Source: Methanomassiliicoccales archaeon
GTDB lineage: Archaea; Thermoplasmatota; Thermoplasmata; RBG-16-68-12; SOIM01
Direction: 5' to 3'
NCBI GenBank assembly: GCA_030593295.1
Contig: JAUVHO010000013.1
Span: 1-43,542, forward strand
DNA length: 43,542 bases
Under the pieces are notes generated by a model. That model was not told the origin of the DNA and ran no database searches. It saw nothing but the letters and a program-made list of their open reading frames with translations. The translations under genes and the position numbers were made by a program. Positions 1 to 43,542 of this stretch are shown here, piece by piece (within the stretch, counting starts at the first letter, position 1; each line of letters starts with the position of its first letter).

Positions 1-886
1 AGATGAAGTAGATGAGCATCACACCAAGCAAGCTGAGGGCCACAATTGAGAACCCTGAAACAGAACCGCCCCACATCGCGACCCTCAGGGACTCGTCGTA
101 GCTCCTTCTCGAAGCGGATGCGCATCGAATGTTGGCACGGACGGCCATGTGCATGCCGATATAGCCTGATACTGCAGAGAACAGCGCTCCCATCAGGAAC
201 GCAGAAGATGTCATTATGCCGAACGTCCAGCCGTCCAGACCGTAGTATTCGGTGATCGCGAAGCCCATGGCAACTGCAAAGACGACCGCAAAGACGACCG
301 TGATTATCAGAATCGTCTTGTATTGGGTATTCAAGAAGGCTTTGGCACCTTCCTGAATGGCGTCCGAGATCTCCCTCATTTTCTCCGTACCCTGGTCGAA
401 ACTCATGACCTTACGTATCATGTAAACGGCGAATCCCAGACCTACCAGGCCACCGATTAGGATCATCCAAACAAGCAAGGACCCCTCGGAAGGTTTCTTG
501 ATCGTCCCGTCGAAGTACACGCCCGCGAAGTCCCTGATCTCAAGAGTGTCCCCCTCAATGAAGTCCTCATCCGTCACCAGGATCTCGCACTGATCTGGGT
601 CCAGAACGAGATTCTGACGGCCGTAGATTATGCTCACTCCTTTCAAGACTTCCAGGTCCTGGAGGGTCCTGGTGGAGTCCCCTCTGTTGCAGAACCTGAT
701 AGTCACCGTGTCTCCATCCACAGGTTCCTCGATCAAAAGATCGCCCTTGAAGAACTCGACCTCTAGTTCTCCCTGAGCCAAGGCTGTTTGCGCTCCCATT
801 TGGAGCGCCATGGAGAAAGCCACCATGAGTCCCAGGAATAGGACTGCGGCCCGATATTTCGTTCCAGATGAACCAATCGCACTCAT
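1..886 (-). CDS. hppA: Membrane-bound proton/sodium-pumping pyrophosphatase, N-terminal part (cut by window edge)
   Basis: Reading leftward from an ATG at 886, an open frame runs off the window with 295 codons. After a signal peptide or first helix (about residues 11-37) comes a roughly 95-residue beta-rich outer segment, then a TM helix at about 137-157 and the family hallmark around residues 165-185 (KMREISDAIQEGAKAFL, then QYKT). A later stretch, GALFSAVSGYIGM followed by AVRANIR, is also typical of H+-PPases. The enzyme couples PPi hydrolysis to ion pumping across the membrane. The catalytic loops lie outside the window, so H+ versus Na+ specificity cannot be judged. The outer segment before the first canonical helix is unusual for this family. 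A GGGTGA ribosome-binding sequence lies just ahead of the start. Confidence 0.9.
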   Translation of the reverse strand, partial: MSAIGSSGTKYRAAVLFLGLMVAFSMALQMGAQTALAQGELEVEFFKGDLLIEEPVDGDTVTIRFCNRGDSTRTLQDLEVLKGVSIIYGRQNLVLDPDQCEILVTDEDFIEGDTLEIRDFAGVYFDGTIKKPSEGSLLVWMILIGGLVGLGFAVYMIRKVMSFDQGTEKMREISDAIQEGAKAFLNTQYKTILIITVVFAVVFAVAMGFAITEYYGLDGWTFGIMTSSAFLMGALFSAVSGYIGMHMAVRANIRCASASRRSYDESLRVAMWGGSVSGFSIVALSLLGVMLIYFI

Positions 887-942
887 TCAGTCACCCTTTC
901 TTAGCCAGCGTTGCCGATGGGTCTGTCATAGATAACGCTTTC

Positions 943-953
943 GCTTATAAATC
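943..953 (-). promoter_or_regulatory. TATA-like box for hppA
   Basis: On the minus strand the sequence reads atttataagcg. It would start transcription near 920 and leave a leader of about 35 nt carrying the GGGTGA ribosome-binding sequence of the pyrophosphatase gene. Confidence 0.45.
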
Positions 954-1011
954 ATTTCGAAATCGAAGATGGTGGTGGACTTGAAATCGTCATCAGTATT
1001 GAATGCAAAAG

Positions 1012-1021
1012 GATTTTATGT
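1012..1021 (+). promoter_or_regulatory. TATA-like box for the small coiled-coil gene
   Basis: Sequence gattttatgt is centred about 27 nt before the ATG at 1044, the spacing expected for a leaderless archaeal transcript. This supports 1044 rather than 969 as the start. Confidence 0.4.
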
Positions 1022-1043
1022 CTTCCATGAATTACTATGTCCA

Positions 1044-1511
1044 ATGGCTCTGGGATCGGATGCGGAGGCGCTCGCTTTTGAGACTGCGGTGTACGAGAGC
1101 ATGGTCTTAAGAGCCGAAGCCGCTGAGGAGATGGTCCAGGCGCAGAAGCACCTGGCGAAGGCCAGGGAGTATGAGAGCAGAGCGGCCAAGATTCTCGTGA
1201 GAAAGGCGGTCTATGAGGAGGAAATGGCGCGCCTGAATGCCAGGAGCAGGCTTTTCAGATCCAGAGCGCATGAGTATGACAAGTATCACCAGGAAGAGGG
1301 CGTGGATTCTTTCAAGAACGCGGCTGAGTCCAGACACATCAAATCTAGAACATTGGGCAAACAGGCCAGGATGCGCGAGAGACAGATAAAGGTCATCGAC
1401 GAGAAGGCAAATGGGATTCTGAAACAAGCGGAGGAGCACAGCACGTTGAGGAGGGAGCACGAGTCAGAGGCCAGAAAGCTGGAGGGAGAAGCGGTCAACA
1501 TCCAGAGATGA
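1044..1511 (+). CDS. Small coiled-coil protein of unknown function
   Basis: A 155-residue, strongly charged, Ala/Glu/Arg-rich protein that is almost entirely helical with heptad-like spacing. No signal peptide, TM segment or known catalytic motif is visible, so it is probably cytosolic. An upstream in-frame ATG at 969 would add 25 residues. The TATA-like box inside that extension and the change in composition at residue 26 favour the start at 1044. It ends 2 nt before the convergent apgM stop. Heptad-rich proteins match many unrelated coiled coils by chance, so no function is assigned. Confidence 0.7.
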   Translation: MALGSDAEALAFETAVYESMVLRAEAAEEMVQAQKHLAKAREYESRAAKILVRKAVYEEEMARLNARSRLFRSRAHEYDKYHQEEGVDSFKNAAESRHIKSRTLGKQARMRERQIKVIDEKANGILKQAEEHSTLRREHESEARKLEGEAVNIQR

Positions 1512-1513
1512 TC

Positions 1514-2743
1514 TCAGGCCCCGAACTTCTCGGCCCGATTGGACAGGTTTATGAGAATAGGCATAAGATCGGAGCCCCTTATCCTGCCCAGAGAACCTTT
1601 GGCGGCTGTCATCTCATCGTAAGAGGTCACATCATCCACACGAATGTCCTTTCCGTAGATCATGAGAGGAACAGGGTCACCGGTATGGTCCCTGACAGAT
1701 ACCGGAGTGGTGTGATCCGACGTTACAGCCATTACGACGTCGTCCGGGATCTCTTTTCTGATTATGGACATCATCTGGTCGAGCCTCTGAACGACCTTCA
1801 CCTTCCCGTCTGCATCTCCGTCGTGGCCGCAGATGTCCCCTGCTTTTACGTTCAAGAAGACGAGGTCGTATGATTCCAGAGCCTTGATGGCAGCTTGGCC
1901 TTTGGCGATCATATCGGTGTCCAATCCCCCAGTGGCTCCGGGAACGTCAATGGTGTCCATCCCGGCCACCTTGCATATACCTTTGACCAAGGTCACCCCC
2001 CCGACAACCGCACTTCTGAGGCCGAACTTCTCTTCCAGCGATTGAATGTGAGGATACACGCCGGCTCCCCGAGGCATGATTATGTTGGCAGGAAGGTCTC
2101 CGTTCTCTAGCCTCTTCTTGTTGACGTCATGGTTCTCCAGTATCTTCTTGGACTTCTCTACGAACTCATTAACGATATCAGCCGTCCTTGAGGCTTCTGG
2201 CTCCAGAGGCTGACACTTCAGGTATCTGACACCGACCTTGTGGGGGTCGACATCGGTTACCTTCGGAGAGAGTCCTTCTCCCCTCAGAATCAAAACGGCA
2301 CGATGTTCGGTCCCTTCCTTGAATGTGATATCGGCTCCCTCGATGGCCAGACCATCCAAATCCCTGGCGATCTCTGAAGTTCCTTCTCTGATCCTCCCGG
2401 CCCTTCTGTCCCTTACAAGCCCTTCTTGGTCGATCGTACCGAAATTGCACCTGAACGCGACATCCCCCGGCTCAAGGGAAAGCCCGACTCCAGCAGCTTC
2501 GAAGGGCCCCCTACCGGTGTACACCTTGTGCGGATCGTAACCGAGTATGGCCAAGTGAGATGTATCGCTCCCGGGCCGTATCCCTGGGGCTATCGGGTCC
2601 ATCTGGCCGCATACTCCATTCTCTGCGAACCAGTTCAAGTTGGGCTTCTCAGCGACTTGAAGCGGGGTCTTGTTCCCGAGGTCGGCCACGGGTCTGTCGG
2701 CCAAGCCGTCCAGTATGACAATGAATATCTTCTTCGGAGCCAC
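1514..2743 (-). CDS. apgM: 2,3-bisphosphoglycerate-independent phosphoglycerate mutase, archaeal type
   Basis: Interconverts 3- and 2-phosphoglycerate in glycolysis and gluconeogenesis, in the cytosol. The 409-residue length fits the archaeal branch of the alkaline-phosphatase superfamily. Visible motifs are the metal-binding ILDGLADRP near residue 10, the GSDTSHLAILGYDP block near residues 58-71 with the likely phospho-acceptor Ser59, and the metal-binding TSDHTTPVSVRDHTGDPVP block near the C-terminus. The start is a GTG at 2743. No in-frame ATG lies nearby, and a TATA-like box about 29 nt upstream fits a leaderless message. The gene is divergent from nadA and convergent with the small coiled-coil gene. 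Confidence 0.95.
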   Translation of the reverse strand: MAPKKIFIVILDGLADRPVADLGNKTPLQVAEKPNLNWFAENGVCGQMDPIAPGIRPGSDTSHLAILGYDPHKVYTGRGPFEAAGVGLSLEPGDVAFRCNFGTIDQEGLVRDRRAGRIREGTSEIARDLDGLAIEGADITFKEGTEHRAVLILRGEGLSPKVTDVDPHKVGVRYLKCQPLEPEASRTADIVNEFVEKSKKILENHDVNKKRLENGDLPANIIMPRGAGVYPHIQSLEEKFGLRSAVVGGVTLVKGICKVAGMDTIDVPGATGGLDTDMIAKGQAAIKALESYDLVFLNVKAGDICGHDGDADGKVKVVQRLDQMMSIIRKEIPDDVVMAVTSDHTTPVSVRDHTGDPVPLMIYGKDIRVDDVTSYDEMTAAKGSLGRIRGSDLMPILINLSNRAEKFGA

Positions 2744-2766
2744 ATTCGAGGTTAAAAACCTCCATT

Positions 2767-2775
2767 CTTATATGT
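2767..2775 (-). promoter_or_regulatory. TATA-like box for apgM
   Basis: Minus-strand acatataag, centred about 28 nt before the GTG start of apgM, in the 81-nt divergent gap with nadA. Confidence 0.5.
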
Positions 2776-2791
2776 CTTTCCGCACCAGAAA

Positions 2792-2800
2792 AAGTTTAAG
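2792..2800 (+). promoter_or_regulatory. TATA-like box for nadA
   Basis: Sequence aagtttaag about 27 nt before the nadA ATG at 2825, consistent with a leaderless transcript. Confidence 0.4.
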
Positions 2801-2824
2801 CAGAGATTCAGGTATTCCACCGCC

Positions 2825-3748
2825 ATGCAAGACATCGCCGGGGAGATAGCCCGGCTGAAGGGGGAACAGGACGCGATACTCCTAGCGCATAACTACCAGA
2901 GGCCAGAGATCCAGGATGTGGCAGACTTTGTGGGGGATTCTCTCGGTCTGGCGATGGAAGCGTCCAAGGTTGACAGAAAGAACATAATCTTCTGCGGTGT
3001 GGACTTCATGGCTGAGTCCGCGAAGATACTGAACCCCGACAAGAAGGTGGTACATCCCATCGTTCCTCCGCACCTGATCGCTAAATGCCCCATGGCGGCA
3101 ATGGCCGATAGGGAAACGGTACTGGGATTCAAGAACGAACACCCTGGGGCCGCCGTGGTCTCGTACGTGAATACAACCGCTGATGTGAAAGCGGTCAGTG
3201 ATTACTGCTGCACATCATCCAACGCCGTGAAGATCGTCTCCAGAGTGCCGGAGGACAAGGTCATTTTCGTACCAGATGAACACCTGGGCAATTGGGTGAA
3301 GAGATCGGTCAAGGATAAGGAGATAATCCTCTGGCCCGGTTACTGCAGGACCCACGTTCGGATAACGCAAGAGGAGATTCTGGACCTGAAGGAGGATCAC
3401 CCTGAGGCCATTATCATAGTCCACCCTGAATGTACCAACGAAGTGGTGGACGTCGCAGACGAGGTCTTTTCAACCGAGGGGATGGTCAAATACGTGAAGT
3501 CCTCGGATGCAAGAGAGTTCATCGTCGGAACGGAACGGGAGTTGGGTCATCGTTTGAGAAAGGCACATCCAGACAAGGAGTTCTACTTCGGGAAGAGGGC
3601 GGTGTGCCCCAACATGAAGCAGGTGCGGATCGAGAATGTCCTTGAATCATTAAGAAATCTCAGCCCAGTCATTGAACTTGACGATGAAACGATGCGTCTG
3701 GCGAAAATACCATTGCAGAGGATGGTGGATATCGGAAGGGGCGATTAG
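2825..3748 (+). CDS. nadA: Quinolinate synthase A
   Basis: Condenses iminoaspartate with dihydroxyacetone phosphate to quinolinate in de novo NAD synthesis, using an oxygen-sensitive [4Fe-4S] cluster. The 307-residue protein has the short archaeal length. Family motifs are LAHNYQ at 20-25, CGVDFMAESAKIL at 57-69, YVNTTADVKA near 114, CTSSNAVKIV near 129 and VPDEHLG near 149. Cluster ligands are expected to be Cys88 (KCPMA), Cys174 (GYCRTH) and Cys261 (VCPNMK), spaced as in archaeal NadA. No nadB or nadC is adjacent. The stop overlaps the convergent coiled-coil gene by 4 nt. Confidence 0.96.
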   Translation: MQDIAGEIARLKGEQDAILLAHNYQRPEIQDVADFVGDSLGLAMEASKVDRKNIIFCGVDFMAESAKILNPDKKVVHPIVPPHLIAKCPMAAMADRETVLGFKNEHPGAAVVSYVNTTADVKAVSDYCCTSSNAVKIVSRVPEDKVIFVPDEHLGNWVKRSVKDKEIILWPGYCRTHVRITQEEILDLKEDHPEAIIIVHPECTNEVVDVADEVFSTEGMVKYVKSSDAREFIVGTERELGHRLRKAHPDKEFYFGKRAVCPNMKQVRIENVLESLRNLSPVIELDDETMRLAKIPLQRMVDIGRGD

Positions 3749-6111
3749 AGCGACCGGAGGCTCTCCTTGAGCTCTTCCAGTTCCTGTGCGCTTTTCGCAA
3801 GTTGCTTCTCCTTCTCCAGAAGCCTCCGTTCCTTCTGAGCAAGCTCCCTCTCCTTCTGGACGAGCTCCTTTTCCAGCTTCTCCTTGGTCCGCTTCTCTTT
3901 TGCTGTGGCCCTCATTTCTCTCTTCTTAAGTTCCTTCTCAAGGGCGGCCAGCCTTTCATGCGTCTCACCCAGCTCATCCTTCTCCTTCTCGATCTCGACC
4001 AGGCTAATCCTCAGTCCGGCAGCTCTGTCAGTAAGGTCCTTCTCCCGGGCCCTCAGGGTCTCCTCCAACTGGGCGAGTTCCTTCCCCTGGGAAGTGAGTG
4101 AGGATTCTTTGCTCTTGAGCTTCTTTTCCTTCCTATTCAGGTCCTTGGATTCCTTCTCTGTACGCTCTCTGGACATCTCGGTCCGTTTGGCCAGCTCATC
4201 CTCGGTCAATCGAAGCGAACTCGCCGTCTTCTCCAGCTTCTTCTCCAAGGACATCATTTCCTTCTTCTTCACGAGGAGGTTCTTCTCCAGTTCTTCCAGC
4301 TCGCCTTCTCTTGAAGCTAATTCCCCGTCGAATTCATCTAGGGACTTCCCCCTGGATTCCAGATCTGTGGTCTTCTCTTCGGCGGCCGCCTTCTTGTCCT
4401 CCAGGTCCTTCTTGATGACCGAGAACTTCTCCTCCAGTTCGATCTTCTTCATCGCCAGTTGATGGTCCTTCTTCTCGGACGAACTTTCCCTTTCCTCCAG
4501 GTCCTTTGAGACCGCAGCCAACTCGAACTCAAATCTGTCAAGTTCTGACCGCCTCTTTTTGAGCTCTCTCTCCATCTGGCTCGCAATCTTGGTCCTCTTC
4601 TTCGCCTCGGCCAACCGCTTCTTCGCCCGGGAGCTCCTGCTCTTGAGCTCCTCCTCCAATTCAGTGAGTGACTTTGACCTGTTCTCCACCTTCTGGTACC
4701 AGGCTGCGTTCTGGACCTCCTCCATGTCCAGTTCCTTCTTGGTGGCATTCAGCTCCTTTCTATCGTCCTCTAGGGCCCTGAACTTCCTTTCGAACTCCTT
4801 CTCCCTCTTCTGGAGTCTCTTCTCCGAGCTCCTGATATTCCTCTCCCTCTCCTTCAGATCCGAATCGACGCTGTCTAGGGATATCTTCTCGGCAGCCAGC
4901 TTGTCCATCTCGGACCGGAGTCCTTTACCTTCGGATTTCATTTCCTTTTCCAGCGACCTGATCTCATTCTCCCTGTTCTTGAGGGCATTATCCAGATCCT
5001 TCAATCTTGAGTGAAGTGACTCGAGCTCCTTTGCCCTTTGGTCCGCAGACTCCTCCTTCTTCTCCAGCTCGATCTCTTTCTCCTTGAGGAGGGTTTCATC
5101 CTCATCCATCTCATACTTCTCGGATTCCTGCTTTTCCTTGAGCTTTTCCAGGGTGCCTTCCATTCTGGCCAGTTCCTTCTCCCTGTGGATCGCTTCCTCG
5201 ACCCTCTTTTCGAAGAGCTTTCTGGCCTCGGAGATCCGACCGGTCTCATTGGACAATTCCTTCCATATGTTGTTCAGTTCGGTCCTTTCCCGATTGATGA
5301 CCTGCTTCTCGTTCTCTCTCTGCTCCTCTATTGCCGCCAGTGCCGTTTCCTTACCGCTGAGTTCCCTTTCCTTTCCCAGAAGCTCCTTCTCCTTTGCCTG
5401 GAGTCTTAGACCGAAATCCTTGAGCTCCTCCCTCTCTTTGCTGACTTTGATCTGTTCCAGCTTCTTCTCGGCTTCGGACAGGGCCTGCTCCTTCTCCCTC
5501 TGGACGCTGATCTGCCTCATCAGTTCCAGGCTCTTGTCCTTGACCGTCTGCATCTCCTCCCGGAGCTGTCGAAGTTCCCCTTCCTGCTGTTGATACTTCC
5601 TCTGTTCCTGCTCGAACCTGATCTTCTGGCTCTGCAATACCTCAAGGTCTGCAGTGGCCCTGTCCGCACGGGCCTCCCTCTCCTCGAGCTCCCTGAGGTG
5701 TTCCTCCCTGCGGGTCCGCTCCTGGGTCTCAACCTCGGTCAAAAGAGAAATCATGTTGGGTAGCTCTGCAACTGCGACATCAGGGTAATTGCTAGCAAGA
5801 TGTGGGACGCTTATCATGGAGGACTTGTAATCATACGAATGGACCTCCAGAACGCAGTCTTCGTCCAGAGAATCCCGCAGGATCTCCTTGATCGAATCAA
5901 CACCCAGCAGATACGAATCCGACTTGTGGTCGGCCATCACCGCTGATCCTTTGTGGAATACCATCATGCCCTCGGAACGGACATCGTCCCGAAACAGGCT
6001 GGTCCTGATGAAGCCGGTCAGATTGTGCTGGTTCAGGCTGTCAAGTAGGCTGACAAGCACGTCTCTTCCTCCGAAAAGGGATTCGACTGTTTTGCCCGGC
6101 GGGAGTTCCAT
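3745..6111 (-). CDS. Large coiled-coil protein with a small N-terminal globular domain
   Basis: A 788-residue protein. Residues 1 to about 125 are globular (LPPGKTVESL, then NLTGFIRTSL, SEGMMVFHKG and VLEVHSYDYK) and resemble the archaeal DUF2226-type sensory or ligand domain; this resemblance is from memory and tentative. From about 130 to the end it is an almost uninterrupted Glu/Lys/Arg coiled coil with heptads. No signal peptide or TM segment is seen, so a cytosolic scaffold or structural role is possible. It has no Walker motifs, so it is not an SMC or Rad50 ATPase. The frame also opens with a TTG at 6114; the ATG at 6111 is preferred and sits about 30 nt from a TATA-like box. Confidence 0.85.
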   Translation of the reverse strand: MELPPGKTVESLFGGRDVLVSLLDSLNQHNLTGFIRTSLFRDDVRSEGMMVFHKGSAVMADHKSDSYLLGVDSIKEILRDSLDEDCVLEVHSYDYKSSMISVPHLASNYPDVAVAELPNMISLLTEVETQERTRREEHLRELEEREARADRATADLEVLQSQKIRFEQEQRKYQQQEGELRQLREEMQTVKDKSLELMRQISVQREKEQALSEAEKKLEQIKVSKEREELKDFGLRLQAKEKELLGKERELSGKETALAAIEEQRENEKQVINRERTELNNIWKELSNETGRISEARKLFEKRVEEAIHREKELARMEGTLEKLKEKQESEKYEMDEDETLLKEKEIELEKKEESADQRAKELESLHSRLKDLDNALKNRENEIRSLEKEMKSEGKGLRSEMDKLAAEKISLDSVDSDLKERERNIRSSEKRLQKREKEFERKFRALEDDRKELNATKKELDMEEVQNAAWYQKVENRSKSLTELEEELKSRSSRAKKRLAEAKKRTKIASQMERELKKRRSELDRFEFELAAVSKDLEERESSSEKKDHQLAMKKIELEEKFSVIKKDLEDKKAAAEEKTTDLESRGKSLDEFDGELASREGELEELEKNLLVKKKEMMSLEKKLEKTASSLRLTEDELAKRTEMSRERTEKESKDLNRKEKKLKSKESSLTSQGKELAQLEETLRAREKDLTDRAAGLRISLVEIEKEKDELGETHERLAALEKELKKREMRATAKEKRTKEKLEKELVQKERELAQKERRLLEKEKQLAKSAQELEELKESLRSL

Positions 6112-6136
6112 CAAACCGCGACTATCGGCTCATTTC

Positions 6137-6147
6137 TCATAAAGATT
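6137..6147 (-). promoter_or_regulatory. TATA-like box for the large coiled-coil gene
   Basis: Minus-strand atctttatgag, about 30 nt before the ATG at 6111; consistent with a very short leader. Confidence 0.4.
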
Positions 6148-6337
6148 TCGTGACAAAGGGCCGAGTTGATACTGTTAACCATCTGGAGAAGGATTATAAT
6201 CAATGAAGAATATCATGCGTACGTCTGTGATGAGAAGAGGGTCAGATGACCTTCGGGGATGATTAGCCCTATGAGTGCTGAGACACATTGAAGGCTGTGG
6301 CTAGAAAGGATTCTAAGGATTGAAATAAAGGAAGATT

Positions 6338-6361
6338 GGCTGGTCTTGTGCTTGACCAGCC
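6338..6361 (-). terminator. Hairpin with T-rich tail after the giant surface-protein gene
   Basis: A perfect 8-bp stem (GGCTGGTC with GACCAGCC) around an 8-nt loop lies about 30 nt past the stop of the leftward surface-protein gene. On that strand it is followed by aatcttcctttatttc. Its position and T-rich tail suggest a transcription end. The rest of 6112-6337 holds the coiled-coil gene's promoter and nothing else I can recognise. Confidence 0.5.
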
Positions 6362-6391
6362 TTGATGTGCATTGACCGATTCCCAGAGATC

Positions 6392-9300
6392 CTACTCTTC
6401 GGGAGGATATCCTTCCGGAGGTGTCTCTGGCTGTGGTTCCTCGGGAGGTGTCTCTGGCTGTGGTTCCTGGGGATATTGCTCAGGCGGGGCCTCCTGGTAT
6501 GGGGGCTGTTCCGCAGGAGCCTCCTGGTAGGGAGGTGCCTGTTCTGCTGGGACCTGCGCCGTCGCATACTCGGGAGGTGCTTCCTCTGGAGCTGGCTTCT
6601 TCCTCTTGGCCAGAAGGGCCACCAAGATCAACACAACCACGATTATGATTATGAGGAGCAGTAGCCACCAGTAGTCGGCGAGGAAATCGCCGGTGACCTC
6701 TTCGGTCACTTCCCTGTCTCCCAGGTCGTTGCTCGGATCGTCATTGGTGATCTCGACACCATCCACAGTCAGGGTCTCGAAGCCATCGGCAGATATTCTG
6801 ACGGTATACGTCCCCAACAACAGATCCTCAACCTCAAACCTCCCTTGGGAGTTGGTTGTGTCGGTTCCGACCACATCGCCGTTCTCATCGAGAATTTCAA
6901 CGGTTGCGTCGGCAACTGGGTCACCATTCTCATCTACCACTACGCCTTCGATGGAACCGAATTTCAGTTCGAGATTCTGACCGGTTTTCTCCTCTCCGCC
7001 CGCAACGGCGACAGACCTTTCATCGTCCCTGTAATCAGTCTTGCTGGCCTTGACAGTGTAGGATCCAGGATCGACGTCGGTGAACTCGTAGAAACCAAAG
7101 TTGTCTGTAGTCGTTGAGTCCACGACCTGTTCATTATCGTCGACCAAATCCACGTCCGCGTTCTCAATGGGGTCGCCGTTCTCGTCTTCAACGGTTCCTG
7201 AAATCTTGCCAGGCAGAGTGCTGGATACGTTCAATGTGGAATCGTCTGTCTCGTTCTGGGCTCCATCGTCCGCGTAGAACGACAGGGTGTAGTCTCCATC
7301 AGTGATGCTCGGATTAGTGTCGACGGTCAACACGGCAGAGTCGCTGCCACCATCCGGTACGTCGAGTGCGGTCTTACTCCAGCTCATGGAGGCGTCCGCA
7401 ACCGAGATTGCATGTAAGACGCTGACGTCAACATTGCCCGCATAGGTGTTCACCGACGATACGGTCACCGTATAAGTGGTCAGACCTCCAGGCGAAACCT
7501 GCCTGAGGGCAGGGGTGGCCTCCATCGAGAAGAACGGTACCGTTGATATCTCCAGATCAGCACCATCGACTACCTGTGGAAGTGTCCCGTCGTCCCCGGT
7601 CACCGTGAATGGATAGATTCCATCCGCAAGGGCTCCAGTATCGGTGATGGTCAGTACTGAAACGTAGACCCCACCAGGAAGAACAACGGGCACCGGATTG
7701 ATGGAGAAACTACCAGTAGCTGCCCCAGGTAATCCAGCCACCACTAGGTCAACCTGTCCCGTGTAACCGTTGACCGAGGTCACGGTCACGTCATACTTGG
7801 CATCCATGCCTGGTGATATTGTCTTCAAAGGAGGAGTCACTACCATGGTGAACGTTGGTGTGAGAACGATCAACTCCGTAGTGTTGCTCCAAGTCACTCC
7901 CATTCCGTCGTCGCCATCGACAGTTATCGTGTAGGTGTTGTCCGTAACTCCAGCTGTGTTATCGATCGTCAGGACGGAAACCGCGTTTCCTCCAGCCGGC
8001 ACAGTCACGGGGTTGACCGAGAATGCCGCCGTTCCAGGTGGCAACAGACCAGCAGGCAGTGCGCTCGCACTCAGAGTTACATCGCCCGCGTAGCCGCTGA
8101 CCGATGTTATTGTGACATCGTATGTCGCTACGTCACCTGGGGCGATCGTCTGTGTAATGGGTGTTATCGCGAATGTGTAGTAGTTCGCTGGAAGTTGTAC
8201 GTAGTTTGCGGTGAGCGTAACAGGGTTCGCTGGGGTATAAGGCAATGGATTGTTGGTTGAGGCAGTGCTCCAGTCCACGAAAGAATAGAGATTGAGACCG
8301 TCGTTATACGGGTCTTCGACACCAATGTCGTAAGACTGGCCGTCATTCAACCAGGCACCCCACGGAGTGGGTCCAACCGGCGGTCCATCGAGAGTTACCT
8401 GAATACCGTTCAAAGGCAAGGCATTGGTCGTGTCAAACCCAAAGACTTCGACGTAGGACTGTCGATCATAGGTTGCAGTGATGGTATCGGCTCCATTGAC
8501 CGTTATCTGATGTATCTGGGCCAAACCATCGCTCCAGCTGCTGTATACGTACCTGACCCCCGGGAGAGTGGCCTGTGGTGAAATAGCACCTAGATCATGA
8601 ACAGATCCCACATCCCACCAGAAAATCGCGGGAGTGAAGGTCGTGACAAAATCGATGTCGATGTCCAAGTTGATTGGGAGCGTGTTGATGACGACCTGGT
8701 ACTGCATAACGTAGTTCGCCGTGTAGTTAGTGTCAATGGTTCCAGCGGTTATGGTATGCGCTTGAGCGCCTGCATCACTCCAGTTGACCCATGCCCATTG
8801 CGAAGTTGGGCCGGCAGCCTGAGGCGAAGGTGCCCACAGATCGTGGGGCAGTCCAGCAGGCCAATTGAAGAGCACGGGTGCGACCAGCGGAACGCCATCG
8901 ACGTTGATGTTCAATCCCGTTGGGTTGGTGTCGACCATGCTTCGCATGCCGGGTGTTGTGTAGTAGATGTCGTACGTCCCGATGAGCTCAGCATAATTGA
9001 GGCAGGGATACCAGACTCCTCCTCTGAGCTGAGTTGTGAGACCTTTCCATGGATAAGCTGCAGACGCCCGGAGGTCGGTCGTAACCGCCATTCCAGCAAA
9101 GCCGCCGCCACTGGAGGTGGAAGTGGCGTAAACGATGTGCGAGTCAGGGGCGCCCTGGGTCCACACCATGTGGAAAAGGCCACCTATGGTGACATCCGTG
9201 GTTCCCTCGCCGTCCGCTTTCACCTCTGGAGAGAGGTCGACTATTCCGTTGGTACTAGTACCTGCCCGGGTGAGAACACTCCATCCAGTTGCTGGCGTTA

Positions 9301-10303
9301 CGGGATCCTGATCGTACCCGTACTTGATGGATCTGTCACCGCTGTTGGCATACGAATATGCAACAACGAGCTTGTCGCCGTCCCTTGAACCGGCGATCGA
9401 TGGATCATTGACAAAGTCGATCTCGGTCACGATTGCGTGTGGTGTGCTCCAAGTAACGGCATAATCGTCCGACCATATGATTGAGATTCCGTACATGTCG
9501 GCAGCGTCGACACCCTCGACAAAGGCGACATACAGGTAGTCATTTCCGTCAGTGCCAGCTTGATAGCAGATGTCAGGATCCGCGTAGACGTTCTGATCGC
9601 CACTCCCATGGTTCAGTTCCATTCCCCAGGTGAGCCCACGATCAGTGCTTCTGTAGACCAATACATTACGGTTGTTGGTGTCAACGTGGGCCTCAAGGGC
9701 CACGTATACATAGTAAAGCAGTCCCTGATTATGCTCAATGGTAACGCTCGGATTGACATCTTCTCCGGGGAAACTTTCAACAGACACCTGGTTCCAGGCA
9801 ACACCATCATCCGACCAGGTTGACCAAATGTCCCTGTTGCCCGCTGCGACGAGCCTTTCGTAGACCACAAATATCCTTCCGTTATCCGGACTGACTGCAA
9901 TATCGGGGTCTGTCTCGTCGTCGGCAGTGTTGGCCGCACCGACCTGGAGGGACCAGGTTTCGCCACCGTCAGTAGAAGTTGTGTAGAAGATCCCCCATCC
10001 AATCACTACATTGCATTGGAACACCGCATGGAGAACGCCACCCGGCCCTGTTGCAATTGCAGGGTCTCGGCAGTCCACAGCAAGCGCTTCAGTTATGGTA
10101 TCATAGATCCACCCGCTTCCCCAACCACCTGCTGGTTCGGGTACTGGATCGCCCAAATCGTCGATGTCCGACGTGCCGGCCACAGCGCTCAGGGATATCC
10201 ACCCCATGCCCAACGTGGAAGCGAAGAGCACCAAGAAAGCGGCGATGGCTAGCATGCCGATAGTCCTGTTCTTCCCGCTCACATTATTCGTATTCTTTCT
10301 CAT
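6392..10303 (-). CDS. Giant single-pass surface protein: Asp-box, Ig-like and carboxypeptidase-regulatory repeats
   Basis: A 1303-residue secreted protein with one C-terminal anchor. Order: signal segment (about 14-40); an Asp-box/BNR beta-propeller-like region with at least four boxes (STDGGETWS, SDDGVAWNQ, STDRGLTWG, SDDYAVTWS); InlB/bacterial-repeat-like modules with SxWSDG and ITATY; three Ig-like repeats of about 90 residues starting FAITPITQTIAPGD, FTMVVTPPLKTISPGM and FSMEATPALRQVSPGG; two carboxypeptidase-regulatory domains (GTVEDENGDPIENA, GVVVDENGDPVADA); a TM helix; and a Pro/Glu/Gln-rich cytosolic tail. Asp boxes occur in sialidases, but no catalytic residues can be claimed. The ATG at 10303 is 10 nt from a GGAGG, and the ATG at 10312 is almost on it. 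The frame stays open to 10549, but that part lacks protein-like composition. Confidence 0.88.
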   Translation of the reverse strand: MRKNTNNVSGKNRTIGMLAIAAFLVLFASTLGMGWISLSAVAGTSDIDDLGDPVPEPAGGWGSGWIYDTITEALAVDCRDPAIATGPGGVLHAVFQCNVVIGWGIFYTTSTDGGETWSLQVGAANTADDETDPDIAVSPDNGRIFVVYERLVAAGNRDIWSTWSDDGVAWNQVSVESFPGEDVNPSVTIEHNQGLLYYVYVALEAHVDTNNRNVLVYRSTDRGLTWGMELNHGSGDQNVYADPDICYQAGTDGNDYLYVAFVEGVDAADMYGISIIWSDDYAVTWSTPHAIVTEIDFVNDPSIAGSRDGDKLVVAYSYANSGDRSIKYGYDQDPVTPATGWSVLTRAGTSTNGIVDLSPEVKADGEGTTDVTIGGLFHMVWTQGAPDSHIVYATSTSSGGGFAGMAVTTDLRASAAYPWKGLTTQLRGGVWYPCLNYAELIGTYDIYYTTPGMRSMVDTNPTGLNINVDGVPLVAPVLFNWPAGLPHDLWAPSPQAAGPTSQWAWVNWSDAGAQAHTITAGTIDTNYTANYVMQYQVVINTLPINLDIDIDFVTTFTPAIFWWDVGSVHDLGAISPQATLPGVRYVYSSWSDGLAQIHQITVNGADTITATYDRQSYVEVFGFDTTNALPLNGIQVTLDGPPVGPTPWGAWLNDGQSYDIGVEDPYNDGLNLYSFVDWSTASTNNPLPYTPANPVTLTANYVQLPANYYTFAITPITQTIAPGDVATYDVTITSVSGYAGDVTLSASALPAGLLPPGTAAFSVNPVTVPAGGNAVSVLTIDNTAGVTDNTYTITVDGDDGMGVTWSNTTELIVLTPTFTMVVTPPLKTISPGMDAKYDVTVTSVNGYTGQVDLVVAGLPGAATGSFSINPVPVVLPGGVYVSVLTITDTGALADGIYPFTVTGDDGTLPQVVDGADLEISTVPFFSMEATPALRQVSPGGLTTYTVTVSSVNTYAGNVDVSVLHAISVADASMSWSKTALDVPDGGSDSAVLTVDTNPSITDGDYTLSFYADDGAQNETDDSTLNVSSTLPGKISGTVEDENGDPIENADVDLVDDNEQVVDSTTTDNFGFYEFTDVDPGSYTVKASKTDYRDDERSVAVAGGEEKTGQNLELKFGSIEGVVVDENGDPVADATVEILDENGDVVGTDTTNSQGRFEVEDLLLGTYTVRISADGFETLTVDGVEITNDDPSNDLGDREVTEEVTGDFLADYWWLLLLIIIIVVVLILVALLAKRKKPAPEEAPPEYATAQVPAEQAPPYQEAPAEQPPYQEAPPEQYPQEPQPETPPEEPQPETPPEGYPPEE
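6417..6470. repeat. Two tandem 27-bp units in the surface-protein tail
   Basis: Units 6417-6443 and 6444-6470 differ only near the last bases. Each encodes nine residues of the cytosolic tail (EEPQPETPP). Looser Pro/Glu repeats continue to about 6540. This is a likely slippage-prone coding repeat. Confidence 0.85.
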
Positions 10304-10990
10304 TGGATTCATTCCTCCTACTATATCCAAAATTCCCCAACGAGGATAGCCATCCACTTCGGACCTGCATCCTTCACAAGGGGAATCTGTCAGATGAATT
10401 CCATAAGGATACTTAAACTTAGTGTGTTTGGGCCAGAATGCTGGGCTATTCGACATATGATGGTGTTGATTGCTGGACAGGGGCACAGAGGACCATTTGG
10501 TGGTAGGCGGAACCCAGCATGCCTCGTTCCCCCCATATGGACGCGACACGCGGAACTTCTACCCCTTAAGTGACGTGACATCGGGTTAGATTATACTCAG
10601 CCACTCGTCGATTGCGTGATCATCTCCGTCCAACCACTTGTTCAATGCTAGGACGAAGTGCTCCTCCTCCCTTCCTTGTCTCGTGACCCGGGTCTTTTCG
10701 TACATCTCGAGCCTCTGGACAAGACCCCTCATGGACTCGAGGTTCCTGGACTCGGGTCCGAAACCGTTGGGTTCCGTCCCGCCAAACTCGCCAACTTCCT
10801 TGGTTCTTATTCCGGGCGAAATGGCCCTCCTCCCCTTTTTTTGGTCGCGAGCCCAAGGCATGCCTCTCAACTGCCCTGAGCTGCGCGTAGCAACCCCTCT
10901 CTAAGCCGAGATACATAAGGGAATCGTAGTAGGTACTATGAACATGGAGTTTGGAGCATTATCAGGACGGGATGATGGGAATCATGAAAA
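10304..10990. other. Gene-poor stretch between the surface-protein and first STAND genes
   Basis: This 687-nt stretch holds the leader of the surface-protein gene, a weak small ORF at 10586-10870 (listed separately) and the upstream region of the STAND gene at 10991. A possible TATA-like aagtttaagtatcc lies near 10410-10425 on the minus strand. No RNA gene or repeat was recognised. Confidence 0.6.
10586..10870 (-). CDS. Possible small protein or C-terminal remnant
   Basis: The frame opens with a TTG at 10870 (94 residues) or an ATG at 10732 (48 residues, MRGLVQRLEMYEK onward). The last 48 residues are acidic, look protein-like and end DDHAIDEWLSII. The first half is rich in Arg, Gly and Pro and may not be coding. 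No ribosome-binding sequence is clear. It could be a real small gene, the tail of a decayed gene, or chance. No family was recognised. Confidence 0.3.
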   Translation of the reverse strand: MRGMPWARDQKKGRRAISPGIRTKEVGEFGGTEPNGFGPESRNLESMRGLVQRLEMYEKTRVTRQGREEEHFVLALNKWLDGDDHAIDEWLSII

Positions 10991-13177
10991 ATGGAGCCAT
11001 TTGCTCCCAAAAAGATATTTATGGCTCTCAGCATGAGGTTTGTACTGGAGGAGTGGGTTCTGAGGCGCATCCTTACAACAAAGGAGAAAATTCAGCTGTA
11101 TCTCTTGGAGAACCGTTCCTCGGCTGACGATCATGAGGCGCCAGAGGACATAACTCAGACCGGCATTTCGGAAGGTATCGGCATCCTGCCGTCCCACTTC
11201 AGACAGTACATGAAACCACTGCTGGAGGAGGAACTGGTTGCAGAGCGATCCTCCCGAATAAGCGGGGGGAAGAGGAGGAGGAAGGTTTACTCACTGGAGA
11301 AAGGCGGTCTCTCAAGCGCGACCACCCTCAAGAACTCCTTGCTTTCCGAGGAGATTCGATACTTCGATTTGAATGGAAGGATCTCAGAAGGGAAGATCTC
11401 GGAGATCATTGACTCGGCAGGGAACGTGTCACTCGTTCAGCTCGTAGATGAACTCGAGAGAAGCGAAGTCTTGGACCCCACTCTGCTGAGGAGAAGAGCA
11501 TCAAAGCGGGAGACCCGAATCGTGGACTTCTCAAGGACGAGTCCGATACCTGAGAGATTCTGCGGCAGGGAAGTTGAGAAGAAGGCTATCCTGACCGGAA
11601 TCGAGAGGGGGAGAATACTGGTCATCCAGGGAATTGCTGGAATCGGCAAAACGGCACTCGCATCGAAGGCCTGTTCCGAGGTCAAGAAAAGGAGAAGCGT
11701 CTTCTGGTACGAGTTTCGCAAATGGCATAGTCTCTGGGGCCTCCTGAATGAGCTCTCAAGGTTTCTGGAAGCGATGGGAGCCCGAAATCTGAGCAAGTAT
11801 CTAAGGACAGAAAAAGACCTAGACTTGGAGAATGTGAGATCAGCGCTCAGAGACGATCTCGACACATGTAGAGCCGTGTTGTTCTTCGATGATTTCCAGA
11901 AAGCGAACGATGAGATCTTGGATTTCTTCCGTCGGTTATTGCCGGTCTTCAAAGAGAAAAGAGAGCTTGCCATAGTCTTGATGACGAGGGAAATCGTGCC
12001 TTTCTACGATCGCAAGGAAGTGGAAGTGAATCACACGGTGGAGGAGATTCAGCTACTGGGATTGGACAAGATGAGCAGCAAGCACCTGCTCGGGACGAAC
12101 TTGGATGAATTAGGCATGTTTGATGAGATATACACTGCCACCCAGGGTCACCCCTTGTTCTTGGAGCTGATCTCCTCAGTTCCCGCGATAGGTCCAGAGC
12201 CAAGGTTGAGGTACGTCGACCAGTTCATCGAGGAGGAGATCTACTCGGAACTGGAGCCAAAGGAGAAGCAGATGATGAAGATCGCTTCGGTGTATGAGAA
12301 CCCGGTTCAGACCTCGAGATTGTTCTTTGACGAAACGATGGGCATCGAAACGTATCTCGCCCTGAAGAAGAGGATGCTGATCATAACGCTTGAAGACGGT
12401 CGGGTCAAGGTACATGAGATGATACGCAAGCCCTTCCTGTCGATGTTGACTCCCCAGGAGAAGGATAGATATCACCTCTGGGCGTCGGAGGGACTGCTTA
12501 GGGAGGAGGACGAGATACTCCAGATAGAGGGAATTCATCATCTTCTTGTTTCCGGCAACCATTCTTGGGCAGCCAGATATCTTAGAGACATCGGCGAGAA
12601 ACTCATCAAGAGAGGGTTTGGCGACGAGATGCTGGCGCTTCTCATGGAGTTCGACCCTAAGATCCTGAACGCAGAAGAGAAGGCGGTCCTCACAGAGAGG
12701 GAGGGAGACATTTTCTGGACGAAGGGCCACTTGGACGATGCCATTGCCAAGTATGAGGAAAGCAGGGTTTTTCACGAAGAGGTGGGGGACAGCGAAGGGG
12801 CGGCGAGGAGCGGGCGCAAGATCGGTTCGATCCTCAGAAGCATCGGAGAATTCGAGGAGGGACTGAAGGCTTACCTGAAAGCACTGTCGACCATCGGCAA
12901 GGAAAGCGACACAATGGAAGCGGCGCGGATACTGGGGGGAATTGGATCCATAATGGCCAGGAAGGGGAGGTTTGAGAAGGCTGTCGGATACTTGATGAAA
13001 GATCTGAAAATCGCGAGACAAGAGGCAGATAAGGAGGAGATTGCCAGGGTCCTTAATCAACTGGGTTACGTGTTGTACGAAGTCGGTGCCCACGACAGCG
13101 CCCTTGAACTTCAGAAGTTGAGTCTCAAAACAAAAGAGAGAATCTTGGAGGAATGGAAGAAGTACTCGGAGCTTTGA
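10991..13177 (+). CDS. STAND-family ATPase with N-terminal winged helix and C-terminal TPRs
   Basis: A 728-residue cytosolic signalling protein. Residues about 30-105 form a winged-helix-like module (TQTGISEGIGILPSHFRQ, then GGKRRRKVYSLE), as in archaeal MarR/ArsR-like N-termini. The P-loop is GIAGIGKT at 214-221, and the Walker B strand AVLFFDD is at about 294-300. A helical NB-ARC-like region follows, and TPR-like helix pairs fill about 570-728 (GDIFWTKGHLDDAIAKYEES and later copies). STAND proteins act as ligand-triggered switches in transcription, signalling or defence; which applies here is not shown. Met11 or Met15 could be the true start because no ribosome-binding sequence supports 10991. 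It lies upstream of, and on the same strand as, the two small repeat-protein genes. Confidence 0.85.
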   Translation: MEPFAPKKIFMALSMRFVLEEWVLRRILTTKEKIQLYLLENRSSADDHEAPEDITQTGISEGIGILPSHFRQYMKPLLEEELVAERSSRISGGKRRRKVYSLEKGGLSSATTLKNSLLSEEIRYFDLNGRISEGKISEIIDSAGNVSLVQLVDELERSEVLDPTLLRRRASKRETRIVDFSRTSPIPERFCGREVEKKAILTGIERGRILVIQGIAGIGKTALASKACSEVKKRRSVFWYEFRKWHSLWGLLNELSRFLEAMGARNLSKYLRTEKDLDLENVRSALRDDLDTCRAVLFFDDFQKANDEILDFFRRLLPVFKEKRELAIVLMTREIVPFYDRKEVEVNHTVEEIQLLGLDKMSSKHLLGTNLDELGMFDEIYTATQGHPLFLELISSVPAIGPEPRLRYVDQFIEEEIYSELEPKEKQMMKIASVYENPVQTSRLFFDETMGIETYLALKKRMLIITLEDGRVKVHEMIRKPFLSMLTPQEKDRYHLWASEGLLREEDEILQIEGIHHLLVSGNHSWAARYLRDIGEKLIKRGFGDEMLALLMEFDPKILNAEEKAVLTEREGDIFWTKGHLDDAIAKYEESRVFHEEVGDSEGAARSGRKIGSILRSIGEFEEGLKAYLKALSTIGKESDTMEAARILGGIGSIMARKGRFEKAVGYLMKDLKIARQEADKEEIARVLNQLGYVLYEVGAHDSALELQKLSLKTKERILEEWKKYSEL

Positions 13178-13314
13178 GGCTTCGATGGACGGAACGACTC
13201 TCTTTTTGCCCGTTCTTGCGGGTGAGAGATGACTTTACAGTAACCAAGCAGGGAAATCGGTCGAACATTTCAAATATCAATTGTTCTTCGTCGTTCCAAG
13301 GGGAGGTGAGTATT

Positions 13315-13635
13315 GTGACAAATGAGCGAGCATGGGTTACCCCACTGCAAGGATGGACACATGATGGACTGGCTAACGTGTTGGAGCTGCTTTTCCCGCC
13401 AGCCCCAACGAATACGCCCATAATGACCCATCTGGAAGTCCGATCGAAGGAGACCCACACGATAAATAGATCGGATTATCCCATGGGTGTGGTGCTCATA
13501 CCGGATGGGGATGAACCACAGGATTTTCCTGCTGTCTTGCCTTTGGTCAATGCAACAGGGGATGAGGTCCCCGTTCCGATTGGGGGCGAGTCAGCAAATC
13601 CAAACGGCGTCGTTGTCCTTTTCAAGTCGTCATAA
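13315..13635 (+). CDS. Small repeat protein, copy 1 (paralogue of the next gene)
   Basis: A 106-residue protein starting at a GTG 5 nt after a near-perfect GGAGGTGA ribosome-binding sequence. That site decides the start, because the frame stays open another 54 codons upstream. The C-terminal half contains two beta-hairpin-like units: one ending YPMGVVLIP and one running AVLPLVN to NPNGVVVLFKSS. The same two units appear in the neighbour at 13789. No Cys, TM segment, signal peptide or catalytic motif stands out, and I do not recognise the family. It lies 137 nt after the STAND gene on the same strand, so co-expression is plausible. Confidence 0.75.
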   Translation: MTNERAWVTPLQGWTHDGLANVLELLFPPAPTNTPIMTHLEVRSKETHTINRSDYPMGVVLIPDGDEPQDFPAVLPLVNATGDEVPVPIGGESANPNGVVVLFKSS

Positions 13636-13740
13636 CTCCAGCAGAAGAAGATTATGATCGAGACCCTCAAAGGCCCAATGAGCGCAAGCTCAATATGGGA
13701 TTTCGAGCAGAAGTTCAGAGCTTCCAGTTGAACCAAACCT

Positions 13741-13750
13741 GTTTTATATC
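13741..13750 (+). promoter_or_regulatory. TATA-like box for small repeat protein, copy 2
   Basis: Sequence gttttatatc, preceded by ccaaacc, lies about 45 nt before the ATG at 13789. It leaves a short leader that carries a GGAGGT site 7 nt from the start. Confidence 0.5.
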
Positions 13751-13788
13751 CAGTGCGACATTTCATCCCAAGTTTGGAGGTATAACGC

Positions 13789-14085
13789 ATGCCAAGTTTC
13801 AAAGCGGCGACAATTCCTGAGAATCCTTGGTTCGATGGGAATGCTGATGTCATACCGATGCCCGGAGATGCAGTGGAGACCCTTCCGCTCGTGAACGTCT
13901 CAGAAGGAGAGATAACGGTCAGTAGGGGCGAATATCCCAGAGGAGTGGTGCTCATCCCGCCCACACAACCCGCGGGGAATTATGCGGTCCTTCCTCTTGC
14001 AACCTGCAGGAAGAACGAGGAGAAGGTGGAAGTTGGTGGGCCCAAGAATCCCAACGGCGTAGTGGTCCTTTTCAAGTCGGACTGA
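13789..14085 (+). CDS. Small repeat protein, copy 2
   Basis: A 98-residue protein, clearly homologous to the product of 13315-13635. It shares YPxGVVLIP, YAVLPLA and a C-terminus ending NPNGVVVLFKSD. It also has an internal duplication: ETLPLVNVSEGEITVSRGEYPRGVVLIP (in two parts, about 29-56) matches AVLPLATCRKNEEKVEVGG plus PKNPNGVVVLFK (about 65-97). Each unit looks like a strand-turn-strand element ending in a hydrophobic strand. No signal peptide or enzyme motif is seen, and the family is unknown to me. The GGAGGT site and TATA-like box give strong start support. Confidence 0.82.
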   Translation: MPSFKAATIPENPWFDGNADVIPMPGDAVETLPLVNVSEGEITVSRGEYPRGVVLIPPTQPAGNYAVLPLATCRKNEEKVEVGGPKNPNGVVVLFKSD

Positions 14086-14133
14086 AAACAGCTATGATTT
14101 CCTGAGAATAGTGCATCGGGCACAGCCATTGGC

Positions 14134-14161
14134 TTCTTCGTCAAGTCGAAGAATCCTTTTG
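14134..14161 (+). terminator. Hairpin after small repeat protein, copy 2
   Basis: A 7-bp perfect stem (TTCTTCG with CGAAGAA, 6-nt loop) is followed by tccttttga. It sits in the convergent gap with the second STAND gene and could end transcription of the plus-strand genes. Confidence 0.45.
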
Positions 14162-14181
14162 ACATCCTCTGGTGGAACCCT

Positions 14182-17118
14182 TCACTCGAGATCTCTCAGT
14201 GCTTCTTTGGCGTCTTCCAGTCCTTTGCTCAGATCAAGGGATTCAAAGACCTCGGTCGCTTTCCTGAGGTGTTCCTCGGCCTTGTTGGCATCCTTCTTCA
14301 TCTTCCACATGAGGCCGAACTCATAGTGTGATTCCCCGAGTTCTTTGTCTCTGCCCATCTCACCGAGTATCCTGATGCTCTCCTCGAAGTTCTCAATTGA
14401 CCTGTTCCATTCCTTGCGCTCCCGATAGATCATACCATAGATTCGTTTGGAGGCAGCGGTATACTCTTTCGCGCCCATCTCTTCAGAAGACTCGTACGCC
14501 TTATCACAGAACGCCAAAGCGTTATCGAGATCCTCCTTCTCCAGGTAGACCTCGGCGATGCCGGCACAATTGAAAGCGACCCCGATCTGGTATCCGATCT
14601 TCACACACAAGTCCATGCTCTTCTCGTAGTTCTCAAGAGCCAGGTCATGATCCCCAAGGTAACGGTGAACCAGACCCATGTTGTGGAGAGAGGACGCTAT
14701 GACGGCTTGATCTCCCACCTTCTCAAGTATCCCGAGGCTCTTTTCATAACGCTCTAGAGCCTTCTCATATTCTCCCCGGTCCTCATGCACAACGCCTATG
14801 TTATTGAGACAGACTGCAATCCCCTGCTGGTCTCCGATCTTCTCGAGAATCTCGAGGCTCTTCTCGTAGTTGCTCAGTGCTCTTTTGTATTCTCCTCGGC
14901 CATGATGTACGGCGCCCACGTTGCCCAGAGTGTGGGCTGCCCTCCTTTCATCCCCGGCTGATTCCCTCAATTTGAGGCTCTTCTGGTACTGCTCAAGGGC
15001 AATGTCGAATTCACCTTCGTTGATGTTCAGATTTCCCATGTTGGTCAGAGAGGCTGCTATGAGGAGTCTATCACCGAGCTTCTCACCGATGTCCAAGGCC
15101 GCTTGGTAGTGCTTCTTTGCTTCATCATACTCGCCCTGGCACCAGTGAACGTTTCCAATGCCGATGACTATGTTCGCCTCGGTATCAGACCCATCGCCTC
15201 GTACCAAATCGAGAGCCTCCATGTAGGCCGACATTGAATCCTCATAGTCTCCCTTATGTTCGAATACTGCGCCAATTCTCCTGCTGACCTCGGCCTTGGT
15301 ATTCGAATCCTGAACAAGCTCCATAGCGCTCTTGTAGGCCTCAAGGCTCTTTTCATAATCCCCAATAAGCTCATAGACGGATCCAAGTTTCTGGAGGATC
15401 GCCACTCTTCTACTGATGTCGTCCTCCAACTCCAGCGATTCGCAGTAGAACCTAATCGCCTCTTCGTTGGCATAGCTCTTCTTCGCTTCCTCAGCAGCCC
15501 GGGTGAGATACGTCGGGGCCTTCTCCCTGTCCCTGCAATGCTTATAGTGGAAAGCGAGATCCCCTATCACTTCATCCAGATTGTCAATGTTCAACTCCTC
15601 GATTGAGTTGGCAACGATTGAATGATACTCCATTCTGAGCTCTGGTGGCAATTCACTGTACAGGACCTCCCTGACCTTGGCATGATCGAACTTGAAGTCA
15701 CCGTTCTGCGAGTGGACCAGCTTGTGAGACTTCTCTAGAACCCTCAGCCGCTCTAGGAGATGGACCTTCTCCAGTTTGAGGGCACCGGACAGCGTCTCTG
15801 ATCGGAAGACGTCTCCCATGACAGAGGCATAGTCCAGCACTCTCCGATCTCCAATTTCGACTCTGTTCAACCTCCTGACAATCACATCGCAAATCTTCGA
15901 GGGGATGTTCACTTCTTCCCAGCCCTTGCTCAGCACCCATGTACCCTCGGAATTCTCCATGATTCCCTCATCAATGAGCAATTTGGTTAGCTCTATTATG
16001 TAGAGCGGATTTCCTTCGGTTTCTGTGTAAATCCTGCTCTGGAACTCTTCACCAAAGCCAACCTTGCCCAGTATGGCGGAAAGGAATTCGGTCATGCTCT
16101 CTTCTGGCAATCGTCCAAGGTCCAGCTTCTTGAACAAATCCTCCCTGCCCATCAACTGCATCGTATCGACAAGGGGATGATATTCTCCTTCTTTGACCAA
16201 GATGTCCTCTGGACGATATGTGCCCAAAATCAGAAGCTTGCACTTCCTTGTGTTCCTGGCGACATAATGCATCAAAGCCAAAGAAGATGGGTCTGCCCAC
16301 TGGAGATCCTCCAGGCACAACAGGGTAGGCGTCATCTGTGCTTGCCTTTGCAGGCCCAGAGATACATTCTCAAAAAGAAGGTTCCGCCGTGACCTGGGGT
16401 CATCTCGGCCATGATACATCCCATCGTATTTCCCTGAAGATATCAAAGGAATCAAGATGCCTCCGATTCCCTTCACATTCTCTTCGTCCCCATCCCATTT
16501 GTCCAACACTTGGCCATATCTTCTGTCAACAGTGATCAGACTGTCCCTCATGTCGTTAATGAGGAACTCGTTCTCTTCCCCGGTGATGATCGCAGCTAGG
16601 TATGTGCTCTCGCCGCTCTCGATGAGTATTGTGTAGTCACCATAACCAAGTTTGTTGAGCGAGTCCAATGTCTCCTCGCCCTTGAGCTGAGAAAGAGTAT
16701 CCCTGACGAAGTTGCCGACCGTGGTCAGCATGGATGCGAAAAGATCAGGGTCAAGCTCGGTCTCCTCTCTAATGATCTCCTGAATCAAAAGACCGGTCTT
16801 GGTCACCAGATACACGCCCTCGATCATTGGGGACCGCTCTGCGAAGAGATGGTCCAGGCCACCTGACCTCAGGACATCCATGAAGGGCATGTACGGGGTC
16901 AGAGATTCATACAGACTATAGCCGGAAAGGACTTGGAAGCCCTTTGACTGAGCGTAATCCTTAACTTCCTCAATCAGCCTGGTCTTTCCGATACCAGCTT
17001 CTCCGGAGAGTAGGATCGTACTTCCAAAACCGTCAGATGCCATCTCCACGTAGGCCTGAAGCTCTTCGAGATCTTCTTCACGTCCAACCATCTCTGGCTC
17101 AAAATCCAGGTCTAGCAT
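14182..17118 (-). CDS. AAA/STAND ATPase with a roadblock/longin-like insert and C-terminal TPR array
   Basis: A 978-residue cytosolic protein. Order: VGREEDLEEL motif and P-loop GEAGIGKT at 39-46; an inserted domain at about 100-215; Walker B LLCLEDLQWAD at about 276-286; helical region; then ten or so TPR units from about 560 to the end (EYEKALERYEKSLGILEKVG and similar). The insert reads GVYLVTKTGLLIQEI, then FASMLTTVGNFVRDTL, YTILIESGESTYLAAIITG and VLDKWDGD. In my judgement it resembles roadblock/LC7- or longin-type domains, which often bind small GTPases. A Ras-like GTPase gene lies 64 nt upstream on the same strand. A TATA-like box ahead of the ATG suggests it can also be transcribed alone. 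Confidence 0.85.
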   Translation of the reverse strand: MLDLDFEPEMVGREEDLEELQAYVEMASDGFGSTILLSGEAGIGKTRLIEEVKDYAQSKGFQVLSGYSLYESLTPYMPFMDVLRSGGLDHLFAERSPMIEGVYLVTKTGLLIQEIIREETELDPDLFASMLTTVGNFVRDTLSQLKGEETLDSLNKLGYGDYTILIESGESTYLAAIITGEENEFLINDMRDSLITVDRRYGQVLDKWDGDEENVKGIGGILIPLISSGKYDGMYHGRDDPRSRRNLLFENVSLGLQRQAQMTPTLLCLEDLQWADPSSLALMHYVARNTRKCKLLILGTYRPEDILVKEGEYHPLVDTMQLMGREDLFKKLDLGRLPEESMTEFLSAILGKVGFGEEFQSRIYTETEGNPLYIIELTKLLIDEGIMENSEGTWVLSKGWEEVNIPSKICDVIVRRLNRVEIGDRRVLDYASVMGDVFRSETLSGALKLEKVHLLERLRVLEKSHKLVHSQNGDFKFDHAKVREVLYSELPPELRMEYHSIVANSIEELNIDNLDEVIGDLAFHYKHCRDREKAPTYLTRAAEEAKKSYANEEAIRFYCESLELEDDISRRVAILQKLGSVYELIGDYEKSLEAYKSAMELVQDSNTKAEVSRRIGAVFEHKGDYEDSMSAYMEALDLVRGDGSDTEANIVIGIGNVHWCQGEYDEAKKHYQAALDIGEKLGDRLLIAASLTNMGNLNINEGEFDIALEQYQKSLKLRESAGDERRAAHTLGNVGAVHHGRGEYKRALSNYEKSLEILEKIGDQQGIAVCLNNIGVVHEDRGEYEKALERYEKSLGILEKVGDQAVIASSLHNMGLVHRYLGDHDLALENYEKSMDLCVKIGYQIGVAFNCAGIAEVYLEKEDLDNALAFCDKAYESSEEMGAKEYTAASKRIYGMIYRERKEWNRSIENFEESIRILGEMGRDKELGESHYEFGLMWKMKKDANKAEEHLRKATEVFESLDLSKGLEDAKEALRDLE

Positions 17119-17146
17119 CTAACTCCGTCATGCCATCTGAATTCTT

Positions 17147-17157
17147 CTATTTAATCT
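17147..17157 (-). promoter_or_regulatory. TATA-like box for the second STAND gene
   Basis: Minus-strand agattaaatag about 30-35 nt before the ATG at 17118, in the gap after the GTPase gene. Confidence 0.4.
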
Positions 17158-17182
17158 GCTCCCCAGCGGCAAATGTATCCTT

Positions 17183-18067
17183 CTAGCCCGACTGGTCTTT
17201 CACATTCCTTGCCAGATTCATCCACTTGTCCCTGTTTGCCAAAACAGTCTTCTCGTCCTGGAACTCAGCCCCAGCTTCGGCCAGGTACTCGGCAACCTTC
17301 AGAAGACCTTCCTTCGACGGACTTCTGATGTCTATGCCGGCTCTGACAATCTCCTGACGAAGAAGGGACATGGCCACCCGGTCATCCTTGAAATCGTCAC
17401 AGAAATCGACTATGATGGCGTCAAGAGCTCCCACAGGAGTACCGGTGTCCGTCTGCCTGTGCACTCCCATTGCAACCAGGCTTTCATACAGGTCCTTTAT
17501 TGGGTCGTCAGGTATCTCCTTAGCAAGCACCATATGCCCCAGGCTTTCGAAGGCGGTCTCAACATTGTCCCCGGTCTTGGCGCTTGTCGAAAAACAAGTT
17601 GTGAGATTGGCTGGAAGCTCTTTCTTGAACCCTGAATTGTACCTTGATGCGACGGCGATGAGGTCGTCCTGCTCAAAAGCGTAATCACCGGACAGATCGT
17701 TCTTGTTGCAGGCAAAGACCAGCGGAACGTGCTCCACGACATCGAAGAGCAGTGGTATCCAATACCGTTCAAGGGTCTTCAGCGTCTCCCTCCGGGACAT
17801 ATCGCAAACAAGTATTGCACCATGAACGCCCGCAAAGGTCCTGGAGTGTGTTGCGGTGTAGCCCGCTCTCCCTAGGACGTCCCATATCATGAGCCTCAGG
17901 TCGGTCTCCTTGCCATCCTTGGAAATCGCCATCTCCTTCTTGGTGACCTTGCTACCAATGGTCGAGATATAAGCATCATCGAACTTGTCGAACACAAAAC
18001 GCCTAATCAAGCTCGTCTTGCCAACAGCGCTATCCCCCAACATCACGATCTTCTTCTTGACGGCCAT
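17183..18067 (-). CDS. Ras-like small GTPase with a C-terminal extension
   Basis: A 294-residue protein whose first 180 residues form a Ras/Rab-type G domain: G1 GDSAVGKT at 11-18, a G2 Thr at 36 (YISTIGSK), G3 WDVLGRAGY with Asp63 and Gly66, G4 NKND at 121-124, and G5 TSAKTG at 161-166. The residue after the G3 Gly is Arg67 where Ras-type proteins have the catalytic Gln. Residues about 190-294 form an extra domain I do not recognise (AMSLLRQEIVRAGIDIRSPSKEG, in parts). No lipidation motif or TM segment is seen. The ATG at 18067 lies 5 nt from a GAGGG. A GTG at 18073 is also in frame but less well placed. Confidence 0.92.
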   Translation of the reverse strand: MAVKKKIVMLGDSAVGKTSLIRRFVFDKFDDAYISTIGSKVTKKEMAISKDGKETDLRLMIWDVLGRAGYTATHSRTFAGVHGAILVCDMSRRETLKTLERYWIPLLFDVVEHVPLVFACNKNDLSGDYAFEQDDLIAVASRYNSGFKKELPANLTTCFSTSAKTGDNVETAFESLGHMVLAKEIPDDPIKDLYESLVAMGVHRQTDTGTPVGALDAIIVDFCDDFKDDRVAMSLLRQEIVRAGIDIRSPSKEGLLKVAEYLAEAGAEFQDEKTVLANRDKWMNLARNVKDQSG

Positions 18068-18100
18068 GACCACCCTCGCTCCGTGGGCGTATCAGTATCA

Positions 18101-18110
18101 CAATATATGG
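18101..18110 (-). promoter_or_regulatory. TATA-like box for the GTPase gene
   Basis: Minus-strand ccatatattg, about 38 nt before the ATG at 18067; leaves a short leader containing the GAGGG site. Confidence 0.45.
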
Positions 18111-18200
18111 TTATTTCTTCGAGGATTATCTGGCTTCGGGGCCCGATTTCCCATATATAAAGACTACGGAAACTTTGTTCAGTAAGAGAGTTTCAGTCCG

Positions 18201-18209
18201 TTATATACC
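18201..18209 (+). promoter_or_regulatory. TATA-like box for the calcium-loop repeat protein
   Basis: Sequence ttatatacc about 37 nt before the ATG at 18242, followed by a GAGGT ribosome-binding sequence 6-7 nt ahead of the start. Confidence 0.5.
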
Positions 18210-18241
18210 CCTTCACCAGCATCTATTCTTGAGGTTTGGAA

Positions 18242-20227
18242 ATGTACGGAACACCAATTCCTGAAAAGAGCAACAAACTGCCAGTGATTCTGGCTAGCGT
18301 GTGCATGGTCTTGGGAGCGATTGGGTTATCTGTGATCCTCTCTGGGAACTATGGAATGACGAGCTTTGAGGACAACAGCGATTACCAGAAAGTCAAGAGC
18401 TTCAATCAGGAGGATCCCTCAGCCAAGTTCGAAGGCACGAGGAGCGCCGAGATGGACGATTCCGCTGAGATGGAAGCAGTGACATTCGCGGAAGGAAAGG
18501 AATCCGGTATTACACATGAATCAGAGATCGAGAAGAGCATTGAGGAAGTCGAAGAAGCGGAAGAGCCCAGCGTACCAACGACAAGGGACAGCGTCGGCGA
18601 CCCGTGGGATGTGGCACGACAGGAATATCCCGATTATCCGGTAGAACCTTTTGACCCGGCGGAGTTCAAGGACAAGGACAACCTGGGCGACGTCTCAGAG
18701 ATCCTGGACCGGAAAGGACTTGATATGGAACAAGGAGAGGACGGAGATCTGGGCGATTTTGCAGGCATGCTTCTAGAGGGCACAGAAGAGACACGGATGA
18801 TGGATGAACAATATGACACGGACCTTCTCGCCAAGGTCATGAACAACGAGGAAGAGGACCCTCTCTGCGTCTGGACAAGGAGCATTTACTTCGAGGACGC
18901 GGATGGTGACGGTAATCCAGAGTACATCAACTTGACAGTCATGGGCATCTGCGAGGTCGACGAGAACAAGGATGGGAACCCGGAGATAAGGCTGGTCCTG
19001 GTAAGGGAGATCCAGGCTTGGGACGTAGATTCGGACGGTACGTTCAACAAGGCCGAGGTCTTCGCTGGCGCCTATCTGACCCTTGACCCGACAAGCAATG
19101 GATATCAGGAATACGAGGGAGTCTGCACCCTTCGGGCAACGATTGAGGACTTCGATGACGACGGAGTTCCCAGCTGGATCATCGGCAAGGCCGGCTGTTA
19201 TGAGCACGTTGATGCCAATGAAAGCGGCAACTACGAGTTCCAAAGGGCATTGGCCATTGAACTGGAGATAATGGACGAGAACGAGAACGAGCTCCCAGAG
19301 TACACCAACGTAAGGATAGCTGGCTATCGATCATATGACATCCATGACGACGGGACACTCGAATACGAGGGCGCGGCGGTGATCGAGTTCAACGCCGTTG
19401 ATGACAACGATGACGGGAACAATGAGACGATGACGGCAAAGGCATGGGCATACGAGAAGCTGGACCTCGACACGGACGGGAACCCAGAGGTCGAGAAGGC
19501 CTTCTCCCTGAGCCTGGAAGTGCTTGACGAGAACTCCAACGGTTTCCAGGAGAAGATGTCCGCGGAGATCGGAGCATACGAGGGCATAGACCTCACAAGC
19601 AACGGTGTCCCCGAATACACTGGTGTCCTGGCGATCAGATTCGAGAGGACTGACGAGATCGAGGATGGAATCACGGAGAAGGACAAGCTGGAATTTCTCG
19701 CTTATCAGCGCCTGGACATAAACGAGGACGGCGCCCCGGAGTTCCAGAGGGCGCTCATGGGAACGGCTCAGGTGAACGACACCAACAGCAATGGCAACAA
19801 CGAGAGCGCTTTCGCCGCCATAATGGCAGCCGAGATGCTGGACATGAACTCGAACGGAACGCCTGAATATGCAGGGGTCATAGTGATCGCATTCGAGCTC
19901 CATGATGACAACGATGACGGAAACGCCGAGCACGAGCTACTGGTTGTCCTGGGCTTCCAGTACGTCGACCTGGACGAAGACGGGACCCATGAAGCGGAGA
20001 GACTTTTCGCTCTCCACGCCGAGAGCTGGGATGAGAACAGCAACGGAGTGAAGGAGAAGTCAAAGGTCACGGCCCTGCTGTACGAAGCGGTCGATCCCGA
20101 TGATGACGGAGAGCCCAACATAGTCCACGTGATTGTCTACCATTACGAAGGTGAGGACACGGACGAGGACGGAGAGATGGACAACGAGACCGTGCTGGCC
20201 ATGGAGTTCTTCAAGAAGAGGATCTAG
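18242..20227 (+). CDS. Membrane-anchored surface protein with about 21 EF-hand-like calcium loops
   Basis: A 661-residue protein. One hydrophobic helix at about residues 12-34 serves as signal or N-terminal anchor, then comes an acidic linker to about 210. From there to near the end, loops of the form D-x-[DN]-x-[DN]-G-x-x-E recur about every 20-22 residues (DADGDGNPEY, DENKDGNPEI, DLTSNGVPEY, DDNDDGNAEH and others; I count about 21), separated by short strands such as VEKAFSLSLEVL. The loop pattern resembles calcium sites of dockerins, thrombospondin type 3 or RTX repeats, but the 21-residue period with intervening strands matches none of these that I know. No enzyme motif is seen. A surface, calcium-stabilised structural role is inferred. 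Confidence 0.85.
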   Translation: MYGTPIPEKSNKLPVILASVCMVLGAIGLSVILSGNYGMTSFEDNSDYQKVKSFNQEDPSAKFEGTRSAEMDDSAEMEAVTFAEGKESGITHESEIEKSIEEVEEAEEPSVPTTRDSVGDPWDVARQEYPDYPVEPFDPAEFKDKDNLGDVSEILDRKGLDMEQGEDGDLGDFAGMLLEGTEETRMMDEQYDTDLLAKVMNNEEEDPLCVWTRSIYFEDADGDGNPEYINLTVMGICEVDENKDGNPEIRLVLVREIQAWDVDSDGTFNKAEVFAGAYLTLDPTSNGYQEYEGVCTLRATIEDFDDDGVPSWIIGKAGCYEHVDANESGNYEFQRALAIELEIMDENENELPEYTNVRIAGYRSYDIHDDGTLEYEGAAVIEFNAVDDNDDGNNETMTAKAWAYEKLDLDTDGNPEVEKAFSLSLEVLDENSNGFQEKMSAEIGAYEGIDLTSNGVPEYTGVLAIRFERTDEIEDGITEKDKLEFLAYQRLDINEDGAPEFQRALMGTAQVNDTNSNGNNESAFAAIMAAEMLDMNSNGTPEYAGVIVIAFELHDDNDDGNAEHELLVVLGFQYVDLDEDGTHEAERLFALHAESWDENSNGVKEKSKVTALLYEAVDPDDDGEPNIVHVIVYHYEGEDTDEDGEMDNETVLAMEFFKKRI

Positions 20228-20241
20228 CCCCTCTTCCCCTC

Positions 20242-20252
20242 TTTTCTTTTTC
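20242..20252 (+). terminator. T-rich transcription end after the calcium-loop gene
   Basis: ttttctttttc lies about 15 nt after the stop. Archaeal RNA polymerase commonly ends at such U-tracts without a hairpin. Confidence 0.4.
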
Positions 20253-20298
20253 TCCCAACGCTTTTCTAGTCATTTTTCATACCAGTCACGGTGATAGG

Positions 20299-21198
20299 TT
20301 GCCGTTGACAGGCGTTCATTTCTTGCTGACCTACCGATGTATCGAAGAATGTGACCACTGTTTTGTCTGGAGTGGCCCTGATGCCATGGGTGTGATGTCC
20401 CTTGCCCAAGTCGAGGAAATCCTCGAGGAATCGAAGAAGATCGGGACCGTGGATCATGTCTATTTCGAGGGTGGGGAGCCTTTTCTGTATTATCCAGTAC
20501 TAGTTGAGTCTCTAAAGATGGCAAAGGACAAGGGCTTTGATGTCGGGCTTTTGTCGAATGCGTACTGGGCGACCGACCCAGAGGACTCCAAGTTATGGCT
20601 AAGACCTATCTCCAAGCTGGGATTGAGATCCCTTTCTCTGAGCGCAGACCCGTTCCACTACGAAGATCTGGAATCGGAACGAACCAAGAACGCGGCAGAC
20701 GCTGCCGTTGAACTGGGCATACCTGTGGACATCATGTCAATCGACTACGGAGATATGGTGAAGAAGGGTAAGGTGGGTGAAGCCGAAGTGGGGTTCGGAG
20801 GAGTGATGTACAAGGGGAGAGCGGCAGTGAACCTGACGGAGGATGCACCCAAGAAACCCTGGGAAGAGTTCGACGAGTGCCCTCATGAGAACCTGGAGGA
20901 CCCCGGAAGGATACACGTTGACCCATTTGGATTCGTTCATGTCTGTCAGGGCCTGACCATAGGGAATCTTTTCGAAAAGCCCTTCTCAGAGATAATCAAG
21001 AATTACGATTACAAATCACATCCAATGATCGGTCCTCTGGCTGCTGGTGGCCCTGTTGAGCTCTCCAGGAAGTACGAATACACACCTGAGGGGGAGTACG
21101 CGGACGCATGCCACTTCTGTTATGAATTGCGTTCAAAACTGAGGGAAGACTATCCAGAAACGCTTTGCCCAGGGCAGTGTTATGGGGAAGAGCAGTGA
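20299..21198 (+). CDS. Radical SAM protein with a Cys-rich C-terminus
   Basis: A 299-residue protein. The cluster motif CIEECDHC gives Cys14, Cys18 and Cys21 (CX3CX2C), followed by the FEGGEP loop near residues 55-60, both typical of SAM binding. Further Cys occur in ECPHE, HVCQG, CHFC and CPGQC in the last third, suggesting a SPASM-like auxiliary cluster region. The reaction cannot be deduced. No ATG fits the N-terminus; TTG at 20299 or 20305 is the start, with GGTGA just upstream. A weak TATA-like stretch near 20272-20279 would make the message leaderless. The preceding calcium-loop gene is on the same strand, but a T-tract separates them. Confidence 0.82.
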   Translation: MPLTGVHFLLTYRCIEECDHCFVWSGPDAMGVMSLAQVEEILEESKKIGTVDHVYFEGGEPFLYYPVLVESLKMAKDKGFDVGLLSNAYWATDPEDSKLWLRPISKLGLRSLSLSADPFHYEDLESERTKNAADAAVELGIPVDIMSIDYGDMVKKGKVGEAEVGFGGVMYKGRAAVNLTEDAPKKPWEEFDECPHENLEDPGRIHVDPFGFVHVCQGLTIGNLFEKPFSEIIKNYDYKSHPMIGPLAAGGPVELSRKYEYTPEGEYADACHFCYELRSKLREDYPETLCPGQCYGEEQ

Positions 21199-21375
21199 GA
21201 TCCCATGAGACGGTTTCAAGGAGCATCGTGAAAACCGGGATCAGGGTTCTGATTTCTCAGGAGAGTTGTTGCTCTGGGTTGGCATAGCTGGTGGGGCGAA
21301 CTTCACCGAGACAAGTTGAGGAGGATGAGCCGGGATTCCATGGCGAAAGGCCGGTCCCTGCGGACAGATGGATCT

Positions 21376-22086
21376 TCAGTCATCTTTGAACTTGATTCTG
21401 ATTTCTACAGACTGGACCTTTGATTCGTCAACGCCTTTGAGAGAGGTGACCATTCCCCTGACCGTCCTGGATAGCATGTCCTTGGCGAACTTACCCATGG
21501 GGATGCTCCTGCCATTCACATTTGTCTCAACATCCACTGTATCTGAGAAATATTCGCAATCTTGGTAGTTCTTCTTCTCTTCAAGGATGAGGGCGGCCAG
21601 TTCGGCACAGGTGAGACCGCATTTCTTGCAGTCCAGTCCAGGTAGTTTCTCCAATATCCGCTCTGCTTGTATGCCATCTTCAATGAACTTGGTGATCTCA
21701 TCCAGATTGTCGGTGTATCTCAATACGGTGTTCCTCTCTTCTTCGATGTCTCCGACGGCGATCTTGGAAATCTCCTCACCTTTGAAACCCTCAGCAATAA
21801 TGATGTCGACAGGGTCCAGTTCCTCAATTTGTGATTCGATATCGTGCAGTTTCAGATTCCTCTTCAGAATGTAAAAAGTCTCTTCATCAGTGCTCAGGGA
21901 AACGATCTTTGCGCCGGCCTGAGCGTGTCTCCATGTATCGGTACCTTCAACATCCAGACCATGATCCTTGTGATACGTGTGCTTGATCGTCGCGACTCCG
22001 TATCCCATTTCCGTGAGATTTCGGGTCAATTCCTCGACGAGAACTGTCTTCCCAGATTTCTTGTGACCATATATCCCAAGAATCAT
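21376..22086 (-). CDS. mobB: Molybdopterin-guanine dinucleotide biosynthesis protein B with Fe-S domain
   Basis: A 236-residue P-loop protein: GHKKSGKT at about 7-14, then IKHTYHKDHGLDVEGTDTWRH in the switch region, LDPVDIIIAEGFK for the second strand, all typical of MobB, which assists MobA in adding GMP to molybdopterin. A C-terminal extension carries LDCKKCGLTC and a fourth Cys 16 residues later (YQDCEYF), a likely [4Fe-4S] site seen in some archaeal MobB-like proteins. An ATG at 22086 follows GGTGA by 4 nt. mobA is about 16 kb away, on the other side of the cytochrome island. The 177 nt after its stop hold no recognised feature. Confidence 0.9.
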   Translation of the reverse strand: MILGIYGHKKSGKTVLVEELTRNLTEMGYGVATIKHTYHKDHGLDVEGTDTWRHAQAGAKIVSLSTDEETFYILKRNLKLHDIESQIEELDPVDIIIAEGFKGEEISKIAVGDIEEERNTVLRYTDNLDEITKFIEDGIQAERILEKLPGLDCKKCGLTCAELAALILEEKKNYQDCEYFSDTVDVETNVNGRSIPMGKFAKDMLSRTVRGMVTSLKGVDESKVQSVEIRIKFKDD

Positions 22087-22116
22087 GATTTCACCGTGAA
22101 TTCCAACACACGAATC

Positions 22117-22129
22117 ATGTATATAAATC
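22117..22129 (-). promoter_or_regulatory. TATA-like box for mobB
   Basis: Minus-strand agatttatataca, 31-43 nt before the ATG at 22086, followed by a GGTGA ribosome-binding sequence. Confidence 0.5.
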
Positions 22130-22224
22130 TCACATTGGCTATGGAATCAGAACATCATTGGTGATGACGACAAGATGTGTCCAACTTACTGAAATCGCAA
22201 AGGAATGTTGAAATCGAAAACCGG

Positions 22225-22878
22225 CTATTTGTCGGAGGTACTGGGCCTAATGGATACTGCGTCAAGGACCTTGCTGGAGTAGATGACCAACAGAACACCG
22301 ATGATGCTCACAACGGCCAAAATCACGTACAAGAGTTCAGGCGGGAATATCCAGGATGCGTGAAGGTCCACGCCAAGGAGCTCCCAGAGCGGTTCCATGA
22401 TGCTGACCTTTCCTGCCATGGTGCCCCCGATGCTGCCACCTGTGATGGAGAAGAGGTAACCCAGACCTCCGGTGAAGATCATCATGAGGGACCTGTTCCT
22501 GGTGTTCCAGGATTCATCTCCATAGGCCAGGTTGAAGGCTATCAACAGCATCCAGAGCTCAGTTGCCGCAACCGTGACCAAGACCTTGTTGAGAGTGATG
22601 GAAGAGGTCTGGAGAGCGCCTTCAGGAGCAAGACTCGCTCCGGTATATGCTGACAGCAGCAGGCCGACGACCCCTCCGATGGCCGCCAGCAGAATTGTCG
22701 GTGAAGAATACTCGGACGCCTTCAGCAACATCCTTCGAAGGAATCCGCCTTTCTCTCCCAGGAACCTGCCCCAAAGCATGTCGATGACCTTGATCGCAAT
22801 GCAGATGAAAGCCAGTGTGAGCATTCCACCGTGAAGCTCGATGGTGACTGAATGAAGGGCTCTCATGTCAAGTGTCAT
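22225..22878 (-). CDS. Five-helix integral membrane protein next to a cytochrome c
   Basis: A 217-residue protein with about five TM helices (near 19-36, 57-77, 95-115, 127-147 and 178-200). It has His residues near membrane edges (H9, H17 in IELHGG, H173 in DLHASW), which could be heme ligands or quinol-site residues, but no family motif proves this. The ATG at 22878 follows GGAGGAGG closely and overlaps the 3' end of the upstream mono-heme gene, so the two are translationally coupled. The frame extends to 22956 but the extra residues are not needed. A membrane partner of the mono-heme cytochrome is inferred. Confidence 0.8.
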   Translation of the reverse strand: MTLDMRALHSVTIELHGGMLTLAFICIAIKVIDMLWGRFLGEKGGFLRRMLLKASEYSSPTILLAAIGGVVGLLLSAYTGASLAPEGALQTSSITLNKVLVTVAATELWMLLIAFNLAYGDESWNTRNRSLMMIFTGGLGYLFSITGGSIGGTMAGKVSIMEPLWELLGVDLHASWIFPPELLYVILAVVSIIGVLLVIYSSKVLDAVSIRPSTSDK

Positions 22879-23869
22879 GATCCTCCTCCTTTGGTTCCTT
22901 GGACTTTGTGATCTTGTAGCCGATGATCCCGGCGAAGATGACAGCTTCGGTGACAATCACTATCTGGATGATCCACGCGGTCATGTTTGGGATTTCAGGC
23001 CTCTCTTGTATGGAAAGTGTGAAGACGGCCGTATCCGTGACCAGAGGACCGTTGCCAGTATCGCGATTCGCTATTATCCGATACTCAAGCTGGACTTCTG
23101 TTCCCGGGGCAAGAATGGAGCCTTCGAACACCCATCCATTCCCATCCTCTATCGAGGTGTTTGTCATCTCGATGGACTTGAACTGCGATCCTCCGACCTC
23201 CCTCCAGTGCAAGAATACCTTGGTCGCATTCACAACAGATGCCTGCATAACGGTTGGCTCTTCGACATAACCGGTCGACACGGGGCTGTGCTCAATAGTG
23301 GGCAAACCCAGAGGCAACGGGCTGACCTCCACGCTGATGGTCCCTGAGTAATCCTCCCACAATGGGTTCCTGGCAATGCTACCGTGGTGGACCCGGACGT
23401 GCAGGACGTAAGTGCCTGGAGTTGCAGGAGCGACTAGACTCCATTTGAATGTGACCGTCTCCCCTGAGGCCGGTGAGTGCTTCTCCACGTAGTTGTGGGC
23501 GTCATCACCAACACCCCCGTTGGGATCCTGAGATATGGTCCACCCTTGACTTGAAGGATGATCGTCCGAACCCGTCTGAGAACCCAGCACGAACACGCCG
23601 ACGAGAGAGTCACTGCCCAATTGAACGAGTGTCACGTTGACCGTCACAGCAACGTTCTGACCGGAAAGGACCGAGGTCTTGTCAAGTTCAACCTGAATCT
23701 CACCCGCTCCATGATTCGCGTCTCCCAAATGGCAGGATGTCCCGCAGTTGTAGTCCTGAGTATCATCACCCGAACCTCCGCTGTAGGCATTGACGAAACC
23801 TGCCACGAGTACTCCAGAGAGAGCGAGAAAAGCAATGAAGGAACCGATTCTCTTGACCTTTGTGTTCAT
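22868..23869 (-). CDS. Membrane-anchored mono-heme cytochrome c-like protein with CX3CH
   Basis: A 333-residue protein: signal peptide (about 8-28), a heme-attachment-like site NCGTSCHLGD (C-x3-C-H, atypical) just after it, then beta-rich domains (about 55-290) resembling reelin or choice-of-anchor folds, a C-terminal TM helix (about 298-322) and a short charged tail. Covalent heme binding at CX3CH is inferred. The ATG at 23869 is chosen over the TTG at 23884. It overlaps the start of the next membrane protein by 11 nt. A perfect 15-bp palindrome lies 50 nt upstream. Role: probably periplasm-side electron transfer to or from the five-helix partner. Confidence 0.8.
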   Translation of the reverse strand: MNTKVKRIGSFIAFLALSGVLVAGFVNAYSGGSGDDTQDYNCGTSCHLGDANHGAGEIQVELDKTSVLSGQNVAVTVNVTLVQLGSDSLVGVFVLGSQTGSDDHPSSQGWTISQDPNGGVGDDAHNYVEKHSPASGETVTFKWSLVAPATPGTYVLHVRVHHGSIARNPLWEDYSGTISVEVSPLPLGLPTIEHSPVSTGYVEEPTVMQASVVNATKVFLHWREVGGSQFKSIEMTNTSIEDGNGWVFEGSILAPGTEVQLEYRIIANRDTGNGPLVTDTAVFTLSIQERPEIPNMTAWIIQIVIVTEAVIFAGIIGYKITKSKEPKEEDHDT

Positions 23870-23918
23870 TCTCTTTCGAGTCAAGTGAGACCCCCTACTC
23901 CAGGCTTACTGGGAACGG

Positions 23919-23933
23919 TATTACAGTGTAATA
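23919..23933. promoter_or_regulatory. Perfect 15-bp palindrome upstream of the mono-heme gene
   Basis: TATTACA-g-TGTAATA is perfectly symmetric around its central base. It lies 50-64 nt upstream of the ATG at 23869, where a dimeric regulator could bind over or beside the promoter. Confidence 0.5.
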
Positions 23934-24047
23934 ATACAAGACCCTCCTCCAGCTCGAATACTCGATATCTCACTAACATCACGGTCCGTCCAGATTGTCT
24001 CCATCATCTATCATATTATCGTCGAGAAGCACTTCGGTCGCGAGGTT

Positions 24048-25634
24048 CTAGGTCTCTTCTTCGGGTTCGGGTTCCTCCTCCTCAGGTTTCTTGGGTGCAA
24101 TCTTCCGCATCCTGTAGAACATGAAAATGACAAGTACAACTAGAAGGGCTATGACAATGACAGCGATCAAAAGAGGTATGAACAGTGATTCCTCGGTAAT
24201 GGTCACGTCCCCAACATCAGTTGTCTGCTGGCTCTGGACCGTGACCAGGTCAATGCTTCCAACCAGATTCCCCTTGAGCTTCAAGTCGAACGAATGAGTT
24301 CCTGGGGCGAATGAGAATGAGAATGTCCCGTTGCTGCTGGTTGTTGCCGTGGTCATCCCATCGATCACTACCACAACGCCCTCAACTGGATTGCCGGATT
24401 CATCAATGACCCTTCCCTCAACGGTTCCAGGTGTGAGAAGTCCGATGATCTCATTGCTCTTGTTCTCAGCGAAATTCAAAAGCTGTTGCGCGTAGACCGG
24501 ATTGTGAGATCCACCACTGCCATCAGCAACAACGAAGGTGAGAGAGTAATTGGCCTGTTCGTGCAACTCTCTGGCCAGGTCAATAGTACTGTCTGAAAAG
24601 CCATAGTCCGGGGCGTCATCGATTGCCTTTCCAGCAAGAACCACCAATGCCTGGACATCAACAATCTTGGTCCACGTCTGGGTCTTCCATTCGGCTATCT
24701 GGACCTGTGCGGTGTCGTTCGAATATATTGGGGGAGTACTCGAGTGACATTCGACGCAGGCCTCTGCCTTGGGAGTGAAACTATGCCCTGTCACGTTGGT
24801 CTGCTTGTTCATGTAGACGTGGCAGTCAGCACACACAACGTCAGGCATGAAGGGCTCACCGAGGATCGGTACCCCGCTTGTCCCCTCCCTCATCGAGGAT
24901 TGCGGATGATATATGGGATCTCCGGGCAGGGCCCCAGATGGATTGTGGCAATCAGCACAAAGCTCGTCTGCAGGCTTTCTGAGTTGATTGGGGTTGTCTG
25001 AGTTATGAGGATCGTGACACCTTGAACATGTGATACTGTATTGTGCGTTATCGAGTGTGGTCGCATTATCGAAGTACTCTTCCACGGAATGACAGATCAG
25101 GCACGATTCTTCAGCGGCTCCGGAGGCACCTCTGAGGCCCAGCAGTGATTGTGCGTGTCCGCTCTGGTTCCACTCCTCATAGTACGGATGGTGTTCTTCC
25201 TGATGACAGGTCGCACCGCACACAAAGGCCGAAAGGCTGACCTCCAATGGGTTGGCAGTGGGACCTACGATATGATCCTCTCCTGGGCCATGACAGGCCT
25301 CGCATTGAATACCCTGCATTGCAACAGGAAGATCGGTCACATTATCAAAACCATCCTGGCCGGTCAGACCATATCCAGTCACGTGGCAAACCTCGCAAGC
25401 CTCAATCTTGGAGGTGGAGTTGTTCAGAGGATTCCAGGCCTGTGGATGACGAGTGGAGTTCCAACCATCGTAAGAGGGTATATGGCAATCCCTGCATTCA
25501 TCCGACCCCACATATTTCTCATTTGCCCGCGTTCCCACCTCATCGGCGTACGCGGGTGGCTGGAATAGAATAACAAGAAGAAAGACCAGAAAGGCCACGA
25601 GCAGAATACCAAGAAACACGCTCTTTTTGACCAT
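24048..25634 (-). CDS. Nonaheme cytochrome c, membrane-anchored
   Basis: A 528-residue protein. Signal peptide at about 5-30. Heme sites are C47RDCH, C80EVCH, C111EACH, C139GATCH (atypical CX3CH), C178LICH, C203SRCH, C226ADCH, C268ADCH and C293VECH: eight standard plus one variant. The spacing resembles the cytochrome c554/octaheme family. A carboxypeptidase-regulatory beta domain (about 400-480) and a TM helix (about 488-510) with an acidic tail follow. It aligns heme for heme with the 724-residue cytochrome encoded at 32732. It has its own TATA-like box. It probably works in extracytoplasmic electron transfer; donor and acceptor are unknown. Confidence 0.9.
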   Translation of the reverse strand: MVKKSVFLGILLVAFLVFLLVILFQPPAYADEVGTRANEKYVGSDECRDCHIPSYDGWNSTRHPQAWNPLNNSTSKIEACEVCHVTGYGLTGQDGFDNVTDLPVAMQGIQCEACHGPGEDHIVGPTANPLEVSLSAFVCGATCHQEEHHPYYEEWNQSGHAQSLLGLRGASGAAEESCLICHSVEEYFDNATTLDNAQYSITCSRCHDPHNSDNPNQLRKPADELCADCHNPSGALPGDPIYHPQSSMREGTSGVPILGEPFMPDVVCADCHVYMNKQTNVTGHSFTPKAEACVECHSSTPPIYSNDTAQVQIAEWKTQTWTKIVDVQALVVLAGKAIDDAPDYGFSDSTIDLARELHEQANYSLTFVVADGSGGSHNPVYAQQLLNFAENKSNEIIGLLTPGTVEGRVIDESGNPVEGVVVVIDGMTTATTSSNGTFSFSFAPGTHSFDLKLKGNLVGSIDLVTVQSQQTTDVGDVTITEESLFIPLLIAVIVIALLVVLVIFMFYRMRKIAPKKPEEEEPEPEEET

Positions 25635-25662
25635 CAGTTACACATCCATAAGATTTTTGGAT

Positions 25663-25673
25663 ACATATATAAC
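25663..25673 (-). promoter_or_regulatory. TATA-like box for the nonaheme cytochrome at 24048
   Basis: Minus-strand gttatatatgt, about 29-39 nt before the ATG at 25634. Confidence 0.5.
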
Positions 25674-25720
25674 CCTTTCTGAGCCGTGCAACGCAGCTGA
25701 CGACAGAACGATCAGGAGCA

Positions 25721-25957
25721 TCATTCGACCTCCTGAGCGGGTCCTTCTTCGCGCACAGCCTCCTTCTTCCATGAATCAGGATACCTGAAGATGCGATATG
25801 CGAACATCACCTGGGCAAGCACAATAAAGCCTATCCCAAACAAGAAGACGCTCTCCTGATATTCTCCAAGATATCCATTGTAAGCAGCATATACGAACGA
25901 CGCGATACTGATCGCGGCGAGGATGTACACCAAGTATAGACCCATATTGGATCTCAT
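25721..25957 (-). CDS. Small membrane protein, last gene of the cytochrome b operon
   Basis: A 78-residue protein with two TM helices (about 6-26 and 35-54) and a charged C-terminus ending in several Glu. Its ATG overlaps the stop of the previous gene (ATGA), so it is translationally coupled to the cytochrome b set. No Cys or conserved His is visible, so it is more likely a structural subunit than a heme carrier. I do not recognise the family. Confidence 0.75.
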   Translation of the reverse strand: MRSNMGLYLVYILAAISIASFVYAAYNGYLGEYQESVFLFGIGFIVLAQVMFAYRIFRYPDSWKKEAVREEGPAQEVE

Positions 25958-26247
25958 CTCTCTCCACCCTCCCTGTCAACGTGAATCTCCAGGAACCTCA
26001 GTCTCTTCTTCTGCCGTCCTTTGAGCTTGTCGACATTATAGAATATCGATACGATGGAGTACATGAGGACCAGTGTGAGATACGTGGACACCAAGAACAA
26101 AAAGAGGAGGAGGATGTCGAACCCTTTCAGGAGGTTGGAGAAGGAATATGTCATGAACCACAGGGTGACACCCGAGAGCGATATCAGTAGAAGGGTGTAG
26201 ACCAGGATCCTTGCACCTGGAGATCTCGCTTTCGTTTTGGCTCTCAT
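25954..26247 (-). CDS. Small two-helix membrane protein of the cytochrome b operon
   Basis: A 97-residue protein with hydrophobic helices at about 13-33 and 43-69, then a basic segment (KLKGRQKKRLRF). Both ends overlap neighbours by ATGA, which makes a shared complex likely. No redox motif is visible. The positive loop suggests the C-terminus faces the cytoplasm. The family is unknown to me. Confidence 0.75.
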   Translation of the reverse strand: MRAKTKARSPGARILVYTLLLISLSGVTLWFMTYSFSNLLKGFDILLLFLFLVSTYLTLVLMYSIVSIFYNVDKLKGRQKKRLRFLEIHVDREGGER

Positions 26248-26621
26248 ATGAATCCCATGACCGTGAATGCTGCCCAGAATGCCACCAGGGCCAGTATGAT
26301 CGCGAAGAAGATCAGCCTCTTGCGTGGATGTTTTTCCTCTGACTTGTCGAGAAATGGCATGGCCAAGAGGAGGATGACCACTGCAAAGACGACCAGAGCG
26401 CCGAACAATGGGGAGACGAAGTCGATCATCTCCAGAACTCCCACGAAGAATATGTTGGGGAACCCAAAGGGCTCGGGTCTGCGGAGAGCGGCGGCAATAA
26501 AGATGATGCCAGTAATCAAGAATACTACCCCAATCTCTTCAATTATGTGGTTGGGAAGGAAAGGTCTGGAACATTCTTCGGATTCCGCCTCAGTCTCTTT
26601 CTTTGGTTCTATTTCGGTCAC
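26244..26621 (-). CDS. Cytochrome b subunit IV-like protein
   Basis: A 125-residue protein with three TM helices. The segment FLPNHIIEEIGVVF followed by RRPEPFGFPN resembles the start of subunit IV/PetD and the C-terminal half of cytochrome b, which helps form the quinol-oxidising site. The usual PEWY motif is not apparent; PEPF occurs instead, so the quinol site may be altered. The GTG at 26621 overlaps the stop of the cytochrome b6 gene (GTGA). A longer frame to 26714 is only overlap. Its position directly after a b6-type gene supports the assignment more than sequence alone. Confidence 0.75.
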   Translation of the reverse strand: MTEIEPKKETEAESEECSRPFLPNHIIEEIGVVFLITGIIFIAAALRRPEPFGFPNIFFVGVLEMIDFVSPLFGALVVFAVVILLLAMPFLDKSEEKHPRKRLIFFAIILALVAFWAAFTVMGFI

Positions 26622-27322
26622 AGTGGACCACTTATCCCGTGCTTTCTGATAAGGTAGAAATGGAAAAGGAGGAACAGAATGATCGCAATTGGGAGTACGG
26701 TAACATGCATCCAATAGGATCCGGTGAGAGCTTCCCCGACAGTATCAGACGCCCAGTTGAAGGCACCGCCCACATGAGGGATGGCCCGAAGCCATCCGAA
26801 GGCCCCGGACATCGAAGTGATGGCGAAATCGGACCTCTCATCCATGGGGAGGACATATCCCGTGAGAACGAACAGGAACGTGAAAACGAGCAGGATCACC
26901 CCACCCATCCAGGTCAGTTCCCTCGGGTTCTTGTATGAACCAGTGATGAAGACCCTCAGAGTATGGAGAAGCACGGCTATGACCATTACATTCGCCGCCC
27001 AACTGTGGATGCTCTTTGCGTAGAAACCAAAAGGTAGCTCAGTGGAGATTATCTGGATGCTCCGTTGGGCCCCACCCTCGGAAGGTTCGTAGTAGTTCGC
27101 CAGGAAGAATCCGGTCAAGGCCAGGATCAAGAAGGCGACCAGGGTGACACCTCCCAGGCAATATGCCGGGTTGAGAGCGTGCTTGGGAACGGTCTTCTCT
27201 TCAGTCTCCTTCATGAAGTACTCAAGACCACTTCTGGCGAGTATCCAATCTCGGGCCTTGGTGAATATCTTGCTTACAGGGACCAGAACCGCGGATATGC
27301 CCTTGCTCGATTCCTTGGCCAT
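26618..27322 (-). CDS. Cytochrome b6-type protein with a heme ci cysteine
   Basis: A 234-residue, four-helix cytochrome b N-terminal domain. Heme b ligands are His106/His120 (13 residues between) and His206/His221 (14 between), the b6 rather than bc1 spacing. NPAYCLGGVTL has Cys55 where cytochrome b6 binds heme ci covalently. The protein should oxidise or reduce quinol in the membrane together with the subunit IV-like protein. It starts 4 nt after the dodecaheme cytochrome gene. No Rieske or cytochrome f gene is in the window, so the dodecaheme protein may take the electrons. Confidence 0.92.
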   Translation of the reverse strand: MAKESSKGISAVLVPVSKIFTKARDWILARSGLEYFMKETEEKTVPKHALNPAYCLGGVTLVAFLILALTGFFLANYYEPSEGGAQRSIQIISTELPFGFYAKSIHSWAANVMVIAVLLHTLRVFITGSYKNPRELTWMGGVILLVFTFLFVLTGYVLPMDERSDFAITSMSGAFGWLRAIPHVGGAFNWASDTVGEALTGSYWMHVTVLPIAIILFLLFHFYLIRKHGISGPL

Positions 27323-27326
27323 GATA

Positions 27327-28259
27327 CTACGCCTCGCTTTTCCTCCGGGTCAGAGCAAGAGCTGCTAGAATCGAAATCGAGGCTACCAATGCAATGATGC
27401 TGAAGAGCAATACATTGAAAATGACATCTTCTTCGGGTGTTCCTGAAGAAGCGTGCATGGGCTCATGACATTCCAGGCACTTCGGGTACGAATAGCCGTG
27501 ATACTCTCCATGACACTCATCGCAGGTCTTGGTCACAGTCTGGTGCTCACCATGACACTCCGAACATTCACCTTCACTGTGCCCACCATCCTGGAGCTTT
27601 GCGAACTCTGCCGGGTGACAGTCCTGGCAGACCTCATTGCTGAGATTGTGCTTGAAGGTCGCCTCGATGGGATCATGACAATCGAGACATTCAGGATACA
27701 CATATCCTCCGGAGATCCAATCGCTATGCTTGACACCATGACAGGAGTCGCACTGATTGGCAGGGGCGGTGTGATTCTGGTGGCAGTTGGTGCAGTCCTG
27801 CCAGCTGTGAGAGCCCATGTCCAGACGAGCGGTTTCATTGGTATGACAGGTCGCACATTGCTCGTTGGTTATCTCATGTTTCCAGTTGGTTGCATGAGGG
27901 TCATGACAATCAAGACATGAGGGGTATTCGAAGTCGTGCATGTCGCCGTGGCAGTACCCACATTCAGTTGTGATGTTCAGCTCTGACTCAGTTTCTGAAT
28001 CGTGGCAGGTCTCGCAGGCGGCCCACGAGTGCTTCCCCCCCTCCACAGATTGAGCAATGGTGAAGTGGCACGAAGTACAGTCATCTGCCCTTGTACCGTA
28101 GAGACCGTGTTGAATGACGACATCGGTCTCCTCCGGAGCCGTATCGGAATTCGTCGAGGATGCCTGGAGCAGAACGCCAACAATCATGATAAGGACGATG
28201 ACGAAAATCGGCTTCCGCAAGGCAACAGTCCTTCTCATACGCTCTGGAGGTTTGTACAT
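27327..28259 (-). CDS. Dodecaheme cytochrome c, C-terminally anchored
   Basis: A 310-residue protein with twelve CXXCH sites: CTSCH, CETCH, CGYCH, CLDCH, CATCH, CTNCH, CDSCH, CLDCH, CQDCH, CSECH, CDECH and CLECH. That is about one heme per 20 residues in the heme domain (about 60-270). The repeating pattern YPxCLDCHDP suggests internal duplication of units of about four hemes. A signal helix (about 15-33) and a C-terminal TM helix (about 280-303) would hold it on the outer face of the membrane. As first gene of the operon before cytochrome b6, it is the likely electron partner. The ATG at 28259 is leaderless-like; Met8 is an alternative. Confidence 0.93.
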   Translation of the reverse strand: MYKPPERMRRTVALRKPIFVIVLIMIVGVLLQASSTNSDTAPEETDVVIQHGLYGTRADDCTSCHFTIAQSVEGGKHSWAACETCHDSETESELNITTECGYCHGDMHDFEYPSCLDCHDPHATNWKHEITNEQCATCHTNETARLDMGSHSWQDCTNCHQNHTAPANQCDSCHGVKHSDWISGGYVYPECLDCHDPIEATFKHNLSNEVCQDCHPAEFAKLQDGGHSEGECSECHGEHQTVTKTCDECHGEYHGYSYPKCLECHEPMHASSGTPEEDVIFNVLLFSIIALVASISILAALALTRRKSEA

Positions 28260-28287
28260 ATCGGCACTTTTTAGCTAGGTTTACGGT

Positions 28288-28297
28288 GTTATAAACC
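28288..28297 (-). promoter_or_regulatory. TATA-like box for the dodecaheme/cytochrome b operon
   Basis: Minus-strand ggtttataac, 29-38 nt before the ATG at 28259. The remaining 28298-28509 shows no recognised feature. Confidence 0.55.
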
Positions 28298-28509
28298 TTG
28301 CTATCACGGGGTTATGAGCTGATATCAGTTTAGCCATTCTCGGTCTTATTTCCGCGGGTATTCGTCACTAAATGTCCACCTTTCCAACATTGGGTGATGA
28401 TTTCTGACATGTCCCCAGAACAATCTGCTTGCAGGCAGTCCAGCGTCCGTTTTAGAACTCTTGGGCCCTGTGGGAATCGCTTCTGAATGAAAACACTGGA
28501 GACCGGTCC

Positions 28510-29871
28510 TCAGCCCTTCCCGTCGATCTCCTTCATCACGTCAACCGCACTCTTCTTGTACTTCTCCAGGAGGTTCTCATAGACATCTTCTGGGATCTTC
28601 CCTTCCTCGAAATCGGTCTTCAGCCTCTGGATCGCCAGTAACATGGTCTGCTTTTTCTGTTCGAGCTCGGAAGGGGGTTCTACGACGTCTTCTGTATCCT
28701 CCGCGCCTTCAGGTGTTTCCTTCCCCTCTCTGGCGAACTTCTTCCGGTAGAACATGTACCCGATCAGGCTTCCGATAACGACAAGGGTCATGATCAGGGC
28801 CAGAAGGGAGTAGTCGAACTCGTTCTTCCAGCCTACTGTGAAGCTGATAGTGTCATTGGGGGAGAGGCCAATCCCGATCATTACGTACTTCTCTCTCTGA
28901 TACAGGACGCTCCACTGGGAAGGGAATATATCCAGATTGTCTCCGACGGTCATCTTGTCGTCCTCGAGAATGAACGCGAATATCTCTATGAAGTCATTGG
29001 GGTAGATGAGCTCCTTCCGGTACAGGTAGTCTGCGGATGGATCGTCGGCACCGTCAATAGGAATGACATAAGCGAGCTGTATCTCGATCTTGTACGTGGG
29101 GACCTGAATGTGCAGAATAATCTCCTTGCTCTCATTTGACCCAATCGAGGTCTCGTTGACTACCCCATTCTCTATCAGGATAGCGGTCCAACCTTCGGGG
29201 AGTCCAGTAATCTCAAAATCGACCGTGTCGTTGAACGGGGAGTTGTTGGTTATGTTGATCGATTGGATGAGGCCCAACCTCTCGGCCATTCCGCTCGCAT
29301 CCATTGGAATGGTCGCCACGACACCCAGCTGTTCAGCATTGTCGGTCAGGTGCAGTCCATCCCCGGTGACCACAGGATAATCACCGAAGGCCTGTGTTTG
29401 ACCTACCGTCACATTGAGAAACAGACTATCTGAATAAGATGAGTTCTGGGCAGTTCCATCGATAACTATGGTCGCCTCCTGGCCGAAGTATGACCTGAAA
29501 GTGCCCGGCTCGAACGGTTGACCATGAACGATGTTATCTGTACCGGTCGGGAGCATGTCGAAGCAAAGCATCACACCTCCCCCGTCCATCCTGCATGCCA
29601 TGTTGGGGGCATTGCCGCAGCATTTGGACCTAACGACAGCGTTGTCCGGAAGCCAGGAGTAGATGGTCACATTGAATGTGTCGGTTCCTGTGTTGTTGAA
29701 GAAGATGAACTCAACGACATCCAGGGTTTTGCGGTCCTCCTCCTGGACGATGTCGATCCATCTTTCATCCACCACAAGATCGTTCGTTGGTAGCGGATCG
29801 TCGGCGCTTAAGTGAATAGGGATGGTCGTCAACATCAGCAGTGCAATGAATATGATTGCTCCAGTCCTCAT
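28510..29871 (-). CDS. Membrane protein coupled to CcmF; candidate cytochrome-maturation partner
   Basis: A 453-residue protein: signal peptide (about 1-23), an extracytoplasmic beta-rich region with Ig-like folds (about 25-350), a TM helix (about 356-376) and a cytosolic tail ending in a helical SHOCT/CcmI-like stretch (KTDFEEGKIPEDVYENLLEKY, in part). Four Cys cluster at 84, 85, 93 and 103 (KCCGNAPNMAC, then MLC). Its ATG overlaps the ccmF stop (ATGA), so the two are co-translated. CcmH-like LRCxxC motifs are absent. A role in presenting or reducing apocytochrome is inferred from linkage and the Cys cluster only. Confidence 0.8.
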   Translation of the reverse strand: MRTGAIIFIALLMLTTIPIHLSADDPLPTNDLVVDERWIDIVQEEDRKTLDVVEFIFFNNTGTDTFNVTIYSWLPDNAVVRSKCCGNAPNMACRMDGGGVMLCFDMLPTGTDNIVHGQPFEPGTFRSYFGQEATIVIDGTAQNSSYSDSLFLNVTVGQTQAFGDYPVVTGDGLHLTDNAEQLGVVATIPMDASGMAERLGLIQSINITNNSPFNDTVDFEITGLPEGWTAILIENGVVNETSIGSNESKEIILHIQVPTYKIEIQLAYVIPIDGADDPSADYLYRKELIYPNDFIEIFAFILEDDKMTVGDNLDIFPSQWSVLYQREKYVMIGIGLSPNDTISFTVGWKNEFDYSLLALIMTLVVIGSLIGYMFYRKKFAREGKETPEGAEDTEDVVEPPSELEQKKQTMLLAIQRLKTDFEEGKIPEDVYENLLEKYKKSAVDVMKEIDGKG

Positions 29872-32684
29872 CCTTCCTCCTCCAGTTTCATCAGCTCTTC
29901 TTCCAGCAACTTCTCGTAGTCCTTCTCGGCGACCTCGACCCCTTCTTCGACCTTGACTCCCGCGACCTTGGCCTCCTCAACGACCTCTTCCTTGGCCTTG
30001 GGTCTAGTCTTATCCTTCTTCACAGGTGGACGCCTAATCGGGAGATAGTCGACAAAGACCAGAAGGAATATGCCGAAGGACCCCATCCACAGACCACCCC
30101 ACAATGCGCCCATGAGGGGCAGGGTCTTGATCTTGAAAGAGACGCCCTGAACGTCATCCGATTCGAATCTTCTCGGGGTATCCCCAGGCGGGGTAACCTC
30201 ATGGGCCCAGATCCAGTCATTGTCATCGGCGGTATTCATAGCGTCTGGGATGATGTATATGTCCTCGTAGTAAGTGTTCTCAACGTAGACATCCAGCATA
30301 TAGTGGGCATCGTTCGGATTGGCAGGTATCATCCACCACAGATGGAATTCGGCTTCCCCAATAAGTGTCCCGTCCCGGGTAATCTCGGCAATCGCGGTGA
30401 TCTCCTCAAAGGTCCCATCTCCCTCGACATCGATTCCATGCGAGTCCACCAGCCGTAGCTCGTACCCCTCGAAGTTAACTGGAATACCGACCAAGAGGGC
30501 CCCCCCAGAGTATGCCAAGAAATCCTCGTCCTCTTCGACCATCAGATATGTGCTCCCAGCATAGCCAATCAGAAGCAATACAATGCTGAGATGGATGAGA
30601 TGGGGACTAACCCCGCCGAGGACCGATCTGACAGATTGGACGTTGAGGCGGTCCTTGGAGAAAGCGGATATGGACATCAGTATCAACAGCAGAGCGATCA
30701 TGCTTATGACGCTCCCAACGAAAAAGTAACCTAGGGTCAGAATCCCAAGGATGGAGCCGATTATGCATATCAGAGGACTTCGTCCCCTCAGGCAGAAGAG
30801 TCCGCCGATCATGGCACCTGCCGAAGCAAGGAATCCCAAGGCTCCGATCAGAAGGTCTGGCTTCACTGGTGGAGAAAAGCCAATTATCCTGGTCAAGCTG
30901 GACCAGAACAGCATACCGATGATGCCAGCAATTACGAGGAAGAGTCCAGCAATCTGCAGGCTTCTCTTACCGGTCTTCCTGGTGCTGCCGGTGGCCATCA
31001 TGAATATCCTGTAAATCGCGGCAAAGAGCGCACCGATGAGTACCACAATGTACGCACCGAAGACGTTGCCGGAGAAGACGGCGTAGTAGGCTAGGAACGT
31101 CGCGATGATCAAGGCGACTATGACGTAAACGGAGTTCTGTCGACCTAGATACCTCCAGGCCAAACAAACAACAAGCGTGATCATGAGCGGTATTATGATC
31201 AACGGCAACCGGCTCTCAAAGACCTCTGGTTGAAGTCCCTCAGAACCCAATATCATAAGCAGGAGCGTCGTTACGAACCAGATAGTGAAGATCGAGACAG
31301 AAACTAACATCGTGGTCTTGTCGTTGATCACGCTCGCCAAAGTCACTGGTTCGGTGTCCTCCTCCTTCTCTTGAGAGGTGTATATTATCCATAAGATGGG
31401 GATTCCGATAATCAAAAGGGCCAATATGGTCAGACCAATGCCTTTGTTGCCGAACCCTATGAGATTAGAAACACGAAGTCCGAGTGAAGTGAAAGAGGCA
31501 ACGTCCACGATAGCGAAAAGCAGGAGAATTGCCAGGAAGATCATGTACAGGCTTGGAAACATGCCAGCTGCTCCCTTCAAGGAGCCTTCTCTCTTCCTGA
31601 TGTTGTAGAACATCCACATGAAGAGGATTCCAGCAACAAGCAGAACTGCCAGCATCATCATCATAAAGAAGCCAGCACCGAGGTTCCCCTCCAGTATCGC
31701 GATCAGACGGTCGCCCGGATCGGATAGGCCGGTCCCTGGTCCCGTGAAGGCGTGCAACGGGGACGTCACAAATCCACTTCTGGTCTCAAATGTCGCAAAG
31801 ATGATGAGAACGAATGTGACGACCGCTAGCAGCGGAGCCAGGAAACTGTACTGTCCCCGCTTCCGAAAGTACGATTGAGTATGCACAAAGCCAGTGAGCG
31901 CGATCCATGGGATCAGATTGGCGACCTCGACCGGGTCCCAGCCCCAGTACAGTCCCCATCCGAGAACGGTATAGGCCCACAGGGCACCGATGCCGATACC
32001 CAGAGAAAGGAACAACCAGCTCAATCTGCTCCACTGCAATGATGAGTCGGTCCACTTCCTGTCACCGGTGATGAGATAGGCAAGGGCCGAGGCCAATGGG
32101 AGCGTCATGAAGGCGTATGCTGCGAATTCCACGGGTGGGTGAGCGATCATCAGAGGCGTCAAGAGCAATCGATTGATTCCTCTACCGTCTGGGAAGCTGA
32201 CAAGGTCGAGCGTGGTGGTCGCCTTGAAGACATCCGTGTTGATGAGGAGGATGAAGAAGGCGATGAGAATGATCATTGAGATTGTCCTTATCCAGTCGTA
32301 CAGAAGAACAGCCTTATCGTCCACCCCCGCCTTCTTCGCTCTCCAGCCCTGAATTGCCTCCTCGATGATGATGGACAGAGAGATCAACCAGACCCAGAGC
32401 ACAATGGTCCCTTCCTCCCCGGCCCAAAGGCCAGTCAGTTTGTAGTACCAGGGATAGTCGGTGGAGGTGTGCCCGTGAACGTAATGGATACCCAAGTTAG
32501 GCTCCAAGAAGTAATAGACGAGAAGGAAGAAGGCGGTTGTTGTGGTTATGAAACACAGGAATACCAGGAACCTGGACACATTCCGGTGCCTTCTGTCCTT
32601 TGTGTAGATGTGGGACAGTGACGATGCTACCGAAGCGGTGGCTAGAACCAGAGATAGGTAGACTAATACTGTTCCAATTTCCAC
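29868..32684 (-). CDS. ccmF: Cytochrome c heme lyase subunit CcmF
   Basis: A 938-residue multi-TM protein that, with its partners, attaches heme from CcmE to apocytochromes outside the membrane. Recognised by GLWAGEEGTIVLW near residue 90 and the WWD-type motif WGWDPVEVANLIPWI near residue 250. It is longer than bacterial CcmF (about 650) because of a C-terminal extracytoplasmic beta domain (about 720-850) followed by a TM helix and an acidic tail. It lies between two structural cytochrome operons. The start is an ATG at 32684 with a TATA-like box 33-43 nt upstream. The next gene downstream overlaps it by ATGA. Confidence 0.94.
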   Translation of the reverse strand: MEIGTVLVYLSLVLATASVASSLSHIYTKDRRHRNVSRFLVFLCFITTTTAFFLLVYYFLEPNLGIHYVHGHTSTDYPWYYKLTGLWAGEEGTIVLWVWLISLSIIIEEAIQGWRAKKAGVDDKAVLLYDWIRTISMIILIAFFILLINTDVFKATTTLDLVSFPDGRGINRLLLTPLMIAHPPVEFAAYAFMTLPLASALAYLITGDRKWTDSSLQWSRLSWLFLSLGIGIGALWAYTVLGWGLYWGWDPVEVANLIPWIALTGFVHTQSYFRKRGQYSFLAPLLAVVTFVLIIFATFETRSGFVTSPLHAFTGPGTGLSDPGDRLIAILEGNLGAGFFMMMMLAVLLVAGILFMWMFYNIRKREGSLKGAAGMFPSLYMIFLAILLLFAIVDVASFTSLGLRVSNLIGFGNKGIGLTILALLIIGIPILWIIYTSQEKEEDTEPVTLASVINDKTTMLVSVSIFTIWFVTTLLLMILGSEGLQPEVFESRLPLIIIPLMITLVVCLAWRYLGRQNSVYVIVALIIATFLAYYAVFSGNVFGAYIVVLIGALFAAIYRIFMMATGSTRKTGKRSLQIAGLFLVIAGIIGMLFWSSLTRIIGFSPPVKPDLLIGALGFLASAGAMIGGLFCLRGRSPLICIIGSILGILTLGYFFVGSVISMIALLLILMSISAFSKDRLNVQSVRSVLGGVSPHLIHLSIVLLLIGYAGSTYLMVEEDEDFLAYSGGALLVGIPVNFEGYELRLVDSHGIDVEGDGTFEEITAIAEITRDGTLIGEAEFHLWWMIPANPNDAHYMLDVYVENTYYEDIYIIPDAMNTADDNDWIWAHEVTPPGDTPRRFESDDVQGVSFKIKTLPLMGALWGGLWMGSFGIFLLVFVDYLPIRRPPVKKDKTRPKAKEEVVEEAKVAGVKVEEGVEVAEKDYEKLLEEELMKLEEEG

Positions 32685-32716
32685 TCTAGAACCTCGAATC
32701 GGCTATTTCCAGCGAA

Positions 32717-32727
32717 GAATAAAAACT
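32717..32727 (-). promoter_or_regulatory. TATA-like box for ccmF
   Basis: Minus-strand agtttttattc, 33-43 nt before the ATG at 32684, in the 47-nt gap after the 724-residue cytochrome gene. Confidence 0.45.
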
Positions 32728-32731
32728 TTGT

Positions 32732-34906
32732 TCATTCTTCGCTTTCCATCTCGGGCTCTGGCTCTGGCTCAGGGGCCATCTCTTCTTCCATTGGCTCCTC
32801 TTCTAGAGAGGGACCTCCCCTCTTCTTCATGGCCACAACCGCGATAATTATGACAACGACTATTATCACGATTATAATCAGATAGAGCCACAGCATGTCC
32901 TGTTCTTCCTCTGGCGGTTCGCCGATCTTGATTGGGCCAACGTCATTCTCGCTGCCTGCGGTGGTAACCCATTCGTAAGTTGAATCTTCCACACCATCCA
33001 CGACGATGCTGAAGGTCCGGGTACCGGCAGCGAGCTTGAGCTCGAATGATCCGTCGGAACCAGTTAGTACGTAGATGTCCCCATATGTGATGTTGACATT
33101 TGCTACGCCAACGTCGTCCTGATCCACAATTGTGCCCACGATCGTACCTGGATCGAATAGAGCACGAACCTCGTTCGCCTTTGTATTCGCGAAGTCGAGA
33201 AGATCCTCAGCGAACATGAAGTTGTGGTACTGGCCCAGACCTGAATCAACGACGCCAAATGCGAAGTGTGCTTTGTTTGCCAGTTCCTCGGCTTCTGTCA
33301 TCGTAGCAACCGGGAAGTCCTGATGTTCAGCCTCTTCGAGTGCTGTCACCATAGCAGTGATGTTGATCTCAGTGCCCGCCTTGAGCGGTAGGATCAGTGC
33401 TTCCCAAGAATCAATGTCAACCTGGGCTTCCGCATCGGTCAGAGTGTGACCCGCAACTCCATCGTGACAAGACGATGTACACGAGTTGGGCACTCCAACG
33501 GCAATGGTCTGATCCGGCGTTATGACCTTGAACGTGTGGCTTGAGATGTCGCCCGGCAGAGCGCTCTTGGCCGTGCCGGTCATGTGGCAGTCCGTGCAGG
33601 TGACCGATCCACCCATCCATGGCATTGGTGTTATTGTGCCTGGCATATCATCGTCCAGAATTGTAGTACCTGCAATTATCTCAGTCTGTGCATGATGAGG
33701 TTCGTGATCAATCTCCTGCACACCTATCGTGTGGCAGGCACTGCAAAGCTCATCTTGTGGAAGTCTCAGCTGGTGATCGTTTCCTGCTGAATCGTGTGAC
33801 GTATGGCACGCAGCACAAGTCTGTGTCCAGGTGGCATTCCCAGCATCAGGAGCCGCCGGCCCTCCAAGAGACTCTATGAAGCCTTCTGTGCTCTTGCAGC
33901 TCATGCAATCTGTTCTCTGGGCAAAGCCGGCCGCGGTCTTCGCGTGTCCGCCACTCGCGGTGGTCAACCAGTCCCGGTACTGCTGGTGATGCTGCTTTGA
34001 GGAGTCATGCTCGTCACCCCAGGTGCCTTCCCCGGGGGTATAGAATTCAGCGAGCGTATCACCAGGCATATACCACCCTTGGGTAGCGCTCCAGGGATAG
34101 CCGAGCTCATCGGCACTACCTAGAAGCGTCCCATTGCTCACTCCCCGAATGTGGCATTGACCACAAACCTGAGCATCGACTGATTTCCAGATAAAATCAG
34201 GGTCCATGGTGGCCGCGTGCTCACTGCCAGGACCATGACAAGATTCACAACCAGCATTCAACTCTGAATACGTAGCGGTCCATTCGTTTGTGCCGGCGCT
34301 ATAAGTGACATCAGTACCGGTAGAATGACAGCCGGCGCAACCCCGGTCCCAAGAATCCTTCGTTGCACTTGGCTGGGGTATGAGATCTCCGGCGCTGTTA
34401 TACCATCGCTCCAGGTGGTACGCAACCCATTCCTGGGTCGCTTCATTCCACTGAATCGGCAGGAAGTACAGGCTTGCGTTTAGCTGGGTCAGATACCTCT
34501 GCTTCCAGAACGATCCAACCGTCTGGTCCACCGGGAACGTGGTGTTGTCCAACGTAACAGTGAATACTCCGGCGGTATCATCCAGATCTATGATTACATC
34601 TGGTATTCCAGCAGCGTTCAGGATCGGGTCAATCGTGAAGTCTCCAGTGACATTCGCGACCGTCGGGTCCTGAATCATCTTGCTGTGGAGAGACTCATTC
34701 CAGTGGTCCCACTTGAAATCCCACCCGGCATTGTTGTGACAGCCTTTGCAGGTATCGGACCCCACGTACGTAGCGCTGTCCATGTAGCTATTGTCAGTCG
34801 ACCCTCTTGTTCCTTCGTCTTCGCCGATGGTGCCGAAACCGAAAACTAAAACACCGACCGCGACGCCGATAGCAATCATTGCAATTGCAGCAGAGATCCT
34901 TTTCAT
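32732..34906 (-). CDS. Nonaheme cytochrome c with a CXXCK fifth site, membrane-anchored
   Basis: A 724-residue protein. Signal helix about 5-25. Heme sites: C53KGCH, C190AGCH, C220ESCH, C248GQCH, C334MSCK (Lys in place of His), C364AACH, C388SACH, C437TDCH and C476TSSCH (CX3CH). Between sites 1 and 2 lies a 130-residue insert absent from its shorter paralogue at 24048. A carboxypeptidase-regulatory beta domain (about 590-670), TM helix and Glu/Met/Pro tail follow. CXXCK marks the catalytic heme in NrfA nitrite reductase and octaheme reductases, so a reductase role is possible; the substrate is unknown. An ATG at 34906 lies after a GGGG-rich site with a TATA-like box upstream. Confidence 0.92.
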   Translation of the reverse strand: MKRISAAIAMIAIGVAVGVLVFGFGTIGEDEGTRGSTDNSYMDSATYVGSDTCKGCHNNAGWDFKWDHWNESLHSKMIQDPTVANVTGDFTIDPILNAAGIPDVIIDLDDTAGVFTVTLDNTTFPVDQTVGSFWKQRYLTQLNASLYFLPIQWNEATQEWVAYHLERWYNSAGDLIPQPSATKDSWDRGCAGCHSTGTDVTYSAGTNEWTATYSELNAGCESCHGPGSEHAATMDPDFIWKSVDAQVCGQCHIRGVSNGTLLGSADELGYPWSATQGWYMPGDTLAEFYTPGEGTWGDEHDSSKQHHQQYRDWLTTASGGHAKTAAGFAQRTDCMSCKSTEGFIESLGGPAAPDAGNATWTQTCAACHTSHDSAGNDHQLRLPQDELCSACHTIGVQEIDHEPHHAQTEIIAGTTILDDDMPGTITPMPWMGGSVTCTDCHMTGTAKSALPGDISSHTFKVITPDQTIAVGVPNSCTSSCHDGVAGHTLTDAEAQVDIDSWEALILPLKAGTEINITAMVTALEEAEHQDFPVATMTEAEELANKAHFAFGVVDSGLGQYHNFMFAEDLLDFANTKANEVRALFDPGTIVGTIVDQDDVGVANVNITYGDIYVLTGSDGSFELKLAAGTRTFSIVVDGVEDSTYEWVTTAGSENDVGPIKIGEPPEEEQDMLWLYLIIIVIIVVVIIIAVVAMKKRGGPSLEEEPMEEEMAPEPEPEPEMESEE

Positions 34907-34944
34907 GGTATCCCCTTCCGAATTCGAAACCTCATATTACATCG

Positions 34945-34955
34945 TTATATTTAAG
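34945..34955 (-). promoter_or_regulatory. TATA-like box for the CXXCK cytochrome
   Basis: Minus-strand cttaaatataa, 39-49 nt before the ATG at 34906, in the 116-nt divergent gap with ccmA. Confidence 0.5.
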
Positions 34956-35002
34956 TGTTATTGAGAGCCATGTCGAAGAATCCACAAGTCGGAGCAAGAA
35001 AT

Positions 35003-35011
35003 CTTTATTAT
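35003..35011 (+). promoter_or_regulatory. TATA-like box for ccmABCDE
   Basis: Sequence ctttattat about 12-30 nt before the candidate TTG starts of ccmA; favours a leaderless message and perhaps the later TTG at 35035. Confidence 0.45.
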
Positions 35012-35022
35012 CTTGTTCATAG

Positions 35023-35736
35023 TTGCGACATTCGTTGATAGAAATCGAGAATCTTGTAAGAGAATTCGGGAGAAAAGGCGTGATAAACGGTATCGATCTT
35101 CGGGTCGAGAAAGGGGATTACCTCGTAATCCTCGGACCGAACGGAGCCGGCAAGACCACCCTCCTCAAGCTCATCTCCACGCTCCTCCGGCCCTCTGAGG
35201 GGACCATCAAGATAGACGGATACGATGTGAAAGAGGATGGAGTGGCAGTTAGGAGACGGATCGGGGTACTGGGCCACGTTTCATACCTTTATGACGAACT
35301 GAGCGCGCTCGAGAACCTGCGATTCTATGCGAAGATGTACGGTGTAACCTTGGGACTGGAGGAGATCAAAGCCATTCTGTCCAGAGTGAAACTGGCCCAC
35401 AGGATGAACGATCTGGTCGGGACATATTCCAGGGGTATGAAACAGCGGTTGGCAATTGCCAGGGCCATCATCCACAAGCCCAAGATCCTGCTCCTTGATG
35501 AGCCGTATACAGGGCTGGACCTTAACGGACGGAAGATCTTGACCGACATGCTGCGGGAATTCCAGAAACATGGCATGACAACGGTCATGGTCACGCATGA
35601 CATAGAAAGAGGATACGAGATGGGCAACCGATTGGCCGTGATAATCGACGGGAAGATCGCCGCTGATCTGCGAAAAGAGGATGTGAGCATAGAGGACTTC
35701 AAGAACAGATATGCGGGCTTGATGGGGGCAGCATGA
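35023..35736 (+). CDS. ccmA: Heme exporter ABC ATPase CcmA
   Basis: A 237-residue ABC ATPase: P-loop GPNGAGKT at 38-45, signature YSRGMKQRLAIARA near 138, Walker B ILLLDEP near 156 and switch His in VTHD. It is the first gene of a tight ccmA-B-C-D-E set. In System I, CcmA powers release of holo-CcmE from the CcmABCD complex, on the cytoplasmic face. The start is TTG at 35023 or more likely TTG at 35035 (LIEIENLV). Its stop overlaps ccmB by ATGA. ATPase sequence alone is not specific; the assignment rests on the following ccmB and ccmC genes. Confidence 0.9.
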   Translation: MRHSLIEIENLVREFGRKGVINGIDLRVEKGDYLVILGPNGAGKTTLLKLISTLLRPSEGTIKIDGYDVKEDGVAVRRRIGVLGHVSYLYDELSALENLRFYAKMYGVTLGLEEIKAILSRVKLAHRMNDLVGTYSRGMKQRLAIARAIIHKPKILLLDEPYTGLDLNGRKILTDMLREFQKHGMTTVMVTHDIERGYEMGNRLAVIIDGKIAADLRKEDVSIEDFKNRYAGLMGAA

Positions 35737-36407
35737 GCGTGAACGGTATCACTATTGCATTGAAGGACCTGAGGGTCGAGTTCAGAACGATGAGGATGAT
35801 CGTCACGATGGTCATCTTCTCCTTGATGGTGATCATGGCGTTCAGATTCGCTTTCCTTTTCTACTCCGTCGAGGCAGAACCAACAATAATCGCACCCATA
35901 CTCTGGGTCACGTTCACCTTCGCAGGGATGTTCGGGCTGGTGTCGTCCTTTTCCAAGGAGAAGGATACAGGTTCCCTGCAAGGATTGATGCTGTGTCCCT
36001 CGGACAGATTCTCGATTTATCTCGGAAAGCTCCTGTCCAACCTCGTCCTGCTGCTGATCGTGGACTTCGCCGCCCTGCTGTTCTTCTCGGTCTTCTTCGA
36101 CTTCGACTATGGTGGCAACATCGTACCCATAGTATCTTTGGTGATGCTGGGATCGGTCGCGTTCACGATAGTCGGAACTTTGGTGGCGGGGCTGTCCGTG
36201 AACCTCAAAGGAAGGGAGAGCGCATTGACAATCCTTATGTTGCCGTTGATCATTCTAACTGTACTGATGCCGGCGATAATCGCTACCTCAAAGGCCTTGG
36301 ATGGTCAGATAGGGGACGCATGGGGAGAGATCAGAATCATCGGAATGTTCGCCCTGGTCTATCTGGCGCTTTCATATCTCCTGTTCGAATACGTACTGGA
36401 GGCATAG
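35733..36407 (+). CDS. ccmB: Heme exporter membrane subunit CcmB
   Basis: A 224-residue, six-TM protein. The conserved block FAGMFGLVSSFSKEKDTGSL near residues 68-87, then GLMLCPSDRFSIYLGK, is characteristic of CcmB, the membrane partner of CcmA. It overlaps ccmA (ATGA) and is followed 2 nt later by the ccmC GTG. No unusual features are seen. Confidence 0.93.
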   Translation: MSVNGITIALKDLRVEFRTMRMIVTMVIFSLMVIMAFRFAFLFYSVEAEPTIIAPILWVTFTFAGMFGLVSSFSKEKDTGSLQGLMLCPSDRFSIYLGKLLSNLVLLLIVDFAALLFFSVFFDFDYGGNIVPIVSLVMLGSVAFTIVGTLVAGLSVNLKGRESALTILMLPLIILTVLMPAIIATSKALDGQIGDAWGEIRIIGMFALVYLALSYLLFEYVLEA

Positions 36408-36409
36408 AC

Positions 36410-37375
36410 GTGGACAAGAGAAAAGCACTGGATTATGTACTTCTGATCGGGTCGCTGATCTTCATATTGATCACCATCTTCATGGCGATATACTACGTGC
36501 CATTGGTCGGGACCGACGTCTCGATCGTTGCTCAGAAACCGGACGAATACACCGAGCTCGAGTTGAGGGTGAAGGGGATCGTCGATGACATAAGCGGTGC
36601 ATCCGAGTTCCATCTGGTGGACATCGGCAACTCGGAATTTGAGTTGAACGTTGAACATAATGAGAACCTCCCCTCCGGACTGAGCGAGAATGATGTGGTC
36701 ATCGTGACAGGCGTTCTGGTTGACACTGACGCATTGGTCTTCGAATCCACGGATATTGAAATGGCAGATGACGACACCAGTGCGGGTTGGGTCGCTCCAT
36801 ATGCCCAGAAGATATTCTATTTGCACACCCCGGCAGCATGGGCATCCTATCTTGCATTCGGCATCGTCTTCGTCGGGAGCATAATCTACCTCAAGAACGG
36901 CAGCAACAAGTGGGACACCATTGCCCTGTCCTCGGCTGAGATAGGAGTCATGTTCTGCACCTTGGCGATAGTCACTGGCCCTCTCTGGGCAAAACCGGAG
37001 TGGGGTGTGTACTGGAGATGGGAGGACACCAAACTCCTCACGACGTTCGTCATGTGGATGATCTACCTGGGCTACATCACTCTGAGACTTGGCATGGAGG
37101 GAAGGAGCGTGGCCCGCATAGCCGCTGTCTTTGGAATAATCGGCTTCATGGCCGTTCCTTTGTCGTTCATATCTTCCAGGCTCTGGCAGAGCCTTCATCC
37201 GAACCCGGTCGGGCAGAGCGGTGGGCTGTCATCCGAAGCGGGAATGACACTTATGGTGGGAGTGATCGCCATGAGCTTCCTGTATTTCTATCTGCTAAAG
37301 AAACGTGTGGAACTGGAGGAGATCCAACACAAAGTTGAAGAATTAAAGGACAATATGGAAGGTGAGATCGAATGA
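36410..37375 (+). CDS. ccmC: Heme handling protein CcmC with an OB-fold insert
   Basis: A 321-residue protein of the WWD family, which loads heme onto CcmE. Markers: YLHTPAAWASYLAF with His139, WGVYWRWEDTKLL as the tryptophan-rich motif, and SLHPNPV with the second heme-ligand His. Between TM1 (about 9-30) and His139 is an insert of about 75 residues (46-118; LRVKGIVDDISG, then FHLVDIGNSEFEL and VVIVTGVLV) that looks like a CcmE-type OB fold without the heme-binding residue. The GTG at 36410 lies 7 nt after GGAGG, which fixes the start; the open frame extends back to 35993 only as a shadow of ccmB. It overlaps ccmD by ATGA. Confidence 0.93.
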   Translation: MDKRKALDYVLLIGSLIFILITIFMAIYYVPLVGTDVSIVAQKPDEYTELELRVKGIVDDISGASEFHLVDIGNSEFELNVEHNENLPSGLSENDVVIVTGVLVDTDALVFESTDIEMADDDTSAGWVAPYAQKIFYLHTPAAWASYLAFGIVFVGSIIYLKNGSNKWDTIALSSAEIGVMFCTLAIVTGPLWAKPEWGVYWRWEDTKLLTTFVMWMIYLGYITLRLGMEGRSVARIAAVFGIIGFMAVPLSFISSRLWQSLHPNPVGQSGGLSSEAGMTLMVGVIAMSFLYFYLLKKRVELEEIQHKVEELKDNMEGEIE

Positions 37376-37518
37376 GAGGACTCGACGGGCTATACATTGC
37401 GTACACGGTCATTTGGCTGGGAGTGTTCGGCTACATGCTATATCTTCATCTGAGGCAGCAGAGGCTATTGAAAGACGTCAAGAATCTCGAGGGGATGTTG
37501 AGTGAACGAGGAAGTTGA
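37372..37518 (+). CDS. ccmD: CcmD-like small membrane protein
   Basis: Only 48 residues: one TM helix (about 6-25; YIAYTVIWLGVFGYMLYL) followed by a charged helix (RQQRLLKDVKNLEGML), the normal layout of CcmD, which stabilises the CcmABC-CcmE complex. Its ATG overlaps the ccmC stop (ATGA), and its last 17 nt overlap the ccmE start. CcmD proteins are poorly conserved, so the call rests on size, topology and position. Confidence 0.8.
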   Translation: MRGLDGLYIAYTVIWLGVFGYMLYLHLRQQRLLKDVKNLEGMLSERGS

Positions 37519-37942
37519 GAGTGACGAAGTTCAGGAAGCCAAGGTCGAGACCGAGGCTGAGAGGCCCAGGTCGAGGCTGACTGGAAAGAGGAAGAAGCTG
37601 CTAACTGCTGTTGCCGTGTTGGTGATAATAGCACTGGCACTTGTCGTTGGTTTCTGGGGCAACACACCGGTTCCGTACATGACCGTCAGTCAGGTCATTG
37701 ACAACTCTAATTCATACGTTGACAAGGAGATCGAGATCAAAGGGTTCGTTGAGAACTGGAACTCGGCGGCGAGGACCTTCGACTTGACCGATGAGGAGTC
37801 CGTTCTGAGGGTTAGCTACGACGTAATTCCAGATGGCTTCAATAACGGAAAGGAAATCGTTGTGAGCGGCGTACTGAAAGGTACCAACGGAGTGGTGTTG
37901 GAGGCCGATGAGATAACCGTGGGCTGTCCCTCCAAATACTGA
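37502..37942 (+). CDS. ccmE: Heme chaperone CcmE, CxxxY variant
   Basis: A 146-residue protein: charged cytosolic N-terminus, TM helix at about 33-52, OB-fold domain (58-138; VDKEIEIKGFVENW, then FDLTDEESVLRVSY and IVVSGVLKG), and an ending in VGCPSKY. Cys142 and Tyr146 take the place of the HxxxY heme-binding motif of classical CcmE. CxxxY CcmE proteins are known from archaea and some sulfate reducers and usually go with a modified System I lacking CcmH, which matches what is seen here. The start is a GTG at 37502 inside ccmD. Confidence 0.92.
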   Translation: MNEEVESDEVQEAKVETEAERPRSRLTGKRKKLLTAVAVLVIIALALVVGFWGNTPVPYMTVSQVIDNSNSYVDKEIEIKGFVENWNSAARTFDLTDEESVLRVSYDVIPDGFNNGKEIVVSGVLKGTNGVVLEADEITVGCPSKY

Positions 37943-37975
37943 GACGGATGGATCCCGCCCTTTAGAAAAGGAACT

Positions 37976-37997
37976 TCGACAAGGTCGATACATTTTT
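37976..37997 (+). terminator. Possible short hairpin and T-tract after ccmE
   Basis: A 5-bp stem (TCGAC with GTCGA, 3-nt loop) followed by tacattttt lies 34 nt after ccmE. It is weak, and the T-tract may instead serve as the promoter element of mobA. Confidence 0.3.
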
Positions 37998-38021
37998 GGT
38001 GGTGAAATCCAATCGAAGGTC

Positions 38022-38633
38022 GTGAGATCAGCGGTTATTCTCGCAGGGGGAAAAAGCAACAGGATGGAGTTCGATAAGTGCGTCGTTCCATTTCACGGCA
38101 AGCCGCTGATGTTCTGGTCTTACAGCGTTCTCAGAGACCTGGCCGAGGACATATTATTCTCAATATCAACCAACAGGGACGAGGGTCCCCTCCGGGAGTT
38201 CCTTGATGATGAGGTGACGTTCGTCAGGGACAAGGAAGCTGGACTGGGACCGCTGTTCGGACTGTCCCTATCATTCAAGGAAGCGAGAGGGGAATATGTG
38301 GCAGTTGCTCCCTGCGATGCGCCTTTCATAAAAGCAGAGCTCTATCTGAGATTGTTTCGATTGGCCGAAGGTGCGGATGCGGCAGTACCGGAGATCAACG
38401 GCTATTGGGAACCTCTGCACGCGGTCTACGAGAGGAAGGCCATGTTAAAGGCCATTGAGAAGGCCATCTCCGAAGGGGGGACCCGCCCCAAGGACACGTA
38501 CAAGCACCTTGAGGTGAGGAAGATGACACAGGAGGAAATCCAGGCCTTTGACCCTGAGCTCTTGTCCTTCGTCAATCTAAACACGATACAGAACCTTGAG
38601 AACGCGTCAGACCTCAGCCCACCCGATCGCTAG
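38022..38633 (+). CDS. mobA: Molybdenum cofactor guanylyltransferase MobA
   Basis: A 203-residue nucleotidyltransferase with LAGGKSNRM at 7-15, FDKCVVPFHGKPL following, and VAPCDAPF near residue 95, typical of MobA, which joins GMP to molybdopterin to form the dinucleotide cofactor. The start is a GTG at 38022, 79 nt after ccmE on the same strand. Related MobA-like enzymes (cytidylyltransferases) cannot be fully excluded, but mobB in the same island supports the call. The 38634-38797 gap shows no recognised feature. Confidence 0.88.
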   Translation: MRSAVILAGGKSNRMEFDKCVVPFHGKPLMFWSYSVLRDLAEDILFSISTNRDEGPLREFLDDEVTFVRDKEAGLGPLFGLSLSFKEARGEYVAVAPCDAPFIKAELYLRLFRLAEGADAAVPEINGYWEPLHAVYERKAMLKAIEKAISEGGTRPKDTYKHLEVRKMTQEEIQAFDPELLSFVNLNTIQNLENASDLSPPDR

Positions 38634-38797
38634 CGACACAGGTAATCTATGAACTTGTGGGGACAGTGCATAGGTAGTAGAAAACTTCGTAGTTCTCATT
38701 GAACAACGACAAAACTTCCTGTTCTTCTCCAATTGGACATCTGAGGGGAGCAAATGATAGAGGTGGAAAGGATTAGAAGAGACTTTCGAAAGAACAG

Positions 38798-38824
38798 AAG
38801 GGGGCTTACGGCGGTGACCTGGCA
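38798..38824 (+). repeat. 27-nt direct repeat, copy A
   Basis: Identical over 27 nt to 41425-41451 (begins aagggggcttacgg, ends gacctggca), with CCC following at both sites. The two copies bracket the NosD-like gene; this one lies just past its stop. Confidence 0.85.
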
Positions 38825-38844
38825 TCCCTTTTCCAACTATCTGG

Positions 38845-41244
38845 CTATACGTTTTCAATCGTCCAAATCGCCGGAGATTCGATCCTGATCCAATACCCAA
38901 ACCCAGCCTGCAAGAAGTCTCCATCTACCATGACTCTCAAGAAGTACGGCGGAGCTGATCCATCAAAACCCTCCGTTCTCTCCACCGCGACCACTGCCTT
39001 GAGGTCTGCGATAGTGTAGTTATCATCAAACGATGGGAAGCCCACGAGATTCCAGCCTGCTTGCAGGTTGATCGTGGTCGTAGTGGGAACGACTCCTGCA
39101 ACAGTGAGATTCGAATCCTGAGTGACGTTCACCCAGATGCCCATGGTGTGATTCACGTATTCCAGGCTCTGAGCGTAAGGCTTTGATTCGGAGAAGGATC
39201 TCCATTCTTGGTTGATGGGGTCGTAGGACCAGGCGTTGTCGTATGAGACTGTTTGGAGGGCTGTCTGGATGGTCTCGTCCGATTGGATGAGTGGGATTGA
39301 GACGAGGTTTGGGCCTTTGGAGAGGGGGCGGGTGAACTTGGCCACCTGATTGACTGAGCATTTGGTGTTATTGTCCGAGTTAACCGCGCACACTTGGTAG
39401 AAGTAGTCGTTAGGGTCGCCTTCACCAGCGAAGTTGTCAACGAATGTGTATGTACCATTGGGAACAGAGGCGATCAATTGATAGCCAAGTCCTTTGGGAT
39501 CGTAAGTCAGGTTTCTGAATATTCTGTAGCCAATGACGGATTTGAATCCAGCACCATCATCTGGGGAGAGAGTCCAATTAAGGGTCACATTTTCGAAGTT
39601 CAAACCGCTGAGAATAGCGTGAAACACTCCAGGAGGCCGCGTGAGGATTGTTCCGAGAGGAGATATGAAGGGGTACCTGTCCCGAGAACCCGCATGCATA
39701 ACGTAAGGAGTGTCCCCTATGCCATCACTTCCGGGCTGGTCTTGGTTTGGACCAGAGAACTGGTCGGAACCTGAGTAGTCACTCCAATAATTGCCACCGG
39801 AAGGGTAGTCGTTGTCCCATTTATTGTTGAAGGCGAATTGAAACTCGTGTACTTGCTCTACATTGTCTACAAAACTGTTGTGATATATCTGGTTGATCTC
39901 CGACAGAAAAAGGTGGAGCCCGAACTCTTCATTCGAAAGGATGGTGTTGTTGGCAATGACGCTCCTATTCGAAGAACTAAGGGTGATACCGTAGACATCG
40001 TTCGAGTGAATAGTGTTATTGGTGATGGTGTCGTAATCAGATTCCCCGAGGGCAATGCCAGCGAAGTTGTTGTATGCCACATTGTCATCAATGATGGCGT
40101 CGTTGGAGTACCAAAGACGAATACCGTCCCATCTGTGACTATGAACTTGGTTGCTTGAGACAGTATTATGGTTGGAATACAAGAGATAGATTCCCCATCC
40201 GCTGCCAAGAACCGTGTTGTTGTCAATCTCGCTGTTATCCGAGTATAGAATGTAAATGCCGTGCCAGCGGTTCGAATCGAGGATATTGCCGGCAATAATG
40301 CTACCATTGGAAGATACGAGCTCAATACCTTCACCACCGCTGAAGCCAGCAATGTTGGTCTTGATAGTATTGTTATGTGAGGAATAGAGACGGATACCAT
40401 CGCCGTTAGGTGAAGAGACGGTATTGTTTGCAACCACATTGTCTGAAGAGAACCCGAGATGAATCGCTATAGAGCTGATGAAGATATTTTGATGCACGAC
40501 AACAACGCCAGTGCAAAAGGCAAGTATTACCTGACCAGCACCCAAAGGAATCGACCCCCCGCTTACGTTCTTCCAGTAGTGGAGAGGTTTATCGTTGACT
40601 AGGTTAGATGTGTCCATCAAATGAGTGTTCCAGTGCTCAAGATAGGGACCTCTTATGTTGACGCCGTTCTCGTACATCACGTTTCCTGTTAGAATGTTCT
40701 TCCGAGTCGACTCCAAGAAGATGCCCATATGGTTGTTAGATACGTTTGTGTGAGCAATGAGATTATCATCGGAGAGATACAGACGAAAACCCTCGGCTTC
40801 GTTCAAGGAAGCAGTAGTGTTTGCCAGTGTGTTTCCACTGGATTCCTCGAGGAAGATGCCATAGAAGTTCCCAGTGGCAGTCACATTGTCCACACGACCG
40901 TTAGTTACGTTGTGGAGATAGATTCCATGGTAGCATGGAAAACCTCCTCCCCATCCAGAGTGGACGTGGACATTCAGAATGATGAAGTGGACGTCTGAAT
41001 TCCGAATCTCAATTCCATGTCCGAAGGAGGCATTTATCTCCCATCCCTCTATGATGTAAGGGTCGGAAGGCAATCCGCTACCGCTCGTGATTCCGTTGGC
41101 AACAGTGAAATTCACATTGCCCTGTATGTAGATCGAATCATGAGGGGTGTAGGCAGAGGCTTCCTCGGGGACAATGACTATTGAACAAAGGGAAGCTAGC
41201 GCTAGGAAACATGTGATAGCAATTGTGAAAGTTGCTTCCTTCAT
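38845..41244 (-). CDS. Secreted NosD-like parallel beta-helix protein
   Basis: A 799-residue secreted protein. Signal peptide (about 1-32), then a right-handed beta-helix with about 20-25-residue turns (NSDVHFIILNVHVH, then GIYLHNV, NTIHSNDVYGI and others; about 60-480), including the NosD/CASH-type block HWNTHLMDTSN and GAGQVILAFCTGVVV. A fibronectin-like domain (about 500-620) and a region with LQAGWNLVGFP close the protein. No TM helix follows, so it is probably surface-associated or released. The ATG at 41244 follows gagagagg, with a TATA-like box upstream; the frame extends to 41424 without support. It is paralogous to the gene at 42460. Substrate binding is unknown. Confidence 0.88.
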   Translation of the reverse strand: MKEATFTIAITCFLALASLCSIVIVPEEASAYTPHDSIYIQGNVNFTVANGITSGSGLPSDPYIIEGWEINASFGHGIEIRNSDVHFIILNVHVHSGWGGGFPCYHGIYLHNVTNGRVDNVTATGNFYGIFLEESSGNTLANTTASLNEAEGFRLYLSDDNLIAHTNVSNNHMGIFLESTRKNILTGNVMYENGVNIRGPYLEHWNTHLMDTSNLVNDKPLHYWKNVSGGSIPLGAGQVILAFCTGVVVVHQNIFISSIAIHLGFSSDNVVANNTVSSPNGDGIRLYSSHNNTIKTNIAGFSGGEGIELVSSNGSIIAGNILDSNRWHGIYILYSDNSEIDNNTVLGSGWGIYLLYSNHNTVSSNQVHSHRWDGIRLWYSNDAIIDDNVAYNNFAGIALGESDYDTITNNTIHSNDVYGITLSSSNRSVIANNTILSNEEFGLHLFLSEINQIYHNSFVDNVEQVHEFQFAFNNKWDNDYPSGGNYWSDYSGSDQFSGPNQDQPGSDGIGDTPYVMHAGSRDRYPFISPLGTILTRPPGVFHAILSGLNFENVTLNWTLSPDDGAGFKSVIGYRIFRNLTYDPKGLGYQLIASVPNGTYTFVDNFAGEGDPNDYFYQVCAVNSDNNTKCSVNQVAKFTRPLSKGPNLVSIPLIQSDETIQTALQTVSYDNAWSYDPINQEWRSFSESKPYAQSLEYVNHTMGIWVNVTQDSNLTVAGVVPTTTTINLQAGWNLVGFPSFDDNYTIADLKAVVAVERTEGFDGSAPPYFLRVMVDGDFLQAGFGYWIRIESPAIWTIENV

Positions 41245-41285
41245 CCTCTCTCTCAAAGCATCCTCAACATTGTAGCAACGTGGGC

Positions 41286-41294
41286 GTTTATAAC
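41286..41294 (-). promoter_or_regulatory. TATA-like box for the NosD-like gene
   Basis: Minus-strand gttataaac, 42-50 nt before the ATG at 41244; leaves a leader of about 20 nt. Confidence 0.5.
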
Positions 41295-41424
41295 GCTTTT
41301 CCCAATCGGTTCTGACATTCGAAGTGAGTATCTCCCAGCAACCCCAAAAAAAGAAAAGAAAGAGGAATAGGGTTTTTATCCAATACCTTCGATTCTTTTC
41401 GCTCCGTCGAGATAATGCAAACAT

Positions 41425-41451
41425 AAGGGGGCTTACGGCGGTGACCTGGCA
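41425..41451 (+). repeat. 27-nt direct repeat, copy B
   Basis: Exact copy of 38798-38824, 2.6 kb away and in the same orientation, upstream of the NosD-like gene's promoter. Confidence 0.85.
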
Positions 41452-41739
41452 CCCCAGCGGTAAGGAAAAGAGGAATCAATTCAGATGCATCTCATAATTG
41501 TCGTAGTCCAATATGAAGGAAGACATTACTTGTTTCACATGAGTAAGGCAGTTCCCGAAAACGCGGCATAACACGAGGAAAGTTACCACTGGTGTAGCTG
41601 GAATCTGACAAAGAACTGGGACGGCGAAACAAGCTCACCAGAACCGCTCTGGGAGACTCCCCTATCTACAACTCGTGTATGAAGCTATCTGTGTACTGTT
41701 TTCCAAATCGAGAACTCACCAAGAGCGCCCTGATCAACC

Positions 41740-41994
41740 TCAATCCCTATCGGGTCGGGGGCGAGCCTTGTTGACATTGAGGGTTCCACCCTTCATGTCC
41801 GTTTCGTTAAGGCCTGTGATCGCTTTCTCGGCTTCATCATCGGTCGGCATCTCAACGAATGCGAATCCTCTCGATTCGCCGCTGAGCTTGTCAGTGATGA
41901 TTTTTGCCGATGCGACCTCTCCGAAGGCTTGGAAAGCCTCCAGGAGCTCGGTCTCGGTGACCTCGCGTGGTAGATTACCTACGTATATGTTCAT
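41740..41994 (-). CDS. Single-RRM RNA-binding protein
   Basis: An 84-residue protein that is one RNA recognition motif: RNP2 IYVGNL at 3-8 and RNP1 RGFAFVEM at 42-49, with aromatic residues at the expected RNA-stacking positions (Tyr4, Phe44, Phe46). The tail is short and basic (ARPRPDRD). This layout is like bacterial and cyanobacterial Rbp proteins, which bind single-stranded RNA, some in cold response. Single RRM proteins are uncommon in archaea, so transfer from bacteria is plausible. The start is an ATG at 41994 preceded by aagagga. The neighbours, two beta-helix genes, are not functionally related. Confidence 0.93.
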   Translation of the reverse strand: MNIYVGNLPREVTETELLEAFQAFGEVASAKIITDKLSGESRGFAFVEMPTDDEAEKAITGLNETDMKGGTLNVNKARPRPDRD

Positions 41995-42459
41995 TCAATT
42001 CCTCTTACGTCTCCCTTTCACCATTAGTCCAGAAAACGTCTTGCGGGCTCTCAGTGCAGTCATAGCCCTTAAGGCTTTAGTAACGCTAGTTGGCACCGAT
42101 TTCCACCCTTGTTCCTATGCTGGCACCATAGAACAGAGTCTCTGAGAGGGATTTCTACCGCCCTTGGGCAGTTCCCCACCACTGCCTGCTAATCCCCTGC
42201 CCACATGAAATCGTTTCAGGGGAAATGACAGACTTCCCTATGGAGTGCGACATAAATCATTGATTCTTCGTTCTGCTTTGGAACTGAAGTTTGAACCCAT
42301 CATCGGCTTCTGTGGGACACAAACCCACCTAGAATCAGAAGGTCCTTCTTTTCCTCCAGCAGATACCTGAAATGTCGAAAGATATAAATCTGGACAAAGC
42401 GGTGAGAATACTTAGACAGAACATAGAGGAGGAAGAAGGAAAGCAAAAGGAGGGGTATG
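41995..42459. other. Non-coding stretch between the RRM and second NosD-like genes
   Basis: This 465-nt stretch holds the leaders of both divergent genes. No clear TATA box for the RRM gene is seen. A short frame at 42372-42605 overlaps the NosD start out of phase and is not credited. No tRNA, hairpin of note or repeat was recognised. Confidence 0.55.
42381..42390 (+). promoter_or_regulatory. TATA-like box for the second NosD-like gene
   Basis: Sequence gatataaatc, with aaa before it, is about 70-80 nt ahead of the start. It leaves a leader of about 45 nt carrying an AAAGGAGGGG site. Confidence 0.5.
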
Positions 42460-43542
42460 ATGGAGGAGGGTGTGGCAAAACTGTTCAGCATGACGCTGTG
42501 TGTGTTAATCATTGCCGATATCTCTGCCTTGGCAAGCGTCAATCTGCAAATGGACGAGAGTCCAAGTTCTCTAACAGGCTCACCAAAGATGATTTGGGTG
42601 GATGACGATTTTATTGACGACCCACCAAATCACAAGTGGGATACCATCCAAGAAGGTGTGGATGATGCTAACGGTGGAGATACCGTCTATGTCTTCAATG
42701 GAACTTACTACGAGGATGTGGATATTCACAAAACGATCAATTTGACCGGGGAGGATCGAAAGAGCACTGTAATAGAATCAAGTGGTGGGCTCGGGGTGGA
42801 AGTGTTTGCAGATTGGGTGAACATCACAGGTTTTACCATGACCAATGGCACATTTGGAGCTGGAATAGTGCTCTTCTTTGCCGAGAACTGCTACATCGCA
42901 GATAACATCCTCTCGTACAATGATGACGGCATCGGCCTCCATCTCTCAAATTTCACTACCATAGCCAACAATTACGTCATTGCCAACAACAACACTGGAA
43001 TCGCCCTAGGAGGATCGAACAACACAGTCATAAGCAACACTGTGTCTTGGAACCGGTGGAATGGTATCCATTCCGGGCGTTCTAGTAACAACACAATTGT
43101 CAACAACAAGTTGGTCGAAAACGGCATTTTCATTTTTGGATCTTCCATCGATCACTGGAACACTCACACTATCGACACTTCAAATACCGTAGATGGCAGA
43201 CCTGTATACTATTGGAAGAATGCTGTGGGGGGTACGGTACCACCAGGCGCTGGTCAGGTGATACTTGCCAACTCCACCGGTGTGGTTGTGGAGAACCAGA
43301 ATGTTAGTAATGGAACTGCAGGGATTCAACTTGGTTTTTCATCGAACAACACTATCGCGAACAACACTGGCTTTTCGAACAACATGTGGGGCGTTTTCGT
43401 CATGTATTCTAGTGGTAACATCATTCTAAACAACACACTCATGCACAATGGGGATGGCATAGCTGTTTATTATTCAGACAACAACACCCTCGTGCACAAT
43501 AACGCATCGCTGAACAACTGGGACGGCATTTGGCTTGACAAC
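42460..43542 (+). CDS. Secreted NosD-like parallel beta-helix protein (cut by window edge)
   Basis: 361 codons are in view, open at the right edge. Signal peptide at about 6-26, then WVDDDFIDDP and WDTIQEGVDDA, the usual opening of archaeal beta-helix surface proteins, and turns rich in Asn (NNTVISNTVSWN, NNTIANNTGFSNN). It shares HWNTH, DTSN and GAGQVILA with the NosD-like protein encoded at 38845, so they are paralogues. The second of two tandem ATGs (42457, 42460) is 6 nt after AGGAGG and is preferred. Function is unknown; such folds often bind or cleave carbohydrates. Confidence 0.87.
   Translation, partial: MEEGVAKLFSMTLCVLIIADISALASVNLQMDESPSSLTGSPKMIWVDDDFIDDPPNHKWDTIQEGVDDANGGDTVYVFNGTYYEDVDIHKTINLTGEDRKSTVIESSGGLGVEVFADWVNITGFTMTNGTFGAGIVLFFAENCYIADNILSYNDDGIGLHLSNFTTIANNYVIANNNTGIALGGSNNTVISNTVSWNRWNGIHSGRSSNNTIVNNKLVENGIFIFGSSIDHWNTHTIDTSNTVDGRPVYYWKNAVGGTVPPGAGQVILANSTGVVVENQNVSNGTAGIQLGFSSNNTIANNTGFSNNMWGVFVMYSSGNIILNNTLMHNGDGIAVYYSDNNTLVHNNASLNNWDGIWLDN

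Follow-up and report, generated by a model that had tools for sequence, protein, structure and literature searches.

A Rieske-less b6/subunit IV-type cassette with a dodecaheme cytochrome in Thermoplasmata suggests a transmembrane electron conduit

A five-gene cassette of Thermoplasmata encodes a dodecaheme c-type cytochrome (MHC12), a b6-type cytochrome b (cytb), a subunit-IV-like protein (subIV) and two small membrane proteins (s1 and s2). It probably specifies a Rieske-less, bc-derived membrane complex that acts as a non-bifurcating transmembrane electron conduit. The ligands of hemes bL and bH and the heme-ci cysteine are kept while the p-side quinol site and the Rieske protein are lost, a pattern to be expected if electron flow remains transmembrane but has become non-bifurcating. 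As a rule, a cytochrome b of the b6/bc1 type is deemed inseparable from its Rieske protein and Qo site. The cassette suggests that a relative of the bc complex has been rebuilt as a simple transmembrane electron wire in uncultured sediment archaea.

Gene organization and conservation

The window, which is the whole stretch of 43,542 nucleotides that was analysed, carries the five genes in tight succession (Table 1). The intergenic distances between MHC12, cytb, subIV, s1 and s2 are +4, -4, -4 and -4 bp, which confirms both the gene positions and the overlapping or abutting arrangement reported in the initial annotation. No Pfam family was found for s1, and none exceeded its cut-off for s2. Both proteins can be aligned with s1' and s2' of a paralogous, Rieske-containing cassette (type II, as opposed to the type I cassette of the window), so the two proteins first described as unknown are common to two cassette types.

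Table 1. Features of the window discussed in the text
Feature	Coordinates	Strand	Evidence or remark
Junction lacking the G293/G294 Rieske-cytb island	22157-22158	.	blastn
Octaheme cytochrome c	24048-25634	-	8 CxxCH, PF02335, PF13620, C-terminal TM
s2, small two-helix membrane protein	25721-25957	-	type I/II alignment
s1, small two-helix membrane protein	25954-26247	-	type I/II alignment
Subunit-IV-like protein (subIV), 3 TM	26244-26621	-	GTG start, overlaps cytb stop
b6-type cytochrome b (cytb), 4 TM, hemes bL/bH	26618-27322	-	PF00033, PDB b6, Foldseek, clade support
MHC12, dodecaheme c-type cytochrome	27327-28259	-	12 CxxCH
453-aa signal/TM protein, no known family	28510-29871	-	upstream of cassette in both families
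CcmF-like heme lyase	29868-32684	-	PF01578 1.4e-21; upstream of cassette
7-heme cytochrome c	32732-34906	-	C-terminal carboxypeptidase-regulatory-like domain + TM

The type I cassette was found in seven Thermoplasmata genomes of two families, namely that of the window (G000) and G293, G294, G296, G297, G302 and G308. The named relatives are metagenome-assembled genomes and the others look like such assemblies, with completeness of 76-95%. Each of the five cassettes measured, which represent both families, has 3-4 bp between MHC12 and cytb, and the remaining genes overlap or abut. In G308 the cassette is divided between two short contigs, and no s2 was found. Strong subIV matches occurred in 7 of 400 genomes sampled from the class, and these were the same seven cassette genomes. 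The comparison of gene order proposed in the initial annotation thus revealed a linkage conserved across seven genomes rather than unlinked genes.

Cytochrome b

Cytb matches the Pfam family Cytochrome_B (PF00033) at 1.5e-35 and cytochrome b6 in the PDB at 7.2e-50; in the latter match, Cys55 lines up with the cysteine of heme ci. Its structural model (pLDDT 58, low confidence) returned b6f structures as the top Foldseek matches (5.8e-11), with 42% identity in the match to b6. The score against Ni_hydr_CYTB was 24.7 bits, under the cut-off of 30.1 for that family. Judged from these comparisons, cytb is a true relative of b6. Type I cytb sequences form one clade with support of 98/99 in a tree that gives no sister-group placement for type II. 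The b6 histidine spacing and the heme-ci cysteine in AYCLGG, both noted at the outset, agree with b6: H106/H120 and H206/H221, the bis-His ligands of two hemes, and C55 are kept in 7/7 genomes. All seven also have b6 and subunit IV split into two genes. The C-terminal GISGPL of cytb is unchanged throughout, and the longer IRKHGISGPL is one residue off in G297.

Conservation is less even on the side of the quinol site. The cd1 motif, PWDQRAYWA in type II, is replaced in type I by PMDERSDFA, PMDERADVT, VDDARSEAI or LDDARSQSV, and only G297 retains LWDERSYFA; the PWD of the motif thus varies as PMD, LWD, VDD and LDD. Retention in type I was counted as cells per region, over those alignment columns that Rieske-linked cytb conserves. 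In the CD loop, 40/60 conserved cells were kept, versus 175/192 in other regions (Fisher p = 1.4e-5, a nominal value, as the sequences are related). The p-side AB loop kept 47/54.

Subunit IV and the Qo site

SubIV is a weak match to Pfam Cytochrom_B_C, with 24.3 bits against a cut-off of 20.7. The initial annotation had read PEPF in place of PEWY; the string exists but lies at the wrong position and is unconserved among relatives (PEPF, PEEV, PEEL, PEQA or VEAL), and the aligned site reads P(N/H/S)(I/V)F. The HMMER alignment pairs PEWYLLGYYEVF of Aquifex cytochrome b (6kls) with PNIFFVGVLEMI of the window subIV, and the alignment of type I with type II paralogues gives the same placement. The PEWY position is occupied by PNIF (as in the window), PSIF, PHIF or PHVF. 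The glutamate is replaced by N, S or H in all seven type I proteins, with His in four.

The loop in front of this site is also affected. The distance from RPF(L/W)P to the PEWY site is 36 residues in the six type I proteins measured (RQFLP in one) versus 61 in all three type II proteins, which shortens the ef loop before the site by 25 residues relative to the Rieske paralogue. The subIV gene of G293 is intact. PEWY or PDWY is retained in the Rieske-linked lineages checked, which comprise the phylum sample, f48 and f49 of the same order, Aminicenantes and Omnitrophota. At the level of the sequence, the Qo site of type I is thus shown to be dismantled, having lost the PEWY carboxylate, most of the preceding loop and, in most members, cd1. 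Matches from Aminicenantes, Omnitrophota and Elusimicrobia were rejected as ordinary cytochrome b on the evidence of loci L034-L036. There, cytb is adjoined by a small gene that, on visual inspection, resembles one for an iron-sulfur (Rieske-type) protein, and both L034 and L036 contain P(E/D)WY.

Search for a Rieske partner

The Rieske family PF00355 gave no match in G000, G296, G297 and G302 (88, 76, 95 and 92% complete) and one match each in G293, G294 and G308, adjoining type II cytb. When the relatives' own Rieske proteins were used as queries, only the type II copies were found in the cassette genomes, and the recovery of these type II genes serves as an internal control of the search. 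The chance that a Rieske gene was missed through incompleteness in all four genomes is ~1e-4, calculated as the product of the missing fractions with independence assumed. The absence of a Rieske gene from the window, which the initial annotation had noted, therefore extends to the rest of the 88%-complete genome, and the PF00355 search that it proposed yielded no gene co-occurring with type I cytb.

The type II cassette has the order Rieske-cytb-subIV-s1'-s2' in G293, G294 and G308, and in the first two of these an octaheme cytochrome gene comes next; the type II cytb shares 44-46% identity with that of the window. Since Rieske precedes the same order of subIV, s1 and s2, MHC12 holds the place of Rieske in type I. 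Comparison by blastn placed window position 22157 at 8370 and 22158 at 19105 of contig C77 in G294. The ~10.7-kb Rieske/NrfD/octaheme island of G293 and G294 is thus absent from the window at a single-base junction within a continuous contig. Separately, a ~1.7-kb block of G293 and G294 with a second octaheme gene is absent at 23868-23879, where ~12 bp are shared at the joint. In G294, the contig with the Rieske island also has open reading frames (L052:1-3169) that, judged by eye, encode a probable molybdopterin oxidoreductase and an iron-sulfur subunit.

The dodecaheme cytochrome

MHC12 contains the 12 CxxCH motifs counted in the initial annotation within 310 residues, whereas shuffled sequences averaged 0.15 such motifs and had at most 3. 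The hemes are arranged as three repeats of four, and an N-terminal TM/signal segment and a C-terminal TM anchor are predicted. All 12 heme sites are retained in MHC12 from seven genomes, and 11 His, Met148 and Met268 are invariant outside the motifs. In G297 (L054:9069-9989), one heme site has the form CX4CH (CDDERCH) instead of CxxCH. A search of the PDB by sequence gave a single weak match, to a cytochrome c7-like protein. The AlphaFold model built with four sequences had a pLDDT of 41, and the end helices were the sole part used.

Respiratory context and membrane carrier

A complex I-like enzyme is encoded in all seven cassette genomes; in G294, the visible part of its cluster lacks an obvious NADH module, as judged by eye. 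COX1 and cytochrome bd were not found in these seven genomes, and NrfD was found among them in G293 and G294 only. MqnA/MqnD of the futalosine pathway (PF02621) gave no match, and MenD (TIGR00173) nothing above its cut-off, in 11 genomes (G000 and 10 relatives). All 11 encode a complex I-like enzyme, and most encode b6-type cytochromes. A methanophenazine-like compound, or one of another kind, may serve as the membrane carrier. In the proposal of a quinol:multiheme cytochrome oxidoreductase, the word quinol is unproven in view of these searches for MqnA/MqnD and MenD.

Proposed mechanism and alternative explanations

We infer complex formation, heme ci, the electron path and the carrier alike. 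A lipophilic carrier on the n-side, either quinone or methanophenazine-like, would exchange electrons beside heme ci/bH. The electron path would connect this carrier through ci/bH and bL to MHC12, which would be membrane-anchored on the outside, and MHC12 would hand electrons on to the surface cytochromes with 7 and 8 hemes that are encoded next to the cassette. There would be no bifurcation at a Qo site and hence no Q cycle.

The direction of flow along the conduit can be considered both ways. We lean slightly towards outward flow, with oxidation of the carrier and extracellular electron transfer, because a complex I-like enzyme is present and the searches for the terminal oxidases COX1 and cytochrome bd found none; the complex is a plausible exit for the reduced carrier. 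Energy would be conserved if electrons flowed inward, while carrier oxidation on the n-side feeding the outside would cost proton-motive force. The b6/subIV pair may have been turned into an electrogenic reductase, with electrons passing from outside through the dodecaheme cytochrome and bL-bH-ci to the carrier, which takes up n-side protons and generates proton-motive force. This version is possible but has the lesser probability. If true, an archaeon would gain proton-motive force by taking up electrons.

The strongest challenge to a conduit of either direction is a quinol:cytochrome c oxidoreductase that still bifurcates, with an MHC12 heme substituting at Qo for the Rieske cluster and a Q cycle running via bL, bH and ci. 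MHC12 in the Rieske gene position, the complete transmembrane heme chain and the well-kept p-side AB loop all agree with it, and the p-side pocket could still bind quinol, given the four proteins with His at the Glu position and the cd1 of G297. In the bc mechanism, a mobile Rieske head gates one-electron transfer, and a fixed chain of close hemes such as MHC12 cannot do so. A Q cycle with MHC12 in place of Rieske is thus improbable, since type I lacks the PEWY site and 25 loop residues and has an eroded cd1, while its b-heme ligands and cysteine are invariant. The idea that MHC12 replaces the Rieske/c1 arm is accordingly retained in part: MHC12 has the gene place of Rieske in an otherwise kept cassette, but a working quinol-oxidizing site for it to serve is not supported. 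Invariance of the b-heme histidines and the heme-ci cysteine in all seven genomes also bears on a p-side quinol oxidase of the CymA/NrfH type, in which both electrons would go to MHC12 at the outer face and cytb would be mainly a scaffold. Such invariance is unexpected without membrane crossing and makes this explanation quite improbable, even though MHC12 is predicted to be membrane-anchored and enzymes of this kind feed extracellular electron transfer (PMC6295460).

Two other explanations deny the complex its unusual composition. MHC12 may lie in an operon of convenience without being a subunit of the cytb complex, as other cytochromes and Ccm genes also cluster here. The 3-4 bp between MHC12 and cytb in five of five cassettes from two families, and a place kept by MHC12 alone and not by the 7- and 8-heme genes, make this very improbable. 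Even less credence is given to a normal Rieske/cytb complex with its Rieske gene elsewhere, either missing from the assemblies or too divergent for PF00355. Completeness of 76-95% leaves some room for it, but there is no match in four of seven genomes, the relatives' Rieske queries recover type II copies only, the Rieske island is precisely absent from a continuous contig, and the Qo features needed by a Rieske head are lost.

Relation to known systems

The cassette shares with cytochrome b6f (PetB/PetD) the split four-TM b6 with a heme-ci cysteine and the three-TM subunit IV. It differs in its loss of the PEWY site along with the larger part of the ef loop, and in having a 12-heme cytochrome and a pair of small subunits rather than a Rieske protein and cytochrome f. 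By the features that define bc1/b6f complexes, a bis-His cytb is present, Rieske is either absent (4/7) or associated with another cytb (3/7), and of the Qo motifs PEWY is replaced (7/7) and PWD is varied. Multiheme Rieske/cytb complexes are known from anammox bacteria (Kustd1480-1485 and Kuste4569-4574, b6/SUIV-like with multiheme cytochromes; PMC12954380), Methanoperedens (MPEBLZ_00816-00823; PMC4683180) and Geobacter (GSU2930-2937; PMC2825233). Like the cassette, they have multiheme cytochrome c, which accompanies or substitutes for cytochrome f/c1, but all of them keep Rieske; type II resembles these complexes, whereas type I does not. In Ca. Angelarchaeales, also Thermoplasmata, complex III loci are described with a Rieske gene but without a cytochrome c (PMC9038741).

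Rieske-free combinations of b-type with multiheme cytochromes are known on other scaffolds. The methanophenazine-cytochrome c oxidoreductase (Mco) of ANME archaea combines a b-type with a 7-11-heme cytochrome and is proposed to serve extracellular electron transfer (PMC9012536). Its cytochrome b is of the VhtC hydrogenase type, while that of the cassette belongs to the b6/subunit IV type, with Ni_hydr_CYTB below cut-off. The bc-type proteins CbcL of Geobacter, MtrH and MtoC form a link from the quinone pool to electron transfer outside the cell, with the CbcL family implicated in both directions (PMC6295460), and CbcBA is an inner-membrane bc-type cytochrome of Geobacter with the same link (PMC12307469). 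CbcL is bacterial, and its HydC/FdnI-like membrane domain is fused to a c-type domain, whereas the cassette has separate genes and a b6-family cytochrome. The complex would work like CbcL or ANME Mco, on a b6/subunit IV scaffold. Besides the VhtC and FdnI types, this would possibly be a third scaffold that joins membrane carriers to multiheme wires. No published description of a Rieske-less b6/subunit IV complex was found in literature searched without most subscription journals. The two paralogues, which occur in the same genome in three cases, pair Rieske with an intact Qo motif and the dodecaheme cytochrome with a dismantled one, and so constitute a natural experiment on the role of each part. 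The electron exchange of anaerobic sediment Thermoplasmata with their surroundings could become directly testable.

Neighbouring genes

The 7- and 8-heme cytochromes next to the cassette are likely its external partners. The octaheme gene has the same place in G293 and G294. The gene of the 453-aa type is found in the same place in G293, G294, G296, G297 and G302, and a fragment of it lies upstream of MHC12 in G308. The position of the CcmF-like gene is kept in relatives with enough flanking sequence. At their C-termini, both the 7- and the 8-heme cytochrome have a carboxypeptidase-regulatory-like domain followed by a TM helix, a recurrent layout that may anchor surface cytochromes. Ccm genes (CcmA-like ABC ATPase, CcmB, CcmC-like, CcmE and CcmF) flank the cytochromes on both strands, at 35023-37942 and at the CcmF-like locus. 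Further away, at 14182-18073, a Ras/Roc-like GTPase gene adjoins that of a large AAA-TPR protein.
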